A stretch of 64,000 nt of DNA. It comes from an uncultured Ignavibacteria bacterium. Lineage in GTDB: Bacteria; Bacteroidota; Ignavibacteria; SZUA-365. The translations under genes were made by a program, and so were the position numbers. The notes below the pieces were generated by a model. It did not search any database, was not told the origin of the DNA, and saw nothing but the letters and a program-made list of their open reading frames with translations. The stretch spans positions 1-64,000 of the forward strand of contig CAJXVM010000024.1 of assembly GCA_913061095.1 (NCBI GenBank). Reading direction: 5' to 3'. Positions 1 through 64,000 of this stretch are shown piece by piece. Position 1 is the stretch's first letter; every line of letters begins with the position of its first letter.

Positions 1-169
1 CCGTGCGGGGATAGATCTCGTTTCTCTCAGCCGGGTACGTGGTATCCATTTGACTCGTCATTGCCTGATTGTCGAATACAGCTTCGTCCGAATGCCGGTC
101 ACAGTGCCGTCTATTTGTCGGTTACTGCTCCGTCTAATTGTCGGTTACGGCTGTTCGGCTCAGTATACA
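1..169 (-). mobile_element. Probable end of an insertion sequence (IS21-like layout), running off the left edge
   Basis: Four 23-bp-spaced repeats lie at 62-148. A reading frame with ATG at 47-49 on the minus strand leaves the window on the left (about 16 codons visible, starting MDTTYPAERN). The minus-strand sequence inward from 169 begins TGTATACTGAGC, so 169 could be the element tip, since IS21-family ends start with TGT. Several terminal repeats upstream of a leftward transposase gene is the IS21 arrangement. Only the edge is visible and the protein fragment is too short to identify, so this is inference. Confidence 0.3.
62..148. repeat. Four-copy direct repeat, 18-bp unit at 23-bp period
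   Basis: Units lie at 62-79, 85-102, 108-125 and 131-148. The last two are almost identical (CGTCTAWTTGTCGGTTAC) and the first two are diverged versions ending GAATAC and GGTCAC. The spacing is exactly 23 bases each time, close to two helical turns, as expected for a row of protein-binding sites such as transposase sites at an IS end. Confidence 0.7.
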
Positions 170-237
170 TCAAGGCCATGAATAATGCAAAGATTCGCCT
201 ATTTTTCCTGCCTCATGTTGGGACCAGTAGATTTGTC

Positions 238-345
238 AGCTGATCCAGTTCATTGAAAATAAGCCCCATCTCCGCCGGCAGATCAAGACACAAGTTGCGG
301 AATGAGGCGATGAGGTCCCGCAAAGCCCCCGAAAGCCCCTCATCT
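238..345 (-). repeat. Dispersed intergenic repeat, copy 1 (degenerate hairpin end)
   Basis: About 100 bp shared with 3141-3246 and 8947-9054. The core at 292-325 reads ACAAGTTGCGGAATGAGG, then GATGAGGTCCCGCAAAGC. It lies just downstream of a minus-strand gene, as the other full copies do. The terminal hairpin found in the other copies is only half present here. Confidence 0.7.
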
Positions 346-355
346 TGCGAATGAT

Positions 356-1462
356 CTACTTTTCCAACGCGTAGAGGCAGTTGTCATAGCTTCCGAAGTA
401 GATCATCCCATTGATCACCGTCGGAGAGGAATGAACGCCACCGCCCGTACTGAATCTCCACAGCTCCTGACCAAGCATTGCATGAACTGCGTAGAGATTT
501 CGATCCCCGCTTCCGAAATAGACCACGTCATCCGATACCGCAGGTGAGGAGTAGATTTCTCCTGCTGTTCGGAACTCCCATAGCATTCTCCCGCTTTGGG
601 CATCCACGGCATAGAAGGAGCTGTCTCTGCTTCCGACGTATACCACACCGCGGGAAACTGCCGGTGAGGAAGAAACGATCCCCCTGGTTTTATACTTCCA
701 TCGCAGTTGCCCGCTCTGTGCATCCATTGCGTAGAGATGTGAATCTCTGCCTCCGACGTAGACAGTACCATCAACGACGGCGGGTGAAGACCAGACCGCG
801 TCCTCGGTCCTGACCTTCCATCGCTGCTGCCCAGAATGGACATCCACCGCGTAGAGACAGCTGTCACTGCTTCCGAAGTAAACCAGACCGTTCGAGACAG
901 CTGGACGCGATTTCACCTGCGCTCCCCTTGCGAATTTCCATGTCGATCCTGTTGCGAACTGCCATCTCTCCTGGCCGCTCTGGGCGTCCACTGCGTACAG
1001 TCGACCATCGTCACATCCGACATACACCACATCGTCTACGACGGTCGGAGACGATTGAATCGCTCCGAAGAAGGTGTTGAACGTCCATCGCTTCTCCCCG
1101 TAGTATGCCCCCACCGCGTAGAGATTGTGGTCATCACACCCGACATAGATGACACTGTCTGAGACAGCCGGTGAAGAAGCAAATTTGCCACCCGGATACG
1201 GTTTGAACTCCCATCGCTTCTGTCCGCTGGACGCATCCACAGAATAGAAGCGACTGTCAGAGCTCCCGAAATAGACGACACCGTTTGATACCGCAGGTGA
1301 GGAGAAAATGGACCATCCCGTTTCGAACCGCCAAACGTAGCCCTTCTCTGGTAGAGACGGGGCAGTCGGTGCGTGTTCATCGCTTCCGCTGCAGCCAGTA
1401 AAGGCAATGACACATCCGAGAAAAAGTGTGCGAGCATGGCGCCAAATGGAACGCAGTTTCAT
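356..1462 (-). CDS. PQQ-like beta-propeller repeat lipoprotein
   Basis: A 368-residue protein that starts with a lipoprotein signal: a hydrophobic segment and lipobox FTGC with Cys24. The rest is about eight repeats of roughly 40 residues of the form SSPAVxxGVVYxGSxDxxLYAVDAxSGQxRW, the signature of PQQ-type (PQQ_2/PQQ_3) beta-propellers. The family contains both dehydrogenase propellers and assembly scaffolds such as BamB. No dehydrogenase catalytic region is seen, so enzyme activity is unlikely. The ATG is supported by AGAGGAGA five bases upstream. It probably sits on a membrane facing the periplasm or the exterior. The closest neighbour, also a propeller-type lipoprotein, is 103 bp upstream on the same strand. 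Confidence 0.85.
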   Translation of the reverse strand: MKLRSIWRHARTLFLGCVIAFTGCSGSDEHAPTAPSLPEKGYVWRFETGWSIFSSPAVSNGVVYFGSSDSRFYSVDASSGQKRWEFKPYPGGKFASSPAVSDSVIYVGCDDHNLYAVGAYYGEKRWTFNTFFGAIQSSPTVVDDVVYVGCDDGRLYAVDAQSGQERWQFATGSTWKFARGAQVKSRPAVSNGLVYFGSSDSCLYAVDVHSGQQRWKVRTEDAVWSSPAVVDGTVYVGGRDSHLYAMDAQSGQLRWKYKTRGIVSSSPAVSRGVVYVGSRDSSFYAVDAQSGRMLWEFRTAGEIYSSPAVSDDVVYFGSGDRNLYAVHAMLGQELWRFSTGGGVHSSPTVINGMIYFGSYDNCLYALEK

Positions 1463-1565
1463 GATTCTCCTCTATTCACTGTCTCCAATCTATCACCGTG
1501 GTTTACCATCGATCGACTCGTCTTCGTTTGATTCGGGGGGGGGTGCTTGACCGGCATATGAAACA

Positions 1566-2906
1566 TTACCGGGCGACGCGCCTCCCATGGAGTGCCCATA
1601 CTTTGCGCAGCCTATTCTCGAACTCTTCTTCCGTATACACTCCCGTGATACTATCCACTTCGATTTTGTATTCCAGCGTACAGAAACGAGGTTCTCTATC
1701 CATACGTGAAGCTGTCGCACCTTGATCCGTGGAGCAGTAGATGTGTCTGTCACCACTGAGCCAGATGCTGCCGTCAGGGGATTTGGAGATTCCGCCGATA
1801 CCGAGATTGTCCAGTGCAGGCGCCATACGTGTCCATTCTTCATCGGATGTCCTTCTGCCGTATAATCCCCTGCTGGATCCCAGCAACCAGCGATCATTGC
1901 CAAGTGGAAGAGCGCTTTCCAGAGTCGCCACGCCAGACAGCCCAGATTTAACATTGCTCCAGGTCGCTCCGCGATCGGTGGACATGAACGCTCCACCGAC
2001 GATTCCGGCGGCAAGGAGCAGGCCGTCGCCACTTACACCGAAACAATGGATGACATCGCATGCGGGTGAAATCGATGTCTCCGACCAGCTTTCCCCGTCA
2101 TCCCGAGACTGCGCGATTCTGCCAGAATGTGAGCAGATGTAAATTCCTCCCTCGTCATCCGCCCCGGAATATGGATGTGTCCATGCTGCGGTGTACCGTT
2201 TCTCCCATGTGACACCTGCGTCCCTGGAACGATACACGTCCATATCTCCATAATAGCCCACAATCGCAAATAACGTCCCGGTTTGCCGATTGACTTCGAG
2301 CGACCATACACTCATGCCAGCGGGTCCAATCCATGCCCAGTTCCGGCCCTGATCCGAAGACAGGGAAATTCCTCCGTGTGGGGATGAGCCCGTGTGTCCT
2401 GCAAACAGCAGCCCGGATGTATTGCCGGAATGGGAGTAGATGGCGGTTCCCATGTTCGGTGCCGGTGGCGTAACCGATGTCCAGTTCCATCCCCCGTCCG
2501 TAGAACGATGGAGCTCCGCACGATTCACGGCGAGGATGGTTTTCGTACTCACAAAACAGAACCTATCGATGCCGCCATTGCAGCGAAGGACACCACTGGA
2601 ATCAAGAGCGGCGAATCTACCGGCGCTCGGACTGATCCCGGAAGCGGCGCCATACAGTGTGATGCAGCGATCTGGCAGGTCCAGGCGCGCGGTGCGCAAA
2701 CTGGATCCTGCTGCCTCAGCCCTCACTAAGGAGAATTCGGCATGAAGCGTATCATCCCCCGTAAGAATGATATCCCAGGTCGATTCGACCTCGACAGTTT
2801 CGCCATCATCGGGAGCAGGATTCACAACCTCGCTTTCGTTGCATCCGCCCGTGAGGAACAGACAGAGGCAGGCTGCTGTGACAATCATGCAAGATCTCGT
2901 TTTCAT
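1566..2906 (-). CDS. BNR/Asp-box repeat lipoprotein (sialidase-like propeller)
   Basis: Starts at the ATG at 2904-2906, which gives a compact signal (MKTRSCMIVT...FLTGGC) with a lipobox-like Cys22. A longer in-frame extension upstream has no signal character. At least five Asp-box motifs follow (STDGGWNW, SSDQGRNW, SRDAGVTW, SRDDGESW, STDRGATW), typical of BNR beta-propellers found in sialidases and in many non-enzymatic surface proteins. The Arg triad of true sialidases was not recognised. The final 50 residues are charged and not propeller-like. About 446 residues. Probably an anchored periplasmic or surface protein of unknown ligand. Confidence 0.75.
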   Translation of the reverse strand: MKTRSCMIVTAACLCLFLTGGCNESEVVNPAPDDGETVEVESTWDIILTGDDTLHAEFSLVRAEAAGSSLRTARLDLPDRCITLYGAASGISPSAGRFAALDSSGVLRCNGGIDRFCFVSTKTILAVNRAELHRSTDGGWNWTSVTPPAPNMGTAIYSHSGNTSGLLFAGHTGSSPHGGISLSSDQGRNWAWIGPAGMSVWSLEVNRQTGTLFAIVGYYGDMDVYRSRDAGVTWEKRYTAAWTHPYSGADDEGGIYICSHSGRIAQSRDDGESWSETSISPACDVIHCFGVSGDGLLLAAGIVGGAFMSTDRGATWSNVKSGLSGVATLESALPLGNDRWLLGSSRGLYGRRTSDEEWTRMAPALDNLGIGGISKSPDGSIWLSGDRHIYCSTDQGATASRMDREPRFCTLEYKIEVDSITGVYTEEEFENRLRKVWALHGRRVAR

Positions 2907-3140
2907 CTGATGCTCTGGGAAGGTGTGGATATGCTGGCACTCGCACACCGGGAAGTAGGCAATTTCCATGACCGATGGTGTCACGGATTTGTCAAAATTC
3001 ATCCACATTCCGACTTGCGACGGGATACGGATACAGCAACGTGGGGGAGTTCTGCCATTTCAGGTTGAATGAAACCGAAATGACGATCTGAATCAGATGA
3101 TCTACCCTGAAAAATCAACCTTCAGCAGTTTTTCAATTGT

Positions 3141-3246
3141 ACCAAATCCCTGAAAACGAATCTCATCTCCCCCGGTGGATCAACGCACAAGTTGCGGAAT
3201 GAGGCGATGAAGTCCCGCACAAAGAAAGCCCCTCAGTTGAGGGGCT
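3141..3246 (-). repeat. Dispersed intergenic repeat, copy 2
   Basis: Shares the core ACAAGTTGCGGAATGAGG with GATGAAGTCCCGCA after it, plus the upstream CTGAAAACGAATCTCATC segment. Same orientation as copies 1 and 3. It ends in the hairpin AGCCCCTCAGTTGAGGGGCT (3227-3246). Confidence 0.75.
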
Positions 3247-3267
3247 CCCTCAGTTGAGGGGGTTTTT
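3223..3267 (-). terminator. Double-hairpin terminator for the beta-helix gene
   Basis: Two successive perfect stems with the same AGTT loop: 3227-3246 (8 bp) and 3247-3260 (5 bp). The minus-strand RNA leaves the long stem into CTTTCTTTG. The plus strand leaves the short stem into GGTTTTTC, so it may work both ways. The short stem looks like a partial duplication of the long one. Confidence 0.65.
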
Positions 3268-3300
3268 CGTTTTTGATGCAGTGAAGGACCGGGGAAGTTG

Positions 3301-4626
3301 TTACCGCATGTGCTGCGCTCCGTACCCCGGTACGGCACCGAACAGTTCCAGCGCCTTCTTCCAGGGATAGCGGTTGCCGTACATCGTGGCCTTCGAAGTC
3401 ATTGTTCCCTGGAGATTCAGCCCGAGCATCGATCGCCACTGATTTGCGGGGGAATCGCGGTCGAGATCGGTCTGTTCGCTGTACCGCGCACTGAGATATC
3501 CCTGCAGGTAGTTCTTATCGACCGGCAGTCCCTCCGGGATCATATTCCGGTTTCCCTCGACGCTGGCGAACTCAAGATCCTCGAACTCGTCAGCGTTAAT
3601 GAGCTCCTTGGTGTTGCTCTCAGGACTGTACTCGAGGTCCCCACCTTTGTTCACAAAGAAGATATTGTTGTTGAGCTTCAGCCATTCATCCTTGTTGAAA
3701 CGGCTATTGTCCACGCCGGCCATGATATTGCCGCCGATGATATTGTGATGAATGTCATAGGACAACTTGGTCATAACCCGCACCCCGTAGCCCATGTCCT
3801 GGAAATCCTTCCGCCTGCTCCATGTGAACAGAATGGTGTTGTGGGCGATCTCGACGTGCCCGTCCTTTTCCCAATTTGCCGGATTGGGCGCTTTCTTCCC
3901 TCCCGTGCCGAAAATTTCGATGGCTGCCATCCGGTTGGAAACAAAAACATTGTTGTGCACAACGAAGGTCCCGCCTTTGTGTCCCGCCTGGATTCCGAAC
4001 TTCGCCCCGTTGACAAAAACGTTGTTACGGATGGTGACGTCCCCTCCCTTCGGGTTCGTTCGCACGTACACGCATTGTTCGGTTACCGTCGCCTTGTCGC
4101 CCTTCGCCCGGTTCTTCTTCGGTGGAAGGAGCAGCATACCCGTTTCGACTCCCTCGGGACGGCCTTCCTCGTCATCGTAGGAATTCCGCTCCCCCATGTC
4201 AAAGACGAAACCGTCGATGACCAGTCCGTCAACGTTTTTCTCGCAAAGCAGGAACGCTTTGCGCTGACTTTTTTTGTTCAGAGGCTGAAACAGCGTGGCA
4301 TGTGCGACGTTGTCCCGCGCGGAGAAATCGAGGGAATAGCCGCCATAAAGCTGTACCGGTTTGTCGCAGATGATGTATCCGCATCCACGTGTCCCGGCGT
4401 ATACTCCTTCCGCCACCGCAATGACGTCACCGGGGGCGGCCTTCTTCACTGCCTTGTCGATGTTCTTCAGGGGTGTCGCCGGAGATGTTCCGTCATTCCT
4501 GTTATTTCCGTTCTGGATGGAAACGTACCAATCGATATGATCCGGGACCTGGGCATATCCCGCCTGGGGAAGGATGATGAACACCAGAAACGTGATGATG
4601 ATAGTGGCAGTCCTCTGCAGTCGCAT
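3301..4626 (-). CDS. Secreted right-handed parallel beta-helix protein
   Basis: About 441 residues from the ATG at 4624-4626, chosen because AGGAGG lies seven bases upstream; it yields a clean Sec signal (MRLQRTATIIITF...GYAQ). The N-terminus WYVSIQNGNNRNDGTSPATP and the following GDVIAVAEGVY are typical of pectate-lyase-like/DUF1565 right-handed beta-helices. Repeats such as VTIRNNVFVNG, FVVHNNVFVSN and EIAHNTILF form the helix rungs. Many such proteins bind or cleave polysaccharide, but no lyase catalytic set is recognised. There is no T9SS tail. The long frame on the opposite strand of the same stretch is a shadow. Confidence 0.8.
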   Translation of the reverse strand: MRLQRTATIIITFLVFIILPQAGYAQVPDHIDWYVSIQNGNNRNDGTSPATPLKNIDKAVKKAAPGDVIAVAEGVYAGTRGCGYIICDKPVQLYGGYSLDFSARDNVAHATLFQPLNKKSQRKAFLLCEKNVDGLVIDGFVFDMGERNSYDDEEGRPEGVETGMLLLPPKKNRAKGDKATVTEQCVYVRTNPKGGDVTIRNNVFVNGAKFGIQAGHKGGTFVVHNNVFVSNRMAAIEIFGTGGKKAPNPANWEKDGHVEIAHNTILFTWSRRKDFQDMGYGVRVMTKLSYDIHHNIIGGNIMAGVDNSRFNKDEWLKLNNNIFFVNKGGDLEYSPESNTKELINADEFEDLEFASVEGNRNMIPEGLPVDKNYLQGYLSARYSEQTDLDRDSPANQWRSMLGLNLQGTMTSKATMYGNRYPWKKALELFGAVPGYGAQHMR

Positions 4627-5042
4627 GGTCGCGCCTCCTGAAGGTTGCATGCAGTTTGATTATGGTGAGAGTAACGGCTCTGTATGTCCGATGATACGGA
4701 AAACGATGTTTTCATCAAACAACTGCATCTGCACGCAACTGTTCGGGCCGCCGGGACCATGGAGTCAAAAGATGAGCGCTGAGCCCGTGGGCCCGTTTGA
4801 CACATATTCAAAACTACTTGACCCTGATATCTGAAGTATGTACCTTTCCTCGTCTCTTGCATACAACATCCTCGCCGTCTGAGAATTCGGTCTACCGAAT
4901 TGCGCACACTGCATCTGACGATACATTCGACCCCACAGTACGGATCTCTGTGATGGATACCTCCATCGCGGCGGATCCCGCTGCGGGATGCATACAGGCT
5001 CCGACACGACACACTTCCACCATTTGAATGGAGAGGAATCAG
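4627..5042. other. Divergent intergenic region
   Basis: A 416-bp gap between divergently transcribed genes. It should contain promoters for both. Apart from one candidate plus-strand promoter (4818-4846) I see no gene, repeat or structured RNA here. Confidence 0.6.
4818..4846 (+). promoter_or_regulatory. Candidate sigma70-type promoter for the S74 surface-protein operon
   Basis: TTGACC at 4818-4823 and TACCTT at 4841-4846 with exactly 17 bases between them, in the region just upstream of the three-gene operon starting at 5043. A second TTGACA at 4797-4802 lacks a good -10. The match is moderate and unsupported by anything else. Confidence 0.35.
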
Positions 5043-6530
5043 ATGATGAGGACCGCATTATTTGCTAGTGCACTGTTGCTCATTTGCACCAGTCTCCAGG
5101 CGCAGGATGTGAAAACCGATCTCGCGAGCGCGACGGCCGCGACGGGATTTACTGTACACAGGAAAGGCGGGGATACCGTCTTCACCGTGCGCGGCAGCGG
5201 CATCGCCGGATTCCCCGGCATCCTTCCCTCTACGCGCCTGTTCGTCAACGGGGGACCATTACACGGTGTGACCGGCTACTCTTCCGCTGCAGGGGGAGCC
5301 GGACTCCTGGGACGGTCATTGGCTCCGAAGGGATATGCGGGCATCTTTCAGGGCCGCGTGCACGTCGACGGACGACTGGGCATCGGCACCAGCGCGCCCA
5401 CGACGGATCTGCATGTCGACGGCCAGGTGCGTATCACCGGCGGGTCACCGGGTGCAGGGAAAGTGCTCACCTGCGATGCCACCGGTCTGGCGACATGGAG
5501 CACACCCTCTTCGACGGGAAACACGCTCGACAAAGCCTACGACGAAGGAGGACCGGGAAAAGGTCGCACGATCACCGCTAACGCCGGTGCCGTGACGATT
5601 GACGGAGTGGACGGTTTCTGCGTCACCGGTACATACAATAGCGGCAGCATCCCGGCCACAGGCACTGGCATACGCATGATGTGGTATCCGAAAAAAGGTG
5701 CTTTTCGTGCCGGCCGTGCAACCAGCACGAGCTGGGAGGATGCGAATATCGGATACTATTCCTGTGCCCTGGGGTACAATAACACAGCCAGCGGTGATTA
5801 TTCATTCGTAACCGGGTATTCAAGCGAGGCGGAAGGAGAATACTCGGTCGCCATGGGAAGAGACGTCAGCACGACCGGGGATTACAGCACGGTTATCGGC
5901 AACGGTATCCTCTGTAACAGGGATGGTTGTTTCATGGTTGCCGATCACAGCACTGGTACGCTTACAGCCAGTAAAGACAGGCAGTTCAATGCGCGGTTTC
6001 AGGGCGGGTACCGCCTGTTCACCTCCAGCAATTGCAACGTAGGAGTAACCATCGGGGGAAACGGCAATTCCTGGAGTTCCATCTCCGACTCCACTCGGAA
6101 AGAACATTATCTGCCTGCGAACGGAGAATTCATCCTGCGCCGCTTCCGCGATCTGCGTCTCGGATCGTGGAATTACCTGGGACAATCCCCTTCCCGATAT
6201 CGCCACTACGGTCCCATGGCCCAGGAATGGTTCGCCGCCTTCGGGCATGACGGCATCGGTGTCATCGGGAACGACACGACGCTCGCTTCTGCTGATGTTG
6301 ACGGCGTGCTGTGCATCGCCGTGCAGGCGCTGGAAAAGCGCACGGCGGATTTGCATCAGGCACAGACAGAACTGCTGAACACAAGAGATGAACTTCGCGC
6401 CACACAGCGGGACCTCGAGAGCCTCCGCAACGAGATGGACGCTCTGCGGACTGCACTTCACGCCGTACAGAAACAGCTGAACCTGCCTGACAGGAACGAA
6501 GCACGATTCACTTCCAACGATACAGAGTAG
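5043..6530 (+). CDS. Secreted tail-fiber-like surface protein with YadA-like repeats and S74 chaperone domain (paralogue 1)
   Basis: About 495 residues. The start at 5043 is preferred over 5028 because GAGAGG lies six bases upstream and a Sec signal (MMRTALFASALLL...LQAQ) begins there. After a conserved N-terminal region come YadA/Hep_Hag-like head repeats (CALGYNNTASGDYSFVTGYS and the following SVAMG motif). The C-terminus is a peptidase S74 intramolecular chaperone domain: SDSTRK at 348-353 supplies the Ser-Lys dyad (S-x4-K spacing as in phage endosialidases), then GPMAQEW and a helical coiled coil from about 435. S74 domains trimerise a fiber and cut themselves off. First gene of a tight operon; the next starts eight bases later and is nearly identical over its first 170 residues. 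Confidence 0.85.
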   Translation: MMRTALFASALLLICTSLQAQDVKTDLASATAATGFTVHRKGGDTVFTVRGSGIAGFPGILPSTRLFVNGGPLHGVTGYSSAAGGAGLLGRSLAPKGYAGIFQGRVHVDGRLGIGTSAPTTDLHVDGQVRITGGSPGAGKVLTCDATGLATWSTPSSTGNTLDKAYDEGGPGKGRTITANAGAVTIDGVDGFCVTGTYNSGSIPATGTGIRMMWYPKKGAFRAGRATSTSWEDANIGYYSCALGYNNTASGDYSFVTGYSSEAEGEYSVAMGRDVSTTGDYSTVIGNGILCNRDGCFMVADHSTGTLTASKDRQFNARFQGGYRLFTSSNCNVGVTIGGNGNSWSSISDSTRKEHYLPANGEFILRRFRDLRLGSWNYLGQSPSRYRHYGPMAQEWFAAFGHDGIGVIGNDTTLASADVDGVLCIAVQALEKRTADLHQAQTELLNTRDELRATQRDLESLRNEMDALRTALHAVQKQLNLPDRNEARFTSNDTE

Positions 6531-6538
6531 AGAAACAC

Positions 6539-8149
6539 ATGAAAATCGCAGCACTCTTCATTGCATTCGTCCTGTTCGGCGGCGTGATCCTGCAGGCGCA
6601 GGACGTGAAAACCGACCTCGCCAGCGCGACAGCCGCGACGGGATTTACCGTACACAAAAAAGGCGGTGATACCGTCTTCACCGTACGCGGGAGCGGCATC
6701 GCCGGATTTCCCGGCATCCTCCCCTCCACGCGCCTGTTCGTCAACGGGGGACCATTAAACGGTGTGACCGGATACTCTTCCGCTGCAGGAGGAGCCGGAC
6801 TCCTTGGACGCTCACTCGCTCCGAAGGGATATGCGGGCATCTTTCAGGGACGCGTGCACGTCGACGGACGACTGGGCATCGGCACCAGCGCGCCCACGAC
6901 GGATCTCCATGTCGACGGCCAGGTCCGTATCACCGGCGGCTCGCCGGGTGCAGGGAAAGTGCTCACCTCCGATGCCACCGGCCTTGCGACATGGAGTACG
7001 CTCTCTTCGTCGGGGAACACGCTCGATAAAGCCTACGATGAAGGAGGACCGGGAAAAGGCCGCACGATCAACGCGACGTCCGGCGCAGTCACAGTCGCCG
7101 GAACTGACGGTTTTCTTTCCACCGGAACACTGAACTCCGGCAGCATCCCCGCCACCGGTGCCGGCGTACGTATGATGTGGTATCCGAAGAAAGCCGCTTG
7201 GCGTGCGGGAGAGGTATCTGGTACCGAGTGGGACGATGCAAATATCGGGGTTCACTCGCTCGCGGTTGGATCGGACGTTACCGCAAGCGGAGAAAAATCT
7301 CTGGCACTCGGATACAACCTCAAGGCAAGCGGTCAATCGGCCGTGGCCCTCGGCCGTTCTTCAGATGCAACCGCAACGCGTGCAGTCACAATCGGAACCT
7401 CTTTACAGTCGACAGCCACCTCTGCGATTACAATCGGGACAGGTGCACGCGCTACCGGTCAATATTCAATTGCTCTTGGATCGTACGTGGAAACCAATGG
7501 GAAAGAGGGCGCTGTCATTATTGGCGACCACAGTACCACAACGAGAAAGTTCAGTTCTGTCGACAATGGTTTCACCGGCCGATTCGCGGGCGGTTATCAA
7601 CTTTTCACCACACCGACAACTTTCGTGGGAGCACAGCTTCTAGGAAACGGGAATTCATGGAGTTCCCTATCGGATTCATCAAGGAAGGAAGGTTTCATCC
7701 CCGCAGATGGAGAGGCTGTCCTGGGGCGTTTCAGGGATCTTCGCCTCGGCAGCTGGAACTACCGTGAGCAAAATCCCTTCCAGTTTCGCCACTACGGCCC
7801 CATGGCACAGGAGTGGTTCGCTGCCTTCGGCCACGACGGCATCGGTACGATCGGCAACGACACCACGCTCGCCTCCGCAGACGTTGACGGCGTGCTGTGC
7901 ATCGCCGTGCAGGCGCTGGAGAAACGCACAACGGAACTTCGGACCGCGGTCGAGGAACTGACCAGCGCGAAAAATGAAATCGCGCGGCTGCGCCGGCAGG
8001 TGTCCGCTATGGAAATCCGACTCGCAGCGTCGGAGAAAAACAGCGAGCGTATCGATGCACTCATGCACCTCGTACGGTCACTGCAGGAAAACACACAGAC
8101 GATGCACCCGGCGCAGTCCGCGCTCCTGCATCAGGAGGACACACAATGA
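6539..8149 (+). CDS. Secreted tail-fiber-like surface protein with YadA-like repeats and S74 chaperone domain (paralogue 2)
   Basis: 536 residues, tandem duplicate of the upstream gene. The signal peptide is unrelated in detail (MKIAALFIAFVLF), but the mature N-terminal 170 residues are almost the same, with mostly synonymous DNA differences. The head region is longer and different (SLAVGSDVTASGEKSLALGY and similar repeats, about six SVALG-type units at residues 235-325). The S74 dyad is S378/K383 in SDSSRK, followed by the same GPMAQEW and SADVDGVLCIAVQALEKR segment, then a longer coiled coil. The stop overlaps the next start (ATGA at 8146-8149), so translation is coupled. Probably a trimeric surface fiber. 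Confidence 0.85.
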   Translation: MKIAALFIAFVLFGGVILQAQDVKTDLASATAATGFTVHKKGGDTVFTVRGSGIAGFPGILPSTRLFVNGGPLNGVTGYSSAAGGAGLLGRSLAPKGYAGIFQGRVHVDGRLGIGTSAPTTDLHVDGQVRITGGSPGAGKVLTSDATGLATWSTLSSSGNTLDKAYDEGGPGKGRTINATSGAVTVAGTDGFLSTGTLNSGSIPATGAGVRMMWYPKKAAWRAGEVSGTEWDDANIGVHSLAVGSDVTASGEKSLALGYNLKASGQSAVALGRSSDATATRAVTIGTSLQSTATSAITIGTGARATGQYSIALGSYVETNGKEGAVIIGDHSTTTRKFSSVDNGFTGRFAGGYQLFTTPTTFVGAQLLGNGNSWSSLSDSSRKEGFIPADGEAVLGRFRDLRLGSWNYREQNPFQFRHYGPMAQEWFAAFGHDGIGTIGNDTTLASADVDGVLCIAVQALEKRTTELRTAVEELTSAKNEIARLRRQVSAMEIRLAASEKNSERIDALMHLVRSLQENTQTMHPAQSALLHQEDTQ

Positions 8150-8916
8150 AAACAATCGCATGTATCATTCTCCTGTTTCTCCCGCTGACGCTCTACTCGC
8201 AGCGGGGAAATGTCACCATCCCGAAAAATTCAACCATCACAGTGCCGAACGGTGCCCAGATCTGTGCGGATAAAATCTACGCAAACAATCCAGGCTACGG
8301 AACGTTGAACCTGGCGAATAAAACCTGTATCTGTCCTGGAGCGACCATCATCCCAGTGGAATTGGTCATCCTGTCCGCCAGCGTCCAGAACGGTGCTGTG
8401 GTACTGTCCTGGATCACTGCCACGGAAACACGGAATTATGGCTTTGAGGTACAACGAGAAACAGTGCAGGGCAGCTGGGCGGCAATCGGATTCGTTGAAG
8501 GTCACGGGACCACGACAGAGTCCCAGTCCTACCTGTTCACTGACGGTTTTCCGCCTTCATCCGCACAGCTGCGATACCGGCTGAAACAGATCGATCTCGA
8601 TGGATCCTCCCAATACTCTCCTGTGGTCGAGGTGGCGCTTGAAGTACCGGTTCCGCGATTCGCACTCGGGAGCTTCCCATCCCCATGCGACGATCGACTC
8701 ACTATACGCCTCACACTTTCCGATGCCAGGACATCTACCATCCGCCTCTACGACATCAACGGCCGGATTGTGATGAAAATCGGAGAAGAGATGCATTTGT
8801 CGCAAGGCAGTCACACGATGCAGGTCCGAATGAGCGAAATACGGTCCGGTCTCTATCTATTGGTGGCAGAGCACGGAGTGGAAAGACGCATACAGAAAGT
8901 GGTCATTCGGCATTGA
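8146..8916 (+). CDS. Small T9SS-sorted surface protein of the S74 operon
   Basis: 256 residues. Start ATG overlaps the stop of the preceding gene and has AGGAGG upstream. Sec signal MKTIACIILLFLPLTLYSQ. Residues 20-65 are low-complexity and Cys-containing (ICADKIYANN, TCICPGATI). A module starting PVELVILSASVQNGAVVLSW is the FN3-like segment that often precedes the sorting domain in these phyla. The last 80 residues form a divergent type IX secretion sorting domain: SFPSPCDDRLTIRLTL, DINGRIVMKI, IRSGLYLLV and a C-terminal IQKVVIRH. Possibly the outer-membrane anchor or partner of the two fiber proteins, judged from operon position only. Confidence 0.7.
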   Translation: MKTIACIILLFLPLTLYSQRGNVTIPKNSTITVPNGAQICADKIYANNPGYGTLNLANKTCICPGATIIPVELVILSASVQNGAVVLSWITATETRNYGFEVQRETVQGSWAAIGFVEGHGTTTESQSYLFTDGFPPSSAQLRYRLKQIDLDGSSQYSPVVEVALEVPVPRFALGSFPSPCDDRLTIRLTLSDARTSTIRLYDINGRIVMKIGEEMHLSQGSHTMQVRMSEIRSGLYLLVAEHGVERRIQKVVIRH

Positions 8917-8946
8917 GCAGCACCACAAGGCTCAGCGAGCTTCTCA

Positions 8947-9054
8947 GCTGACCCAACTCTTTGAAAACAAGCCTCGTTTCCACTGGCGGATCCATACACA
9001 AGTTGCGGGATGAGGCTATGGAGTCCCGTAAAGCCCCTCACATGAGGGGCTTTT
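8947..9054 (-). repeat. Dispersed intergenic repeat, copy 3
   Basis: Aligns to copies 1 and 2 over about 100 bp, including GCTGACCCAACTCTTTG (GCTGATCCAGTTCATTG in copy 1), ACACAAGTTGCGGGATGAGG and GGAGTCCCGTAAAGCCCCTC, ending in a complete hairpin. It lies in a convergent gap next to the 3' end of a minus-strand gene, in the same relation as copies 1 and 2. Confidence 0.75.
9030..9054. terminator. Bidirectional terminator
   Basis: AGCCCCTCA-CA-TGAGGGGCT perfect 9-bp stem flanked by AAA on the left and TTTT on the right. It sits between converging genes (ends at 8916 plus, 9136 minus) and can serve both. It is the 3' part of dispersed repeat copy 3. Confidence 0.75.
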
Positions 9055-9087
9055 ATGTTGGCTGCGATGATGAACTCCGTGATAATC

Positions 9088-9117
9088 GGAAGGGCGAGAT
9101 CACTCGCCCTTCCTTTG
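9088..9117. terminator. Second hairpin in the convergent gap
   Basis: GGAAGGGCGAG-ATCA-CTCGCCCTTCC perfect 11-bp stem at 9088-9113, followed on the plus strand by TTTG. It is the first hairpin met by transcripts of the large minus-strand gene. The T tract is poor on the minus strand. Confidence 0.55.
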
Positions 9118-9135
9118 TGGTGCATGTTACTTGCG

Positions 9136-12100
9136 TCATCTCATGAACAGCATCTTCCGGACAAACACCCCATCGGGCGTCTCGAGACGGTAGAAATACA
9201 CCCCTGACGGAATGTCCCGTGCATCAAATCGGATGGGATTCGATCCGTTCTGACGCTCCGCATGATCCAGCAGCCGCGTCATCTCCCTTCCCAGCGCATC
9301 TGTTACAATAAGCGACACTGTCATCGGACGTGTAAGCTCAAAGCTGATCGTGGTCGTTGGATTAAATGGATTCGGATAGTTCTGATGCAGGGTACAGGAC
9401 GCGGGCATCTGTAACGGCATCTCGACGGATGTGGTCGTATCCGGGGGTGGGACCGCGATGGTGCGCCGATCGATGAATCGTCGCTTCCCCGCCTCGAGGA
9501 CGACATAAATGGTCACATGTTTCGTCGTGGGGAGAACGTCGATTTCGAGGCTGCCCTGGGCGGAGCCGCCGCGCGGCAGCATTCCGAGCGAAAGGATGTT
9601 CCCCTTCTTCATTGTGACACCGCTGCTGAGAATCGTGACAGTCGCCGCGACATCCTGCGCAGCCGCACCCCCCAGGTTCTCTGTTGTCAGACGGAGATCA
9701 TAACTGTTCTCACCGCCCGACGACGCGCGAACAATCTCCGCTTCAACCACCCCGAGTGCCGGCAGTGTGATCAGACTCTCGACATCGAGGATCATATCAG
9801 CGATCGCATCCACGGAGCCATCGAGCGGAATGAGAATGGAATCGATTTCCGCAAGAAGATTGTCCCTCCGCTCTGTCGTGGGAGTGTGAACATAATCCAT
9901 CAGGGAGACCGACAGGACAGCGCGACGCATCGCAAGCAGCTGCATGCGCGCGAGGACGCCGTAATAATCTTCACGCAGATCCTGCGCGACGTACAGATCC
10001 GCCGGAATGATTCCGAGCAGCGGTCGCTGCAGCAGCGATGCCTCCGCGATCATGGCCGTGCCGCTGCGCCGAAGAGCATAGAAATGTTCGTTGATGAACG
10101 CCGTGTCTTCGTCCGCCACCCTGTCGCGCAATTCGCTGAGCGAATTACGATCCGATGAGACTCCCCCGTTCGTCAACAACCTGCTTGTGTGAGAAATACT
10201 GGGAGCAGAGCGCAGAGAGCCGTCATCACTCCGGCTCCTCCCGCCCGAGGCGGATCCGCTCTTGCTCTCGCTTTGAACACTGTTATTCACAGGATCGAAA
10301 ATTGCGTTCCCTGCGTCGCGTATGAGCGAAGGAAGGGACCCGAGCCCCGGGATCTCCTCCGCGGAAGTGAGATACAGCATGCGCGCAACGGGCGTGGCGG
10401 CCGCCGCGATCGCGTCATGCAACCCGTCGACCATGCGGGGACGCAGATTCCGCAGTTTGAGGAAGAATGCGTCGAGGGGGGCCCCGGATGCCTGCCCCAG
10501 GGCATATGCAGCATCCATTCCGGTACAGACACTGCCGTAGGATGCGAAATCTGTTTTCAGCGACTCCGCCTCCGTGCGTACCGACTGCAGAGCGATGTTG
10601 CGTTTCGCAATGGCCGACTGCGTGCTTCCGGTGAAATCCAGCTGCTCGGTTCTGTCCGCGAAAAGCGGGATGAATGGCTGCGTGCCGGGGAGATAGTACG
10701 TCCCGAGAATATATTCCTTCCAGTATTCCACCATTGGTGTCAGCGCCGGCTTCGTAAGATCCGGGATTTCACCGCGCTCCCGAAGCAGTGTAGTGTAGAG
10801 TTCCAGCAATGCGGCATCGGGGGGCATGCCCATGAGCTGCATCATGAAAACGGCGCCGTCGAAGACGGGGGTGATCATGTCGATGAGAACGGCATCCACA
10901 GCCTGATCCTCGGCACCGATGTAGGAGCGTTCATCCCGCCATGCGAATCCCATCGCGCAGACGTTCTTCAGCATCATCCCGATCGGCGCTGCCGCCTGCT
11001 TTGCCGTCGCCACTGCCCCTTCGATGGGGGGCGTGTAACTCGGATCCTCAAACCCGCCGGACATCACACGCTCGAGGAAGGCAAATCGTGCGAACGCTTC
11101 CGCCGCTGCACTCTGGTCCTCAGGATATCCGGTCTGCCATCTCGCGATCAGGCTGCGCGCCGCTGCTTCATCGTATCCGCGCTGATAGTCCGTGAACACC
11201 TGCCGCAGGATCGCCAGCTCTGAACTCCCATCCGGGATAAGTTCTTCGAGACCGGGGAACATCGCCTCCTTGGCGGTCATGGCATCCCTCAGCTCCTGCC
11301 CCATCGGCGCACGATCGGTTTTCGCGCTGACGACGGTGGACCAGCGGGAACTCCCGTCACCATTGCGCGCGCGAACACGATACCAGTACTCCGTATTCTG
11401 CTCAAGACCGCTGTCGGTATGACTGCTGTCGCCTGCTGCGAGATTCGATGTGAGGAGACGGAAGTCGACGACGTTCGCGGTCTCTGAACGCTCTATCTCG
11501 AAGCTGTCTTCGTTCGATGGTGACGGCATCTCCCAGGTGATCCGGATCTCGCTCGTACTCAGGGGCCGCGCATGCACGTTCGTCGGAACCGGCGGCAGAT
11601 CAAGGTTCTCCTCGGGCGTCATCGCACTTACGACATCCGACCACTCGGATGTCCCGCTGCCGTTGTATGCGCGGACGCGGTAATAATATGTCGTCAGCGG
11701 ATCCAATCCCGTGCGCTCATAGGTGCGCTTGCCCGGCGCGACCGCGGACTCGATGGTCGTGAAGTCCGCGTCATCGCGTGTCGGTGATTCCTGGATTTCG
11801 CAGCCGTCCTCGTATGAGGGATGCGGCAGCACCCAGGTGATTTCGATGGTGTGCGCATCCAGCGCTGTGGCGGCAGGGGAAAACGGTCGGCCGGGAGCGG
11901 GTCGCGCGTACGTTCGGGCGCTGTCGACATCGGACCAGCCCGAGGATCCGGTTGCATTCACGGCGCGTACGCGATACCAGTACACCGTATTCGGCTCCAG
12001 GTGCTCGTCTTTCACATCGGTGATGCCGGCGGCGGTCGTATGAATGGGAGTCCACGTCGCGCCGTCCTCGCTGCGTTCAATTTCAAAGTAGTCTTCGTTC

Positions 12101-15100
12101 GTCGAGGCGCGATCCCAGGTCACCTGCACGGTGAAAAGGTCCAGTGCATCCGCAATGAGATTGGACGGCGCAGCGGGTGCGAGGCTGGTAAGAATGGAGA
12201 CCTCGTTCGAATAGGCGGATGTGGCGTCCTGGCCAACAGCCCGGACACGAAACGTATATGTCGTATCCTCGATCAATCCTGTTGCGTCATAGGTCGTTGC
12301 GTCCGCTGACGTGGTGGTCACGACAGTCCAGCTCCCGTGTTTGATGCGCTGTTCAATATCATAACCTGTTTCTTCGGGTGAATGATCCGTCCATTCGAGA
12401 TGAACGGAATTCTCGGTCAGGAGCGAGGCGGTGAGATCCGCGGGAGCATCAAGGAAGCGGAGCGTCGTCGCCTGCACCTCGTTCGAATACCCTGAGGCGA
12501 TCGCACCGTCCATCGCGAACACGCGGAAGGAATACGGAGTCAGCGGAGTAAGCTCTGTCACGGTCGCCGTCGTGGTATTTTCCCGCAGGGTGTCCACAGG
12601 ACGCCAGGCTCCACCGTTTTTCAATATCACGATGTAATCGGTTTCATTGTCGGCGTGGTCCACCCATACGAGACCGACTTCGCTGGAAGAGATATCCGCC
12701 ACTTTCAGTTCCGTGGGGGCCTTGAATTCCGGCATCGTGATCTGCACCTCATTCGAATAGTCGGATTCGAGCACCCAGTTGACCGCCTTGATCCGGAACG
12801 TGTACAGCGACTCCGGGTGCAGCCCGGTGAGGACGTGCTGTGTGGCATTCATCGTGTCGGTCGCGGCCTCCTGCCACGGATCCGCGTCCTCATGCATTTC
12901 GACGATGTACTCCGACTCGTTGTCGGCATTGTCCGTCCAGCGCAGCATGACTTTCGTCGGCGACAGCGTGGTGACCGTCAGATTCGTCGGCGTTGCGGGT
13001 TTGTACAGTGGGATGATGATGCCGTCCGTCGACATCGACGCGACGAACATGTCGGTGCCTGTCCAGTTATTGCCCGACTGCACGGCATTCAGTGCCGGCT
13101 GATGCGCCTTGTACACGGGGAAATCCAGGCTCATCGTCGTGCCGCAGAGGATGACATTCCCGCTTCCGTCACTGTCGATGCTATAGCCCATGTCATAGCG
13201 GCCTCCTCCGAGGTACGTCGCCCACTGCTTCCTCCCGAGCGCATCGAGCTTGACGACGAATCCGTCGCCAGAACCGCCGTAGACGGGCTGCCACGGATTG
13301 ACGACCGGAAGATTGCCGCTGTTTGTATAGCCGGTGAAAAGGATGTTGTCGTTCCGGTCCGTCGCGACGCGGCCGATGCCTTCGGCACCGCTGCCGCCGA
13401 AGTACGTCGCCCACGTCCTGTTGCCTCCCGAAGTCAGTTTCAAAATAAACAAGTCCCCTCCCCCTCCGATATACGGCTGCTCGGCTCCGCTCACGGGGAA
13501 ATCGGAGCTGGCGGTGCCGCCGACCACGATCACGTTGCCGCTTCCATCCGTCGCCACCGTGGAGGCTCCGTCACCGCCGCTGCCGCCGTAATACGTCGAC
13601 CAGTCCGGAACTCCCGCCCCGCTGAATTTTGCGATAAATGCGTCATCTGATCCCGGATTGCCTATCGCAGACTGGAACGCATTGAGAACAGGGAAATACT
13701 GGCTCCCGGTCATGCCGACAAGAAAGATATTCCCGGATGCATCGACGGTAACATCTCTCCCCTCGTCTCCCTGTTCCCCCCCGAAGTAGGTGGACCAGAG
13801 CAGCGTGCCGCCGGAGCTGAGTTTGGAGAGAAAAGCCTCGTCCCCCTGTTTTTTCGTCGACTGCCATGCATTCTGCACGGGGAAATTGTCGCTTTCCGTG
13901 ATCCCGGTGAGAACGACATTCCCGCTTCCGTCGAACGTAATGCCAGTACCGTACTCGCTGAGTGCACCTCCGAAATACGTCGCCCACAGGCAGGAACCGC
14001 CGCCGTCGAGCATCAGGAGGAAGGCATCGTCCGTCCCCTGTGAGCCGATCGTCTGCTGCATCGCATTCTTGACGGGAAAATCCCAGCTCGCGACCGATCC
14101 GGTGACGGCGATATTTCCGCTCGCATCAACGGCGACGTCGAGTCCCATGTCGTCGTGGGTTCCCCCGTAATACGTCGCCCAGAGCGGTGATCCCGCATCG
14201 TTGAATTTCACGATGGCGATATCGTATGATCCGGCGAGCGTGCCCTGCGCACCGCCGCTGACGGGGAAATCCGTACTGGAGGTATAGCCGCACACGATGG
14301 CATTCCCGGACGCATCGACAGCGACGCCGTATGCGTTGTCTCTGCCGTGTCCACCGTAATACGTCGCCCATGGATCGATGACCAGGGTCTTTGTGAGGTC
14401 ATATTCTCCAACGTCGAAGGTCACCTCCTCCCCGCGGAGAACAAACGCCGTTGGGATGTCCTTCCCCATGATCTGATAGGAATACGGGGACTGCTCGTCG
14501 ATCTCGCCGACCGGAGTGGCGATGGAAAGCCGTCCATTCGCGGCATGCCGCATCGACATTGCGCCGTTGTAGCGGAGACGGATCTGTGCGGGATCGCCCC
14601 CCGGCCGAACGATAAATTCATACTTCGTCTTTCCCTGTGCAGCGGCGAACACCATGTCGATATCATCATACACGTTTTCGTACACGATGCGTGCGTAGCT
14701 GCGCACATGCGTGATGCCCTGCGGACAATGGGGATAGTAGTAATTGCTGTACGCGGGAAGTGCCTCTTCCGCACGAATGCGTACAAGGGGATTACTTCCG
14801 ACCAGCTTCATGTCCATGCGGTATGAAGAGAGTCCGGAAGCAGGAGGAACAGCGGGTCGTATCGGAGCGGACACGGCGTCCGTGACAGGTCCGACCTGCC
14901 CTGGAGATCCCGTTGCCGATTCCCGAAACACGTAGCTCACACCTGCGGCCGTGAAATACAGCCGTGCCGCGCCCGCATCCGCGCTGTACAGAATATCGGG
15001 ACGGAGCCTGCCGTCGGTATCCACGATCTGTCCGCGGTTCTCGGTGAAACAGACCGTCCGGCTGTCAGCGTGCCTGTCCATGAGCGACGGTGTTTCATCG

Positions 15101-15228
15101 GGATCGCCGCGCAGCGGAGATCCGGCCTGAACGGCGGACAGGGGGATGAGGCAGGCGAAGAGGAGGAGAACGATCGGGAGCGTGAGATCGGTACGATTCG
15201 TTTCACGTGTGGAAGGGATGGATGACAT
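9136..15228 (-). CDS. Giant T9SS-secreted protein with SBBP propeller, six FN3 modules and a helical insert
   Basis: About 2030 residues from the ATG at 15226-15228, supported by AAGGAG and a Sec signal (TLPIVLLLFACLIPLSAVQA). Order of parts: a DUF7948-like N-terminal domain (FTENRGQ), then about ten SBBP repeats of the type WATYYGGxxxDxxxGVAVDASGNxxVxGxTxSxDFPV (about residues 285-735), six fibronectin type III modules (about 745-1290), a roughly 600-residue largely helical region without recognised domains, and a T9SS sorting domain with QNYPNPFNPTTTISFEL and ending GVFVRKMLFMR. Probably a long cell-surface adhesin-like protein. Single gene; the upstream gap is divergent and the downstream side has two hairpins. 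Confidence 0.85.
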   Translation of the reverse strand: MSSIPSTRETNRTDLTLPIVLLLFACLIPLSAVQAGSPLRGDPDETPSLMDRHADSRTVCFTENRGQIVDTDGRLRPDILYSADAGAARLYFTAAGVSYVFRESATGSPGQVGPVTDAVSAPIRPAVPPASGLSSYRMDMKLVGSNPLVRIRAEEALPAYSNYYYPHCPQGITHVRSYARIVYENVYDDIDMVFAAAQGKTKYEFIVRPGGDPAQIRLRYNGAMSMRHAANGRLSIATPVGEIDEQSPYSYQIMGKDIPTAFVLRGEEVTFDVGEYDLTKTLVIDPWATYYGGHGRDNAYGVAVDASGNAIVCGYTSSTDFPVSGGAQGTLAGSYDIAIVKFNDAGSPLWATYYGGTHDDMGLDVAVDASGNIAVTGSVASWDFPVKNAMQQTIGSQGTDDAFLLMLDGGGSCLWATYFGGALSEYGTGITFDGSGNVVLTGITESDNFPVQNAWQSTKKQGDEAFLSKLSSGGTLLWSTYFGGEQGDEGRDVTVDASGNIFLVGMTGSQYFPVLNAFQSAIGNPGSDDAFIAKFSGAGVPDWSTYYGGSGGDGASTVATDGSGNVIVVGGTASSDFPVSGAEQPYIGGGGDLFILKLTSGGNRTWATYFGGSGAEGIGRVATDRNDNILFTGYTNSGNLPVVNPWQPVYGGSGDGFVVKLDALGRKQWATYLGGGRYDMGYSIDSDGSGNVILCGTTMSLDFPVYKAHQPALNAVQSGNNWTGTDMFVASMSTDGIIIPLYKPATPTNLTVTTLSPTKVMLRWTDNADNESEYIVEMHEDADPWQEAATDTMNATQHVLTGLHPESLYTFRIKAVNWVLESDYSNEVQITMPEFKAPTELKVADISSSEVGLVWVDHADNETDYIVILKNGGAWRPVDTLRENTTTATVTELTPLTPYSFRVFAMDGAIASGYSNEVQATTLRFLDAPADLTASLLTENSVHLEWTDHSPEETGYDIEQRIKHGSWTVVTTTSADATTYDATGLIEDTTYTFRVRAVGQDATSAYSNEVSILTSLAPAAPSNLIADALDLFTVQVTWDRASTNEDYFEIERSEDGATWTPIHTTAAGITDVKDEHLEPNTVYWYRVRAVNATGSSGWSDVDSARTYARPAPGRPFSPAATALDAHTIEITWVLPHPSYEDGCEIQESPTRDDADFTTIESAVAPGKRTYERTGLDPLTTYYYRVRAYNGSGTSEWSDVVSAMTPEENLDLPPVPTNVHARPLSTSEIRITWEMPSPSNEDSFEIERSETANVVDFRLLTSNLAAGDSSHTDSGLEQNTEYWYRVRARNGDGSSRWSTVVSAKTDRAPMGQELRDAMTAKEAMFPGLEELIPDGSSELAILRQVFTDYQRGYDEAAARSLIARWQTGYPEDQSAAAEAFARFAFLERVMSGGFEDPSYTPPIEGAVATAKQAAAPIGMMLKNVCAMGFAWRDERSYIGAEDQAVDAVLIDMITPVFDGAVFMMQLMGMPPDAALLELYTTLLRERGEIPDLTKPALTPMVEYWKEYILGTYYLPGTQPFIPLFADRTEQLDFTGSTQSAIAKRNIALQSVRTEAESLKTDFASYGSVCTGMDAAYALGQASGAPLDAFFLKLRNLRPRMVDGLHDAIAAAATPVARMLYLTSAEEIPGLGSLPSLIRDAGNAIFDPVNNSVQSESKSGSASGGRSRSDDGSLRSAPSISHTSRLLTNGGVSSDRNSLSELRDRVADEDTAFINEHFYALRRSGTAMIAEASLLQRPLLGIIPADLYVAQDLREDYYGVLARMQLLAMRRAVLSVSLMDYVHTPTTERRDNLLAEIDSILIPLDGSVDAIADMILDVESLITLPALGVVEAEIVRASSGGENSYDLRLTTENLGGAAAQDVAATVTILSSGVTMKKGNILSLGMLPRGGSAQGSLEIDVLPTTKHVTIYVVLEAGKRRFIDRRTIAVPPPDTTTSVEMPLQMPASCTLHQNYPNPFNPTTTISFELTRPMTVSLIVTDALGREMTRLLDHAERQNGSNPIRFDARDIPSGVYFYRLETPDGVFVRKMLFMR

Positions 15229-15384
15229 GGGGATCTCCTTCGAAACGGCACATGATGGTTGAAGTAAAGGGACAGGGACGCGTGATTGGTGTGTCGATGT
15301 CATGGGAAAGCTGCATCAAGATTATATGAAAAAAATATCTGATAATCAGTTTCAATCTACATCGGCAGGGGCTCTGTTTCGGGA

Positions 15385-15450
15385 TCGCAGAGCGGAGAAA
15401 CGGCATGCGGATATCCATCAGCACCGCGTCGGGATGGAAGCGCTTGTACT
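15385..15450 (-). pseudogene. Relic of a response-regulator receiver domain
   Basis: The minus strand encodes KRFHPDAVLMDIRMP, the phospho-acceptor segment of a receiver domain (Asp of LMDIRMP). Upstream in frame there are stop codons and downstream the reading departs from the family at once. Taken with the kinase-like relic at 15624-15803, it looks like a dead two-component system. The motif is highly specific but short. Confidence 0.45.
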
Positions 15451-15623
15451 AAATACACTATCCTCTTTCCCGACGCATCAGTAGGTCTACGGATATTTGG
15501 CAATGGCAGTCCACCGGGGAAGGCCGTCTCGCCTGGTCGGCGCAGCAGCCTGGTTCTGAATACCCCTTCCCTCTTGCTTCTGTCTCCGGCAGAGCGTACT
15601 ATTCATCACAAGAGTGTTCTCTC

Positions 15624-15803
15624 TCAATCTCCTTCTCCTGCCCTGCCGGCGTTTTCGTCTGCGTCAACGAATGAAGAGCGGGAGTCACGCGTTTCAAACC
15701 GCATGGCGCATCGTGCGCCGGGAATGCTGACGCGGAGGATCAATCGACCAGCTGTCTGCTCCGGAGCGTCCTCGAAGAAAATCTCCACAGCCGGGAAATC
15801 GCC
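15624..15803 (-). pseudogene. Relic of a histidine kinase C-terminus
   Basis: The minus-strand reading contains EQTAGRLILRVSIPGARCAM, which resembles the end of HisKA_3/NarX-type ATPase domains (RAEQxGGRLxIxSxPGxGTxxRFE). No start, N-box or G-boxes are intact, and the frame is not part of a complete gene. The order (kinase upstream of regulator on the minus strand) fits the receiver relic at 15385-15450. The rest of this 673-bp intergenic stretch (15229-15901) shows nothing else I can support. Confidence 0.4.
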
Positions 15804-15901
15804 GCTGTCCCGGTCGACAGAATCGGTAGTTCTACTGATGCATGTCGGTGCTCGGATCCCGTATTTGCGCACAGGTATCCAGAATGAAAAGGAGGTATAT
15901 G

Positions 15902-17377
15902 ATGTCAAAAGAGAGCGGTCTGTCGCCCGGTCGTGCATGGCTATGCTGTGTTCTTCTGTCCTCTCTCATTTGTCTCGCCACGCATCCGGTCCCGGCCCAG
16001 TGGCAGGAGGAAAGCTGTCTGTTCTCAGCGCAAGACAGCGCCCGCACCGGGTATACAAATTGCAGAAACCTTGTTGTCCAGGGTGATGTCGTCCATTCAC
16101 TGTGGATGGACACGGAAAACGGGAAATGGCGGCCGACATATCGAAGATCGACTGATGGGGGCAACACATGGGAAGATGCCGTACATCTTGCCGAACCGAA
16201 TACGAGCTGGCCGAGAAATCTGGCCAGTTTCACGGTGCAGGAATCCACTGTCTATGCGGTATGGGCGGACGAGAGAAGCGGGGAATCACAGGTATACTTG
16301 CGCATCTCCACAGACAATGGCGAAAGCTGGGAAGAGGACAGCCGGATCACGACGGAGGGATTCGAATGTTCTGTCCCGGCAATCGCGTGTGCGAACTCCG
16401 CCATACACATCGTCTATCAAGATACACGGACCACTTCCCGACACATCAAATACATCCGCTCTGCGGACGGCGGCGCACATTGGTCAGACCCTGTTTCGAT
16501 TGCGGATGCGTCCTATCTGGAAGTCGCCGCCATCACGGCAGTCGGATCGGTTATTCATACCTGCTGGTACGATTACAGCTTCGGAAATGCAGAGATCTTC
16601 TACCGTCGATCGACGGATGGCGGCGTCACATGGGAGAACTCCGTGCGTCTCAGTCAGGATCCCGGGGTGCAAAATGGCTGCACAATTGCTGTATCAGGAG
16701 ATGACGTTCACATTGCCTGGCATGATTATCGCACGGGATTCTTCGATGTTCATTATGTGTATTCCTGGGACGGCGGCGCACACTGGGGAGAGGAGGAGCC
16801 AGTCATGGTCACAGCGTATGACTGCTATTTCCCGACGCTGGCCGTATCGGATCAGACTCTGCACCTCGCATGGGTCGATACGAGAAATGATCCGGGGGAT
16901 ATCTACTACTGTCGCTCCGACGACGCGGGGCGCACATGGGGTCTCGAAGAGCCCGTCATCTCCTCGCCGCTGAAATCGCTCTATCCGTTCCTCGCAGTCT
17001 CGGGAGATGCTCTGCACCTTCTCTGGACGGACGATTTCAGGGACGTACGCCATATGCGCAATCCTACCGGGAATGCGGGCACGACAGTCGCGGGAGGTCC
17101 TGTTGCTCCGACTGGATACTCCTTCGATCAGAATTATCCGAATCCCTTTACGACACGTACACGTCTGCAGTACAGTCTCTCCGCAACGGCGCATATTCGC
17201 ATCACGCTGCACGACATGCTGGGACGCGAACTGCGCACTCTGCTCGATGACATGCGGAACCCCGGCACGCACATGTTACAGATCGACGGCTCAACACTTC
17301 CTGCGGGAAATTACCTCTGCCGCATGACTGCAGGGGAGGAAGCGTTGACCCGGCTCATTACCGTAGTGCATCAGTAG
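15902..17377 (+). CDS. BNR/Asp-box repeat protein with T9SS sorting domain (paralogue 1)
   Basis: About 491 residues. The ATG at 15902 is preferred because GGAGG lies six bases upstream; an ATG at 15899 is directly before it. Signal peptide ends near VPAQW. Six Asp-box motifs (STDGGNTW, STDNGESW, SADGGAHW, STDGGVTW, WDGGAHWG, DDAGRTWG) suggest a six-bladed sialidase-type propeller, although the repeats are degenerate relative to real sialidases and no catalytic Arg triad was identified. The C-terminus has DQNYPNPFTTRTRLQYSL, HDMLGRELRTL and a terminal LTRLITVVHQ, a type IX sorting domain. It is followed nine bases later by a close paralogue. Confidence 0.82.
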   Translation: MSKESGLSPGRAWLCCVLLSSLICLATHPVPAQWQEESCLFSAQDSARTGYTNCRNLVVQGDVVHSLWMDTENGKWRPTYRRSTDGGNTWEDAVHLAEPNTSWPRNLASFTVQESTVYAVWADERSGESQVYLRISTDNGESWEEDSRITTEGFECSVPAIACANSAIHIVYQDTRTTSRHIKYIRSADGGAHWSDPVSIADASYLEVAAITAVGSVIHTCWYDYSFGNAEIFYRRSTDGGVTWENSVRLSQDPGVQNGCTIAVSGDDVHIAWHDYRTGFFDVHYVYSWDGGAHWGEEEPVMVTAYDCYFPTLAVSDQTLHLAWVDTRNDPGDIYYCRSDDAGRTWGLEEPVISSPLKSLYPFLAVSGDALHLLWTDDFRDVRHMRNPTGNAGTTVAGGPVAPTGYSFDQNYPNPFTTRTRLQYSLSATAHIRITLHDMLGRELRTLLDDMRNPGTHMLQIDGSTLPAGNYLCRMTAGEEALTRLITVVHQ

Positions 17378-17386
17378 AAGGATAGT

Positions 17387-18874
17387 ATGGTGATGTCGAC
17401 ATACTTCGGAAAGCGATTACACGTTCAGAGCATTGTCATTGCAGCCTGTTTCGGACTCTTGTTCGCGACCGACACCGCGGTTGCGCAATGGCAGGAAGAA
17501 TTTTGCCTGCGGACGGGACCGGACAGCGTCCGAACCGCAACAAGCCAAGCGCGAAACATTGCAGCAGAAGGGCGTTTCGTGCATACGGTCTGGTCGGAGA
17601 AGCAGGACGGCAAGTGGCGTACATGCTACCGGCGTTCGACGGACGGCGGGACTTCCTGGGAGGAAATGGTGCCGCTGTCTGACTACAACACACCCTGGCC
17701 GAGACAGGACGCCTCCATCGCCGTGGAGGGCGAAAGGGTCTATGCAGTGTGGTTCGACAAACGGGATGGAACGTTCCGGGTGTATTTCCGTCACTCATTG
17801 GATCATGGGGAACACTGGGAAGCTGAACAGTGCCTGACCCCCGGGGAACATGCCTGCTGGTTTCCCTCCATGGCAGTCAGCAGCGGCGAGGTTCATGTTG
17901 TCTGGACAGAAAACCAGGGAATGACCTTTGGCATCCGGTACCGGAAATCGACGGACGGTGCCGGGGAATGGAGCGACCCCGTCACACTCGCACCGTTCGG
18001 CAGCGTCGAAGGCCCGGTGATTACCGCGTCTGCATCCACCATCCATCTGCTGTGGTATGAATGGACAGGCGGCAGTGATATCTTTTATCGGCGCTCCACC
18101 GACCGTGGCGCAAGCTGGGAGAAGGAGGTACGACTCACCGATGATCCCGGATATCAGAACAACTGTGTGCTCGCCGTATCCGGGGATGAGGTTCACGCTG
18201 TCTGGCACGACAGACGGACGGGATTCTGGGACATCCACTACTGTTACTCATGGGATGGAGGCGCACACTGGGGAGAGGACGAACCGGTCATGCTAACTCA
18301 GTACTACTGTCTTTTCCCGACGATCGCCGTTGCGGGACAGACGCTGCATCTCGCATGGGTCGATACGAGAAATGAATCGGGGGATATATACTATTGCCGC
18401 TCCAACGACGCGGGGTATTCATGGGGTCCTGAAGAACATGTCGTTTCGTCACCGCAGAGATCGTCGTATCCCTCACTTGCAGTTGCGGGAGATGCAGTGC
18501 ACCTGCTATGGACGGACTATCACACGGACCTTCACAGTGAAATCCGTTATCGTGGCAATCCCACAGGGAATACTGGCACCACGGCCTCTGAGGATCTCGT
18601 CGCCTCGACCGGCTATTACCTCGACCAGAATTATCCGAATCCGTTCAGCTCCAGCAGCAGCATGCGCTTCTCCATCCCGGCAGCCGCACACGTCAAGATT
18701 ACCGTGCATGACCTGCTCGGAAGAACGGTGCAGACGGTCCTCGACGGCGAGCGATCCGCGGGAACACATGTGACGACGATCGTTGGGACACAGCTCCCGC
18801 CGGGCAGCTATCTCTGCCGCATGCAGGCAGATGATGTCATGCTCAGCAGGATGATGACTGTCCTGAAAAATTGA
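17387..18874 (+). CDS. BNR/Asp-box repeat protein with T9SS sorting domain (paralogue 2)
   Basis: 495 residues, tandem paralogue of the previous gene, alignable over the full length: QWQEEFCLRTGPDSVRTATS versus QWQEESCLFSAQDSARTGYT at the mature N-terminus, the same SWDGGAHWGE repeats, and LDQNYPNPFSSSSSMRFSIP in the sorting domain. Signal peptide ends at AVAQ. AAGGA precedes the ATG at 17387; a second ATG at 17393 is possible. Both genes are likely co-transcribed. The product is predicted on the cell surface or released. Ligand unknown. Confidence 0.82.
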   Translation: MVMSTYFGKRLHVQSIVIAACFGLLFATDTAVAQWQEEFCLRTGPDSVRTATSQARNIAAEGRFVHTVWSEKQDGKWRTCYRRSTDGGTSWEEMVPLSDYNTPWPRQDASIAVEGERVYAVWFDKRDGTFRVYFRHSLDHGEHWEAEQCLTPGEHACWFPSMAVSSGEVHVVWTENQGMTFGIRYRKSTDGAGEWSDPVTLAPFGSVEGPVITASASTIHLLWYEWTGGSDIFYRRSTDRGASWEKEVRLTDDPGYQNNCVLAVSGDEVHAVWHDRRTGFWDIHYCYSWDGGAHWGEDEPVMLTQYYCLFPTIAVAGQTLHLAWVDTRNESGDIYYCRSNDAGYSWGPEEHVVSSPQRSSYPSLAVAGDAVHLLWTDYHTDLHSEIRYRGNPTGNTGTTASEDLVASTGYYLDQNYPNPFSSSSSMRFSIPAAAHVKITVHDLLGRTVQTVLDGERSAGTHVTTIVGTQLPPGSYLCRMQADDVMLSRMMTVLKN

Positions 18875-18968
18875 TTGCGGGAGCGGCGTTACAACGCTGC
18901 ACCGTGTGTACACGGAGTTGTATCCGGGAGGAAAAAGGGTTGCAGAAATTGCATAGCGCAGAGGAGCG

Positions 18969-20939
18969 ATGAAGTACACGACAATGATACTCGCAACGAT
19001 GCTGCTGGCGACATCCCTGCCAGTGGTGCCCCTGCAGGCGCAGTCCGTCAGCTATCAGGACAGACTGTATTTCACCTGCAAGGTGTGGGGACTGCTGAAA
19101 TACCATCACTCGGAGGTATCCACGTGCAAGGTGGACTGGGACGCGGCGCTGCTCAATACGCTGCCCGCGGTGAAGACGGCGGAGAGCATCGAGGATTTCA
19201 ATGATGTCCTGCTGAATCTGCTGCAGGCTGCGGGACCGATGGCGCCGGGCAAAGGTGAGCTGCCATACGTGCCTGATGAACTGATCGTGAACCGCGACTT
19301 CGACTGGCTGCAGGATGTGGTGCTCCGCGGCGACGTCCGGGATTCGCTGCAGGCCGTACTCGATAATTTTCGTCCGCATGACATCTGCCATGTGCAATAT
19401 GGCACCGGATACGGAGGGTGGCTCGTGTTTCCGGGTGACAACCCGAACCTCGATATCACACTGCATGAGACATTCCCCGACGAAAGCAACAGGCTGCTCT
19501 GCATGTTCACATACTGGAACATCCTCGCCTGGTTCAATCCCAACGCCGGCATTCTCGATGCGCCGTGGGACAGCACGCTGCATCGCAATATCCTGGACGT
19601 GGCGGAAGCGGAGGACGCCCAGGCCTTTTACGACAGCTACCGCCACATGGCGGCCGGGCTCAACGACGCGCATGTTAACGGCATGATCGGTTGGACGGAG
19701 GAGCAATACAGGTTATACGGGCCGAAAATTGTTCTCGGCTGGACCAGCGACGGATACACCGTCGTCATGTCCGATATCCCCGAAATCGCCGTGGGCGATC
19801 TGCTCCTGAGTGTGGACGGGACCTCCGTCGAAGAACTCGAAGAGGAAGCACGTGCGGTCATGTCTTTCGGAAATCCCGCCGTCTTCCGCAGGGATTTCTG
19901 CAGCCATGTGCTGCGGGGAGAGTATTACTCGCCGATCGAAGTGACGCTCCGGAACAGGGATCACGGGGAGTATTCGTACGCGGGCAAGCGCAAGCACGCA
20001 ATGAATTCCTCCTGGCACAACAGCTATTATCCCTGCGATTCACTTGCCAGAGCGAGATGGAAGATCCTTGACGGCGGCGTCGGATACGTGCACATGGGGA
20101 ATCTCGCGTCCTACGACGTCTATGCCATGTACGATGATCTTCGCAAACTGCCGGCCATCATATTCGACGTGCGGAATTATCCGCGGGAGACCATTCGGGA
20201 GATTGCGGAATGGATGTTTCCCCTGGAGCTTCCGTTCGCCTGGGGTGTATTCCCGGACGTGAGATACCCCGGAACGTACTACGGGCAGATGCAGAAGTAT
20301 GGGACGAACGGAAATCCCATGGCATACAATGGGAACGTCATCATTCTCTGTAATGCACAGACCCAGAGCCATGCCGAGTGGACCTGCATGATACTGCGGG
20401 CGATGCCCGGAGCCGTCGTCATCGGCAGCCAGACGGCAGGCGCGGACGGGAATGTTTCCTACTGGAAACTCACCCGTGACATCGATGCCGGCTTCACCTC
20501 TCTCGGTGTGGAATGGCCTTCAGCCAGCGACGGCAGTACGCAGCGCGTGGGCATTGTCCCGGATTCCATCGTCATTCCCTCGGCGAACGATATCATCGCG
20601 GGACGCGATCCCGTGCTGGAGAAAGCCCTCGAGGTCGCCGGTGTCCCCGTTGATGTCTCGCATCCACCTGTCGTGCAGAATTTCACACTGGAACAGAACT
20701 ATCCGAATCCCGTCAATCCCTCAACGACGATACGCTTCACCATTCCACGTGCCGGACACGTGCTTCTGTATGTCACTGACGTGCTCGGTCGCCGCGTTGA
20801 GACACTTATTGATGAGCACAGAGCTGCAGGCACTTCCGCCTTCACATGGCAGGCCTCTGAACTTCCCTCAGGCTGCTATTCGTACACCCTGGAAATGGGA
20901 GGACAGATGCAAAGCAGGATGATGGCTCTGTTCAAATAA
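18969..20939 (+). CDS. S41-family serine protease (tricorn/CTPase-like) with T9SS sorting domain
   Basis: 656 residues. Signal peptide MKYTTMILATMLLATSL...LQAQ. Residues 230-237 contain LNDAHVNG, the His motif of the S41B (tricorn-like) group; about 255-300 look like a PDZ-type insert (AVGDLLLSVDGTSVEEL); 366-500 form the S41 core with GVGYVHMGNL, IIFDVRNYP, the catalytic TQSHAE (Ser467, Glu470) and IGSQTAGADG. C-terminal about 85 residues are a type IX sorting domain (LEQNYPNPVNPSTTIRFTIP) ending SRMMALFK. S41 enzymes trim C-termini or degrade peptides; here the enzyme is predicted at the cell surface. It follows the BNR pair after 94 bp and may belong to the same transcript. Confidence 0.85.
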   Translation: MKYTTMILATMLLATSLPVVPLQAQSVSYQDRLYFTCKVWGLLKYHHSEVSTCKVDWDAALLNTLPAVKTAESIEDFNDVLLNLLQAAGPMAPGKGELPYVPDELIVNRDFDWLQDVVLRGDVRDSLQAVLDNFRPHDICHVQYGTGYGGWLVFPGDNPNLDITLHETFPDESNRLLCMFTYWNILAWFNPNAGILDAPWDSTLHRNILDVAEAEDAQAFYDSYRHMAAGLNDAHVNGMIGWTEEQYRLYGPKIVLGWTSDGYTVVMSDIPEIAVGDLLLSVDGTSVEELEEEARAVMSFGNPAVFRRDFCSHVLRGEYYSPIEVTLRNRDHGEYSYAGKRKHAMNSSWHNSYYPCDSLARARWKILDGGVGYVHMGNLASYDVYAMYDDLRKLPAIIFDVRNYPRETIREIAEWMFPLELPFAWGVFPDVRYPGTYYGQMQKYGTNGNPMAYNGNVIILCNAQTQSHAEWTCMILRAMPGAVVIGSQTAGADGNVSYWKLTRDIDAGFTSLGVEWPSASDGSTQRVGIVPDSIVIPSANDIIAGRDPVLEKALEVAGVPVDVSHPPVVQNFTLEQNYPNPVNPSTTIRFTIPRAGHVLLYVTDVLGRRVETLIDEHRAAGTSAFTWQASELPSGCYSYTLEMGGQMQSRMMALFK

Positions 20940-21106
20940 AATGTCCGAGGCCGTTTGCATCCACCACCAGCTATTTCTGAAATCGTTGGAAAAAATCAGT
21001 ACCTCTACCGATGCGCTCGAGCGCGGGATTCCGTTTCTTGCAACCATAGTCAACGTAATTCCGCTGCGTAAACGCGACGTAAAACTTTTCCAAGGTGGAG
21101 GTACAG

Positions 21107-22165
21107 ATGAGTTCGATCACACGCATTTTCACAGTGCTGTTTCTGTTGCTTGCCGTCATCGGCTGCAACGAGCAGGACGACGGTATGAATCCGACCACGG
21201 CAGACGCGACCGCGATGCAGAAAAAACCGCCAACCACGACAAACGGACCGGTGATCAATTCCGTGAATACGTCATCTGCCATCATCGGTGACGAGATTGT
21301 GATCAAGGGAGAAAATTTCGGTCCCCGGTACAAGTACGCAAGCAATTACGTCAGGATCTGCGGCGTCAAGGCACGCGTGTACTCACTGTGGAGCAAGACG
21401 GAAATCCACGTGACGGTGCCTTCCGGCTCCGTTGAGCCCGACGATGAGCTTACAGTGACAGTCAATGATGTCACCAGCGAGGGAGTCCCGTTCGAGATCC
21501 TCTGGCCGGGCGACATCATTATCGGGGATCAGACCTGGTCCGGGACGAACCTCGATGTCGATCACTTCAGTGACGCGTCACAGACCGCGATCCCGCAGAT
21601 CAGCAGTTGGCAAGAGTATGACGCCTGGGTAAACGCCGGAGCCAACACGCCCGCGTGGTGCTGGTACAATTTTGACGAGGACATGGGCAAGCGATACGGC
21701 AAGCTCTATAACTGGTATGCGGTGACGGATTCACGGGGACTGGCTCCGTCCGGATATCACATTCCCTCAGACAATGAGTGGTCGGTACTTGCCGACCATC
21801 TCGGTGCCTCCTCACCGTATAACGCCCTCGGGTATTTCGGGACGGACGAGGGCGGTAAGCTCAAGGAAGTCGGAAGCAGTTCGTGGAGTGTTCCGAACGA
21901 AGGCGCCACCAACAGCTCCGGCTTCACGGCGCTGCCGGGCGGATATCTGTCGTATGAGGGCAATTTCATTGGCTTCGTGTTCTATGACAATACGCCATTC
22001 GGCCTGTACGCGACATACTGGTCATCGACGGTCCATGAAACGGATCCGACCCAGGCATGGCTCAGGTTACTGTACAAGCATGAAGCCCGCATCCTCAGGA
22101 CCTACGGAAGGAAAACCAATTTCTTCTCTGTCCGCGTGATCAAAGGCAACCCACCGTTACCCTGA
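21107..22165 (+). CDS. Lipoprotein with IPT/TIG domain and FISUMP domain
   Basis: About 352 residues from the ATG at 21107, directly after GGAGGT. Lipobox VIGC with Cys20. Residues 45-130 form an IPT/TIG immunoglobulin-like fold (GPVINSVNTSSAIIGDEIVI, KGENFGP). Residues 140-350 match the Fibrobacter succinogenes major paralogous (FISUMP) family: QTWSGTNLDVDHF, RYGKLYNWYAV, GLAPSGYHIPSDNEW, ATYWSST and a final FSVRVIK. Function of the family is unknown; it is usually exposed on the surface. A rho-independent terminator follows at 22214. Confidence 0.85.
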   Translation: MSSITRIFTVLFLLLAVIGCNEQDDGMNPTTADATAMQKKPPTTTNGPVINSVNTSSAIIGDEIVIKGENFGPRYKYASNYVRICGVKARVYSLWSKTEIHVTVPSGSVEPDDELTVTVNDVTSEGVPFEILWPGDIIIGDQTWSGTNLDVDHFSDASQTAIPQISSWQEYDAWVNAGANTPAWCWYNFDEDMGKRYGKLYNWYAVTDSRGLAPSGYHIPSDNEWSVLADHLGASSPYNALGYFGTDEGGKLKEVGSSSWSVPNEGATNSSGFTALPGGYLSYEGNFIGFVFYDNTPFGLYATYWSSTVHETDPTQAWLRLLYKHEARILRTYGRKTNFFSVRVIKGNPPLP

Positions 22166-22209
22166 GGAGTCAACCTTTCTTCACTCTGAAATGACCAAGC
22201 TGGCGTTGA

Positions 22210-22241
22210 ATGCAATCCCCGGTATTCCGGGGATTCATTTT
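22210..22241 (+). terminator. Terminator of the TIG/FISUMP gene
   Basis: AATCCCCGG-TATT-CCGGGGATT stem at 22214-22235, followed by CATTTTA. The same hairpin core (ATCCCCGGAATTCCGGGGAT) is used at 29575-29596. Confidence 0.7.
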
Positions 22242-22407
22242 ACCAGTACTTCGAGAACCGATGCATGCAATGTCGCTATGAGGCCCCCCAACGAATCACA
22301 AGCCGTTTTCTTCACCGGAGACGGCCTGGTTCGTTTCACCCCCATCCCCGTAAGTGCAATAGCCGTTATGAGGTCGCGGGAATACGGAGTCGGATGATGC
22401 ACACGGC

Positions 22408-22803
22408 ATGATCTGGATAGCGGATTTCATGTTCCGGATTCTGCTGGACCGATCCTCCGGGAACACCGCGTCCGGGTCAGCTACCGTAACGGTGCCTCAT
22501 GGTGCGACTCCCAAGGCCATAGCGGCAGGTGCGGTCCCGGACGCACTTGCTCTCATGAAGAACCATCCCAACCCATTCAATCCGTCGACGATCATTTCCT
22601 ACCGGATACCCGAGGATGGGCATATCCGTCTCTGTGTATTTGATCATCTTGGACGGGAGATGGCAATTCTGGCGGATCTATGGATGGAAAAGGGTATGCA
22701 TCAGGCGGAATTTACAGCACGCGATGAACCGAGCGGTCTGTATTTCTATCGACTCGAATGGAACGGCCAGGTTCTCACACGGAAGATGATGTTAGTGAAA
22801 TGA
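22408..22803 (+). pseudogene. Truncated remnant of a HYR/T9SS protein (C-terminal end only)
   Basis: An open stretch of 131 codons without signal peptide or N-terminal domains. Residues 16-40 (SSGNTASGSATVTVPHGATP) closely resemble the segment before the sorting domain of the neighbouring protease at 22982 (SSNTASASATVSVPHAVNP). Then comes a complete sorting domain (HPNPFNPSTIISYRIPEDG...VLTRKMMLVK). The preceding 170 bp do not encode the expected upstream part. It is best read as the surviving 3' end of a duplicated HYR-type gene in inverted orientation to its relative. A short genuine cargo-less protein is possible but less likely. Confidence 0.6.
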
Positions 22804-22816
22804 CGCTCGCATGATC

Positions 22817-22841
22817 GCGGAATGAGAATATGAAGTCCCGC
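22817..22841. repeat. Partial copy of the dispersed 3'-end repeat
   Basis: GCGGAATGAG then TGAAGTCCCGC, matching the core of the full copies with a diverged middle. It lies 14 bp after the stop of the T9SS relic. A still weaker match may exist around 22355-22380 (TTATGAGGTCGCGGG). Confidence 0.4.
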
Positions 22842-22923
22842 CCGTATTGATGGGAACGTCTTCCGGGGAAAGGTGAGACCGCGAATTGATCGAAAGACAT
22901 CGGTGACTTCGGTCATGAATCAT

Positions 22924-22954
22924 ACACGGGGCGGATCACTCATCCGCCCCGTGT
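22924..22954. terminator. Hairpin downstream of the subtilisin gene
   Basis: ACACGGGGCGGAT-CACTC-ATCCGCCCCGTGT, a perfect 13-bp stem at 22924-22954. It lies 28 bp beyond the stop of the minus-strand protease gene. No clear T tract on either strand, so termination may need help, or it may stabilise the transcript. Confidence 0.5.
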
Positions 22955-22981
22955 GCATCTCTGCAGAAATGATGGATCTGT

Positions 22982-25639
22982 TTACTTCATCAGGATCATT
23001 TTTTTCCTGTCGAAGAAGGTCATCTCGGACGATGTGGAGACAGCGGTCAGAAAATACGTGTAGATCCCGGAAGCGAGCCGGAATCCGTCGAAGGGAATTT
23101 CATACGTCCCGGCTTGCAGGAATCTGCCGTCCACCGGTGCTGCAATTTCGCGACCCAGACCATCCACGACACACAGCGTCACAACCGAACTCGCAGGGAG
23201 GTCGAATCGTATCATCGTTGTCGGATTGAAGGGATTCGGGTAATTCTGCCCCAGGTTGAAACGGTTCGGAAGAACGCCGGTCAATGCCGTGGCCTTCGGA
23301 TTCACGGCATGCGGCACGGAAACGGTGGCAGACGCGCTTGCCGTGTTGCTGGATGCGTCAGTGACGGTGTATGTCACGGTATAAATCCTGCCTGTTCCCG
23401 TTCCGGAACGCTCTGCGCGCAGTTCGAACGAAAGATCCGGTGTGTTGAAGCCTGCAGCCTGGATGTCGTTCAGGAAATCACCGTCGCCGAGTCCGTCATC
23501 CGGCTCGTTACTCGTGATCGATGTGAGGGCGATGGTCTCTCCAGGACAATTGTCCGTTGTCGATACCGTCGCCGTAATCTCACGCATCTTGTGATTGGCG
23601 GGCCAGAGGTAATCAGGGCTCACCGACAGCGTGATCGTCGGTGGCTCGTTGTCGATAACCGTCACGGTGAACGAGCAGGTTTCGGTGTTGCCATGCGCAT
23701 CAGTGGCCGTGCTGAGAACAGTCGTCACACCGACCGGGAATGCGAAACCGCTGGGCGGAGAGCTGACAACACTCACTCCCGGACAGTTGTCCGTGGCTGT
23801 CACCGAATAAGTGACCAGGGCGGAGCAGTATCCAGGATCGTTATACACGACGATATTGGAGGGACATGTGATCGAAGGTTTCTGCGTGTCGTTCACGGTC
23901 ACGGTGAATGAGCAGCTGTTGTTCGAGGTCGTGGTGACATACACAGTGGTTTCCCCGACGGGGAAGAATGATCCGCTCGATGGAGCACTCACTTTCTTTC
24001 CGCATGTTGGGCTGGCGGCTGCCGGCGGGTAGTTCACGATCGCGCCACACTCATCAGGATCGTTCTGGACCACAATGTTTGAAGGACAGGTAAGGACACA
24101 CGGATCGAGGGATTGAACCGCCGCCAGTATGCTCGGGCGAGGGCCGATATGCTCTGAGACGGGATTGATGCCCGCCTGCTGAGGTGATCCAGTCGCAATC
24201 AGCAGGCTCCGCATCGCTCCCGGCGACACAGGTGAGGTGGGGGAATGCAGATCTTCCTCGATGCTTTCGATCAGCGCAACCGCCCCGGCAACGATCGGTG
24301 AGGCGCTCGATGTTCCGCCGAACGAACCCCTGTACCACAGATTCTTGCCTTCCGAATTATGGTACGTACCGTATCCAGTGGTCATAACACCCTCACCCCA
24401 ACCCTGGACGTTCACACGGCTTCCGTAGTTGGAGAAATTCAGACGGGATCGATCCGTCGTCGATCCTGACGGCCTCGCGCCGGCACCAACGATGATTGCG
24501 CCGGAATTGATCGACCCGTTGAATGGATAGTGCCCGCCGTTCCCGGTGCTGTACACCGGGTCGTCAAGATTCTGGCTGCCGTTCCCCGCGGCTTCGACGA
24601 CGTGAATACCATTGCCCACGGCTGTCACAATGGCGTCGTACACCGCTTTCCGCCATTCCGATGGGACAAGCCCAAGCTGTGTGTCTCCCTCGGGATGATT
24701 CGGTCCGCTGGTCTGCTGTTCGATCAGCATGATATCCCCGGCATTGAGGTATCCCATCGCGAATGTAATTGCCGCGGCAAGGTTGTATCCGTTGTCCCAG
24801 TTTACCGGCGCGACGTACATTTGTGCATTGTAGGCGATACCCGTCGTCCCCCAGCCGTTATCCAGGCTCACCAGTTCACCGAGCACTGCCGTTCCGTGAT
24901 TATCATCGAAGGGATCGATCGCGGTCCTTCCCCCCGGAATGAGCGTAATGACGCTGGGGAGATCCTGGTGGTTGAGATTCCAGGAATACTCGAAATCGCA
25001 GATGTTGACGTAGTACCCGGTTCCACCGGGAACCGTCCACGCATAATTGATTGCATCGATTCCCCCGGTCGCGGCTCCGAGATACCCCTGATGGATTACG
25101 TAGTTTCCCGGCAGCGGGGGCGGTGCGGGAAGCGCTCCCGGTATGGCGATCTCGACTTCCGGAAGACTGTTCAGCAGGTCGATCCACTTCTCGGTGTCCT
25201 CACCTTCCGGGACGGTGAGAACAAAGTAGCTGTTCATATCCGCAATCTGTTTCCTCAGTTTACGTTGTGCATTGCCTCGTTTTTCGTCCATCTGCTCCTC
25301 CGAAAGCGCGGCCATGCGGTGCCAGCGGCCGCCGTTCTTTCGGATCTGCGCCAGTGCTCTTTTCGACTGATGATGCTCCAGTCCTTTCTGTGGACGTTCA
25401 ATGAGCACGCCTGCAGGATTCACGTCGAATCTGAGACCGTCGAGGAATTTCACCTCGATACGGGTTTGGTCGTCACCGGCCTTAAGCCTGGTGTGCGGCG
25501 GCTTCTGAGCGAGCTTTCGTGCCTTCAGTTCAGCACCGCCCGTGGTCTGGCTCGATACAGTTGCTGCGAGGGAGATGAGAAGGGCAGCGATCAGGATGCC
25601 CAGACTGCTTCGTCCGAAAAGTGACAGTACCCGTTTCAT
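22982..25639 (-). CDS. Subtilisin-like (S8) serine protease with HYR domains and T9SS sorting domain
   Basis: About 885 residues from the ATG at 25637-25639, which has GGAGGT upstream; the longer upstream frame has no signal peptide. Signal ends near TVSSQ. Residues 40-170 form a propeptide-like region. The S8 catalytic triad is visible: Asp215 (NICDFEYSW), His248 (DDNHGTAV), Ser444 (GGTSSASP), with oxyanion Asn353 (AAGNG). HYR domains follow (CPSNIVVQNDPDECGAIVNY and CPSNIVVYNDPGYCSALVTY), then a third Ig-like module and a sorting domain (GQNYPNPFNPTTMIRFDLPA) ending KKMILMK. A secreted, surface-held or released protease. Single gene; hairpin downstream at 22924. Confidence 0.88.
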   Translation of the reverse strand: MKRVLSLFGRSSLGILIAALLISLAATVSSQTTGGAELKARKLAQKPPHTRLKAGDDQTRIEVKFLDGLRFDVNPAGVLIERPQKGLEHHQSKRALAQIRKNGGRWHRMAALSEEQMDEKRGNAQRKLRKQIADMNSYFVLTVPEGEDTEKWIDLLNSLPEVEIAIPGALPAPPPLPGNYVIHQGYLGAATGGIDAINYAWTVPGGTGYYVNICDFEYSWNLNHQDLPSVITLIPGGRTAIDPFDDNHGTAVLGELVSLDNGWGTTGIAYNAQMYVAPVNWDNGYNLAAAITFAMGYLNAGDIMLIEQQTSGPNHPEGDTQLGLVPSEWRKAVYDAIVTAVGNGIHVVEAAGNGSQNLDDPVYSTGNGGHYPFNGSINSGAIIVGAGARPSGSTTDRSRLNFSNYGSRVNVQGWGEGVMTTGYGTYHNSEGKNLWYRGSFGGTSSASPIVAGAVALIESIEEDLHSPTSPVSPGAMRSLLIATGSPQQAGINPVSEHIGPRPSILAAVQSLDPCVLTCPSNIVVQNDPDECGAIVNYPPAAASPTCGKKVSAPSSGSFFPVGETTVYVTTTSNNSCSFTVTVNDTQKPSITCPSNIVVYNDPGYCSALVTYSVTATDNCPGVSVVSSPPSGFAFPVGVTTVLSTATDAHGNTETCSFTVTVIDNEPPTITLSVSPDYLWPANHKMREITATVSTTDNCPGETIALTSITSNEPDDGLGDGDFLNDIQAAGFNTPDLSFELRAERSGTGTGRIYTVTYTVTDASSNTASASATVSVPHAVNPKATALTGVLPNRFNLGQNYPNPFNPTTMIRFDLPASSVVTLCVVDGLGREIAAPVDGRFLQAGTYEIPFDGFRLASGIYTYFLTAVSTSSEMTFFDRKKMILMK

Positions 25640-25869
25640 GGTACCTCCGTTTTGTATGGATAGAATACCCACTGCACGGGTATCTCCAGAGCAAACAGGA
25701 AGCATGCCCGGACAGGGATGCGGGATATTCGCGGTTCTTGTATAGTTGTGAGGTTGCAACAGCAAGGTAGGAAGGGGCGAATCCAATGTCAATAGCTATT
25801 AAGATCAGAAATACGCTATTAACGACAACCGGGTAGATCCAAGATTCAATGCTCTCCCCCGTCGAATGA

Positions 25870-26186
25870 AGGACCTCCTGCCATACCGTTACGGGCAGTG
25901 CCGGGTTCTTGCTCCCGCCGAAATCCACGTCCTACAGATACTCGTCTGTCAGACCGGGCTGCTCCACGGACCAGCTGTCGCCCTGAACCCGGGAGCGCAG
26001 GATGGTTCCGCTCTCGCCGACGATCCACCCCTCGTTCGGGGACATGAATCCGACACGCCGGAGACGCGTCGATACGGGGCATGTGACCTCGGTCCAGCCG
26101 CCTTCCGCCGGGGTGCCACCGGCGTCCGTCGGACTGCGGTCATTGTCATCATGGGACAACGCGCACTGATATGAGAGCAGCAACAT
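25870..26186 (-). pseudogene. Decayed Ycf48/BNR-like repeat gene
   Basis: The minus-strand reading from 26186 contains LRRVGFMSPNEGWIVGESGT followed by ILRSRVQGDSW, a textbook Ycf48-like repeat. It is interrupted by a TAG after GLTDEYL (near 25932), and the expected continuation (DVDFGG) resumes in the same frame right after the stop, then degenerates. There is no proper signal peptide. I read it as a remnant of a larger Ycf48-like surface protein. The rest of the 25640-26256 gap holds the promoter region of the protease-side genes and a hairpin at 26192. Confidence 0.5.
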
Positions 26187-26191
26187 ATCAA

Positions 26192-26223
26192 CGGCCGCCC
26201 CGCAAACAAATGCGAGACGGCCG
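26192..26223 (-). terminator. Hairpin downstream of the C-type lectin gene
   Basis: CGGCCG-CCC-CGCA-AACAAA-TGCG-AGA-CGGCCG: two stacked stems separated by an internal loop, 34 bp past the stop of the minus-strand lectin gene. No strong T tract. Confidence 0.4.
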
Positions 26224-26256
26224 CTGCCTCATGGATAAGGAGTGCATGTGATACTG

Positions 26257-27483
26257 CTATTTCACAAGCAGCATCGTCCTCGTGTGGATGAAACGTCCCG
26301 CCTCCAGACGACAGAAGTAAATGCCCGGCGGCAGGTGCACGGCGTCGAAGCGAATGGTGCGAAGACCGGATGTACCGCCGGTGTCCTGATGACGCAGCAG
26401 CACGCGGCCTATCGCGTCGGTGACGATCAGCGACGCCGGCTGATCGCCTCTGACGGTATAGGATATCGTCGTCCGCTCCGTAAAGGGATTGGGGTGATTC
26501 TGATGAAGAACGGATCCGGGTAACGTGCCGGCGGCATCCACGCGCACGGGATGGCTGTACTCCGTCCGGCCGTCCAGGTCGATCTGGCGCAGACGATATT
26601 GCAGCGTACCGCCGGTGCCATCTCTGTCGAGATAGCTGTATGCGCACTCCTCATTCGTGCTTCCCGCACCGGGAACGAATGCGATATCCGTCCAGATGCC
26701 CGTGTCATCCCGGCGCTGCACATTCCATCCGAGATTGTTTATCTCTGCGGCGGTTCGCCAGCGCAGAGATATTCCCTCGGCAGTAGGCAGTGCGGTGAAC
26801 AATGTCAGCTCAACAGGAACGATGTTCGGGTACTCGATGAGATAATAGAGCTGATTCGACTCGTTGAGATCGTTCCACTCTCCGGCTGTACCCAGTGGCC
26901 AGTTCGACAGTGCGATCGCCAGCGCGTCCTGCCCCGGCTTCCCCGGCCCGCCGCCAAAATTGTCGGGCTCATTTCCCCAGTTCGAGTACAGCCCTCCCAC
27001 CGTGCTTCCGCCATTCGCTGCCGACAGTCCCTGCCAGAACTGCGCACCGCTGCCGCTGTTCTTCCCGTCCCAGATCCAGGTCCCCTCCCGCACACGGTCG
27101 GTGCCGCCCAGCCAGACGTAACCGGCTCCTCCACCGTCGTAAGGACGCGTGGCGGTGACGGTGATGTTTGCATACATGATGAGCTGGAGGTAGACGGCGG
27201 ACTGTTCCGCGGGCGAATCGATTTCAGCCAGTTTGCCGCCCCGCTGCACCGCGCAAGCCGCGGCATCACTCCAGCTGCGGTTTTCCCGGACGACCTCGTA
27301 GGTCCTGTTGTCATACACGAATGAGTAAATGTTCGCGCTGCTGGCACACTGGGCGGAGAGTGCGGACGGAAGCAGCCAGAGTGACATGAGCAGCACCGTG
27401 GCGGTCATGAGATTCACGGAACGCTCCCTGGAAATCGATTCCGGACAGGGAATGGCGATCATCATGCTGGGAACAATGGTCAT
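26257..27483 (-). CDS. C-type-lectin-domain protein with T9SS sorting domain
   Basis: About 408 residues from the ATG at 27481-27483 (AAGGAG upstream). The hydrophobic signal (MTATVLLMSLWLLPSALSAQ) follows a 25-residue charged lead. Residues about 45-205 form a C-type lectin fold: SWSDAAACAVQRGGKLAEI, YVWLGGTD, EGTWIWDG, NWGNEPDN (the EPN-type loop) and AGEWND (the WND-type loop), the residues that hold Ca2+ and sugar in the family. An FN3-like module starts at PVELTLFTALPTAEGISLRW. The last 80 residues are a T9SS sorting domain (HQNHPNPFTERTTISYTVRG...THTRTMLLVK). Likely a surface glycan-binding protein; ligand specificity cannot be read. Confidence 0.85.
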   Translation of the reverse strand: MTIVPSMMIAIPCPESISRERSVNLMTATVLLMSLWLLPSALSAQCASSANIYSFVYDNRTYEVVRENRSWSDAAACAVQRGGKLAEIDSPAEQSAVYLQLIMYANITVTATRPYDGGGAGYVWLGGTDRVREGTWIWDGKNSGSGAQFWQGLSAANGGSTVGGLYSNWGNEPDNFGGGPGKPGQDALAIALSNWPLGTAGEWNDLNESNQLYYLIEYPNIVPVELTLFTALPTAEGISLRWRTAAEINNLGWNVQRRDDTGIWTDIAFVPGAGSTNEECAYSYLDRDGTGGTLQYRLRQIDLDGRTEYSHPVRVDAAGTLPGSVLHQNHPNPFTERTTISYTVRGDQPASLIVTDAIGRVLLRHQDTGGTSGLRTIRFDAVHLPPGIYFCRLEAGRFIHTRTMLLVK

Positions 27484-27568
27484 TGGACATCTCCTTTGTT
27501 GCGATTTTTGGATATACCTGTCCCCTGACGCGCGAAGGCGCGTTTTGACAGGGAAACCGTGGCGCAGG

Positions 27569-28285
27569 TTACCCGAGCCGCATCTGCTCGATGAAGGTGC
27601 GCACGGTCTCGCGATAGGTTTTCCCGATGGGAATGACTTCGTCGCCGACGCGGAGCACGGTGTGATCGACGACCACCACGTGCCGAACGCCGACGATATA
27701 TGATTTATGAACTCGCAGAAAACCGAAAGACGCAAAGCGCTTCTCGATATCCCGCAGGCTGTCCCGGATGAGGTACTCCCTGGATGTTGTCTGCACGAGC
27801 GCGTATTCGCGCAGCCCCTTGATGAACAGAATGTCGCCCACGGCGACGCGGATGTCTCCCCCGTCCGTCCGGATGAACACCGATGCGATGTCCTCTCCCA
27901 TCGTGAGTGCCGGTGCGGGAGCGGCGTTCCGCAGCTGCGCGTCCGCCTTCTGCACCGCTGTCAGGAAGCGCTCGAACGCGAAGGGTTTCAGCAGATAATC
28001 CACGGCATCGACCGTGTAACTCTCCACCGCGTATGCGGCATAGGCGGTGGTGAAAATGACCACGGGTGGACGCGTCAGCGTGCGCAGCATATCGATCCCT
28101 GTGAGATCCGGGAGCTGGATGTCGAGGAACAGAATATCCACCGCTTCGTCATGCAGTTTCTCCATGGCCTCCATCGCGGTCGTGCATCGCCCTTTCAGCT
28201 CCAGCCACGGAACACGCGAAACGAAGTTTTCGATGACATTCAGCGCGAGGTACTCGTCGTCGACGGCAAGACAGGTCCAGGTCAT
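27569..28285 (-). CDS. LytTR-family response regulator
   Basis: 238 residues. Receiver domain at 1-120 with acidic pocket Asp9/Asp10 (AVDDEY), phospho-acceptor Asp55 (ILFLDIQLPD), Thr in FTTAYA and Lys in LLKPFAF. LytTR DNA-binding domain at about 135-238 (IRVAVGDILFIKGLREYALV, LRVHKSYIVG). Its start codon overlaps the stop of the upstream kinase gene by 4 bp (28282-28285), so the pair is translated together. LytTR regulators usually bind paired direct repeats upstream of extracellular or transport genes. The target genes are not evident; the adjacent downstream lectin gene is 85 bp away and could be co-transcribed. Confidence 0.92.
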   Translation of the reverse strand: MTWTCLAVDDEYLALNVIENFVSRVPWLELKGRCTTAMEAMEKLHDEAVDILFLDIQLPDLTGIDMLRTLTRPPVVIFTTAYAAYAVESYTVDAVDYLLKPFAFERFLTAVQKADAQLRNAAPAPALTMGEDIASVFIRTDGGDIRVAVGDILFIKGLREYALVQTTSREYLIRDSLRDIEKRFASFGFLRVHKSYIVGVRHVVVVDHTVLRVGDEVIPIGKTYRETVRTFIEQMRLG

Positions 28286-29301
28286 GACAGCCTCATCACA
28301 AGTGTGATGGAATACAGCTCCGGCGTGGAATGCACATCCAGTGCATGCGCTCCGGGATACAGCAGTTCGAGACGACGACGCACGTTCCGTAGACCGACGC
28401 CGCTGGTTTTGTCGCGCGCACCGCGGGAAGGAGTGTTTTCGACACGGAAATCCAGCGTTCCGGAATCAACCGTGAGCCGGATGCGCACAGACGTGCCCTT
28501 GGAATGGAGATCGCCGTGCTTGAAGGCGTTCTCCACAAGCGGCAGCATCAGCATCGGATGAATGCGGAGTCCGTCCGTCTCACCGCGGACCTCGAATCGC
28601 ACACGGTCCGGTTCCGGATGCTGCAGATTCTTCAGTTCGATATAGCTGCGAATCTGCGTGATTTCGTCGGTCAGATCCACATGTTCTCTTTCGATATTCT
28701 CGAGGAGGGTGCGCATCAGGTCGGACAGCAGCAGCATCGCGCGCGGGGCATCCGCAGGACTGTCGAGCGTCAGCGAATAGATGTTGTTCATGGTATTGAA
28801 CAGGAAATGCGGGCTGAGCTGCTGCCGAAGCATGGCGAGTTCAGCCTGTTCCCGCTCCCTGCGCATTTCTTCCCGCATGTTCTGCAGGCGAAACCAATCC
28901 GTCGAAAACCGCGCGCCCGTACTGATCGCCATGAAGAAAAACGCCTCGAACGTCAGGTACGGCGCGACCGTGAGACGCTCCTGAAAGAATGCATCCCCGG
29001 TGCCGAAATACCAGTCGAAAAACCGCGCATGCAGCAGAAACGCGCCCACCATGGCGGCGACCGTGACCATCAGCGATAGCACAAACCACACATACTTCCG
29101 CGGGGCCAGAAGACGGGGTGTGTACAGCAGGTAGTTCGCATAGAATCCTGCGGCCATGATGGAATAAAACGTCGCAGTCTTGAAGAGCAGTCCGGGAATA
29201 CCGAACTGCGCAACAAATCCGGGCGGATAGGTCAGCAGGACATTGAGCACGAAAAAGGCCCATCCGGCAAGGTGGATCAACGGAAGTTTCACGCGCTTCA
29301 T
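28282..29301 (-). CDS. LytS/YehU-type sensor histidine kinase
   Basis: 339 residues. Four membrane segments at about 8-27, 35-60, 70-92 and 113-130, with no large extracellular sensor, as in the simple LytS/YpdA group of FCB bacteria. A coiled linker leads to the His_kinase domain (PF06580) with QLSPHFLFNTMNNIY, phospho-acceptor His165. The HATPase domain has the N-box LPLVENAFKHG and a glycine-rich GVGLRNVRRRLELLYPG. Overlap with the LytTR gene confirms the pair. No clear ribosome-binding site precedes the ATG. Confidence 0.92.
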   Translation of the reverse strand: MKRVKLPLIHLAGWAFFVLNVLLTYPPGFVAQFGIPGLLFKTATFYSIMAAGFYANYLLYTPRLLAPRKYVWFVLSLMVTVAAMVGAFLLHARFFDWYFGTGDAFFQERLTVAPYLTFEAFFFMAISTGARFSTDWFRLQNMREEMRREREQAELAMLRQQLSPHFLFNTMNNIYSLTLDSPADAPRAMLLLSDLMRTLLENIEREHVDLTDEITQIRSYIELKNLQHPEPDRVRFEVRGETDGLRIHPMLMLPLVENAFKHGDLHSKGTSVRIRLTVDSGTLDFRVENTPSRGARDKTSGVGLRNVRRRLELLYPGAHALDVHSTPELYSITLVMRLS

Positions 29302-29684
29302 GCGTCAATAGTACTCACTGCCGTCGGTTCCTGCAATCAACGGGTTACAAACGGCCGAAAAATCGAAGCAAACGGCCTGAAACTCCCAATGACCGGCAGC
29401 AGTGAATTCGCAGGGGCTGCGATCGGTGTAAAAAATAGAGGACGGGACCGCCCGGCGCCCCCCTTCGAATGCGAGCGCCGATACTGCTTCCGCATGATCG
29501 GAGAAAGATGTGGCCCCCGCCGGACAGCATGTCCACGTTATGCTTCGTGAAAAACACAATCGGTGCATAAAAAAAATCCCCGGAATTCCGGGGATTTTCC
29601 GCATCGTACGGTATGATGTTCGCGCTGCGCCGTATCACCGGTACGGACGTGTCGGTGTCCGGCGCACAGCGAACAGCGTGCATG
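29302..29684. other. Intergenic region upstream of the LytS kinase
   Basis: A 383-bp gap that should hold the promoter of the kinase gene (minus strand) and holds the terminator of the glucan operon at 29569-29598. I see no further gene, repeat or RNA element. Confidence 0.55.
29569..29598 (-). terminator. Terminator of the beta-glucan operon
   Basis: AATCCCCGG-AATT-CCGGGGATT (29575-29596) flanked by a run of eight A on the left and TTTT on the right: on the minus strand the stem is followed by TTTTTTTTATG. A strong rho-independent terminator about 87 bp beyond the last gene of the operon. Confidence 0.85.
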
Positions 29685-31610
29685 CTATTTAACAAGCATC
29701 ATCGATTTCGTCTGTGTCTGACCGTTCACGGTAAGCGAATAGAGATAGCTCCCGCTCGGCAGATCCGACGCACTGAATGCGACTTCATGGGAACCGGAGG
29801 GAGTCCATTCGTCCACCAGGGTCGCGACCTCTTCCCCGAGCGCGTTGAACACACGAAGCGTTACGAATCCCGATGCGTCGAGCCGGTAGCGAATGGATGT
29901 CGACGGATTGAAGGGATTCGGATAATTCTGCTCGAGCACAAACTGCTGCGCATGCGGCATGGCGTCGACTGCGGTCGAGGAGGAATTATAGAAGTACATG
30001 TTGTCCACGTACACCGTGTTGGGATCGCTCACCAGCACGATCTGCGCAAGGTGTTCCTTTGTCGTCAGGCCGGTGAAGGACGCAAGGGGGATGTCAAGAC
30101 TCACCCAGGTCTCCGATGCGATCGCAGGTGTCGTGCTGCTGCTGAAGGTGAGTTCATGATTCACGTCATCACCGCCGCCGAACGCGCCGTCCGCACCGAA
30201 ATCAACGAGCTGGACTTTGAAGACCGCCGGCTCGGCCGTGGGATCAGGCGTCCAGATGTCCATGTGGAAATGCGTCATGTCCGTCGCATCGATCGTCTCC
30301 GACGTGAATTCGATGCCCGCGAAAACGAGATTGGAATACTTCTTCACGTCGTCGCCGGCGACCTGCACATCTGACACATCGGCGTTGTCCCACTCTGCGG
30401 ACCATGTATCGACCGTCACGTCAGTATAGGCGTTGCTGAACAGCGAGATCACATCGCCTTCAGCCACCGTGGGAGTCGGGGCGGGCTCCGTCGGCTCGGC
30501 CGGCGCGCTTCCCCGATAGAAATACACGTTGTCGACATATACCGTGTTCGGATCACTCACCAGCACAATCTGCGCAAGGTGTTCCTTCGTCGTCAGGCCC
30601 GTGAAGGACGCGAGCGGGATATCGAGGCTCACCCAGGTCTCCGATGCGATCGCAGGTGTCGTGCTGCTGCTGAAGGTGAGTTCATGATTCACGTCATCGC
30701 CGCCGCCGAACGCACCGTCCGCACCGAAATCAACGAGCTGCACTTTGAAGACCGCCGGCTCTGCCGTGGGATCGGGTGTCCAGATATCCATGTGGAAATG
30801 CGTCATGTCCGTCGCATCGATCGTCTCCGAATTAAACTCGATCCCCGCGAAAACGAAATTGGAATACTTCTTCACGTCGTCGCCGGCAATCTGCACATCC
30901 ATGACATCCGCGTTGTCCCAGTCGGCTGACCAGGTATCGACCGTCACGTCAGTATATGCGTTACTGAAGAGCGAGATCACATCTGCCTCGGCAACCGTGG
31001 GAGTCGGGGCGGGAGTATCGGGCTCATTCGTTGTCACGATTTTCTCCGAAAACGTGATATTGTCGAAGTAGATGACACGATCATCCGGCCTGCCGGCCAG
31101 ATCGAAATCAGGGAACACGATGATCTGATCGATATCGGTGGATTCCGGCTGTCCCAGCTTTGTGGAAAAATCGAACACCAGCTCTTCCCATTGATTCACG
31201 AGGGTATTTGCAACCTTGATCTCACCGGTCGATGCGCCTGTCGCTGTTGCGAACTTGATGCCAACATCACTGATGACCGATTTGTACACCATGATTTTCA
31301 CAGTGCAGTTCGTCTCGTCGAGTGTAAATGTGCCGATGTCCGCACCATGCTGTGTCTCGCATCCCGCCCAGGGATTGCCCGCCTGCAGCGCCGTGAAGCG
31401 AGCCACGGTTGCCGACGTGTTCAATCCTGATGCGTCAGGATTCGTTACGATTTCCAATGCGGGATTGGTATCGTTTTCAAAAACCGACCATGTCCATGAA
31501 GCACCGTTGCCGCCCTGTTCAAAATCAATCGGAGCGTTCTGCGCAAATGTCAGACCGCTCAACATGATCATGCACACAAGCGTCACCATGCCCGTACCAT
31601 ACGTTCTCAT
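29685..31610 (-). CDS. T9SS-secreted protein with two tandem glucan-locus modules (putative carbohydrate-binding)
   Basis: About 641 residues from the ATG at 31608-31610 (AGAGGA upstream), signal ending GLTFAQ. Residues about 20-205 form a beta-sandwich like a CBM4/9-type or choice-of-anchor domain (IDQIIVFPDFDLAGRPDDRV and then IYFDNITF). Two nearly identical modules of about 165 residues follow, each beginning APTPTVAExDVISLFSNAY and ending DPNTVYVDNxYFY, then a T9SS sorting domain (LEQNYPNPFNPSTSIRYRLD...TQTKSMMLVK). The same module occurs twice in the lipoprotein at 37187. Last gene of the minus-strand glucan operon, 55 bp after the transporter-GH3 gene. Binding of beta-glucan is inferred from context. 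Confidence 0.8.
   Translation of the reverse strand: MRTYGTGMVTLVCMIMLSGLTFAQNAPIDFEQGGNGASWTWSVFENDTNPALEIVTNPDASGLNTSATVARFTALQAGNPWAGCETQHGADIGTFTLDETNCTVKIMVYKSVISDVGIKFATATGASTGEIKVANTLVNQWEELVFDFSTKLGQPESTDIDQIIVFPDFDLAGRPDDRVIYFDNITFSEKIVTTNEPDTPAPTPTVAEADVISLFSNAYTDVTVDTWSADWDNADVMDVQIAGDDVKKYSNFVFAGIEFNSETIDATDMTHFHMDIWTPDPTAEPAVFKVQLVDFGADGAFGGGDDVNHELTFSSSTTPAIASETWVSLDIPLASFTGLTTKEHLAQIVLVSDPNTVYVDNVYFYRGSAPAEPTEPAPTPTVAEGDVISLFSNAYTDVTVDTWSAEWDNADVSDVQVAGDDVKKYSNLVFAGIEFTSETIDATDMTHFHMDIWTPDPTAEPAVFKVQLVDFGADGAFGGGDDVNHELTFSSSTTPAIASETWVSLDIPLASFTGLTTKEHLAQIVLVSDPNTVYVDNMYFYNSSSTAVDAMPHAQQFVLEQNYPNPFNPSTSIRYRLDASGFVTLRVFNALGEEVATLVDEWTPSGSHEVAFSASDLPSGSYLYSLTVNGQTQTKSMMLVK
29990..30485 (-). 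repeat. Intragenic module repeat, unit A
   Basis: About 495 bp nearly identical at DNA level to 30518-31014 (offset 528 bp). It encodes the second copy of the ISLFSNAY module. The similarity extends to synonymous sites, which points to recent duplication or conversion. Confidence 0.8.
30518..31014 (-). repeat. Intragenic module repeat, unit B
   Basis: Partner of 29990-30485 and first module in the protein. More distant versions are in the gene at 37187-39109, around 37200-37690 and 37722-38215. Confidence 0.8.
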
Positions 31611-31665
31611 TTTATCCTCTGCATAACTGATGAAACAATGACCGCCATACTGGTGGTGCAATTTG

Positions 31666-34600
31666 TCAGGTTTGGTCATACGTCAATCCATATCCGAACG
31701 GGAATAACGGATCATAGGGATCGTCACCCCGGTTCCAGTTGTCCCGATCGCTGCGGGGCCAGGAAAAGCGCAGCTTCCCGGTAAAATCCTCGTCCCCACA
31801 CAGCACATCCGCGATACCCTGGCCCTCCGATCCGGGCAGCCAGGCCGCGACGAATGCCTGTGATTCCTCAAGTTCACTGTTGACGACCAGCGGCCGGCCG
31901 GACAGCAGTACCGCAACAACGGGAATTCCCTGTGCCCGAATGCGCCGGATCGTCTCAAGATCCTCGGGATGCATGCTGGCGAGTTCCAGCGAACTGCGGT
32001 AGGGTTTCATCACCATATCCGGACGCTCCAGGGATGATCCCAGCGCGACCGATTCGCCTTCTCGCACATCTCCCAGCCCCTCCGCGTAGGGAAGCTCACC
32101 GATAACGACGACGGCGGCATCAAACGATGCGTTATCGGCGGCGGAGCCATCCACGCTCAGCACTGCATCGGACAGCCGCGATTGCAGCGCTTCCCAGATC
32201 GACGTGCCGCCCTCAATGGACGCATTGTCTGATACTCCCTGCCAGGCGATGGTGAATCCGCCGCACTGATGCCCCCGGTTGTCCGCGCTTTTCCCGGCGA
32301 CGAGGATGCGCCCGTTCCCTTTCAGCGGCAATATGCCTTCGTCGTTCTTCAGCAGCACAAGGGATTTGCGGACCGCCTCGCGCGCGACTTCCCTGTGGTC
32401 ATCAGAGCCGAAACTCGGATGATTCGACAGTTCGCGCTCCGCGGGTCGAGGCTGATCGAAAAGGCCGGCAATGAATTTCACGGTCAGGATCCTGCGCACG
32501 GCATCGTCGATGCGCTCCATGGGAATGGAGCCGTTCGCGATGAGGCCGCGCATGGTGCTGATGAACTCTTTCCATTTCTCCGGAACCATCACCATGTCGA
32601 TCCCGGCATTGATCGCGAGAGCGACGGCCTCGCCAAAATCGTCCGCCAGCTGATCAATACCGTTCCAGTCCGATATCACAAAGCCGCGGAATCCCAGTTC
32701 CGTTTTCAGCACATCCGTCAGGAGGTACTTGTGTCCATGGCACTTGTTCCCGTTCCAGCTGTTGTATGATGCCATCACGGTTAGGGCGCCTGCTTCCAGC
32801 GCATCATAATACGGGCGGATGTGTGTCTTCTGCAGTTCCGCGAGCGAGACGGCCGTGTCCCCCTGGTCAATCCCGTCCGTCGTGCCACCATCGCCGACCC
32901 AGTGCTTCGCACAGGCCACGACATGCTCCTGTCCGAAATCTCCCTGCAGTCCTTTGACAAAGCGCCCGCCGCAGAGGCGCACGGTCTCCGGATCCTCGGA
33001 ATAGCTTTCGTATGTGCGGCCCCAGTGATCATTCCGCGCCACCGCAAGCGTGGGCGCGAACGTCCACTCCACACCGGTCGCCCGCACTTCCCGCGCGGTG
33101 ACACGTGCGATGCGCTCGAGCAGATCGGGATCACCCGTGGCGCCGAGCCCGATGTTGTGTGGAAACACCGTCGCACCGCGAACGTTGTTATGCCCGTGAA
33201 TCGCATCGACGCCATAGAGAATGGGAATCGCGAGATGCTCCGCATCTTCTTCCACCGAGGCCATCCAGTATGCGTCGTTCATCGCGACCCAGTCGGCGGG
33301 CGTGTTCTCACCGGGGACCGAGCCGCCGCCGCTGAGCACCGATCCGAGATGATAGGCCTTCACCTCTTCGGGACTGACAGCAAGACGCTCGGTCTGCGTC
33401 ATCTGCCCTATTTTCTGATCGAGATTCATGCGAGAAAGCAATGCCTCGACCTTCTGCGCGATATCGTTCTGTTCCATAATCTGATCCATGACCTCTGCGT
33501 GTTGAAGAGCAACGGTAGTCAGTTCCGGCGAAGTCTCCTCAGCACTCCCCCGCCTTCGTTCCAGCTCGACGCGTACTTCGTGTGCAGTCTGTTCGGTGAT
33601 GGGGAAACGCGCGATCGCCCATATGGCGATGGCGGACGTCACCATCGGGATCCCGGCATCGAAAAGCCGCATCAGGAAAATGGTGCGCTCCGACTGCATC
33701 CCTTCGTTGGCGACATCGAAACCCGTCGCTTCGAGAAGGAATCCGCCGCCGGCCAGCGCCGCCGCCATTCCGAGTTTCACCACCCACCAGAAAATCGAAC
33801 CGAACATGCCCTCGCGCCGTTCGAAGGTGGTCAGTTCGTCGACGTCGACGACATCCGCGACCATGGAGCCCATGAGTGTGAACAGGCCGCCGAGGCCGAA
33901 TGCGAGCAGCGGGGCGGGCAGCAAAACGAGCCAGGGATACGACGGATTGTAGCAGAACCACTTGAGACCGTAGCCGAGGATGGAGATTCCCGTCGACCAG
34001 AAGAACGCACGTCGTTTGCCGATCTTCGTGCCAAGCCAGGTGATTAGCACGATTACGCCAAACGTGGAGATTGCGCCCAGTGTGCCGGCGTACCCGGCGT
34101 ACTCCGCTCCGAGCTGCTGATTGCCCGCGAATACGTAATAGATGATCACGTAAAACTGGAAAGAGGAAACCAGCATGAAGCCGTTGAAGACCATGAACGT
34201 CGCGACGCACAGCTTGAGGAAGGGGCCGGATTTGACCGTCTGACCGAATCCTTTGAAAAACTCAACCATGTCACGACGAAACGCCTTCGCAGCTCCGCCC
34301 ACGCGCTTCGCTTTTCCCTCGCTCACTGCAATGTCGCGGAACGGTTCTCGCAGAAAAAGGGCCGGGAGAATGCCGATGCCGATCGTGACAAATGCGATAA
34401 TGATTGCGAGACCGGCGGCTCCGTCAACCTGATCGTTGAAAAACCCCTTATAGGTCATGATCCAGAGAAACCACGGGGACACGACATAGGCCAGCTGGCC
34501 GATAAAGTTCTGTACTCCCATCAGTCGTGTGCGCTCATGATAGTCGGGTGTGAGTTCATACCCGAGAGCGACCCAGGGAGTAGCAAACACCGTATAGCCG

Positions 34601-34989
34601 AGATAGAAGATGATGGATCCGACGAGGAAAAAGATGAAATAGAATGTCTCGCTCTGTCCCCGCGGAAGCTGCCAGAGCAGCGCAAAGGTGATACCGGCGA
34701 TGATCGCGCCGACGAAAATGAACGGCCGGCGCCGGCCCCATCGCGTCCGGGAATGGTCGGAAATGTATCCCATCAGTGGGTCGGTCAAGGCATCGGTCAG
34801 TCGCGGAAGCGCTCCGAGCAGCCCGACCAGCGCAGGATTCATTCCCAGACCGAGGTTGAGGACGATGATCATCCCGCCGCTTGCCGCGGCCAGTGTATTG
34901 TTGATGAACGCCCCCAGCCCATAAATCACCTTATGGGTGAAGGAGATGCGATCTTCCGGTGCGGTGGCGTACCGCTCGCCTGCTTTCAT
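31666..34989 (-). CDS. Fusion: GPH/MFS-type sugar transporter + GH3 beta-glucosidase in one polypeptide
   Basis: About 1107 residues, one uninterrupted frame (ATG at 34987-34989; a GTG five codons upstream is possible). Residues 1-465 are a 12-helix glycoside-pentoside-hexuronide symporter: DALTD (two Asp spaced like MelB D55/D59), then SDHSRTRWGRRRPFIF, the family loop motif. Residues 466-505 are a charged helical linker. Residues 506-1107 are a complete GH3: KVEALLSRMNLDQKIGQMTQ, VDAIHGHNN, VACAKHWVGDG, nucleophile Asp774 in GFVISDWNGI, and the C-terminal half with SLVLLKND and PFGYGLTY. GPH proteins normally have both ends in the cytoplasm, so the enzyme would meet imported disaccharide at the inner face. 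Fourth gene of the glucan operon. Either half alone would be routine; the join is unusual. Confidence 0.9.
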   Translation of the reverse strand: MKAGERYATAPEDRISFTHKVIYGLGAFINNTLAAASGGMIIVLNLGLGMNPALVGLLGALPRLTDALTDPLMGYISDHSRTRWGRRRPFIFVGAIIAGITFALLWQLPRGQSETFYFIFFLVGSIIFYLGYTVFATPWVALGYELTPDYHERTRLMGVQNFIGQLAYVVSPWFLWIMTYKGFFNDQVDGAAGLAIIIAFVTIGIGILPALFLREPFRDIAVSEGKAKRVGGAAKAFRRDMVEFFKGFGQTVKSGPFLKLCVATFMVFNGFMLVSSFQFYVIIYYVFAGNQQLGAEYAGYAGTLGAISTFGVIVLITWLGTKIGKRRAFFWSTGISILGYGLKWFCYNPSYPWLVLLPAPLLAFGLGGLFTLMGSMVADVVDVDELTTFERREGMFGSIFWWVVKLGMAAALAGGGFLLEATGFDVANEGMQSERTIFLMRLFDAGIPMVTSAIAIWAIARFPITEQTAHEVRVELERRRGSAEETSPELTTVALQHAEVMDQIMEQNDIAQKVEALLSRMNLDQKIGQMTQTERLAVSPEEVKAYHLGSVLSGGGSVPGENTPADWVAMNDAYWMASVEEDAEHLAIPILYGVDAIHGHNNVRGATVFPHNIGLGATGDPDLLERIARVTAREVRATGVEWTFAPTLAVARNDHWGRTYESYSEDPETVRLCGGRFVKGLQGDFGQEHVVACAKHWVGDGGTTDGIDQGDTAVSLAELQKTHIRPYYDALEAGALTVMASYNSWNGNKCHGHKYLLTDVLKTELGFRGFVISDWNGIDQLADDFGEAVALAINAGIDMVMVPEKWKEFISTMRGLIANGSIPMERIDDAVRRILTVKFIAGLFDQPRPAERELSNHPSFGSDDHREVAREAVRKSLVLLKNDEGILPLKGNGRILVAGKSADNRGHQCGGFTIAWQGVSDNASIEGGTSIWEALQSRLSDAVLSVDGSAADNASFDAAVVVIGELPYAEGLGDVREGESVALGSSLERPDMVMKPYRSSLELASMHPEDLETIRRIRAQGIPVVAVLLSGRPLVVNSELEESQAFVAAWLPGSEGQGIADVLCGDEDFTGKLRFSWPRSDRDNWNRGDDPYDPLFPFGYGLTYDQT

Positions 34990-35080
34990 GCGCCTGAACT
35001 CCACGTGTCAATGGGTTTCTCCGGTGCGATCGGACAACACAGCGGTTGTCGCCTTCTGCCGTGCTCTATGCCGGAAGGAG

Positions 35081-35902
35081 CTATGATGCGACCTCCTCGT
35101 ACACGCGCACATAGTCGATGAGCATGCGCTGCGGGAATATGGTATTCTCGTTCGGCGCGCCGACCCAGCCGCCGCCGACGGCCAGATTGAGGATGATGTA
35201 GAATGGATGATTGAACACCCATTCACCGGGAACATCCTCGCGCGAAACGGTGTGGTACAGGGTGCCGTCAACAAACCAGCGGATCTCATCCGCCTTCCAT
35301 TCGACAGCGAAGGTGTGAAATCCCGTGTCGAAACGGTCATTGGGGAGGTCGTACCGCTTCGTCACCGCCTGGGCCGCGGAATATCCCGGCCCGTGGAGAC
35401 TGCCGTGAAGGGTGCTCGGCTGCTGTCCGCGATACTCCATGATGTCGATCTCGCCGCACTGCGGCCAGCCGACCGTTTCGATGTTCGCGCCAAGCAACCA
35501 GAACGCGGGCCACATGCCCTGGCCCCAGGGCAGCTGAATACGCGCTTCGAAGCGTCCGTACGTGCGTTCGAACAAATCCCGGGTCACGATACGCGCCGAT
35601 GTATAGGGCTGTCCGAGGTACGATTCCTTTCGCGCCGTGATCACGAGGTTTCCTTCGCCATCGAGCGACGCGTTTTCGGTTCTGTCAGTGTCGTATTCCA
35701 GCTGGGCGTTCCCCCAGTCCGTTCCGATGTCATGATCCCACTTCGTCGAATCCGGCGGGAGCCCGGCGGCACCGTCAAATTCGTCCTGCCAGACGAGCCT
35801 CCACTGGGAGGATCCCGGATCGGAAGCGTCGTCACCGCAGCCACTGAGGAAAAGGCCGAGAGTCAGCATGGTGAGACAACTCTGTATAAGGATGTGTTTC
35901 AT
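35081..35902 (-). CDS. GH16 endo-beta-glucanase (laminarinase-like) lipoprotein
   Basis: 273 residues. Lipobox LSGC with Cys22, so membrane-anchored outside the cytoplasm. GH16 fold throughout: WQDEFDG, GRFEARIQLPWGQGMWPAFW, and the catalytic signature GEIDIMEYRG with nucleophile Glu151, Asp153 and acid/base Glu156 (the E-x-D-x-x-E form with Met typical of laminarinases and related 1,3-beta-glucanases rather than 1,3-1,4 lichenases), FHTFAVEWKADEIRWFVDG, and a final MLIDYVRVYE. It would cut beta-1,3-glucan chains outside the inner membrane. Its ATG overlaps the stop of the ROK gene by 4 bp; the transporter-GH3 gene follows after 91 bp. Confidence 0.93.
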   Translation of the reverse strand: MKHILIQSCLTMLTLGLFLSGCGDDASDPGSSQWRLVWQDEFDGAAGLPPDSTKWDHDIGTDWGNAQLEYDTDRTENASLDGEGNLVITARKESYLGQPYTSARIVTRDLFERTYGRFEARIQLPWGQGMWPAFWLLGANIETVGWPQCGEIDIMEYRGQQPSTLHGSLHGPGYSAAQAVTKRYDLPNDRFDTGFHTFAVEWKADEIRWFVDGTLYHTVSREDVPGEWVFNHPFYIILNLAVGGGWVGAPNENTIFPQRMLIDYVRVYEEVAS

Positions 35903-37206
35903 ATGCGCACCTGATGATATCGCGGAGATGAAAAAAGTGTCGGATCGGCGAATGCGGCGTTGAGGACAAGTGTTGATGCACCAATGGCGACCGCGCTGGG
36001 ACCAAGCTCACCGATACAGATCTCGGTTGCTGCGACGGATGTAACATAGGTGCGCTCGCGCACGATGGACCGCAGACGTTCGAGCAGCAGATCTCCCGCC
36101 CGCGTGAGGCTGCCCCCGAGAATGATCATGGCGGGATTCATCACATTGAGCAGTCCGGCAATCGCGATGCCGAGATGCTCTGCCGCTTCACTGACAACTT
36201 TCGCGGCAAGGGGATCCCCCGCGCGTGCGGCATCCGCAAGCTGGAGAATTGTCATTTCTTCCGAGCTGAGAGCTGTCTGCTGATACAGCGATCGCAGCGC
36301 CCGGGCACGCGCCAGCAGTGCATCCGTCCCGATAAAGGTTGCCAGGCAGCCCCGCAGACCGCAGACGCAGGGATCGCCTTTCGGGTCAACGGTCATGTGG
36401 CCGATTTCTCCAGCCACCCCGGTGCTCCCGCGATAGATTTCACCACCGAGAATGATGCCCGCTCCGATGCCAGTCGCAACCTTGATGTAGGTAAAGTCCC
36501 GCACATCCCGGCCGGCCCCCCACCATCCTTCCGCAAGCGCACCGAGATTCGCGTCGTTATCCACCAGTATCGGGACGCCGTATCGCCGGTGCAGATTCTC
36601 CAGCCCGATGCGTCCGCGCCAGGATGGCAGCACAACATCTGATATGCGCTGCAGATGGCGAGGATCGACAGGGCTGGGGACCGCGACCCCGATCCCGAGC
36701 AGCCTGCGTGTTCCATTGCCATTGCGTCCCATGCATTCGTCACATAATTCCATCACCGCGGATCGGCTTGCCTCGACGTCTCCGTCGACCGGTCGCTCGC
36801 GCTCCTTCCACTCCAGCACTTTTCCGCGCAGATCCGTCAATGTGACCGAAATGTGCGTCGCTCCGAAATCCACTCCCAGGATTTCGAACGCATCGTCCTG
36901 GAATTCCAGCACGACTGGCCGTCTGCCGCCGCTGGAGGGTTCCATCCCGACTTCCGCCACCAGTCCCGATTGAAGCAGTTTTCGCACGATGTCCGACACC
37001 GTCGAGCGCGCGAGCTTCGTGCGCCGGGCGATGTCGGCGCGGGAGATGCGACGCTCCCGCCATATCAGCTCAAGGACGATATCGGCGAGTGAACGCGGTG
37101 CCTGCGTTCCCGGGAGCGACAGGTCTGCTCCGTACGTGGCATCGGTATTCAGCCCGATCGAGGCCGCGGGCAGATTCGAGAGCGGTTTATTCGTGGAAGT
37201 AAACAT
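35899..37206 (-). CDS. ROK-family transcriptional regulator of the glucan locus
   Basis: About 435 residues from the ATG at 37204-37206, which overlaps the end of the upstream gene by 20 bp; longer in-frame starts are less likely. Residues 35-95 form a winged helix (SRADIARRTKLARSTVSDIV). The ROK sugar-kinase-like domain has LGVDFGATHISVTL, DNDANLGALAEGWWGAG, GIGAGIILGG and the zinc motif CVCGLRGCL; the usual Glu after GCL is Ala. Such NagC/XylR-type proteins release DNA on binding a sugar or sugar phosphate. Second gene in the operon, so likely autoregulated. Candidate operators lie at 39190-39204 and 39325-39344. Confidence 0.88.
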   Translation of the reverse strand: MFTSTNKPLSNLPAASIGLNTDATYGADLSLPGTQAPRSLADIVLELIWRERRISRADIARRTKLARSTVSDIVRKLLQSGLVAEVGMEPSSGGRRPVVLEFQDDAFEILGVDFGATHISVTLTDLRGKVLEWKERERPVDGDVEASRSAVMELCDECMGRNGNGTRRLLGIGVAVPSPVDPRHLQRISDVVLPSWRGRIGLENLHRRYGVPILVDNDANLGALAEGWWGAGRDVRDFTYIKVATGIGAGIILGGEIYRGSTGVAGEIGHMTVDPKGDPCVCGLRGCLATFIGTDALLARARALRSLYQQTALSSEEMTILQLADAARAGDPLAAKVVSEAAEHLGIAIAGLLNVMNPAMIILGGSLTRAGDLLLERLRSIVRERTYVTSVAATEICIGELGPSAVAIGASTLVLNAAFADPTLFSSPRYHQVRI

Positions 37207-39109
37207 TGTCGATATAAATCGTGCGGAGATCACCTGAAATAACGATTTGTGCGATGTGCCCTCGCGTAACGAGTCCGGTGAAGACTGAGAGCGGGATATC
37301 AAGACTGCTCCAGTTGCCAGTGGTGATCGCGGGAGTGGTTGAAGCATTCAGCGACACTTCATGCTCGACGTCATCGCCGCCATCGAATACACCATTGGGT
37401 CCGAAATCAACCAGCTTGATTTTCAGCACCGCGGGATCGGTGATGACATCCGGAGTCCAGACGTCCATGTGAAAATGCGTCATGGCTGTGGCATCGATGG
37501 TCTGGGAGGTAAACTCGATCCCGGCGAACACGACACTGGTGTATTTCTTGACGTCATCCCCCTCAATCGTGATGTCGGCGAGATCGGCGTCATCCCAGAC
37601 CGCGGACCAGGTGTCCACCAGCACGTCATCATAGGCATTGCTGAAAAGTGAGATCACTTCCGACGCCGGGACGGTCGGTGTGGGAGCAGGCACTGCAGGT
37701 TCGGTCGGCATGTCGCCTCGATAGAAATAGATGTTGTCGACGTACACCGTATTAGGATCGCCTGAAATGATCATCTGCGCGAGATGGGCTTTTGTTCTCA
37801 GTCCGGTGAACGCCGAAAGCGGGATATCAAGCCCGACCCAGCGATTGCTCGCCAGTGCAGGCATCGATGAGCTCGTCAGAGTGAGTTCGTGCTCGGCATC
37901 ATCCCCGCCGCCGAATGCACCGTCCGCGCCGAAATCAACCAGTTTGATTTTGAATACAGCCGGCGGGTCCGTCGGATCCGGCGTCCAGAAGTCCACGTGA
38001 AGGGTGGTCATGTCCGAGGCGTCAATCAGCTGCGAGGTGAACTCGATCCCGGCGAACACGAGGTTGGAATATTTCTTCACATCGTCACCCTCGATCTGGA
38101 TATCGGATACGCCGGCATCGTCCCAGTCGGCGGACCAGGTATCGACCGGGACGTTGGAGTAGGCATTGCTGAAAAGCGAAATGACATCGGCAGCGGCGAT
38201 CGTCGGCACGGGCGCCGGTGCGGCGGGTCCGGGTGCCGCTTCGCCGACCGTGACCGTCACCGTGCCGTCGACGTCCACCGATCCGAGCGTGGCGCTGATC
38301 GTGGCCGTCCCCAGGCCGACGGCGGTGATAAGCCCGTTCTCGTCGACGGTCGCAACGCCGTCATCGGAAGAGGAAAATGTAAAATACCCGGGCAATGCGT
38401 AGATGGTATTGGGCACCCCGCTCTGATCATAGGTGACGCCGGTCCCTTCGACGGGAAAGCTGTCGTTAATCTCCGCCGTGACCGTACGGCTTGTCATGAA
38501 CGGTTTCGGATGTGCGAGTGTCCCGAGGCGCTCGAACTGTACGTCATCGATGAACAGCTCGTATCCGTTTCCGTTCTCCGGTCCCTCGGCCAGGAATAGG
38601 AGTCCCCGTTCCTGCACGAGTTTCTCGGGAAGCGGAATGGGAAGGGTGTATTTTCTCCATGTCGTGGAGACAGGCAGATCGGACTTCAGCGCGACATAGC
38701 GAGAGGTGCCGGAGTTGTCATTTCCGAAGCCGACCTCATTGAGCGTGGCAGGCATGCTCCCTTTTGCCCAGAAGGTCAGCGCGTCATATCCCGACAGGTC
38801 GCGTCCGCCCGCGCTGACAAACGTGCCGCCCGCGAACGATCCGGACGGATCGCCCTCATTCGGAATGACGAACATCAGCGACTTTGTGCCGCGGTATGTC
38901 ACCGAAGTCGAGATATCAAGGGCATCGACCTTTGAAGCGCCAAAGGCATGGTATTGAACACCGGGACCGAATTCGTCAATGAACACTTCCGCAGTCGTGG
39001 GATACGCAGCAGGCTCGAGTGTGCTCTCGTCCCTCTCGCAGCCGGCCGTGACCAGTATCATGACGACGGCCGCAGAAGCTGCGAAACGGATCATACTATT
39101 CGCGGTCAT
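37187..39109 (-). CDS. Lipoprotein with Ig-like domain and two glucan-locus modules (putative glucan-binding)
   Basis: 640 residues. Lipobox VTAGC with Cys24. Residues about 35-200 are a galactose-binding-type beta-sandwich (FWAKGSMPATLNEVGFG, LFIDDVQFERLG). Residues 205-295 contain a BIG2-type Ig fold (VATVDENGLITAVGLGTATI). Two 165-residue modules follow (DVISLFSNAYSNVPVDTWSA and EVISLFSNAYDDVLVDTWSA), each closing with DxxTVYVDNIYFY or a variant, homologous to the pair in the T9SS protein at 29685. No enzyme motif is seen. It occupies the place where other Bacteroidota loci have a surface glycan-binding lipoprotein. First gene of the operon, transcribed from the promoter at 39205-39233. 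Confidence 0.8.
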   Translation of the reverse strand: MTANSMIRFAASAAVVMILVTAGCERDESTLEPAAYPTTAEVFIDEFGPGVQYHAFGASKVDALDISTSVTYRGTKSLMFVIPNEGDPSGSFAGGTFVSAGGRDLSGYDALTFWAKGSMPATLNEVGFGNDNSGTSRYVALKSDLPVSTTWRKYTLPIPLPEKLVQERGLLFLAEGPENGNGYELFIDDVQFERLGTLAHPKPFMTSRTVTAEINDSFPVEGTGVTYDQSGVPNTIYALPGYFTFSSSDDGVATVDENGLITAVGLGTATISATLGSVDVDGTVTVTVGEAAPGPAAPAPVPTIAAADVISLFSNAYSNVPVDTWSADWDDAGVSDIQIEGDDVKKYSNLVFAGIEFTSQLIDASDMTTLHVDFWTPDPTDPPAVFKIKLVDFGADGAFGGGDDAEHELTLTSSSMPALASNRWVGLDIPLSAFTGLRTKAHLAQMIISGDPNTVYVDNIYFYRGDMPTEPAVPAPTPTVPASEVISLFSNAYDDVLVDTWSAVWDDADLADITIEGDDVKKYTSVVFAGIEFTSQTIDATAMTHFHMDVWTPDVITDPAVLKIKLVDFGPNGVFDGGDDVEHEVSLNASTTPAITTGNWSSLDIPLSVFTGLVTRGHIAQIVISGDLRTIYIDNVYFHE

Positions 39110-39189
39110 GTCTCGTCTCCAGTTCTATGAAAAATGAATGAACGATCGCGGGAAAGAATTTCAGCCCGGAGGACTGGTTGGCATTGATG

Positions 39190-39204
39190 ACTTTGTTCGA
39201 TGAC
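39190..39204 (-). promoter_or_regulatory. Candidate operator at the glucan operon promoter
   Basis: Minus strand GTCATCGAACAAAGT immediately after the -10 element. CGAACAAAGT recurs in the same position relative to the divergent promoter (39335-39344). TTTGT-N6-ACAAA at 39192-39207 forms an imperfect inverted repeat. The position over the start site suits a repressor. Confidence 0.55.
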
Positions 39205-39233
39205 AAAATAATGTTGGCAACACCATTTGTCAA
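39205..39233 (-). promoter_or_regulatory. Sigma70-type promoter of the minus-strand glucan operon
   Basis: On the minus strand TTGACA (39228-39233), 17-base spacer, TATTTT (39205-39210). Gives a leader of about 90 bases to the ATG at 39109. Confidence 0.65.
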
Positions 39234-39295
39234 GAAAAAAATCATCCCGACCGCCATAATTATCCATTCTTAAGGACTATATGCACATTTTTTTC

Positions 39296-39324
39296 TTGAC
39301 ATCGCTCAGAAAACATGCTACATT
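39296..39324 (+). promoter_or_regulatory. Sigma70-type promoter of the glycosidase-barrel gene
   Basis: TTGACA (39296-39301), 17-base spacer, TACATT (39319-39324). Leader of about 88 bases to the ATG at 39419. Divergent partner of the promoter at 39205-39233. Confidence 0.65.
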
Positions 39325-39344
39325 GTTTGCGATTCGAACAAAGT
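39325..39344 (+). promoter_or_regulatory. Candidate operator at the glycosidase-barrel promoter
   Basis: GTTTGCGATTCGAACAAAGT directly after the -10. It shares CGAACAAAGT with the opposite promoter, in the same orientation relative to transcription, and together with the preceding TT (TTGTTnG...CnAACAA) forms an imperfect inverted repeat. Confidence 0.55.
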
Positions 39345-39418
39345 ATGCCGCAAGATGTTGCTCGGTGGCCCAAACGTGTTTCCGCCAGACAGACTTTCCA
39401 TTTCGTGAGGAGGCTCTC

Positions 39419-42400
39419 ATGACTTCGACCCGTGTTCGCGCTACCCGTGTGTTCTTCCTGATCATTTGCACTCTCACGTTCTTCCTTGCAGGAACATCAG
39501 CGTCCAACGCACAGGTCGCTGACGTCCGCGTCGTCACTGATGAAGCCGGTATGCGGCTTCAGGTCGATGGAAAGGACTTCATGGTCCTCGGTATGAACTG
39601 GGACTACTTCCCCATCGGCACGAATTACTCGTACAGCCTGTGGACCCAACCGGACGACATCATCATGGCGGCACTGGACCATGAAATGACCATGCTCCAG
39701 GAGATGGGTGTGAACGCGATCCGGCAGTACGTCGGCGTGCCCCCACGCTGGGTGAAATACATTTACGAGCGCTATGGCATTTACACGGTGCTCAATCATC
39801 CGCTGGGCAGATACGGCGTGACCATCAACGGCGTGTACTATGCGTCGACCGACTATTCGGATCCCGACACGCGCGCCTCCATTCTGGCGGAAGTCGAAGC
39901 CATGGTCAACGAGTTCCGTGACGTCCCGGGCGTGCTGATGTGGCTGCTGGGGAATGAGAACAACTACGGACTCGTGTGGAAATCCGCGGAAACCGAGGCG
40001 CTGCCGGAGGGTGAGCGAGACGCGGCCAAAGCGCGTTATCTGTATTCGCTATTTGGCGACGCCACCCGGCTGATCCACGGCATGGATACGAAACGCCCGG
40101 TGGCAATGGCGAACGGCGACCTGCAGTACATCGACATCATCGCCGAGGAGGTCAAGGAACTCGATATCTTTGGCACGAACGTCTATCGGGGCATGTCATT
40201 CAGGGATGCTTTCCAGGAGGTCAAGGACAAACTGGGAATCCCCATCATGTACACGGAATTCGGCGCGGACGCCTTCAACGCAAAAGAAATGCGTGAAGAC
40301 CAGCTGATGCAGGCGCGGTATCTCATCTCCCAGTGGCAGGAGATTTACGAGCAGTCAAGCGGAAAAGGCAGGGTCGGGAATTCGATCGGCGGATTGACAT
40401 TTCAGTTCAGCGACGGATGGTGGAAATTCAAGCAGGAAAGCAATCTTGATGTGCATGATGTAAACGCCTCCTGGCCGAACGATGCGTACCCGGAAGATTA
40501 CGTGCCCGGCGAAAACAACATGAATGAAGAGTGGTGGGGCGTCTGTGCAAAGGGGCCGACCGATGCCCGCGGTCTGTACAAGCTGTACCCGCGCGCGGCC
40601 TACTACGCGCTGCAGAAGGCACATCGGCTCGATCCGTACGGCCCCAATACCGATCTCAATACGATCCGGGAACATTTCGCTTCCATCCGTCCCATCGGAG
40701 CTGTTCTTGAGGCCCGCAGCGATCGGGCAGCACTGCTGACCGAAGCCTTCCAGGGTGTCCGCGTCAGCGGGCTCCGGATCGATATGAGCACGATCAGCAC
40801 CGGCGGACACAACATCAGCACGCCGGATGAAATCGATCCGAACGACGACAGCCGCCCGTCATTCCGTGGATTCGATCATCTCGAATCTTTCTATGCGAAA
40901 ATCGAAGCGCGTCCGGCACCCAATGTCTCGGGCAGCGTCGCGGTGAACGTGCTGGGCAATGTCCCCGAAAATCCAATCAATGAAATCTTCTACGAAAACC
41001 GAGGCCGCGTCCGCAATGCCGAGCTCGACGGCGAGCAGCTTCCACTCACCGATATTGAACGCGTCAAGGTATACAGCGCGAATGTGTCATGGGACAGCCA
41101 GTGGTTCACGCTCGATGGATTCTACCGCACGGGGCACTATCACTGGGGATATGAAGGCGACTTCTTCGGATTGTACCAGGAAGCCAATTACGGTCCGAAC
41201 ATCGACCTGTACAATGGGAACGCCCCGCTCGGTGTTGAAATCGAAGGGAAGAAGCAACTCAGTGGCCTGAAGATCGCGGTCGGACCGGAACTCTGGTGGG
41301 GAGCGAATCCCGCGGTCCTTCTGAAATACCAGCGGCAGCTGGGTTCGATCGTGGCAACCGCCATCTATCAGGAGGATCTCGATGATCAGGGACCCGCAGT
41401 GAGTTCGATCGCCATCCCGCTTCCGCCCACGCGAAAGGCCACTCTTCATCTGGAGACGGAGTACGGTCCGTTCGGCATTGAAGTCGGCGGTATCTGGTCG
41501 GGCGATACGAAAACCGGCCAGCCATTCCAGATCGCGAGCGGATCTCCCGGGAGCTACACGGTGCTGCAGGACTATATCAAATCGGAAGACGCCTTCGGCG
41601 CAAAAGCCAAACTGACGCTTTCCAGCGGCCGCTGGAACTGGTATGCGCAGGGTACTGCCAGGGGGCTTGTCGCGGATGGCGGTCCGACGTCGGCGCTCAC
41701 GTTCACGGGATGGAGGCTCAAGGACAACGGCTTCGGAAACCAGTACAACGTGCTGACAGGGCTCGCCGTGACCATGGGGAGTTTCCAGGTCGCTCCGAAC
41801 TTCCTGTGGCAGAAGCCCATCGTAGGACCGATCCCGGCGGACGTCCCGGCTCCGGGCAGACCGCGCAACGTGCTGGACGATCCCTTCGCCGTGCGCGTGA
41901 ACCGCGAGACCACAGCTGGCGAACTCCTCATCACCTACGATCCCACGCCCGCGACCTGGATGTACGCATGGGACAGCGACATGCGTGAGGACGCGAAATT
42001 CGCCGCCAGCGTGGGATTCGTATTCCGCCACCATCCGACGACGCAGGATGCCGCGATCGGCATTCTGGCCGACGGTCGAACCACCTTCGCATTTCCCGGC
42101 GCTGCGCCGGCGCGTGATCTCTGGGAGACGTACGCGCGCATCGTTTCAAAATTGCGTCCGGGGCTGGGCCTGATTGCGAACATCTATGGCGGCACCGGTG
42201 AACCAAACGGCGACGACGACCGTCTGATCCATCGCTATGGTGCCGACATCCGTCTCGTCCTGAACTCCCTGAAATTTGCCGCCATGGCGAAGGTCAACGA
42301 CTGGGGTCCGTACGACTATCATCGCGACTTCAATCAGACCTTCCCGCTGCAGCTGGTCGGTGACCTCTCCTATATGCTGGGATCGCCCGCCTGGTTCGAC

Positions 42401-42583
42401 CTCCCGCAGACGCGGATTGGACTGTGCGGAACGTGGCGATCCCTCGACGAGTATTCGCCGCGATACTGTCCGGGCCGGACGCCGAATGCCTCTGGTGTAT
42501 TGGAATGCGATCCCGACCTGCCGGGTGAGAACGGCAGCGAGTGGGAAATCCGTACGTACATTCAGTTGAATATTGGAATGTGA
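39419..42583 (+). CDS. Fusion: clan GH-A TIM-barrel glycosidase + predicted outer-membrane beta-barrel
   Basis: About 1054 residues from the ATG at 39419 (GAGGAGG upstream), signal ending SASNAQ. Residues 35-480 are a clan-A (beta/alpha)8 glycosidase: LGMNWDYFP, MGVNAIRQYVGVPP, acid/base Glu180 in WLLGNENNYG, nucleophile Glu280 in IMYTEFGADAF. It resembles the GH2/GH5/GH72 type; the exact family is not assigned. Residues about 500-1054 lack helices and alternate polar and hydrophobic residues in strand-length runs with many Trp and Tyr (WFTLDGFYRTGHYHWGYEGD, WNWYAQGTARGLV, LQLVGDLSYMLG), ending in the strand IRTYIQLNIGM, as in outer-membrane barrels. It may trim glucan at an outer-membrane pore. 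Divergent from the ROK operon, with GH3 next. Confidence 0.8.
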   Translation: MTSTRVRATRVFFLIICTLTFFLAGTSASNAQVADVRVVTDEAGMRLQVDGKDFMVLGMNWDYFPIGTNYSYSLWTQPDDIIMAALDHEMTMLQEMGVNAIRQYVGVPPRWVKYIYERYGIYTVLNHPLGRYGVTINGVYYASTDYSDPDTRASILAEVEAMVNEFRDVPGVLMWLLGNENNYGLVWKSAETEALPEGERDAAKARYLYSLFGDATRLIHGMDTKRPVAMANGDLQYIDIIAEEVKELDIFGTNVYRGMSFRDAFQEVKDKLGIPIMYTEFGADAFNAKEMREDQLMQARYLISQWQEIYEQSSGKGRVGNSIGGLTFQFSDGWWKFKQESNLDVHDVNASWPNDAYPEDYVPGENNMNEEWWGVCAKGPTDARGLYKLYPRAAYYALQKAHRLDPYGPNTDLNTIREHFASIRPIGAVLEARSDRAALLTEAFQGVRVSGLRIDMSTISTGGHNISTPDEIDPNDDSRPSFRGFDHLESFYAKIEARPAPNVSGSVAVNVLGNVPENPINEIFYENRGRVRNAELDGEQLPLTDIERVKVYSANVSWDSQWFTLDGFYRTGHYHWGYEGDFFGLYQEANYGPNIDLYNGNAPLGVEIEGKKQLSGLKIAVGPELWWGANPAVLLKYQRQLGSIVATAIYQEDLDDQGPAVSSIAIPLPPTRKATLHLETEYGPFGIEVGGIWSGDTKTGQPFQIASGSPGSYTVLQDYIKSEDAFGAKAKLTLSSGRWNWYAQGTARGLVADGGPTSALTFTGWRLKDNGFGNQYNVLTGLAVTMGSFQVAPNFLWQKPIVGPIPADVPAPGRPRNVLDDPFAVRVNRETTAGELLITYDPTPATWMYAWDSDMREDAKFAASVGFVFRHHPTTQDAAIGILADGRTTFAFPGAAPARDLWETYARIVSKLRPGLGLIANIYGGTGEPNGDDDRLIHRYGADIRLVLNSLKFAAMAKVNDWGPYDYHRDFNQTFPLQLVGDLSYMLGSPAWFDLPQTRIGLCGTWRSLDEYSPRYCPGRTPNASGVLECDPDLPGENGSEWEIRTYIQLNIGM

Positions 42584-42593
42584 GAAACGCATA

Positions 42594-42621
42594 GGCGGGA
42601 TTCCGATGCGGAATCCCCGCC
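42594..42621 (+). terminator. Hairpin between the barrel-glycosidase and GH3 genes
   Basis: GGCG-GGATTCC-GATGC-GGAATCC-CCGCC, a near-perfect stem of about 12 bp. No T tract follows (GCTCTCGCAGG), so it may be a partial terminator or an mRNA-stabilising hairpin that sets the level of the downstream GH3. Confidence 0.45.
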
Positions 42622-42674
42622 GCTCTCGCAGGAAACTCGTTTTGAAACAACATACGTCCTGAAAAGGGAAACCC

Positions 42675-44864
42675 ATGGAACACACGTCCTCTCCGGATAC
42701 GCAGATTCGTGATCTGCTGCAGCGCATGACACTCCCTGAAAAGATAGGTCAGCTGCAGCTGGTCAACGGTGCCGGCGGTACTATCCCGGACGACCTGCGC
42801 GCAGCGGTCGCCTCGGGAAGCGTCGGCGCTGTCCTCAATGAAGTCAATCCGGCGGTTGTTCATGAGCTTCAGAGCATCGCTGTCCATGACAGCCGTCACG
42901 GCATTCCGCTGCTGATCGGTCGAGATGTCATTCATGGTTTTGCGACAGTGTTTCCGATTCCGCTCGGGCAGGCCGCGAGCTGGAATCCGGAGATCGTGCG
43001 GCGCGGCGCCCGGATCGCGGCGCGCGAGGCCGCGGCGACAGGGATCAACTGGACCTTCGCTCCCATGGTCGACATCGGTCGTGATCCCCGGTGGGGCAGA
43101 ATTGCCGAGACGCTCGGAGAGGATCCCTATCTGAGCGGTGTGCTGGCCGCAGCGATGGTGCGGGGATTTCAGGGCGACGACCTGTCGCAACCCTCGAGCC
43201 TCGCGGCCTGCGCGAAGCATTTCGCCGGGTACGGCGCCAGCGAGAGCGGTCGTGACTACAACACGACGAATATTCCGGAAATCGACCTGCGCGACATCCA
43301 CCTTCCGTCATTCAAGGCGGCGTGTGACGCCGGCGTCGCCACCTTCATGACCTCGTTCAGCGACCTGAACGGCATTCCCGCAACCGCCAATGACTTCCTC
43401 CTGAAAAAAATTCTCCGTGAAGAATGGGGATTCGACGGCTTCGTCGTCAGCGACTGGGAGTCCGTTTCGCAGCTGTCGATTCACGGACTGACGCCGGACG
43501 ACAGAGAGTCCGCCTTCGAGGCAGCGCAGGCGGGGCTCGACATGGAGATGGCGAGCACGACCTTCGCCGCGCATCTCGCTTCCCTGGTCGAAGAAGGACG
43601 CATCCCGGCTCAGAGAATCGATGCGATGGTGGAAAATGTCCTGCGCATCAAATTCCGCCTCGGCCTTTTTTCACACCGGCACGAGCACACCGAAGATCTT
43701 TCCGTTATCGCACACCCTGACCACCTCTCCGCTGCAAAGGATGCCGCTGTCGAGAGCATGGTGCTGTTGAAGAATGACAACAATCTGCTTCCGCTGGCAA
43801 CAACGGAGCGCACCTCGATTGCCGTGATCGGACCACTGGCGGACGATCCGTACGAGCAATTAGGGACGTGGATATTCGATGGGGATGAACGGCACAGTGT
43901 TACTCCTCTGCAGTCCATCCGCCAGGCGGTTCCGGAGGATGTAACCATCCATCATGCGCGCGCGATGGCGACGACACGAAGCCGGGATCGGGAAGGATTC
44001 GACGAAGCACTGCGGTGTGCCGCCGATTCCGATGCCGTCATTCTCTTTCTCGGAGAGGAATCCATCCTCTCCGGGGAAGCGCACTGCCGTGCCGATATCC
44101 GCCTTCCCGGGAATCAGGAAGAGCTCATCAGGGAAATCGCCGCGATCGGCAAACCCGTCGTGCTCGTGATCATGGCGGGCCGGCCGCTGGCTCTCGAAGA
44201 CGTCATCGGCAGCGTGGACGCACTGCTTTACGCCTGGCATCCCGGCAGCATGGCGGGTCCGGCCATCGCCGACCTCCTGTTCGGCGCCGCGGCACCGTCC
44301 GGCAAACTTCCGGTCACGTTCCCGCGTGTCACGGGTCAGATCCCGATCTACTACGCCCACAAGAATACGGGCAAACCCGCGATTCCATCCGAGGTAATGC
44401 ACATCGACGACATTCCTCCCAGGGCACCACAGGTGTCATTCGGACTCACATCCTTCCATCTCGACGCGGGAGCCTCCCCCCTCTTCCCCTTCGGCTTCGG
44501 CCTTTCGTACACGACGTTCAGATACGACAATATCAGAACGGACACACCCGAGATTCAGCTTGGCGATCGCATCGTTGTCACCGCGGACCTGACAAACACC
44601 GGAGACCGGGAGGGCACGGAGATCGTGCAGCTCTACGTGCGTGATCTGGTCGGCAGCGTCACGAGACCGGTCAGGGAACTCAAGGCATTCAAACGCGTCC
44701 TTCTGCAGCCGGGAGAAATGCAGTCCGTTTCCTTCGAACTTCATACCGATGATCTCGCCTTTACCAACAGGCACATGCAGCGTGTCACGGAACCGGGTGA
44801 ATTTTACGCGTGGATTGGAGGCAGCTCGGAAACGGAGCTGAAAGCCCGGTTCATGGTCCGTTGA
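42675..44864 (+). CDS. bglX: GH3 beta-glucosidase, cytoplasmic (BglX-like)
   Basis: 729 residues and no signal peptide, so probably cytoplasmic. Typical GH3 order: RMTLPEKIGQLQLVNG, GRDVIHGFATVFPIPLG, NWTFAPMVDIGRDPRWGR, ACAKHFAGYGA, nucleophile Asp260 in GFVVSDWESV, then the alpha/beta sandwich (VLLKNDNNLLPL) and the FN3-like C-terminal domain (GLSYTTFRYDN, VQLYVRDLVGSVTRPVRELK). It would release glucose from short beta-linked oligosaccharides. Probably transcribed from the barrel-glycosidase promoter, 91 bp away. The locus therefore encodes two GH3 enzymes, this free one and the transporter-fused one. Confidence 0.9.
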   Translation: MEHTSSPDTQIRDLLQRMTLPEKIGQLQLVNGAGGTIPDDLRAAVASGSVGAVLNEVNPAVVHELQSIAVHDSRHGIPLLIGRDVIHGFATVFPIPLGQAASWNPEIVRRGARIAAREAAATGINWTFAPMVDIGRDPRWGRIAETLGEDPYLSGVLAAAMVRGFQGDDLSQPSSLAACAKHFAGYGASESGRDYNTTNIPEIDLRDIHLPSFKAACDAGVATFMTSFSDLNGIPATANDFLLKKILREEWGFDGFVVSDWESVSQLSIHGLTPDDRESAFEAAQAGLDMEMASTTFAAHLASLVEEGRIPAQRIDAMVENVLRIKFRLGLFSHRHEHTEDLSVIAHPDHLSAAKDAAVESMVLLKNDNNLLPLATTERTSIAVIGPLADDPYEQLGTWIFDGDERHSVTPLQSIRQAVPEDVTIHHARAMATTRSRDREGFDEALRCAADSDAVILFLGEESILSGEAHCRADIRLPGNQEELIREIAAIGKPVVLVIMAGRPLALEDVIGSVDALLYAWHPGSMAGPAIADLLFGAAAPSGKLPVTFPRVTGQIPIYYAHKNTGKPAIPSEVMHIDDIPPRAPQVSFGLTSFHLDAGASPLFPFGFGLSYTTFRYDNIRTDTPEIQLGDRIVVTADLTNTGDREGTEIVQLYVRDLVGSVTRPVRELKAFKRVLLQPGEMQSVSFELHTDDLAFTNRHMQRVTEPGEFYAWIGGSSETELKARFMVR

Positions 44865-45006
44865 AATCCCGCTGCGGTAGTGAACAACCGATAACACATC
44901 CCTTCACGGAAAACCGCCTGAAGTTTGTTTGCCGGGGAAGTATTTGATAGGTTGCGGAAGATCATCTCTTGTTCTCCGTGTTTCCTTCCCCAAGTGCCCG
45001 CGGCGG

Positions 45007-46338
45007 ATGACTGACAAGCTTCAACGATCCGGATGGTTGCCGTACACAGGTCTGCTTCAGTGCTGTATTGTCCTGTGTATCGTGTTCGCGATTGCTCCGA
45101 AGAGTTACGCGCAGGCTCCGGTGCAGCTCAGCCTCGACAGCGCGAAACAGTGCGCACTGGATTACAATAAAACAATCGCGAATGCGGATCTCTCCGTCGA
45201 TGACGCGAGAGCCCGCCTGCGGGAAACCGTCGCCCAGGGGCTCCCCCAGATACATGCCACCGTGGACTACTCCAATTTTTTTGGTTCATCGGCTTCTCTC
45301 GGCAACTTTCCGGGTATGCGCATTACGTTTAATCCCACAAGCAATCTGGGATTGACTGTCAGCCAGCTCGTTTTCAGCGCCGGATGGATTGTCGGCATTC
45401 AATCGGCAAAGCTGTATCGGGAGATGATGAAAGCCGGCAGGGAGAACACCCGTGCCACCATCCTTGCACAGGTCACCGAAGCGTACACGCTGTGCCTCGT
45501 TTCCGAGCGTATCCGACAGGGTCTCACGGAGAATCTCGAGAACATGCAAACCGTCCTCGATCAGACGAAGGTGATGGTCGACGTCGGCATGGCGGAAGAA
45601 CTTGACTATGACCAGCTCGCCGTTCAGGTCGGGACCATCGGCGATGCACTGAAAGCGGCGGAAAGACAGGTGGAAATCTCGCTGAATATGCTGCGACTGC
45701 TGATAGGCGTTCCGGCAGAGCAGATCATCACCCTCACCGACGGCATTGAAACACTCGTCGCGCACGCTGACTTCCGCGGCAGCCTCGACAGACCTTTCTC
45801 CCTTGAAGCCAATCCCGAATACCGGATGATGGCCCTGCAGACCGATATCGCCCGGCGTGCCGTGCGACTGGAACAGTCAACCCTCCTTCCGACGATTACG
45901 GGATTCTACAGCTATACGGAAAAACTGCTCAAACCGGAATTCGACATTACACCGAAGCATGTCATCGGACTGAACCTGAGCCTGCCGCTGTTCACCAGCG
46001 GGCTTCGATTGCACCGCATCGAACAGGCACAGCTCAACACGCAAATCGCTGAAAACAAAATGGAGCTCCTCACCCGCGAACTCGCCATCAGGGAAAAACA
46101 GCTCCGCTACAATCTGAGTAATGCCATCGATCAGTACGAAAACCGACGGACAAACATGGAGGTCGCGAAGAAGGTCTTCATGCATATGAACAACAAGTAC
46201 CAGCAGGGCATGGTCTCATCGCTGGACCTGACGACCGCGCACAACACCTCCATCCAGGCTGAAAATAATTTCTATAACGCCCTGCTTCAGCTGATACAGT
46301 CGCAGGTCGCCCTGGACAGACTCCTGAACACGCTGTAA
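45007..46338 (+). CDS. TolC-family outer-membrane efflux protein
   Basis: About 443 residues from the ATG at 45007, giving a signal peptide ending SYAQ. Two outer-membrane-efflux (OEP) halves with long coiled helices (KQCALDYNKTIANADLSVDD, REKQLRYNLSNAIDQYENRR) and strand segments between. The C-terminal NKYQQGMVSSLDLTTAHN is the usual TolC-type turn. First gene of the efflux operon; the adaptor gene follows after 77 bp. It forms the exit duct through the outer membrane. Confidence 0.9.
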   Translation: MTDKLQRSGWLPYTGLLQCCIVLCIVFAIAPKSYAQAPVQLSLDSAKQCALDYNKTIANADLSVDDARARLRETVAQGLPQIHATVDYSNFFGSSASLGNFPGMRITFNPTSNLGLTVSQLVFSAGWIVGIQSAKLYREMMKAGRENTRATILAQVTEAYTLCLVSERIRQGLTENLENMQTVLDQTKVMVDVGMAEELDYDQLAVQVGTIGDALKAAERQVEISLNMLRLLIGVPAEQIITLTDGIETLVAHADFRGSLDRPFSLEANPEYRMMALQTDIARRAVRLEQSTLLPTITGFYSYTEKLLKPEFDITPKHVIGLNLSLPLFTSGLRLHRIEQAQLNTQIAENKMELLTRELAIREKQLRYNLSNAIDQYENRRTNMEVAKKVFMHMNNKYQQGMVSSLDLTTAHNTSIQAENNFYNALLQLIQSQVALDRLLNTL

Positions 46339-46415
46339 ATCCGGAGGACATCCGTCCCGTTTCGCACAGCGCCGATTCGCACGTCCTCGAAATTGATCCA
46401 ACGGACAAGAGCACC

Positions 46416-47468
46416 ATGAAAGCTTTCCCTCGATTCATCGGCCCCCTCCTTGTTGCCCTTGCCGCAGCAGGCTGTTCCCCGTCCGAAGATGCGCCGGACA
46501 ACGGCGATTCGGGCAAGGACGGACGGATCGAACCGGTTCGCGTGATGGAATTGAAGCCCCGGGAGATACCCCGGCGAGTGTCGTACAACGCGCAGCTTCT
46601 CGCCATCCGGGAGGTTCACCTCGCTCCCGCATCCCCCGGTCGTGTGGACAGGATACACGTTGATGTCGGCGACCGCGTATCGGAGGGAGAGCTTCTTGTC
46701 GAGATGGACAGAACGCAGCTTCAACAGGCGCTGGTACAGATGCAGAATCTGGAAACGGATCACCGGCGCCTGGATACGCTGCGCAAAACGGGCAGCGTCT
46801 CGCAGTACCAGTACGATCAGCTTGCCACGCAGTACGAGATTGCGAAAACGAACGTCTCTTTTCTCAAGGAAAACACCCGGCTGAGTGCTCCGTTTTCCGG
46901 GACGGTGTCCGGGAAATATTTCGAGAATGGCGAGATGTACTCCGGTGCTCCCAACACGTCCGCCGGGAAAGCGGCAATCCTCTCCCTGGTCAAAACGGAC
47001 AGCCTCAAAGTGCTGATCAATGTCGCGGAGAGTTATTATCCTCTTATCAGGAAGGGCATGGCATCGACGCTCCGTGCCGACGTCTATCCGAACAGAGAAT
47101 TCCGGGGAATCGTGACCACCGTCTTCCCGACCATTGATCCCGCGACGCGAACCTTCGTCACGGAAATCAGCATGGGCAATCCCGGCGGACTCCTGCGGCC
47201 CGGCATGTTCGCACGCGCCGAACTGACGCTGCAGCAGGTGCAGGCTCTCGTGGTACCCGCCATCGCGGTGATGAAGCTTCAGGGTTCCAATGAGCGTTTC
47301 GTCTTCCTTGAGAAGGACGGGCATGCTCACCGCGTGGTTGTCGAAATCGGTGAGCGACACGACGATATGCTGGAACTGATTTCCAGGGAAATCCGCCCCG
47401 GTGATCGACTCATCATCGCAGGACAATCTCGACTCGTTGATCAGAGCCCCGTCAGGGTTAGCAAATAA
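46416..47468 (+). CDS. RND efflux periplasmic adaptor (membrane fusion protein)
   Basis: 350 residues. Lipobox AAAGC with Cys20, so a lipid-anchored adaptor like AcrA. The lipoyl-type hairpin is visible in two halves (LAPASPGRVDRIHVDVGDRV and ENTRLSAPFSGTVSGKYFEN) around a short coiled coil, followed by the beta-barrel domain (VYPNREFRGIVTTVFPTIDP, RTFVTEISMGNPGGLLRPGM) and membrane-proximal domain. It links the inner-membrane pump to the TolC-like duct. Confidence 0.92.
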   Translation: MKAFPRFIGPLLVALAAAGCSPSEDAPDNGDSGKDGRIEPVRVMELKPREIPRRVSYNAQLLAIREVHLAPASPGRVDRIHVDVGDRVSEGELLVEMDRTQLQQALVQMQNLETDHRRLDTLRKTGSVSQYQYDQLATQYEIAKTNVSFLKENTRLSAPFSGTVSGKYFENGEMYSGAPNTSAGKAAILSLVKTDSLKVLINVAESYYPLIRKGMASTLRADVYPNREFRGIVTTVFPTIDPATRTFVTEISMGNPGGLLRPGMFARAELTLQQVQALVVPAIAVMKLQGSNERFVFLEKDGHAHRVVVEIGERHDDMLELISREIRPGDRLIIAGQSRLVDQSPVRVSK

Positions 47469-47544
47469 CGTGTTCCACGTCCGCCGTTTCATGACGGCGC
47501 GTGCTTGATCCCCCTCCGATGCAGACTGGAGTCCGCGTAGAAAT

Positions 47545-50500
47545 ATGAGCATTTACAAAAGCGCCGTCGATCGACCAATCACGACCGCAATGATCTTCAC
47601 GGCGGTCATCGTTCTCGGGATCTATTCGCTCGTGTATATCCCGATCGATCTCTTTCCCGAGATGGAGCCGCCCGCCATCACTGTGATGACGGTGTACTCC
47701 GGCGCGAACGCGCGGGACATCGAATCGAATGTCACGCGTCCGATCGAGGATGCGCTCAATTCCGTCGAGGGACTCAAGGAAATCCGCTCCGTCTCGAGTG
47801 ACAACGTGTCCGTCGTCAGCCTCGAGTTCAGCTGGGATACGAACCTCGACGAGGCGTCCAACGACATCCGCGATGTCATTGATCTCGTGCAGGATGCACT
47901 GCCGGAGGATGTCGAGCGGCCGACCATCTTCAAGTTCAGCATGAGCATGATTCCCATCGTGTTCTATGCCGTCACCGCGGAAGCGAGTTATCCCGGTCTG
48001 GAGAAAATTCTCGATGAGCGGATCATCAATCCGCTCAACCGCATTGACGGCATTGGTTCGGTCAGTCTCATCGGGGCTCCCAAACGGACGATATACGTCG
48101 AGGCGGACCCGCTTAAACTGGCGGCCCACAATCTCACGATCGAGCAGATTGGCAGCGCAATCCAGGCGGAGAACCGCAACCTCCCCTCCGGGAACGTGAA
48201 GATGGGGATGATCGATTATCAGCTGCGCGTTGAGGGAGAATTCGCCGGGAGCGCGGAGCTGAACGATCTTGTCGTCAGTCATTTCCAGGGGAAATCAGTG
48301 TTCCTGCGGGATGTCGCCACCGTACGCGACACGCTGAAGGATCTGTCCCTCGTGGAACGGATCGACGGCGGAAAGGGGCTGCGGATGTTCGTCATGAAGC
48401 AATCCGGCGCCAACACCGTCAAGATTGCCCGGGAGGTGAAGCAGGCTGTCAATGAACTGAAAAAGGATCTGCCGCCTGATATCTCCATCAACGAGATCAT
48501 CGACACCTCCGTGTTTATCAATCAGTCGATCAGCAATCTCTCGGAGACCATGCTCTGGGCGATTCTCTTCGTCGTCATCGTGGTGCGGTTTTTCATCGGG
48601 AGATGGCGGGCGACTTTTATCGTGATGATGACCATCCCGATTTCTCTCATCGTCTCATTCATCTACCTGTTCATCACCGGCGGTACGATAAACGTCATCT
48701 CACTCTCCGCGCTTGCGATTGCGCTCGGAATGGTCGTCGACGACGCAATCGTCATTCTCGAGAACATCTCCCGGCATGTCGAACGTGGAACCACCGCCAG
48801 GGAGGCGGCCATTTATGCGACCAACGAAGTCTGGCTGGCCGTCATCGTCACGACGCTCGTCGTCGTCGCCGTTTTTTTCCCTCTCACGCTTGTCGGAGGG
48901 ATGACGGGCGTTCTCTTCAATCAGCTCGGGTGGATCGTATCGATTACGGTCGTGACGTCGACCGTCGTGGCCATTTCCCTGACCCCGATGCTTTCATCGA
49001 AACTGCTGGGATTCAGACGCAAGAGGAAAAGCGGCCGCTTCAGCCATGACGTGCTCATCGAACCGCTGCATGAACGGATGAGTGCATTCTACGAGAGAAT
49101 CATCCGCACGGCGCTGAGAAACAAGAAAAAGGTTCTCGTTCTCTCCCTGCTGGTGTTCGCCGGCTCCCTGAGCCTGCTCTCGATGGTGAGCGTGGAATTC
49201 ATCCCGGAGGCGGATGAGAGCCGTATTCTTATCAACGCGGAATGCACCACCGGCATGCGCGTCGAGGAGACGAGCAGCATCGCAAAGCGGATAGAACGGA
49301 TCATCCGCTCGCGCTGTCCCGAGGTGCAGGTGATGGCGATATCATCCGGCGCGGATGATGCCGGCAGCATGTTCTCCATGTTCATGCGCACCGGAACGAA
49401 CATCATCAACGCCATGATACGCCTCGTGCCCGTATCGGAGCGCGAGCGCAGCGTCTGGGAGATCATGGAGGATCTCCGCGCGCAGCTGGACAGCATTCCG
49501 GAACTCATCGAGTATTCCGTTTCGGGAAGCAGCGGCGGCTTCGGCGGGCAATCCACGAATACGGTCGACGTGGAGATCTACGGATTTGATTTCGACATCA
49601 CCACCGGAATCGCCGAACGGCTTCGTGAAAAGATCGCGCGCATCCCCGGCGCGCAGGATGTGCTCATCAGTCGCAAGGACGACCGTCCCGAACTGCAGGT
49701 CGTGCTCGACAGGAAAAAACTCGCTGAAAACGGTCTGAACACGGCCATGGTGTCATCCGCCCTGCGGAACCGCATCGCCGGATTGACGGCCACCATGCTG
49801 CGGGAAGAAGGAGACGAGTATGACATCGTGGTCCGGTACGCGGAGCGATACCGCAGTTCGATTTCCGACGTCGAGTCCATCCCACTGGTGAACCACCTCG
49901 GGAAAACGATATACCTCAGGGAGGTCGGCACCGTCAGCGAATACTGGAATCCCCCTAACATCGAACGCAAGAGAAGGGAGCGCATGTTGACGGTATCGGC
50001 CACGCCGGCAGGCATATCCCTGGGGGACCTCGCGGGAGAGATCTCGAAACTCATCGACGTGACCGATCTTCCCGACGGCGTGATGATCGACGTGGGCGGC
50101 GCATTCGAAGATATGCAGGAATCCTTCGTGGATCTCGGGCTGCTGCTCCTGCTCAGCCTGATCCTCGTCTATCTTGTCATGGCTTCCCAGTTCGAATCCT
50201 TTGCCATGCCGTTTGTCATCATGTTCTCGATCCCGTTCGCGTTTACGGGTGTCATCCTCGCGATGGTGCTGACGGGGACCACATTGAGCGTGATTGCGGG
50301 ACTCGGGGCCGTGCTGCTGATCGGCATTGTGGTGAAAAACGGCATCGTGATGATCGATTACATCAACCTGATGCGTGACCGCGGACTGGAGCTGAACGAA
50401 GCGATCGCGGTTTCCTGCCGGTCGCGTCTGCGTCCGGTATTGATGACGGCCCTGACCACGATTCTGGCCATGCTGCCGCTTGCGCTCAGTACCGGCGAAG

Positions 50501-50679
50501 GTGCTGAAACCTGGCGTCCGATGGGCCTCGCATTGGTTGGCGGTCTCCTCTTTTCCACCGCGGTGACCCTGATTCTCATCCCCGTCGTCTATGCCCTGTT
50601 CTGCCGTCTCGGTGAGCGAGACAAGGTCGCCAGGGTCCGGCAGAAGTTCACGTTCCTCGATGAATCAACAAAGGTCTGA
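47545..50679 (+). CDS. RND efflux pump, inner-membrane transporter (HAE1/AcrB-like)
   Basis: 1044 residues, the usual length for AcrB-type pumps. Begins MSIYKSAVDRPITTAMIFTA with the first helix, then the porter loop (FPEMEPPAITVMTVYSGA), and the TM4 proton-relay signature ALGMVVDDAIVILENISRHV with two Asp. The second half repeats the arrangement (VLLIGIVVKNGIVMIDYINL). The pair of large periplasmic loops indicates hydrophobic drug or lipid-type substrates (HAE1) rather than metal ions, but the substrate is not readable. Third gene of the operon. Confidence 0.93.
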   Translation: MSIYKSAVDRPITTAMIFTAVIVLGIYSLVYIPIDLFPEMEPPAITVMTVYSGANARDIESNVTRPIEDALNSVEGLKEIRSVSSDNVSVVSLEFSWDTNLDEASNDIRDVIDLVQDALPEDVERPTIFKFSMSMIPIVFYAVTAEASYPGLEKILDERIINPLNRIDGIGSVSLIGAPKRTIYVEADPLKLAAHNLTIEQIGSAIQAENRNLPSGNVKMGMIDYQLRVEGEFAGSAELNDLVVSHFQGKSVFLRDVATVRDTLKDLSLVERIDGGKGLRMFVMKQSGANTVKIAREVKQAVNELKKDLPPDISINEIIDTSVFINQSISNLSETMLWAILFVVIVVRFFIGRWRATFIVMMTIPISLIVSFIYLFITGGTINVISLSALAIALGMVVDDAIVILENISRHVERGTTAREAAIYATNEVWLAVIVTTLVVVAVFFPLTLVGGMTGVLFNQLGWIVSITVVTSTVVAISLTPMLSSKLLGFRRKRKSGRFSHDVLIEPLHERMSAFYERIIRTALRNKKKVLVLSLLVFAGSLSLLSMVSVEFIPEADESRILINAECTTGMRVEETSSIAKRIERIIRSRCPEVQVMAISSGADDAGSMFSMFMRTGTNIINAMIRLVPVSERERSVWEIMEDLRAQLDSIPELIEYSVSGSSGGFGGQSTNTVDVEIYGFDFDITTGIAERLREKIARIPGAQDVLISRKDDRPELQVVLDRKKLAENGLNTAMVSSALRNRIAGLTATMLREEGDEYDIVVRYAERYRSSISDVESIPLVNHLGKTIYLREVGTVSEYWNPPNIERKRRERMLTVSATPAGISLGDLAGEISKLIDVTDLPDGVMIDVGGAFEDMQESFVDLGLLLLLSLILVYLVMASQFESFAMPFVIMFSIPFAFTGVILAMVLTGTTLSVIAGLGAVLLIGIVVKNGIVMIDYINLMRDRGLELNEAIAVSCRSRLRPVLMTALTTILAMLPLALSTGEGAETWRPMGLALVGGLLFSTAVTLILIPVVYALFCRLGERDKVARVRQKFTFLDESTKV

Positions 50680-50686
50680 GCATGCG

Positions 50687-50980
50687 ATGAAAGCGGTCAT
50701 GATCATTTTCAATCAGACACTGCGTGACAGGATCGAGTTCATTTTCGACCGACTGGAAATTCGCGGCTTTACGTTGTGGAAAGAGGTCCAGGGCCGGGGA
50801 TCGGAGACGGGAGAGCCGCGCATGGGCACGCACACCTGGCCGGAACAGAACTCCGCCGCGCTCGTTGTCATCGCCGACGACATGGTGGATCCCCTGCTCG
50901 ACAGCGTCAGGAAACTCGATGCGCTCAACAAGGAGATCGGCGTGCGGGCGTTCGTGTGGAAGATCGAGCAGGGGTACTGA
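50687..50980 (+). CDS. Small PII-like protein encoded with the RND pump
   Basis: 97 residues beginning MKAVMIIFNQTLRDRIEFIF, seven bases after the pump stop codon, so co-translated. The central GRGSETGEPRMGTHTWPEQN and ending VRAFVWKIEQGY match a family of compact ferredoxin-fold PII/CutA-like proteins common in FCB genomes. PII-like proteins usually bind nucleotides or metals and regulate a partner membrane protein. Position after an efflux pump suggests it modulates the pump, but no experiment that I can name shows this. Confidence 0.65.
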   Translation: MKAVMIIFNQTLRDRIEFIFDRLEIRGFTLWKEVQGRGSETGEPRMGTHTWPEQNSAALVVIADDMVDPLLDSVRKLDALNKEIGVRAFVWKIEQGY

Positions 50981-51042
50981 ACCCGTTCCTTCCTCCGGCG
51001 TGCAGCCTGCGGTGGGACGGGCTTGCCGTGAATGTGCGCCAT

Positions 51043-51066
51043 CCCTGCGCGTGTCGTGGCGCAGGG
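51043..51066 (+). terminator. Hairpin after the efflux operon
   Basis: CCCTGCGC-GTGTCGTG-GCGCAGGG, an 8-bp perfect stem 63 bp after the PII-like gene. Not followed by a T tract. Confidence 0.45.
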
Positions 51067-51110
51067 CCGGGTGGCGGCAGGCCGGACCACATCATTCCAA
51101 AAAAAGTCTC

Positions 51111-51254
51111 ATGAAAGCGATCGTATGCGCGGACTATGGCCCACACGAATTTCTCCTGGAGCAGATCGTGGACACACACAGATGCGTGGAAGCGGGACAG
51201 AGACCAGGGATATGGCGAGATTGTATGATGCAATACCTTGACAACTATTCATAA
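51111..51254 (+). pseudogene. Possible fragment of a zinc-type alcohol dehydrogenase (MDR) gene
   Basis: A 47-codon frame starting MKAIVCADYGPHEFLL, which closely resembles the first residues of medium-chain NAD(P)-dependent dehydrogenases and quinone reductases (MKAIVCTxYGPPEVLQL), then drifts into unrelated sequence and stops. Likely a truncated relic. The remaining parts of the 50981-51399 gap hold a hairpin (51043) and a candidate promoter (51238). Confidence 0.35.
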
Positions 51255-51268
51255 AAGATTAGTTTAAT
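51238..51268 (+). promoter_or_regulatory. Candidate promoter of the GVYG-repeat protein gene
   Basis: TTGACA at 51238-51243 and an AT-rich stretch with TAGTTT (51260-51265) or TTTAAT (51263-51268) as the -10; spacing is 16 or 19. This is the only AT-rich part of the gap. Leader about 130 bases. Confidence 0.4.
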
Positions 51269-51399
51269 CCTTATCAACGCATCCCGACAGAAAATTTCCG
51301 GAGGCTGAATGTGCACATCATCCTCCGCAGAAATGTACACGGACCATGGTCTCCGGAAACTGGACGGTAAACCCGAAACAGTTACATGGAGATCCTGCA

Positions 51400-53694
51400 A
51401 TGACACAGTCGCGAACGCACCTCATGTGCACAGTCCTGCTATCGTTTCTCGTGCTGGTCATACTCCCCGCGACAACACAGGCCCAGGACCGGATGATCAG
51501 CTATCAGGGCGTATTGACAAACGCCCAGGGGAATCCTGTCGCCGATGCAACACACACACTCACGCTTTCTCTGTATGCCAGTAAAACGGGTGGCGCCCCC
51601 CTCTGGTCGGAAATACAGAACATTGCCACGTCACAGGGCATCTTCAATGCCTATCTCGGACAAGTCACTCCGCTGGACCTTCCATTCGATCGCACGTACT
51701 GGCTGGGACTGTCCGTGGACGGCAGTGTGGAATTGACACCACGGACACGACTCGCGATGGCTCCGTACGCCATGACCGCACTGCGTGTCGGAAGTCTCGA
51801 AGGACACGCGGCCGGAGGCGATCTCGATGGAACCTATCCCGATCCCGTTCTCAGGATCGGCGCGGTCGATGCGGATCAGATCGGCGGCGGCGAAATTGTG
51901 AAAAGCCTCAACGCCCTGCATGATGACGTTTCGCTCGTGGCCGGAAGCAACGTCAGCATCAACAGCGCCGGCAATACCATCACGATCTCGGCCTCGCCGG
52001 GAGGCGGGAGCGGCGACATTACGGCCGTGTACGCCGGTGAGGGACTCGCAGGCGGCGGGGATACCGGGGACGTGGCACTCTCACTCGCCGACGGCGGCGT
52101 TACCGCCGGGAAGATCGCGTCGACGAACGCTCCCATGGATGGAAACAGCCTGCTGTACACCAACAGCGGTCTGCAATGGCAGACAGTGTCGGGAGGAGGC
52201 GGCGGTGACATCACAGCCGTGGAGGCGGGCCCCGGACTAACCGGCGGAGGCCAGAGCGGAGATGTCGAAATCGCTGTTGCGGACGGAGGTATTTCCGGGT
52301 CCATGATTGGCGTCGGGGTCATCACATCCGTGCATATTCGTGACGGTCAGATTGATGCACAGGATCTTGCGCCTGGCTCAGTGGCAAAATCGCATCTGGC
52401 TGCGGCAGGTGGAACCGCCGGACAGATGCTTGGCACAAACGGAAGTGATCTCCTCTGGACGAACGCTCCAGGTCTGACACTGCCGTACGCCGGCACCGCC
52501 GGTACCGCACCGCCACAGTACGCATTCAAAATTGCAAATTCAGGGACGTCGGGCGGCATCATTGGCCGGCACGATCCGAGTGGAAATTCCGGAACGCTCG
52601 GTCTCCCGGATGTCGGTGTTCGTGCGATCGGTATCGGAACGGGTGCCGGTCTGAACGCCGGCGCAATCGATGGCAATGCGGTCAATGCCGCCAGTGAGAG
52701 AGGGAGAGGTGTCAGCGCGCAATCAACGACCAATGTCGGAGTGTTCGGTGTCAGCACCGGACAGGACGGTGTCCGTGGATACTCCCACGCGTCGGACAAG
52801 TCGGGCGTCTACGGAGAGAATGATCAGACAGGCGGATTCGGTGTGTACGGAAGAAATCCGACCAGCGGTCTTTTCGGATATCTTGGTGGAACGGATGCGG
52901 CCGTACACGGTCAGGAAGACAACAAGCTGTACGGATATATCGCGGGCAGCGGGAGAGGCATATACGGAGAATCCGATGATGAATATGGCGAGGGAGTGTA
53001 CGGGCACGGTACGGGAAAATTTACGGAGGGAATTCTCGGATTAAGCGAGACCAATTTTGGTGTGTATGGGATCTCAAATGGAAACAGTGCAAATGCAATC
53101 GGTGTCTACGGATTTTCCAGAGATGGATACGGAGTGTTCGCAGAGAGCATCAATACGACTGCATTTGTGTCCTTTGGTTCCGCACATGTCCAGGGCAATT
53201 TGACCGTCACAGGCACGATAACCGGTGCAACAAAGAACTTCGCAATCGATCACCCTCTCGATCCGGAGAACAAACTGCTTTACCACGCCGCGGTTGAAAG
53301 CGCCGAAATGCTCGTCGTGTATTCGGGAAATGTGATTACCGATGCCATGGGTGAAGCAGTCGTACATCTGCCGGACTACCTCGAGGCACTCGGTGAGAAT
53401 ATCCGCTACCAGCTGACCTGCATCGGCAGCTATGCGCCGGTTTTCGTTGCGGAAGAAATGCACGGCAATCAGTTTCGTATCGCCGGCGGTACTCCCGGAC
53501 TGAAGGTGTCGTGGCAGGTTACCGGCAAGCGGAAAGACGCATGGGCGAAGCACCATCCGCTTGTGCCGGAGGTTGAGAAGCCCACCGGTGAGCGCGGGAA
53601 ATATCTGCATCCAAATGCTTTCGGCGCGCCCGAATCATCTGGAATCGGGCATGAAGAATTTCTGCAGCTCCGAAGAAGGACAGAAACGAAATGA
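51400..53694 (+). CDS. Secreted GVYG-repeat surface protein
   Basis: About 764 residues from the ATG at 51400 (GGAG eight bases upstream), signal ending TTQAQ. N-terminal RMISYQGVLTNAQGNPVADA is the opening typical of a family in FCB and planctomycete genomes. The middle has Gly-rich trimer-type segments (DITAVYAGEGLAGGGDTGDV, DITAVEAGPGLTGGGQSGDV) and then GVYGxxxxxGxGVYG repeats. The C-terminus DHPLDPENKLLYHAAVESAE to SWQVTGKR is strongly conserved in the family. No T9SS tail and no S74 dyad, so the export or anchoring route is unclear. Probably fiber-like, with phage-tail-related repeats. Own promoter candidate at 51238. Confidence 0.8.
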   Translation: MTQSRTHLMCTVLLSFLVLVILPATTQAQDRMISYQGVLTNAQGNPVADATHTLTLSLYASKTGGAPLWSEIQNIATSQGIFNAYLGQVTPLDLPFDRTYWLGLSVDGSVELTPRTRLAMAPYAMTALRVGSLEGHAAGGDLDGTYPDPVLRIGAVDADQIGGGEIVKSLNALHDDVSLVAGSNVSINSAGNTITISASPGGGSGDITAVYAGEGLAGGGDTGDVALSLADGGVTAGKIASTNAPMDGNSLLYTNSGLQWQTVSGGGGGDITAVEAGPGLTGGGQSGDVEIAVADGGISGSMIGVGVITSVHIRDGQIDAQDLAPGSVAKSHLAAAGGTAGQMLGTNGSDLLWTNAPGLTLPYAGTAGTAPPQYAFKIANSGTSGGIIGRHDPSGNSGTLGLPDVGVRAIGIGTGAGLNAGAIDGNAVNAASERGRGVSAQSTTNVGVFGVSTGQDGVRGYSHASDKSGVYGENDQTGGFGVYGRNPTSGLFGYLGGTDAAVHGQEDNKLYGYIAGSGRGIYGESDDEYGEGVYGHGTGKFTEGILGLSETNFGVYGISNGNSANAIGVYGFSRDGYGVFAESINTTAFVSFGSAHVQGNLTVTGTITGATKNFAIDHPLDPENKLLYHAAVESAEMLVVYSGNVITDAMGEAVVHLPDYLEALGENIRYQLTCIGSYAPVFVAEEMHGNQFRIAGGTPGLKVSWQVTGKRKDAWAKHHPLVPEVEKPTGERGKYLHPNAFGAPESSGIGHEEFLQLRRRTETK

Positions 53695-53918
53695 TTCCGT
53701 TCTGCCCCTGCTATCGCACCACGGTGATTTTCCCGAGCGCGCGCCCGCCGTATCGCGTCCGGGGCCGCTGAATCATGAATTTAGGATACAACCTATTTTA
53801 TTTTGCGGATAAGACGGACAAACACAAGGGAAATCTGGGGCAGACTCTGGCGGGAATTATCCCAGATAGTGTGCGAACGTCTGTAACAAATGCATACATG
53901 CCATTGTCATTCCAGATA

Positions 53919-53940
53919 ACCCCGAATTCCTTTCCGGGGT
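53919..53940 (+). terminator. Hairpin before the ASH-domain gene
   Basis: ACCCCG-AATTCCTTTC-CGGGGT at 53919-53940. The stem is 6 bp with a large loop and no clear T tract. It might end transcripts from 51400-53694 or act as a leader hairpin for 53977. Confidence 0.4.
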
Positions 53941-53976
53941 CCCATCCTCCATCATTCACAGATAGGAGCAGTGCTG

Positions 53977-56898
53977 ATGACACGGCGGATACCACTCCTT
54001 CTCCCGACTCTCTTTCTCATTTCCTTCACGACAGTACATGCGCAGTGGTCCTCGGATCCGAACCAGAACACCCCGATCTGTCGCGCGGGCAATAATCAGA
54101 CCGCTCCGAAAATCATCAGTGACGGGCAGGGTGGTGCGATTATCTGCTGGACCGACGAACGGGTCAGCCAGAATACGTTCGACATCTATGCCCAGCGCAT
54201 CGACGAAGATGGGTTTGTGCAGTGGACCGTCAACGGCGCTGTCGTCTGCAACGAATGGGCCTCGCAGTCGGGACCCGATATCGCCGCCGATGGCGAGGGC
54301 GGCGCGATCATTACATGGACCGACACGAGAAACGGCGACAACGACATCTATGCCCAGCGCATCGATGCCTCCGGCAACGTGCTCTGGACGCCGGAGGGCG
54401 TTGCGGTCGCAACCGGTACGCTCAACCAGGCCGATCCGAAGGTCACCACCGACGGCAAACACGGCGCCATCATCACCTGGAACGCCGCGACCGGCGGCTT
54501 CCCCCCGACGAGCAAAATCTACGCCATGCGCCTCGGCTCGGACGGCACCCCGCTCTGGACCGGGGAGAGCCTCGTCTCCGGTTCACTCCGATTTTCCAAT
54601 GCTCCCAGCATCGCCCCCGACGGCAGCGGAGGCGCGTATATCGCCTACGCATACTTCCCCCGGCCCGAATATGACGTGTACGCCCAACGGATCGACTCCA
54701 ATGGCACGGTACTCTGGGACAGCAGGGGTGTCGGAATCGCAACGGGCAGCGGCACACAGGATTCGCCCCTCATCGTCCCCGACGGAAAAGGCAACGCCTT
54801 CCTCGGCTATCTCGACTGGGGCTCCGGAGCGACACCCACCGTGCATGCCATCGTCCTGAAACGGAACGGCTCCACAGCCGGCGGCCAGCGCATTACTTCG
54901 ACCAGCGGCGGACAGAACAGCCACAAGCTGTGGAATATCAGCCCCGGGCTGTGCGGCATCACGTGGGAGGATGGAAGAAATACGGGTATCACAAAAGCTT
55001 ACGCACAGATCTTCGATACGACTGGACAGAAACGCTGGGCGGCGGACGGCGTCGAGGTTTCCAGCCGTTCAGGCAACCAGGCTGCGCCGTTTGTTATCTC
55101 CGACGGGGACGACGGTCTGATCATTGCCTGGGAGGACAAGTCGGGCGGAACGCTCAAGACGGAAATTTGGGCGCAGCGGCTTTCGGACACCGGCACACCG
55201 CTCTGGACGACCGCCGGCGTCGCGGTCAGCACCGCCGACAATATCCGGCAGTTCCCGCGCATGATCCCCGACGGGGCGAATGGCGCCATCATCACCTGGG
55301 AGGATTATCGTCCCTCGTTCTCCAACGTGGAAATCTATGCAAGCCGGGTTCTCGGGGATGGGACGTTCCCGGTCGGGCCGCCGATGCTTGTGCTCTCCGA
55401 GAAATCCATCGCCTTCGGCGTTGTCGCGCTCGGGAACACCGAAACTGAGAGCATCAGGCTGACGAACTCCGGCGGCGTTCCGCTGACAATCACCGGCATT
55501 ACCTCAAGTGACGCACAGTTCAGTCTCACGACGGATACTACCACGATCGAGCCGACCGGCAGCGTCATGGCGGAGGTGGCCTTTCATGCAACCTCGAAAA
55601 GCACCACCAACGCCTATATCGTCATTGAAAGCAATTCCTTCCTCGGACCGGATACCATCAGGGTTTCCGGACGCGGGACCGGCTCGGCCTCGATCGAAAC
55701 CGATCAGCGCTTCCTGAACTTCGGCACCGTGAGCGTGGGAGCGAGCAGGGCCCTCGCACTCAATATCGAAAATTCCGGAAACGATACGCTGATCATATCC
55801 AGCATCACCTCGTCCGATCCGAGATTCACGGTGGATGTCGCCTCCCGCGTGCTTCTGCCCGACTCCTCGTTCAACGACACCGTGCGTTTCTCCCCGACAT
55901 CCCCGGGTCCGGCAAGCGGCGAGCTGACGATTGTCAGCAACGCGCCGACATCCCCAACGATCGTGCCGCTTTCGGGGACGGGCACCACCGAAGTGACCCT
56001 GACCATCGATCCCGAGTCCATTTCCTTCGGGGAGGTTTTCAGCGGCAGTTCCGTGGACACGACGGTAACGCTCACGAACGGCGGAAACGATACGCTGCGA
56101 ATAAGCTCATTTACCTCGGGCGATCCCTCCTTCACGCTTGAGTCACCGATCACGGACATCGCACCCGGCAGCGCTGAAATATTTACCATTCGATTCACCC
56201 CGAGTGCCCTGGGCCCGGTCAGCAGTACGTTCACGATCACGAGCAATGCCGCCTCCTCGCCGCATACGATCAGTGTGGACGGCATTGGTGCCGAGGAGGC
56301 CGGGATCAGTTTCATCCCGTCTCAGCTCTCTTTCGGCGACGTCGGCGTCGGACGGCAGAAGGACCTCGTTCTCATGATTCGCAGTACGGGCAGTCAGACC
56401 CTCACCGTAACCGGGATCACTTCAACCAATCCGGATTTTACCGCGCTCATCGATCAATTCGAAGTCCCTGGCGGCACGGGCTTTGAAGACACGATCCGTT
56501 TCGCACCGAGCGTGATTGGTGCCCGGAGCGGCATGCTCATCATTGCAAGCAACGCGGCGACCTCGCCGGATACCGTTCTCGTCGACGGTACCGGTACGGA
56601 TGTCTCGCCGGTACACCAGACGGAGACGCTGCCGGATGCATTCACACTCTCCCGGAATTACCCGAATCCGTTTCATGTGTCCACCGGCATCGATTTCCGT
56701 ATTCCACGCAGCGGCCAGGTCCAGCTCGCGGTGTACAATCTGTTCGGCCGACGCATCGCCCTGCTGGTCGACCGCCGCTTAAGTGCGGGCACATACCACG
56801 CGCAGTTCGATGGCGCATCCCTCCCTGCGGGCGTGTACCTCTTCCGCATCGAATGGAACGGCCGGAGTATCACCCGCATGATGACGCGGATGCAATAG
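53977..56898 (+). CDS. Propeller-repeat protein with four ASH/HYDIN-like domains and T9SS sorting domain
   Basis: About 973 residues from the ATG at 53977 (GGAG nine bases upstream), signal ending TVHAQ. Residues 25-465 consist of repeats such as DGEGGAIITWTDTRNGDNDI followed by YAQRID, spaced about 48 residues and typical of a beta-propeller or related surface repeat. Four Ig-like ASH/HYDIN-type domains follow (each starting SIAFGVVALGN, FLNFGTVSVG, SISFGEVFSG, QLSFGDVGVG), then a T9SS sorting domain (SRNYPNPFHVSTGIDFRIP) ending GRSITRMMTRMQ. Probably a rod-like surface protein. Strong terminator hairpin follows at 56927. Confidence 0.85.
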   Translation: MTRRIPLLLPTLFLISFTTVHAQWSSDPNQNTPICRAGNNQTAPKIISDGQGGAIICWTDERVSQNTFDIYAQRIDEDGFVQWTVNGAVVCNEWASQSGPDIAADGEGGAIITWTDTRNGDNDIYAQRIDASGNVLWTPEGVAVATGTLNQADPKVTTDGKHGAIITWNAATGGFPPTSKIYAMRLGSDGTPLWTGESLVSGSLRFSNAPSIAPDGSGGAYIAYAYFPRPEYDVYAQRIDSNGTVLWDSRGVGIATGSGTQDSPLIVPDGKGNAFLGYLDWGSGATPTVHAIVLKRNGSTAGGQRITSTSGGQNSHKLWNISPGLCGITWEDGRNTGITKAYAQIFDTTGQKRWAADGVEVSSRSGNQAAPFVISDGDDGLIIAWEDKSGGTLKTEIWAQRLSDTGTPLWTTAGVAVSTADNIRQFPRMIPDGANGAIITWEDYRPSFSNVEIYASRVLGDGTFPVGPPMLVLSEKSIAFGVVALGNTETESIRLTNSGGVPLTITGITSSDAQFSLTTDTTTIEPTGSVMAEVAFHATSKSTTNAYIVIESNSFLGPDTIRVSGRGTGSASIETDQRFLNFGTVSVGASRALALNIENSGNDTLIISSITSSDPRFTVDVASRVLLPDSSFNDTVRFSPTSPGPASGELTIVSNAPTSPTIVPLSGTGTTEVTLTIDPESISFGEVFSGSSVDTTVTLTNGGNDTLRISSFTSGDPSFTLESPITDIAPGSAEIFTIRFTPSALGPVSSTFTITSNAASSPHTISVDGIGAEEAGISFIPSQLSFGDVGVGRQKDLVLMIRSTGSQTLTVTGITSTNPDFTALIDQFEVPGGTGFEDTIRFAPSVIGARSGMLIIASNAATSPDTVLVDGTGTDVSPVHQTETLPDAFTLSRNYPNPFHVSTGIDFRIPRSGQVQLAVYNLFGRRIALLVDRRLSAGTYHAQFDGASLPAGVYLFRIEWNGRSITRMMTRMQ

Positions 56899-56926
56899 CG
56901 ACAGACCGCGATCCAGAACGTGCCAC

Positions 56927-56960
56927 GGCCCTTCGGGAGCTTCCCGCTTCCCGGAGGGCC
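56927..56960 (+). terminator. Hairpin downstream of the ASH-domain gene
   Basis: GGCCCTTCGGGA and TCCCGGAGGGCC arms (11-12 bp with one G-U pair) at 56927-56960, about 30 bp after the stop. No T tract, so perhaps a weak or factor-assisted terminator. Confidence 0.55.
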
Positions 56961-57194
56961 GCTTGGCAATCCGCATCTCAATAAAAGATCTTATTATCAT
57001 ATTCAGGGGCAGTTGCCAGGCTCAACGTCCCCCTGCCGGCCGGCGATTCTGCCCGTCGGCCTGTTGATGCGCACCCACAGGCCGACGACGCATGTACCGT
57101 TTCAGGAAGCACGATCCTTTTGCATCCGACTTTCGGTCATGCTCCCCTCCCGCTGATGGATAATCTTCCGCGAAGCCCGTTGAGCGGTGCGCCC

Positions 57195-57218
57195 CTATTG
57201 ATTTTCATAAATCAATAG
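57195..57218. promoter_or_regulatory. 24-bp palindrome overlapping the redox-operon promoter
   Basis: CTATTGATTT-TCAT-AAATCAATAG, perfect 10-bp arms. It covers the -35 element and most of the spacer of the promoter at 57198-57226, where a bound protein would block or help RNA polymerase. The arms contain TTGAT and ATCAA as in FNR/CRP-type sites but the spacing is eight bases instead of four. The binding protein is unknown. Confidence 0.6.
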
Positions 57219-57226
57219 CTTATACT
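57198..57226 (+). promoter_or_regulatory. Sigma70-type promoter of the hydrogenase/formate dehydrogenase operon
   Basis: TTGATT (57198-57203), 17-base spacer, TATACT (57221-57226). It would give a leader of about 105 bases before 57338. The other parts of the 56899-57337 gap hold only the terminator at 56927 and nothing else I can support. Confidence 0.65.
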
Positions 57227-57337
57227 CTGCTTAAACACATTCACATGGTTTCTCACAGCCGGGACACGGGATAGCCGCGTCCATGGTCGAGTGTGCTCCG
57301 AAGACTGTATCACCCGTAACAGCTGAATGGTGCCATC

Positions 57338-57880
57338 ATGGCGGAGTGTGCGCATACGTGGAACATGACGAACCGTCAGTTCGGTTTCGCCGTTTTTGAA
57401 CGATGCTCTCATTGCAGGATCATCCGGGCGTACTACGCGGAACAGGATTCCTGGGATGACTACAAGGAGGGCGAACATCACTGGAGTATCGTCGAGAACG
57501 CACAGACCTTCCGTTTCGACCTCGAGTGCGAGGAATGCGGGATGTACGTTTCGTACGATGATTTTCTCGGACTGCTGTACTGCACGTCCTGCCTTGACGA
57601 CTGCCCGGTCGAAATTCTGCGGAAAAAGTACGAGGAGGATAATACCTGGATCCTTGTCGGATTCGGGTTTCTCCCGGAATCCAGCGCAAATCCGTACTCG
57701 GCCGAAAAACTGGAAGTTCTTTCGGAATACTTCAATCAGCGGCGCGACACATCCCGTTCGAGAGTGAAAATCCTCCCCAACAGTCTCATCGACAAACTGT
57801 CGCTCTGCCGGGGAGATTTCATTCATGACGTCGGCATGCTGTCTCTGGAGCCGCCCGAAGAACGAAAACCGCTCTTCTGA
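57338..57880 (+). CDS. Cysteine-rich (zinc-ribbon-like) protein of unknown function, first gene of the redox operon
   Basis: 180 residues, no signal. Cys pairs at CSHC (residues 23-26) with an earlier Cys4/His6, CEEC (64-67) and CTSC (87-90) suggest two metal-binding knuckles. The middle is acidic (DDYKEGEHHW, YEEDNTW). No catalytic motif recognised. It is the first gene after the 24-bp palindrome promoter and is followed after 36 bp by a DRTGG protein, so it may be a metal-sensing, regulatory or maturation partner of the complex. Function unknown. Confidence 0.55.
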   Translation: MAECAHTWNMTNRQFGFAVFERCSHCRIIRAYYAEQDSWDDYKEGEHHWSIVENAQTFRFDLECEECGMYVSYDDFLGLLYCTSCLDDCPVEILRKKYEEDNTWILVGFGFLPESSANPYSAEKLEVLSEYFNQRRDTSRSRVKILPNSLIDKLSLCRGDFIHDVGMLSLEPPEERKPLF

Positions 57881-57916
57881 TCATCGACATCATCTCATAT
57901 TGCAAGGAGCACGGGT

Positions 57917-58252
57917 ATGACAACCCAGGAACTGACTGATCTTCTTGGACTGAAGGCGCTCAGCACGTTTGAACCCAGAGAAATCACCGGTGTGTTCATC
58001 TCCGATATGCTGAGCGACGTCATGGCAGGGGCGAAATCCGGAAATCTCTGGATTACCGTGCAGACACATAAGAACATCGTCCCCGCAGCTAATCTTGTCG
58101 ACGCCTCGGCGGTCATTGTCACGAACGGGAAACAGGTCCCGGAAGAAACGATCGAACTGGCGAACAAACATGACATCGCGATTCTGTGGACGGAATCCCA
58201 GACGTTTGAACTTGTCGGACGACTCTACAGTCTCGGACTTGCGACGCAATAG
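57917..58252 (+). CDS. DRTGG-domain protein
   Basis: 111 residues, AAGGAG seven bases upstream. A single DRTGG-type domain: REITGVFISDMLSDVMAGAK, then ASAVIVTNGKQVPEETIELA and DIAILWTESQTFELVGRLY. Small DRTGG proteins commonly accompany [FeFe]-hydrogenase and NADH-dependent electron-bifurcating gene clusters. They may bind nucleotides, but the function is not settled. The next gene carries a related domain fused to an ATPase. Confidence 0.75.
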   Translation: MTTQELTDLLGLKALSTFEPREITGVFISDMLSDVMAGAKSGNLWITVQTHKNIVPAANLVDASAVIVTNGKQVPEETIELANKHDIAILWTESQTFELVGRLYSLGLATQ

Positions 58253-58337
58253 CCGCCCGCAGTAATAGACTACCGGATATTCCCACGTACCACCGACCTC
58301 AACTCGTTTCATCACTGATTCCGGAGCATGTCGGGCT

Positions 58338-59135
58338 GTGACCTTCGAAACGATCAAATCAGTGCTGGGAGCGAATGTCCTCGCCGGGACAGACCTCCTG
58401 CAGTCAGAGGTCAGCCATGTCTATGCCTCCGACCTGATGAGCGACGTCCTCGCGTTCGGGAAATCGGATTCCATCCTCCTGACAGGACTGGCCAGCCAGC
58501 AGTCCATCATTTCCGCGCACATGGCGGAGTTCAAGGGCGTCGTGCTCATCCGCGGAAAACGCATGAAGGATGAAGCAAAAACCTTCGCTGATACACACGG
58601 CATGGTGCTCCTCTCAACGGCGATGGACATGTTCGAGGCCTGCCTCGCGCTCGGCGCACAGCTGAACGGCAGCGTGACCGCGCCGCGTCCCGCGCCCGAC
58701 AGAGCGACGCATGAAACCATTATTCTCAACAGCCGCTTCAACATCGAAGGCAGCGATTTCGCAAGCGCTGGACTGGTGTCGACGGAGGTGAAATCCGTGC
58801 TCAAGAAAATCGGCATCGACAGCTCGATCGTGCGCCGTGTCGCCATCTCGATGTACGAAGGCGAAATGAATGTCATCATGCATGCGAAACGGGCCGACGT
58901 CGATCTCGTGCTGACACCGCAATACATCGAGCTGCTGATTGACGATGAAGGAAAAGGGATCCCCGACGTAAACCTCGCGATGCAGGAAGGGTTTACGACC
59001 TCGACGGAGGAGCAGCGGGAAATGGGATTCGGATCGGGGATGGGACTGCCGAACATGAATCGGAATGCGGATGAACTGACCGTGACCAGCGAAGTCGACA
59101 GAGGCACGGTCGTACGAATGCGATTTCACATTTAA
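58338..59135 (+). CDS. DRTGG + HATPase_c regulator (anti-sigma/serine-kinase-like)
   Basis: 265 residues, GTG start at 58338. Residues 1-110 are a DRTGG-type domain (VYASDLMSDVLAFGKSDSIL). Residues 125-265 are a GHKL ATPase of the RsbW/anti-sigma type: N-box YEGEMNVIMHA (Glu174, Asn178), G1 DDEGKGIPD (203-211), G2 GFGSGMGLPNM (230-240). No histidine phospho-acceptor domain is present, so it would act as a serine kinase or anti-sigma-type switch. In related clusters this gene sits beside a sensory hydrogenase-like protein, as here, which suggests redox signalling. Confidence 0.82.
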   Translation: MTFETIKSVLGANVLAGTDLLQSEVSHVYASDLMSDVLAFGKSDSILLTGLASQQSIISAHMAEFKGVVLIRGKRMKDEAKTFADTHGMVLLSTAMDMFEACLALGAQLNGSVTAPRPAPDRATHETIILNSRFNIEGSDFASAGLVSTEVKSVLKKIGIDSSIVRRVAISMYEGEMNVIMHAKRADVDLVLTPQYIELLIDDEGKGIPDVNLAMQEGFTTSTEEQREMGFGSGMGLPNMNRNADELTVTSEVDRGTVVRMRFHI

Positions 59136-59184
59136 CGAGACGGAAGCGATACGATTTTCCCAATGATGCCGGAGCGGTACGACC

Positions 59185-60432
59185 ATGGGTACCTATCTGC
59201 ACGCGCACAAAGTGATCCGGGGGTTGTGCCAGGGCCACATGCGCTGCATGCGCGAGTGCCCGACGCAGGCCATCCGCGTGCGTGACGGGAAATCCTCGTT
59301 TTCCAATGAACTCTGCATCGACTGCGGCGGATGCATCAACGTGTGTCCATCCAGCGCGATCGTGCCAAGTATCGATCACGTGGAGAACATCACGGAGTTC
59401 ACCTACAAGGTCATTCTGCCCACCCCCGTGCTCTATTCGCAGTTCGACCCGCGCATTCACCCGTACGTGATCCATCTGGCATTGAAGCAGCTCGGCTTTG
59501 ATGAAGTCGTCAACCCGACACAGCTGTACGCCAAACTCGCACGCGCACTGAAACTGTACCTGCGCGACTACAGCGGCCGCCTGCCGCTGATCTCCTCCTA
59601 CTGTCCATCTGTCGTGCGGCTCATCCAGGTAAAGTATCCCGATCTGGTGGAATTGATCGCGCCGCTCGACGTGCCGCGGGAGATCGCCGCGCGGGAAATC
59701 CGCAGAACCTATCCCGAAAAGCTGGGCATCGCCCCCGAGGAACTGGGACTGTTCTATGTCTCCAACTGCACGGCCAAAATCGTCGCCGTGCGCCAGCCCG
59801 CGGAACGACAGAAATCCTGGTTCGACGGCGTGCACTCCATCCGCGAGATCTACTCCGCGCTCGTCCCCATCGTCAACGAAATCATGAAGTATTTCCGTCC
59901 CGAACAGGTGCCGGATGATTTCACATTCACCCCCGGCTGGATCAGCTCGGGCACACTCACCCGGGCACTCGGCATGGAGAAATGGCTGGTGGTGGCGGGG
60001 CTCGACAACGTCATCAAGATCTTCGACGATATCGAAACATCGCGTCTGCGGGATATCACGTTCATCGAGGCAACGGCACACATGCTCGGATGCGTGAGCG
60101 GGACGTTCAATGTGGAGAACCCGTATGTCGCCCGCGCCAACAGCATGAAGCAGAGCGAGAAATACGAGACGCCCGTCGATGTGGATGAAGAGGAGATCGA
60201 ACGCGAGCTGCGGGAAGGACATTTCTTTCTCGAGAACCCGGTGCGCCCGCGTCCCCGGCGCTTCTTCGACACCGACCTCGAACTGTCGATCAAGCGCATG
60301 CGTGAGCGGGAACGGGTCTTTGCGAAACTGCCGCAGATCGACTGCGGTTGCTGCGGCGCGCCGACCTGCATGGCCTTCGCCGAAGACTTCGTGCACGGAC
60401 TCGTCGAACTGTCTGACTGTCCGTTCCTCTGA
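59185..60432 (+). CDS. [FeFe]-hydrogenase-like iron-sulfur protein with degenerate H-cluster site
   Basis: 415 residues. Two N-terminal [4Fe-4S] motifs (Cys15, 21, 25 and Cys44, 47, 50, 54). Residues 75-320 are the iron-hydrogenase large-subunit fold, but the three signature loops are altered: TSCCP reads SSYCP (Tyr139-Cys140), the second keeps NCTAK (Cys195), and the third, EATAHMLGCVSG, has His299 where the first Cys stands and keeps Cys303. GGGQP is absent. The C-terminal DCGCCGAPTCMAFAED (387-402) is a further Fe-S domain. It resembles the sensory or non-catalytic hydrogenase homologues rather than HydA, and catalytic H2 turnover is unlikely. Its position between the HATPase gene and the NuoE-like subunit suggests sensing or electron transfer. 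Confidence 0.82.
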   Translation: MGTYLHAHKVIRGLCQGHMRCMRECPTQAIRVRDGKSSFSNELCIDCGGCINVCPSSAIVPSIDHVENITEFTYKVILPTPVLYSQFDPRIHPYVIHLALKQLGFDEVVNPTQLYAKLARALKLYLRDYSGRLPLISSYCPSVVRLIQVKYPDLVELIAPLDVPREIAAREIRRTYPEKLGIAPEELGLFYVSNCTAKIVAVRQPAERQKSWFDGVHSIREIYSALVPIVNEIMKYFRPEQVPDDFTFTPGWISSGTLTRALGMEKWLVVAGLDNVIKIFDDIETSRLRDITFIEATAHMLGCVSGTFNVENPYVARANSMKQSEKYETPVDVDEEEIERELREGHFFLENPVRPRPRRFFDTDLELSIKRMRERERVFAKLPQIDCGCCGAPTCMAFAEDFVHGLVELSDCPFL

Positions 60433-60558
60433 CCCGCTGCCGCCGCGGCAGGCGTGCAGCGACCGATGCGCTTCCGGTATGGCAGCCGCGAAGCAATCGC
60501 CCCGCTGCAGGCGCGGAATCACGAAACATCTGTCCTATCACGCTGCGGAGAAATATCC

Positions 60559-61017
60559 ATGAGTGAAGACATCTATCAGGACGTGTTTTCCAGCTTCAGG
60601 GGTGAGGAAGGAGAACTGATCTCCATTCTCCTCCGCGTGCAGGAGCGCATCGGCTACATATCCGAGGAAGCGGTCATGCGCATCTCCCGCTTCCTGCGGC
60701 TGTCGGAAAACCAGGTTTACGGCGTGGCGTCGTTCTTCTCGCGCTTCCGCTTCGACGCACCGGGGAAGACATCCATCAAGGTCTGCATGGGAACGGCCTG
60801 CCACGTGCACGGCGGCTCACTGCTCGCCGACGCCGTGGGCTGGGATCTCGGCATTACCTACGGACAGGCGACACCCGACAGACGCTTTGACTTCCAGCGC
60901 GCCAACTGCCTCGGCTGCTGCACGCTCGCACCGGTCGTCGAAATCAACGAACAGATCCAGAGCAGAGTCCTGGTGACGAAACTGAAGGAGACGATGAATC
61001 GCCGTGAAGAATTTTAA
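60559..61017 (+). CDS. NuoE/HydC-like [2Fe-2S] subunit
   Basis: 152 residues from the ATG at 60559, GGAG eight bases upstream. Helical N-terminus followed by a thioredoxin-like [2Fe-2S] domain with CMGTACHVHGG (two Cys) and ANCLGCCTLAP (two Cys), the NuoE pattern. It passes electrons between the flavin subunit and the [2Fe-2S]/[4Fe-4S] chain. The 3' end overlaps the next gene by 14 bp, so translation is coupled. Confidence 0.92.
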   Translation: MSEDIYQDVFSSFRGEEGELISILLRVQERIGYISEEAVMRISRFLRLSENQVYGVASFFSRFRFDAPGKTSIKVCMGTACHVHGGSLLADAVGWDLGITYGQATPDRRFDFQRANCLGCCTLAPVVEINEQIQSRVLVTKLKETMNRREEF

Positions 61018-62896
61018 ACAGAGAGAAATCGAAGCCGTCCGGGAATGGAAGGCACTCCATTCCGGATCGACGCCGGTCATCTACATCGGCGCAGCGACCT
61101 GCGGCATCGCCGCGGGAGCGCTCGACGTGTCAGAGCGCGTACGCGCAATCCTGGAAAAACATGACATCGAGGCACATCTGGTGCACGTCGGCTGCATTGG
61201 TCCGTGCTATCTCGAGCCGCTCATGGACATTGCCATGCCGGGCGCCCCGCGCATCAGCTACGCCAACATGACGCCGGACCTGGCCGAACGCATCATCGAG
61301 AACCAGTTCCTGCGCGGGGATCCGTCGCTGGATTTCGCCATTGCACAGTTCAGTACGAACGGGCATGACGGCACTGCCAGGCTCCCCGATTTCTTCGACC
61401 TGCCCATGCTGAAATCGCAGGTGCGCCTCGTCCTACGGAACTGTGGTTTCATCGATCCCGAAAACATCGATCATTACCTCGCGAATGATGGATACCGGGG
61501 AATCCAGCATGCGTTTGAACTCGGTCCGCAGGCGGTCATCGACGTCGTGCGCGACGCGGGCGTTCGAGGACGCGGCGGAGCGGGATTTCCCACGCATAAG
61601 AAATGGCAGTTCTGCCGCAACGCGCCCGGTGAGGTGAAATACGTCATCTGCAACTGCTCGGAAGGCGATCCGGGCGCGTTCATGAACCGCTCGCTGATCG
61701 AGAGCGATCCGCACTGCGTGCTCGAGGGACTTCTGATCGCCGGCTACGCCATCGGCGCCACGGAAGGCAAAGTATATATCAACGCCGATTACCGCCTCGC
61801 CATCGCGCGGCTCGAAAGCGGCATCGCGCAGATGAAGGAACTCGGCCTGCTCGGTGAAAATATCCTCGGATCGGACTTCTCCTTCGACATCAGCGTCAAG
61901 GAAGGCGCCGGCGCATTTGTCTGCGGTGAGGAGACCGCGCTCATCGCCTCGGTGGAAGGACGCCGCGGCATGCCGCGCTCGCGTCCCCCATTCCCCGCCG
62001 TCTCCGGACTGCACGCGAAACCGACGATCATCAACAACGTTGAAACACTCGGCACCCTGCCGAACATCCTGCGCTACGGGGCGGACTGGTACCGGCAGTT
62101 CGGCGTCAAGAACAACCACGGCACCAAGACCTTTTCACTGACCGGGAAAGTGCGCCGTCCGGGACTGATCGAAGTGCCGCTCGGTATCCCGCTGCGGGAA
62201 ATCATCTACGGCATCGGCGGCGGGCCCTGGAAGGCATTTAAGGCCGTGCAGACCGGCGGTCCTTCCGGCGGCTGCCTCTCGGAAGAGTACCTCGACATCC
62301 CCGTCGAATACGAGGCGATGGCCGGAGCGGGATCCATCATGGGTTCCGGCGGGATGATCGTGCTCGACGAGGATACCTGCATCGTCGACCTCGCGCTGTA
62401 TTTCCTGCGCTTCACGCAGGCGGAATCCTGTGGGAAATGCGCCCCCTGCCGGGTGGGCACCTGGCACATGGTCACACTGCTGGAAAACATGACGCGGGGA
62501 CAGAGCAAACCCGAAGACATCACGCGCCTGCAGGTGCTCGGAGAAACCGTCAAGCGCGCCTCGCTTTGCGGCCTGGGACAGACCGCACCGAATCCGACGC
62601 TCACCACCCTGCGCCATTTCCGTGCGGAGTATCTCGAGCACGCCAGAGAAGGATACTGTTCGGCGGCGGTGTGCAAGGAACTGGTGACCTATCATATCGA
62701 TCCGCAGCGCTGCAACGGCTGCCAGCTCTGCAGGGACGTCTGTCCCACCAACGCCATCACCGGCGTCCGTTCCGAGGTGCACACCATCGACCTCGAGCGC
62801 TGCATCAAGTGCCGCGCCTGCTATGAGGTCTGCCGGTACCATCCCCAGGCCGGCAACGCGGTCGTCTATGAATCAGCGAGGAGGGTCATGGCATGA
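61004..62896 (+). CDS. NuoF/HydB-like NAD(P)H:acceptor subunit (FMN, Fe-S)
   Basis: 630 residues, GTG start inside the preceding gene (14-bp overlap). Residues 1-100 are a thioredoxin-like [2Fe-2S] domain (ATCGIAAGA, GCIGPC). Residues 130-560 are the NuoF core: GRGGAGFPTHKKW (NADH site), NCSEGDPGAFMNR (FMN site), and ESCGKCAPCRVG ([4Fe-4S]). The C-terminal CNGCQLCRDVCP and CIKCRACYEVCR form two ferredoxin-type clusters, as in HydB of trimeric hydrogenases and in NAD-linked formate dehydrogenases. Stop overlaps the next start (ATGA, 62893-62896). Confidence 0.93.
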   Translation: MKNFKQREIEAVREWKALHSGSTPVIYIGAATCGIAAGALDVSERVRAILEKHDIEAHLVHVGCIGPCYLEPLMDIAMPGAPRISYANMTPDLAERIIENQFLRGDPSLDFAIAQFSTNGHDGTARLPDFFDLPMLKSQVRLVLRNCGFIDPENIDHYLANDGYRGIQHAFELGPQAVIDVVRDAGVRGRGGAGFPTHKKWQFCRNAPGEVKYVICNCSEGDPGAFMNRSLIESDPHCVLEGLLIAGYAIGATEGKVYINADYRLAIARLESGIAQMKELGLLGENILGSDFSFDISVKEGAGAFVCGEETALIASVEGRRGMPRSRPPFPAVSGLHAKPTIINNVETLGTLPNILRYGADWYRQFGVKNNHGTKTFSLTGKVRRPGLIEVPLGIPLREIIYGIGGGPWKAFKAVQTGGPSGGCLSEEYLDIPVEYEAMAGAGSIMGSGGMIVLDEDTCIVDLALYFLRFTQAESCGKCAPCRVGTWHMVTLLENMTRGQSKPEDITRLQVLGETVKRASLCGLGQTAPNPTLTTLRHFRAEYLEHAREGYCSAAVCKELVTYHIDPQRCNGCQLCRDVCPTNAITGVRSEVHTIDLERCIKCRACYEVCRYHPQAGNAVVYESARRVMA

Positions 62897-64000
62897 AACA
62901 GCACACGACGCGGATGACCCTTACGATTGACAACAAAACCGTGACCGCCGACACCGGAGCGTCCATTCTCGACGTGGCGCGCCAAAACGGCATCGACATC
63001 CCCACGCTGTGCTGGCATGAGCAGCTCTCGCCGCACGGCGGCTGCCGCATGTGCATCGTGGAAGTGGAGGGACTGAGCCATTTCCCGACCGCCTGCACCA
63101 CCCCCGCAGCCGACGGCATGATCGTGCGCACTCACACGGCGCAGATCCGGGAGATGAGGGCGGAAATCCTGCAGCTCTTTCTCAGCGAACACACCGCCAG
63201 CTGCCTCGTCTGCGACGAACAGGAGGAATGCCGCGAGTACATGTCCACGGTGCGCAAGGCCGGAGTCACCACCGGCTGCCGCTACTGTCCCAAGGACGGC
63301 CAGTGCGAGCTGCAGGCGGTCACCGAGTCGCTCGGGGTGCGCGACATCATCTATCCGATTTACTACCGCGGCATCCCCGTCGAGACGGAGGACCCGTTCT
63401 ACGACCGCGACTACAATCTCTGCATCCTCTGCGGACGCTGCGTGCGCATGTGCCAGGAGGTGCGGCTCGCCGACGTCCTCGCATACAAGCACCGGGGACG
63501 CGACGCCATCATCGGTCCCGCCTTCGCCCGCACGCATCTCGAAGCCGGCTGCGAATTCTGCGGCGCCTGTGTGTCGGTGTGTCCCACGGGCACCCTGCGC
63601 GAAAAGGCACGCGCCTGGGAGGGCGCGCCGGACCGTGAGGAAATCACCACGTGTACATTCTGCGGCGTGGGCTGCCAGGTGCGGCTTCTCGTCAAGGAGG
63701 ACCGCATCATTGGCAGCCTGCCCGCGGACGATCCCACAGTCAACCAGGGCCAGCTCTGCGTGAAGGGACGCTTCTGCAACACCGAGCTGGTCAACGGGCA
63801 TCAGCGCATCCGGCACCCCTACCGGCGCGAGAACGACATCGCGTGGGATGTCTCCTGGGATGCGGCCTTCGAGCTGATCGCGGAGAAACTGCGGTCCAGC
63901 GCGCCGGAGCGCACGGGCATGCTCGTCTCGTCAAATCTGACAAACGAGGATCTCTACGTCGCGCAGAAATTCATGCGCGTGGTGATGAAAACACATCACA
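62893..64000 (+). CDS. NuoG/formate-dehydrogenase-like molybdopterin subunit, partial (cut by window end)
   Basis: 369 codons visible. N-terminal [2Fe-2S] domain (LCWHEQLSPHGGCRMC plus Cys68), His-Cys [4Fe-4S] (SEHTASCLVCDEQEEC), an extra cluster motif (CRYCPKDGQCELQ), two ferredoxin-type [4Fe-4S] motifs (CILCGRCVRMCQEV, CEFCGACVSVCP), then TCTFCGVGCQV with LCVKGRF, the [4Fe-4S] motif of molybdopterin oxidoreductases, followed by DVSWDAAFELIAEKL. Thus the catalytic half is molybdopterin/formate-dehydrogenase-like and not an H-cluster domain. It would pair with the NuoE- and NuoF-like subunits to link formate to NAD(P) and perhaps ferredoxin. The Sec/Cys active site lies beyond the window, so the substrate is not confirmed. 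Confidence 0.85.
   Translation, partial: MKQHTTRMTLTIDNKTVTADTGASILDVARQNGIDIPTLCWHEQLSPHGGCRMCIVEVEGLSHFPTACTTPAADGMIVRTHTAQIREMRAEILQLFLSEHTASCLVCDEQEECREYMSTVRKAGVTTGCRYCPKDGQCELQAVTESLGVRDIIYPIYYRGIPVETEDPFYDRDYNLCILCGRCVRMCQEVRLADVLAYKHRGRDAIIGPAFARTHLEAGCEFCGACVSVCPTGTLREKARAWEGAPDREEITTCTFCGVGCQVRLLVKEDRIIGSLPADDPTVNQGQLCVKGRFCNTELVNGHQRIRHPYRRENDIAWDVSWDAAFELIAEKLRSSAPERTGMLVSSNLTNEDLYVAQKFMRVVMKTHH

Follow-up and report, generated by a model that had tools for sequence, protein, structure and literature searches.

The seven genes of the locus

The window analyzed here is a 64,000-nucleotide stretch of one contig from an uncultured Ignavibacteria bacterium. Positions 29685–44864 contain seven genes, A–G, all of which are intact open reading frames; A–E lie on the minus strand and F and G on the plus strand. 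A first-pass annotation, made from the sequence alone, had listed the same seven genes as a compact β-glucan locus that lacks SusC/SusD and is built from fused parts. Each gene is borne out by its intact frame and by Pfam or NCBIfam matches, and the gene identities and the synteny in relatives agree in supporting a compact β-glucan locus that lacks SusC/SusD, contains fused parts and includes a single T9SS protein. The locus shares with a canonical PUL the co-localization of CAZymes (GH16, a GH158-like enzyme and two GH3s) with a local regulator of the ROK family, and departs from it in the absence of an adjacent susC/susD pair. No GH149 phosphorylase was found among the locus genes by gene reading and Pfam.

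Gene E (37187–39109, minus strand) encodes a surface glycan-binding-like lipoprotein with the lipobox VTAGC. Its AlphaFold2 model (pLDDT 84.6) has three CBM-like sandwiches, the first separated from the other two by a Big_2 domain, with fold matches to CBM30, CBM11 and CBM4 at Z 12–13; SGBP-B (7kwb) is among its Foldseek matches. Gene C (35081–35902, minus strand) encodes a GH16 lipoprotein, a predicted endo-β-1,3-glucanase that matches PF00722 (E = 4e-28), contains the motif EIDIME and the lipobox LSGC, and also matches SKN1/KRE6. Gene A (29685–31679, minus strand, probable start ATG 31610) encodes a secreted protein that shares a homologous β-sandwich repeat domain with gene E. It ends in a T9SS type A sorting domain (TIGR04183, 35.8 bits, cut-off 23) and SprA is encoded in the window's genome, so both traits of a T9SS cargo are present. 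Gene A lies outside the conserved core of the locus, which makes T9SS an add-on and not the foundation of the system. The earlier claim that the locus relies on T9SS is weak, since this one accessory gene is the only one tagged. By sequence reading, positions 27569–29301 (minus strand), adjoining gene A, encode a LytTR-type response regulator and a LytS-like sensor kinase, which may be unrelated; positions 26257–27735 (minus strand) read as a C-type-lectin-like protein whose C-terminal tail is T9SS-like.

Gene B (31666–35004, minus strand) is a single frame of 1112 amino acids that fuses a GPH/MFS_2 symporter (about 33514–35004) to a GH3 β-glucosidase (about 31666–33468), with Pfam matches to MFS_2 (PF13347, E = 3e-63) and to the N- and C-terminal GH3 domains (PF00933, E = 3e-80; PF01915, E = 5e-36). 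The symporter is full-length (PF13347 positions 25–427 of 427, 214 bits), with a TIGR00792 score of 160.8 bits that lies under the cut-off of 231, and the GH3 half contains the motif GFRGFVISDW. The established topology of MFS proteins would place this GH3 half in the cytosol. Full-length MFS–GH3 fusions also exist in GN15 (L071), Ignavibacteriaceae (L081) and two further genomes (G331, G459), which rules out an assembly error. Several Gemmatimonadota loci (L077, L082, L144) encode the MFS protein and a signal-peptide-free GH3 as separate genes of one cluster, and the two halves of B thus belong to one pathway. The second GH3, gene G (42675–44864, plus strand), is a BglX-type β-glucosidase (NF011678 in NCBIfam, 678.8 bits, cut-off 666). 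Neither G nor the unfused GH3s of the related loci inspected (clade I, below) have a signal peptide, so G is probably cytoplasmic, judging by its sequence. Just past gene G, positions 44929–47468 (plus strand) and onward encode a TolC-like outer-membrane factor and a membrane-fusion protein followed by a frame of ~1040 amino acids, an arrangement that resembles an RND efflux operon.

Gene F combines a glycosidase with a predicted outer-membrane β-barrel

AlphaFold2, Foldseek, VIA-align and profile searches divide gene F (39281–42583, plus strand) into a GH158-like clan GH-A glycosidase (about 39524–40618) and an outer-membrane-type β-barrel (about 40757–42574). The start codon is more probably ATG 39419, which is followed by a signal peptide, than the longest-ORF start at 39281: the alignment of relatives begins at about residue 41–77, and the interval between the two positions contains an operator-like site. 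With 70 homologues as input, AlphaFold2 gave a model of mean pLDDT 80.9 and modest inter-domain confidence (pTM 0.57) that consists of a signal helix, a TIM barrel (res. 36–400), a helix (res. 413–444), and a series of long β-hairpins (res. 447–1052).

Foldseek matches the first half of F to GH158 and GH157 laminarinases. The VIA-align list, taken up by the TIM domain and silent on the barrel, ties GH157, GH158, GH2 and GH5 at Z 25–27, and a profile search places BuGH158 nearest (6pal, E = 1.3e-8), followed by GH158(Pro), both at low sequence identity, and then by GH2 members. BuGH158 is an endo-laminarinase of B. uniformis with catalytic residues N136/E137 and E220 (PMC7157763); the residues of F aligned with them, N179/E180 and E280, are invariant in 70 sequences. 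These data describe the enzyme half as a clan GH-A TIM barrel whose nearest relative by sequence is BuGH158. Pfam reports a GH2_C-like TIM barrel (PF02836, E = 5e-9), but neither Pfam nor the AlphaFold2 model contains any GH2 N-terminal sandwich domain, the TIM domain following directly after the signal peptide, so that F lacks the domain set of a GH2 enzyme. It is likely annotated as a plain GH2. Distant relatives of the F glycosidase domain (26–28% identity) occur without a barrel in two loci (L068, L069), whose clusters contain several GH3s, a GH16 and T9SS proteins.

The second half of F is predicted to fold into a large outer-membrane-type β-barrel. In the model the hairpins reach the C-terminus and form about 22–26 strands, and the outer-membrane barrels PfeA, FepA, MOMP, AlgE and OccK are among the next Foldseek matches; together with the predicted signal peptide, these predictions would suit an outer-membrane barrel. 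The barrel module has no sequence relative in Pfam or PDB and, across 118 genomes, is found solely inside full-length F (17/17). A TonB plug (PF07715) matches at no place on the window's contig. Without a plug, a barrel this large would be leaky if neither its loops nor the glycosidase domain closed it. Short turns and long loops alternate along the hairpins, with the first strand starting at the periplasmic side if the C-terminus is taken as periplasmic. The model slightly favors a periplasmic glycosidase domain, unless helix 413–444 threads the lumen as in autotransporters.

Type Va autotransporters consist of an N-terminal passenger, a helix and a C-terminal 12-stranded barrel. F has its parts in the same order, with an N-terminal enzyme, helix 413–444 and a barrel that extends to the last residues, as would be expected of an autotransporter or EstA-like surface enzyme whose barrel anchors and exports the glucanase while the fragments enter via other porins or TonB receptors. 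We consider this reading rather unlikely, since no autotransporter Pfam model matches the whole of F or its barrel, and the F model, with more than 20 strands, predicts a barrel roughly double the 12-stranded one of type Va.

Conservation of the locus in two clades

F is matched at some score in 58 of the 296 genomes of the phylum, and 26 other near-full-length orthologues (53–66% identity) were identified among them. GTDB species genomes contain hundreds of F-matching places, including some in cultured Flavobacterium, Cloacibacterium and Robiginitalea. Across the 104 F loci analyzed, the neighborhood table places E and GH16 beside F almost always; a GH16 homologue is close to F in 87 of 110 clustered regions. 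The F–E–GH16 association exceeds chance and recurs in dozens of genomes, which provides the synteny in relatives on which the first-pass annotation had staked its proposal.

A tree of 102 F proteins splits into two clades with 100% local support. Clade I, which includes the F of the window, spans Ignavibacteria, Gemmatimonadota, Zixibacteria, Krumholzibacteria, Eisenbacteria and Rhodothermales, with ROK, GH3 and MFS as companions. Clade II is mostly from Bacteroidia and is accompanied by GH149, GH17, GH30, MFS and a regulator of Y_Y_Y/LuxR type; among F loci, ROK genes are confined to clade I. When only loci flanked by at least 7.5 kb on each side are counted, clade I (n = 19) has E in 17, GH16 in 16, ROK in 14, MFS in 11, GH3 in 11 and SusC/D in none, and clade II (n = 52) has E in 52, GH16 in 51, GH149 in 45 and SusC/D in 5. 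A protein of 1140 amino acids encoded in relatives, considered as a GH161, turned out to be a GH149 by its match to 6hq6. The 5-kb gap that relatives have downstream of GH16 does not hide SusC/D: its genes encode GH149 and GH17/GH30, with MFS beyond. Within the class to which the window belongs, one genome (G144, locus L063) encodes an F of clade II, the Bacteroidia type, at 8371–11559 of its locus together with GH149 and GH30, which suggests horizontal transfer.

The substrate indicated by the GH149, GH17 and GH30 genes that accompany F in relatives is β-1,3/1,6-glucan. An alternative is that the locus remodels or synthesizes β-glucan of the cell itself, with the GH-A domain of F working as a GH72/GH17-like glucanosyltransferase and glucan being exported through the barrel. 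In its favor, the GH72 model has weak matches to the catalytic domains of 10 of 25 F proteins (best 5e-6), and the GH16 has its matches to SKN1/KRE6. The conserved cluster contains no glycosyltransferase, and the symporter, the cytosolic GH3s, the GH149 phosphorylase and the sugar-type ROK indicate catabolism, making such a role for the locus highly improbable.

The F barrel and the SusC/SusD pair

The SusD models PF07980 and PF14322 have no match in the window's genome (completeness 100%), and PF14322 identifies no SusD in six other genomes of the same class that carry F or the MFS–GH3 fusion. SusD is found elsewhere in nine F-carrying genomes of other classes. None of the 28 clade I loci has SusC/SusD next to F, against 5 of the 76 in clade II (5/104 in all), so some relatives do possess SusC/D. 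The five exceptions (L057, L058, L064, L123 and L130, all Flavobacteriales) combine a barrel-bearing F with an upstream SusC/SusD pair, a seeming redundancy which a swap of one for the other leaves unexplained; barrel-bearing F and SusCD are thus not strictly exclusive. A degenerate PUL that lost its SusCD is disfavored, as SusCD together with barrel-bearing F is confined to one Flavobacteriales subclade of clade II, in a tree of F that is unrooted and cannot prove a gain of SusCD.

In family f30, F occurs both with and without the barrel. Four barrel-bearing loci (G112, G022, G544, G545) have no SusC/D in the flanks covered. Barrel-less F is encoded in five f30 genomes by frames of 447–496 amino acids, with a lipobox in those inspected. 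Two of them have the gene order SusC-SusD-GH16-F-GH149 (G104, G542) and a third SusD-GH16-F-GH149 (G543), in an analysis that included a Pfam check; SusC lies about 12 kb from the barrel-less F of G123, and the contig of G547 is too short to score SusC/D. Two other barrel-less loci (G242, G119) contain no SusC/D in the flanks covered. In the tree, solo F proteins are nested among fused ones, with three changes in all, and the five f30 solo forms probably share one barrel loss. SusC or SusD is nearby in 4 of 5 assessable solo loci versus 5 of 71 fused loci (Fisher p = 0.0005, for loci that are not independent), a swap that rests on few independent events.

The loss of the barrel in f30 where SusC/SusD adjoin F gives the best support to the barrel as the entry through the outer membrane, with barrel and E together doing the work that SusC and SusD would do, as far as gene content can tell. 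Passage of the outer membrane through the barrel protein, proposed from the window alone, is strengthened by this exchange. The barrel-less F proteins are lipoproteins, which fits a membrane-held enzyme and hence the autotransporter-like reading of F, but a mere anchor leaves unexplained why the f30 barrel was lost near SusC/SusD. The window's genome also encodes 26 TonB plug proteins, all of them on other contigs, and CAZyme clusters without susCD are already known; among Proteobacteria, GH149 clusters come with a single TonB receptor and no SusD (PMC5827456). The locus might accordingly be an ordinary CAZyme cluster whose oligosaccharides pass the outer membrane via general porins or via a TonB-dependent receptor, one of the 26 encoded elsewhere, the barrel serving some other use. 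This is unlikely, in our view, as the contig has no TonB receptor and the genome no second operator site (below), so that no co-regulated receptor is apparent, and as barrel and cluster are conserved together across phyla, with barrel loss where SusCD occurs.

A probable palindromic operator for the ROK regulator

Gene D (35899–37347, minus strand) encodes a ROK transcription regulator in which both the ROK domain (PF00480, E = 3e-61) and an N-terminal winged HTH are matched by Pfam; its start is more probably ATG 37206 than the longest-ORF start. A search for inverted repeats upstream of F revealed a 25-bp palindrome, ACTTTGTTCG-N5-CGAACAAAGT. The window contains one operator-like palindrome with 2 mismatches at 39320–39344 and a weak operator-like site at 39190–39214, with one perfect ACTTTGTTCG arm and 4 mismatches in all. 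The former is the only site with ≤3 mismatches in the window's genome, and the reversed control gave 0. All 17 of 17 ROK loci contain the palindrome, in most cases upstream of F and in some also upstream of E, with 27 occurrences observed versus 0–2 in Markov-shuffled sequence. Across 395 genomes, sites with ≤1 mismatch number only three, all of them immediately upstream of the F gene of a ROK locus. Exact copies were also found in clade I loci where no ROK gene was seen, some of them on truncated contigs, and Bacteroidia loci contain only matches with 4–5 mismatches.

The palindrome is likely the ROK operator. A unique, conserved palindrome argues for a dedicated local switch and counts against a co-regulated distant SusC/D pair. 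Such a pair elsewhere in the genome was the other outcome that would have spoken against the first-pass proposal; no SusD was found in the genome, nor a second operator site with ≤3 mismatches. Three Krumholzibacteria-type loci (L096, L135, L131) have extra operator copies away from F and near other genes, which suggests a wider regulon in loci of this type.

A model for β-1,3-glucan utilization

We propose, with a probability of roughly 0.6, that the locus encodes a self-contained system for utilizing β-1,3-glucan of laminarin type, possibly β-1,3/1,6-linked, in which the F barrel replaces SusC/SusD and the ROK protein D acts as repressor. We infer the substrate, the transport through the barrel, the membrane side of the glycosidase domain and the repression. 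First, lipoprotein E, perhaps with the T9SS protein A, would tether the glucan to the cell surface, where the GH16 lipoprotein C would cut it. The fragments would then pass the β-barrel of F, standing in for a SusC/SusD pair, as the GH158-like domain trims them at the mouth of the pore. At the inner membrane, the symporter half of B would import short oligosaccharides, to be cleaved on arrival in the cytosol by the GH3 half of B with the assistance of the cytosolic GH3 G. Finally, D would repress both the leftward E-D-C-B-A and the rightward F-G genes through the palindrome until freed by a sugar ligand.

More tentatively, and at somewhat less than even odds, F may be a new kind of outer-membrane importer that combines an endo-glucanase and a pore in one polypeptide, fills the SusC/SusD role without a TonB plug, and is paired with an inner-membrane transporter–glucosidase. 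If the F barrel does import glucan, it would provide a one-protein alternative to SusCD that works outside Bacteroidia too. The cultured Flavobacterium species that carry F make the import idea directly testable; in two of them, Flavobacterium gelidilacus and Flavobacterium degerlachei, the flanks covered around F contain no SusC/D.

Comparison with known glucan utilization systems

The closest parallels are systems for β-1,3-glucan. The 1,3GUL of B. uniformis combines GH16, GH158 and GH3 with SusCD (PMC7157763), and resembles the window locus in its surface GH16, GH158-type endo-laminarinase, GH3, SGBP-B-like multidomain lipoprotein and local regulator. The 1,3GUL has a SusC (TBDT), a SusD (SGBP-A) and an HTCS, whereas the window locus has no SusC/D, a ROK regulator, a GH158-like enzyme with its own barrel and an MFS symporter fused to GH3. 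BuGH158 (6pal) and GH158(Pro) (9oro) are like F in catalytic fold and NE...E residues; F differs by an extra β-barrel of 600 residues and low sequence identity.

β-1,3-glucan clusters of the GH149 type without susCD were noted in 2018 (PMC5827456). The GH149 PULs and susCD-less clusters described there share GH16, GH3/GH30/GH17 and a sugar transporter with the window locus, and clade II F sits in clusters of this type. The window locus has cytosolic GH3s in place of GH149, and the barrel fusion of F and the ROK operator are absent from the description of those clusters. The suggestion of the first-pass annotation that the locus may be a distinct type of system therefore stands in that it differs from the classic PUL, and is better stated as a variant, given that β-1,3-glucan clusters without susCD were already reported. 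Searches of the open-access literature returned no description of a glycosidase–porin fusion, an MFS–GH3 fusion, the swap or the operator; the barrel fusion, the exchange for SusCD and the ROK operator appear to be new.

Laminarin PULs with GH16, GH17, GH30, GH149 and MFS are also known (PMC6246565, PMC6298971, PMC13188888). Those of Formosa, Polaribacter and Muricauda share GH16, GH17, GH30, GH149 or GH3, and MFS with F-type loci, and the window locus differs from them in having no GH17, GH30 or GH149. In the Formosa and Polaribacter loci a TBDT and a SusD are present. The descriptions of these PULs make no mention of the barrel half of F. Few carbon pools turned over by bacteria are larger than the laminarin-type glucans. 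The usual marker for uptake loci in the phylum is the SusC/SusD gene pair, by which F-type loci would be missed or misfiled; through the palindrome, the non-Bacteroidia form can be recognized by its sequence. The upstream gene group of Muricauda lists a ‘GH2’ (PMC13188888), which is probably an F orthologue.

Follow-up and report, generated by a model that had tools for sequence, protein, structure and literature searches.

An MFS_2 sugar transporter fused to a GH3 beta-glucan hydrolase in a predicted beta-1,3-glucan cluster of an Ignavibacteria bacterium

The fused gene and its neighbourhood

A gene encoding an N-terminal MFS_2 sugar transporter and a C-terminal glycoside hydrolase of family 3 (GH3) resides in the genome of an uncultured Ignavibacteria bacterium (assembly GCA_913061095.1, contig CAJXVM010000024.1). 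The whole stretch analysed, called the window, corresponds to the first 64,000 nucleotides of this contig. Features are listed in Table 1. Genes for a GH16 lipoprotein, a ROK regulator and a Big_2 protein are located upstream of the fusion on the same strand, and a gene for a secreted protein with repeated modules downstream. A GH2_C-like protein and a second GH3 are encoded by the opposite strand. The order ROK-GH16-transporter is found in the related loci L007, L009, L035 and L014, the order GH16-transporter in L008 and L018. A GH17-like gene lies directly 3' of the fusion in L008, L009 and L035, scoring below the Pfam cut-off in L008 and L035.

Table 1. Features of the fused gene and of the surrounding cluster
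Feature	Position	Strand	Basis and remarks
Fused transporter-GH3 gene	31666..34989	minus	ATG start, 1107 aa and stop; homologues begin at the equivalent Met
MFS_2 sugar transporter, N-terminal	33565..34989	minus	Pfam MFS_2; 12 predicted TM helices (AlphaFold2); phmmer against PDB finds MelB
Cytoplasmic linker (predicted), about 34 aa	33463..33564	minus	Varies between lineages; low pLDDT at 481-487, then helix 487-507
Linker ATG (M510), apparent place of the former GH3 start	33475..33477	minus	In all 6 gap-free fusions; Ile in L010
GH3 enzyme, N and C domains, ExoI/ExoP type, without FnIII	31669..33462	minus	Pfam; alignment and Foldseek to ExoI/ExoP
D779 (SDW motif), aligned with the ExoI nucleophile	32668..32670	minus	D in 23/23 GH3 rows of the alignment
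E975 (PYxE motif; PYTE in ExoI), aligned with the ExoI acid/base	32080..32082	minus	E in 23/23 GH3 rows
GH16 lipoprotein (lipobox LSGC), predicted beta-glucanase	35081..35902	minus	Pfam; same position in L007, L008, L009, L014, L018, L035
ROK-family regulator	35899..37347	minus	Pfam; same position in L007, L009, L014, L035
Secreted protein, repeated VISLFSNAYTDV modules, weak Por sorting tail	29685..31679	minus	Similar neighbour in L006
Secreted Big_2 protein	37187..39109	minus	Same repeated modules as the 29685-31679 protein
Conserved neighbour: signal peptide, GH2_C-like TIM barrel, beta-rich half	39281..42583	plus	
Second GH3 (with FnIII, BglX-like), without signal peptide	42675..44864	plus	

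The original prediction held that one uninterrupted polypeptide joins two full-length halves, and considered that a stop or frameshift hidden near the junction, or relatives always carrying two genes, would undo this view. The prediction held on all these points. The 1107-codon frame has zero internal stops on the minus strand, and is open across the linker as it is in the relatives. Full-length fused homologues, 69-76% identical, were found in five other genomes: one of the same genus (L006, matching G004), two within the GN15/Zixibacteria phylum sample (L007 and L008), and two Ignavibacteria (L009 and L035). The MFS_2, GH3 N and GH3 C domains all score far above the Pfam cut-offs, and the motifs singled out earlier (DALTD, RTRWGRRRP, KHWVGDG, ISDW) are all present in the protein. 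An alternative GTG start at 35004 would extend the frame to 31666-35004; the ATG at 34989 is favoured because the homologues start there.

The linkers of L007 and L008 differ by 12 base changes over 31 codons (2 in first, 10 in third position) and are identical in 31 of 31 residues, a pattern denoting purifying selection on the linker in this pair. This selection, together with the five further full-length homologues, excludes a chance open frame. The existence of relatives with two separate genes would fit an assembly artefact, or a missed stop, merging two genes in the window, but the frame is kept in independent MAGs of three lineages and the linker is under selection. The chance of such an artefact is negligible, and assembly error was rejected as the origin of the fusion. 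Importer and beta-glucan hydrolase are joined in a single polypeptide by a genuine gene fusion. In a further homologue of the same genus (L010, matching G003) a stretch of N in the linker makes the gene look split, and the frame is open up to the gap; a split gene or a programmed frameshift was rejected, as the scaffold gap explains the break.

Some neighbours have features of their own. Repeated VISLFSNAYTDVTVDTWSA modules, which have no Pfam name, occur in the proteins encoded at 29685-31679 (minus) and 37187-39109 (minus). The repeat is probably an unnamed glycan-binding module, and glycan binding is a probable function of the 29685-31679 protein. One module copy is inserted in a TIM-barrel protein in L008 (12650-16453, minus). 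Counterparts of the protein encoded at 39281-42583 (plus), about 1050-1100 aa long, reside in L007 (10875-14081), L018 (11762-14935) and L035 (344-3553), all on the minus strand. The long beta-hairpin stretch following the TIM barrel in this family reads like an outer-membrane barrel, and the proteins could be enzyme-porin fusions (AlphaFold2 pLDDT 40). A GH3 resembling the second GH3 of the window is encoded near the transporter in L018 and L019. This second GH3 lacks a signal peptide, which brings the probable cytoplasmic GH3s of the cluster to two. An RND efflux operon (TolC-like, HlyD-like and AcrB-like genes, 44929-50679, plus) is located directly 3' of the second GH3 gene.

Domains and membrane side

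The MFS_2 domain (PF13347) spans residues 50-471 (217 bits, cut-off 27). The transporter had been described as GPH-type, a label which turned out to be loose: membership in MFS_2 stands, but the TIGR00792 model (GPH:cation symporters), although aligned over its whole length, scores 160.8 bits, below the NCBIfam cut-off of 231.35. The melibiose permease MelB, a GPH symporter likewise of the MFS_2 family, was aligned over most of its length (2e-12, phmmer against PDB); MelB is a distant relative, and has no enzyme domain. GPH transporters of the LacS type feature an extra soluble IIA domain at the C-terminus, in the cytoplasm, and are similar to the fusion in this modular arrangement. Unlike GH3, IIA does not act on the substrate as an enzyme, but has a regulatory role as phosphoacceptor.

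The GH3 N-domain was identified at residues 528-842 (270 bits, cut-off 27), the C-domain at residues 882-1109 (125 bits, cut-off 31). The closest solved structures found by Foldseek are 5m6g (a Saccharopolyspora glucosidase), ExoP and barley ExoI, with 44-48% identity. Like ExoP (an exo-1,3/1,4-beta-glucanase of Pseudoalteromonas, 3usz/3ut0) and ExoI, the GH3 half features two domains with aligned catalytic Asp and Glu residues; the ExoI residues aligned with D779 and E975 are the nucleophile and the acid/base, respectively. Judged by its sequence, the GH3 half is a complete beta-glucan hydrolase with both catalytic residues, and is predicted to be active. ExoP and ExoI are stand-alone enzymes, whereas the fused GH3 has a transporter in front, and Phe replaces ExoI Trp434 (numbering according to the PDB titles). 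The export signal of related secreted GH3s is absent in the fused GH3 domain, which follows TM12.

The AlphaFold2 model of the fusion (mean pLDDT 84.7, pTM 0.60) consists of 12 long TM helices up to model residue 460, followed by a short helix, a poorly modelled linker and the GH3 fold. The mutual placement of the two domains is not fixed by the model, given the pTM value and a linker pLDDT <50. The basic loops fit the positive-inside rule with both termini internal. The even number of TM helices and the basic cytoplasmic loops place the C-terminus inside.

Unfused relatives are informative on the same point. L021 (Rhodothermales) has separate genes for transporter and GH3, the ATG of the latter overlapping the end of the former, and its GH3 starts with MSDVVIPKEQ, without a signal peptide. 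In Gemmatimonadota the two genes are arranged tail to tail, their ends overlapping slightly or being separated by up to ~335 bp. In these relatives a free cytoplasmic GH3 beside the same transporter suffices. According to a hydropathy test, used in place of SignalP, 28 of 29 distinct unfused GH3s of the clade (>=55% identity) lack a signal-peptide-like stretch near a possible start, whereas 31 of 32 more distant, outgroup GH3s have a signal peptide. In the one exception of the clade (L014) the stretch precedes the likely ATG. The whole GH3 clade therefore looks cytoplasmic, and the fused enzyme is almost certainly so, as the original prediction had it. A periplasmic GH3 domain would cut oligosaccharides before uptake, glucose being the transported species. 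The outgroup GH3s are exported, and a coupling of hydrolysis and product uptake has been suggested for a GH17 fusion (Unfried et al. 2018, PMC6246565). Both the even number of helices with basic cytoplasmic loops and the loss of signal peptides throughout the clade contradict a periplasmic location, which is highly improbable.

Distribution and origin

The GH3 fusion is rare. It was found in 1/395 genomes sampled from the window's phylum, in 2/132 and 2/164 genomes of two further samples, and in none of those sampled from the phylum of L013 (Gemmatimonadota, 0/298) and from the class of L021 (0/196). These tallies are lower bounds, because E-value limits were strict and few candidates were scored per genome. 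L012 (G437) bears the title Candidatus Kuenenia stuttgartiensis, but is assigned to the same phylum as L013 (Gemmatimonas) and has Gemmatimonas-type genes; it is probably a mislabelled MAG. In L170 (G875) and L174 (G806), GH3s of the clade form part of open frames that are 1715 and 1760 codons long, possibly GH3-GH3 fusions, or only long frames in GC-rich DNA.

The GH3 tree groups the fusions in a single clade with weak support (72/34). In the transporter tree they require four changes, and a single clade is weakly rejected (AU p 0.042). A single fusion passed from phylum to phylum, combined with splitting or with exchange of the transporter half, is possible, and so are several separate fusions.

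The junction ATG in the fusions is apparently a remnant of the former GH3 start. Being conserved in all gap-free fusions, and close to the GH3 start position of the two-gene form, it could drive synthesis of free GH3 from an internal start (M510 or M506) along with the full fusion. But no Shine-Dalgarno-like signal is common to the junction ATGs of the fusions compared, an AGG at good distance being found in L007 and L008 only, the aligned ATG is lost in L010, and the codon may be a mere fusion scar. Synthesis of two products is thus rather improbable.

Predicted role and relation to MFS-GH17 fusions

The locus is most likely a beta-1,3-glucan cluster. The conserved ROK and GH16 lipoprotein genes, and GH17 in some of the loci, point to beta-1,3-glucan (laminarin-type) oligosaccharides as substrate. 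As no GH17 match was found in the window's own genome, the laminarin reading rests on GH16, the ExoP-type GH3 and the relatives. ExoI-type enzymes accept several beta-glucan linkages, and cello- or mixed-linkage oligosaccharides are accordingly possible substrates too. The substrate, a beta-linked disaccharide in the original prediction, is better described as a beta-1,3-gluco-oligosaccharide.

The protein is likely to be the fused importer-hydrolase of a laminarin-type utilisation cluster, working by surface cutting, MFS_2 import and cytoplasmic release of glucose, most likely from sugar fragments of algae or plants. The GH16 lipoprotein and other surface proteins would degrade the polymer to oligosaccharides, the MFS_2 domain would carry short beta-gluco-oligosaccharides across the inner membrane, and the GH3 domain, tethered at the cytoplasmic face, would remove glucose from them. 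Tethering may keep hydrolysis local to the membrane and cytoplasmic oligosaccharide low, and fix a 1:1 stoichiometry. Substrate, transport direction, cation coupling and the gain from tethering are all points that we infer.

Fusions of the same design are known. FbGH17b (FORMB_24740), an MFS-GH17 fusion, is encoded by a Formosa laminarin PUL; such fusions are common in marine Flavobacteriia, a coupling of hydrolysis and uptake has been proposed for them, and none was then known elsewhere (Unfried et al. 2018, PMC6246565). At least one GH17-MFS fusion is included in most of the variant 1 laminarin PULs that were expressed (PMC10108472). FbGH17b and the window fusion both feature an N-terminal MFS_2 domain and a C-terminal glycoside hydrolase in a single chain, and reside in beta-1,3-glucan loci (predicted in the case of the window). 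They differ in the enzyme, which is GH17 in the former and GH3 in the latter, and in the surroundings, as the Formosa loci include SusC/SusD, and neither was recognised among the window proteins scanned. Six MFS_2-GH17 fusions were recovered (L141-L146), three of them confirmed by Pfam. Their transporters are homologous to that of the window fusion (37-38% identity), and unfused members lie between the two types in a tree with long branches and SH-aLRT support only. Given this distance, and unfused transporters with the two types on opposite sides, common descent of the fusion does not fit, and the GH3 fusion looks to have arisen independently. No paper on an MFS-GH3 fusion was found in the open-access literature, and in the open-access papers found transporter-CAZyme fusions are described for MFS-GH17 only. 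The idea of an importer-enzyme fusion is already known with GH17; the GH3 pairing is a new version of it.

What the fusion provides can be seen in two ways. Co-translation could be all, the fusion fixing expression ratio and membrane location with neither sugar hand-over nor kinetic gain. Many relatives encode the two proteins by separate genes, the fusion is rare in all samples, and the linker differs between lineages, as co-translation alone would allow. But the fusion has been kept in three distant lineages, and the parallel GH17 fusion in the same transporter family is widespread (PMC6246565). These last two observations suggest a benefit, and co-translation alone is a serious candidate with slightly less than even chances. 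Alternatively, the protein could be a transport-coupled hydrolase, the GH3 active site taking the oligosaccharide directly at the cytoplasmic mouth of the importer. Neither the AlphaFold2 model, in which the domain placement is not fixed, nor the relatives with a free GH3 back this part of the original prediction. This direct transfer is unlikely; if true, free oligosaccharide would never accumulate, and a single transporter family would have arrived at this solution twice, once with GH17 and once, independently, with GH3.

Natural versions with fused, overlapping and separate genes (~70% identity), along with a clean loss of signal peptides, make a test set for the effect of tethering and for the membrane side. 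As a second, independent fusion of the same transporter family, here to a different beta-glucan enzyme, the protein suggests that a link between import and hydrolysis has been repeatedly favoured in the uptake of beta-1,3-glucans.

Follow-up and report, generated by a model that had tools for sequence, protein, structure and literature searches.

The ROK regulator encoded in a laminarin-type locus of an uncultured Ignavibacteria bacterium very probably binds two operators in the divergent intergenic region of that locus, where it would repress both flanking operons, including its own, until released by a sugar derived from the glucan. A 25-bp palindrome lies over both promoters and, because it follows the ROK gene from genome to genome, regulation of both promoters by ROK as well as autoregulation are strongly supported by comparison. 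From these patterns we infer that ROK physically binds, that it acts as a repressor and not as an activator, and which sugar is its effector.

The glucan locus and its divergent operons

The window, i.e. the whole stretch of 64,000 nucleotides that was analyzed, contains an endo-β-1,3-glucanase, β-glucosidases and a transporter in one cluster (GH16, two GH3 and GPH), the composition of a laminarin utilization locus. Its nearest named records are MAGs of Ignavibacteria and Bacteroidetes. GH16 is closest to the laminarinase-type structures 3ATG, 2HYK and 3AZX, and the first protein of the minus operon, SBP640, is likely glucan-binding. GHx, which opens the plus operon, gives a weak match to the GH2 TIM-barrel in Pfam, has essentially no solved relative and is conserved across many phyla; judged by its sequence, it possibly represents an undescribed family active on β-glucan. 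The mechanically called GHx start, ATG 39281, lies upstream of the gene's own promoter, and ATG 39419, with GAGGAGG ahead of it, is likely the actual start. The transporter and GH3 of the minus operon form a single open reading frame of 1112 aa (transporter about 1-490, GH3 about 505-1112). This fusion is also continuous in loci L078 and L190; in L085 and L087 the two parts are encoded by separate genes.

Table 1 Features of the β-glucan locus and its intergenic region in the window.
Feature	Position	Strand	Remark
Transporter-GH3: GPH/MFS sugar transporter fused to GH3 β-glucosidase	31666..35004	-	minus operon
GH16, laminarinase-type β-1,3-glucanase	35081..35902	-	minus operon
ROK regulator, winged HTH + ROK domain, ExGH and zinc motifs	35899..37206	-	second gene of minus operon
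SBP640, 640 aa, lipoprotein-like, Ig-like and repeated domains	37187..39109	-	first gene of minus operon
Intergenic region between operon starts	39110-39418		minus ATG 39109, plus ATG 39419
Minus operator ACATTATTTT-GTCAT-CGAACAAAGT	39190..39214	-	16/20 to family palindrome
Minus promoter -10 TATTTT	39205..39210	-	N17 from -35
Minus promoter -35 TTGACA	39228..39233	-	starts 19 bp before minus operator
ATTTTTTTCTTGACA, second copy	39228..39242	-	at minus -35
ATTTTTTTCTTGACA, 15-bp block, T-tract (UP-element-like) + -35	39287..39301	+
Plus promoter -35 TTGACA	39296..39301	+	24 bp before plus operator (start to start), as in most distant loci
Plus promoter -10 TACATT	39319..39324	+	N17 from -35
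Plus operator ACATTGTTTG-CGATT-CGAACAAAGT	39320..39344	+	18/20 to family palindrome; left arm overlaps -10
GHx, putative glycosidase, ~1050 aa	39419..42583	+	first gene of plus operon
GH3 β-glucosidase, BglX-like	42675..44864	+	plus operon

Two promoters share a word and a -35 block

The intergenic region holds two divergent sigma-A-type promoters, TTGACA-N17-TATTTT (minus) and TTGACA-N17-TACATT (plus), both located exactly where the earlier note had placed them. That note had also described CGAACAAAGT as following each -10 box within 5-10 bases, and we found gaps of 5 (minus) and 10 (plus) bases; the window contains exactly two copies of the word (39190-39199 on the minus and 39335-39344 on the plus strand). 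Its picture of a matched, mirror-image placement holds in that the word lies downstream of both -10 boxes but is only approximate, because the minus operator is 5 bp closer to its -35, leaving the two operators 5 bp out of register with respect to their promoters.

The word by itself carries little weight. Exact copies of CGAACAAAGT number seven in the whole 4.6-Mb genome, about the expectation from base composition, and its rarity was therefore rejected as evidence. None of the other five copies stands in a promoter-like context, and a whole-genome pattern search for the full palindrome, allowing up to three mismatches, gave no further match anywhere in the source genome. The motif search proposed earlier thus singles out the full site, found only here, while the word alone occurs at about chance level; what stands above chance is the pairing, placement and conservation of the two sites. 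A second likeness between the promoters, absent from the earlier note, is ATTTTTTTCTTGACA, an identical 15-bp block at both -35 regions. TTTTTTTCTTGACA has exactly four copies in the genome, two of them in this intergenic region, and is therefore neither universal nor specific to the locus, so that a general T-tract promoter was rejected as an idea.

The word is the right arm of a 25-bp palindrome

A search with the GHx protein returned 67 loci in MAGs of many phyla, and in many of them a palindrome is seen upstream of GHx. Across these related loci the full site is the 25-bp palindrome ACTTTGTTCG-N5-CGAACAAAGT, with CGAACAAAGT as its right arm. An early reading of the arms from four aligned close relatives (ATTTTGT-N6-ACAAAGT and ACATTGT-N11-ACAAAGT) was dropped because its two spacings disagreed; the distant loci gave the 25-bp frame instead. 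In 924 kb of related loci, 58 sites match at least 16 of the 20 arm positions and 48 at least 17, compared with 0-2 and 0, respectively, for permuted-arm controls. A logo of 58 distinct sites gives ~0.9-1.8 bits for each of the 20 arm positions, whereas the central bases carry almost no information. In many phyla such sites recur ahead of the SBP-ROK-GH16 operon as well as ahead of the glycosidase gene; the genes that they precede are GHx, SBP640, the transporter gene, GH16, GH1 and further genes for secreted proteins or ABC transport.

The distance to the promoter is nearly as constant as the site itself. The start of TTGACA lies 24 bp ahead of the operator in 32 cases, 25 bp in 16 and 26 bp in 7, and no other offset in the range of 10-60 bp accounts for more than three. 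In the related loci the left arm of the operator makes up the -10 region, with the right arm extending beyond the start point, and this places the operator in a repressor position. As in ROK sites in general (PMC2580772, PMC4856308), the left arm of this inverted repeat is T-rich and the right arm A-rich, and the repeat overlaps the promoter. Since the repeat is close to the transcript start, an attenuator or leader hairpin in the RNA is another conceivable function. We regard this as hardly credible because the overlap with the -10 puts the left arm upstream of the expected start, hence in untranscribed DNA, and an Rfam search for an RNA element returned no match.

In the window, the outer arm of the minus operator is perfect, and its inner arm, which holds the -10 TATTTT, is degenerate. 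Among 60 relatives, only genomes G003, G004 and G011 have a full-length ROK ortholog (65-76%) together with GHx (70-87%). In these three the intergenic DNA has otherwise largely diverged. Both arms of the minus operator are kept, the CGAACAAAGT arm at 10 of 10 positions, together with the -35 and the greater part of the -10 region. At the plus site, G003 has kept the arm and G011 part of it, while in G004 it is degraded and the site is down to 14/20.

The palindrome also occurs before oligopeptide-type ABC transporter ATPases or secreted proteins in L195, L216 and L218, from Krumholzibacteriota/Eisenbacteria-type MAGs, with the recurrent variant ACTATGTTCG-N5-CGAATCAAGT. These extra sites suggest a larger regulon with several sites per genome.

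The site follows the ROK gene

Among 391 genomes of the same class, the site (palindrome with at most two mismatches; eight genomes) is present in 7 of the 9 with a ROK ortholog (E<=1e-70) and in 1 of the 382 without one (Fisher p ~1e-12). The remaining two ROK-bearing genomes are G004 and G011, both with diverged sites. Across 50 genomes with the glucan locus, 36 of 37 ROK-positive and 3 of 13 ROK-negative genomes carry the site. This table left out L092, L132 and L141, whose addition brings the ROK-negative genomes with a site to 5 of 16 (p ~6e-7), as well as genomes with ROKs of 41-47% identity. A control pattern read backward gave no sites in the 50 GHx-locus genomes. Five loci were retrieved through the ROK protein alone, and all five carry the site, at 18-20/20, immediately ahead of the opening gene of the locus; one of them, L190, has two operators in a divergent region with the same layout as the window. 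At 41-47% identity of the ROK orthologs the sites are weak or absent. Neither outcome that the earlier note named as evidence against its idea came up, since the full site has no further match in the genome and close ROK orthologs keep it, with weakening or loss confined to this distance. The idea itself, a shared ROK operator on both promoters, is supported by the comparison: the full site is unique in its genome and tracks ROK. Near a second, diverged ROK ortholog in G071:C86 (L192; 51% identity) and G076:C217 (L193; 55% identity), palindrome-like sites were also observed.

Five genomes (L092, L096, L108, L126 and L132) have the site while no ROK ortholog was found, which may be due to incomplete MAGs. 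They are what would be expected if the palindrome were the operator of another regulator encoded elsewhere, e.g. of LacI- or GntR-type, and the ROK gene only a passenger of the locus. This is improbable. Glucan loci without ROK mostly lack the site, and none was found in the ROK-less glucan loci of complete or large genomes (L125 and Treponema L134), i.e. the site co-occurs with the ROK gene and not with the glycosidase. Moreover, ROK is the sole regulator family among the conserved genes, the arm sequence is identical to that of a ROK site mapped earlier (PMC4856308) and the frame is shared with the repeat in the NagC region.

The same distribution bears on a simpler reading of the shared words as strong promoter or initiation (discriminator) sequence, without any repressor. 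The position of the word right after each -10 and the shared ATTTTTTTCTTGACA block would fit, but relatives show a two-armed 25-bp palindrome that is missing in almost all ROK-less genomes. In its own genome the full element is found only here, despite dozens of TTGACA-N17-TAnnTT sites, making this reading very improbable.

The regulator and its proposed action

The protein has a ROK domain (Pfam PF00480, 2.6e-61) and an N-terminal winged helix-turn-helix (HTH_24/MarR matches, residues 91-130), the latter of which, to our knowledge, ROK kinases lack. The recognition region SRSTVS is conserved in its orthologs. The Glu and His of ExGH, the zinc ligands CxCGxxGC and the catalytic Asp do not vary among 52 orthologs, whereas the ATP motif DxGxT does; the protein is therefore more likely a sugar sensor than a kinase, and a role as kinase-repressor was rejected. 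Relatives with solved structures include Lmo0178, Mlc and XylR. Against the NCBIfam equivalog cut-offs it scores 226 of 650 bits for NagC and 195 of 530 bits for Mlc, and thus is an equivalog of neither. With its mechanically called start, ATG 37347, the ROK frame would run over the last 161 bp of the upstream gene (37187-37347); ATG 37206 is the likelier start.

Based on these features, a ROK dimer (or tetramer) would sit on the 25-bp palindrome with two winged-HTH domains, one per 10-bp arm. Bound ROK would span ~-13 to +12 at the plus promoter; at the minus promoter it would cover the -10/start region. By blocking RNA polymerase it would repress the plus operon (GHx, GH3) and, by autoregulation, its own operon (SBP640, ROK, GH16, transporter-GH3). 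A sugar derived from β-1,3-glucan, most likely glucose, laminaribiose or another β-glucoside, may enter the ExGH/zinc pocket and so release the repressor.

ROK could also bind and mainly activate, act as a dual regulator, or repress through a loop between operators. The window, L190 and L097 each have two operators in a single intergenic region, activation by a ROK protein is known from CysR (PMC2580772), and for NagC dual regulation by way of a loop has been described (PMC5432517). We consider these modes unlikely, since the operator covers the -10 and the start point and lies at a near-constant distance from the -35, as expected of a repressor, while promoters activated by CysR carry the site upstream of the -35 (PMC2580772). 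Where two operators occur, their spacing is inconstant (about 130, 129, 190 and 195 bp), so a constant loop length was rejected; looping between the two window operators, with centres 130 bp apart, is no more than a possibility.

Spread and significance of the cassette

TTGACA-N18/19-ACTTTGTTCG-N5-CGAACAAAGT appears to be kept nearly base for base together with ROK and glucan genes in MAGs of about eight or more phyla, assigned to Ignavibacteria/Rhodothermales, Zixibacteria, Gemmatimonadota, Krumholzibacteriota, Eisenbacteria, Latescibacterota and others. Two records labelled Candidatus Kuenenia (L114 and L130) carry a Gemmatimonadota-like copy of the locus, and a mislabelled or mixed bin is possible. 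We see about an even chance that this is one promoter-operator cassette, maybe a self-contained, self-regulating laminarin island that moves between phyla, and a previously undescribed regulon of mostly uncultured bacteria.

Laminarin is one of the major carbon stores of algae. The glucan genes of poorly cultured phyla are usually annotated without regulatory information, and for several of these phyla the analysis provides an exact candidate operator and regulator for the digestion of β-1,3-glucan of the laminarin type. Being so conserved and so specific, the operator could serve in searches of MAGs for further members of the regulon and in the design of sugar-inducible promoters. It also appears, as far as sequence can tell, to be an example of a ROK operator fused into the -10 box across phyla.

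Comparison with known ROK systems

NagC responds to GlcNAc-6-P and Mlc to the glucose PTS. The site resembles those of E. coli NagC/Mlc in being an inverted repeat with a T-rich left and an A-rich right arm that goes with a wHTH-ROK protein. In the E. coli nagB-nagE region, to which NagC binds, the best inverted repeat in a 25-bp frame is GTTTAATTTG-CGATA-CGAATTAAAT. This nagE-side repeat shares the CG at +/-3-4 around a 5-bp centre, but its arms match the new consensus at only 12/20 positions.

The mapped novH site of Streptomyces RokB, TTTGTTC-N11-GAACAAA, has heptamer arms identical to those found here (PMC4856308). However, 11 bases separate the heptamers in the RokB site versus 7 here, and the regulon is unrelated. 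Streptomyces CsnR is a ROK repressor whose operator at csnN106, a conserved palindrome, covers the point where transcription of a polysaccharide-hydrolase gene, for a chitosanase, begins (PMC3048496). The likeness is one of regulator family and operator placement; CsnR comes from an actinomycete, and its target is chitosan rather than β-glucan.

In content, the locus is like the regulon of Thermotoga maritima BglR, a ROK repressor of the laminarinase operon that is released by cellobiose and glucose (PMC3750489). Both have a ROK regulator within the operon, a laminarinase and a β-glucosidase, with transport of laminaribiose/cellobiose on the BglR side (PMC3750489); this likeness is one of regulon genes and regulator family. 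Unlike the BglR regulon, with its ABC transporter, the present locus has a GPH transporter, GHx and a surface protein, and it belongs to a distant phylum. The literature that we searched contained no description of this regulon, which is not proof of absence. Overall, this is a known kind of system, NagC/Mlc/BglR/CsnR-type ROK regulation of a laminarin locus, with an unusually conserved promoter-operator cassette.
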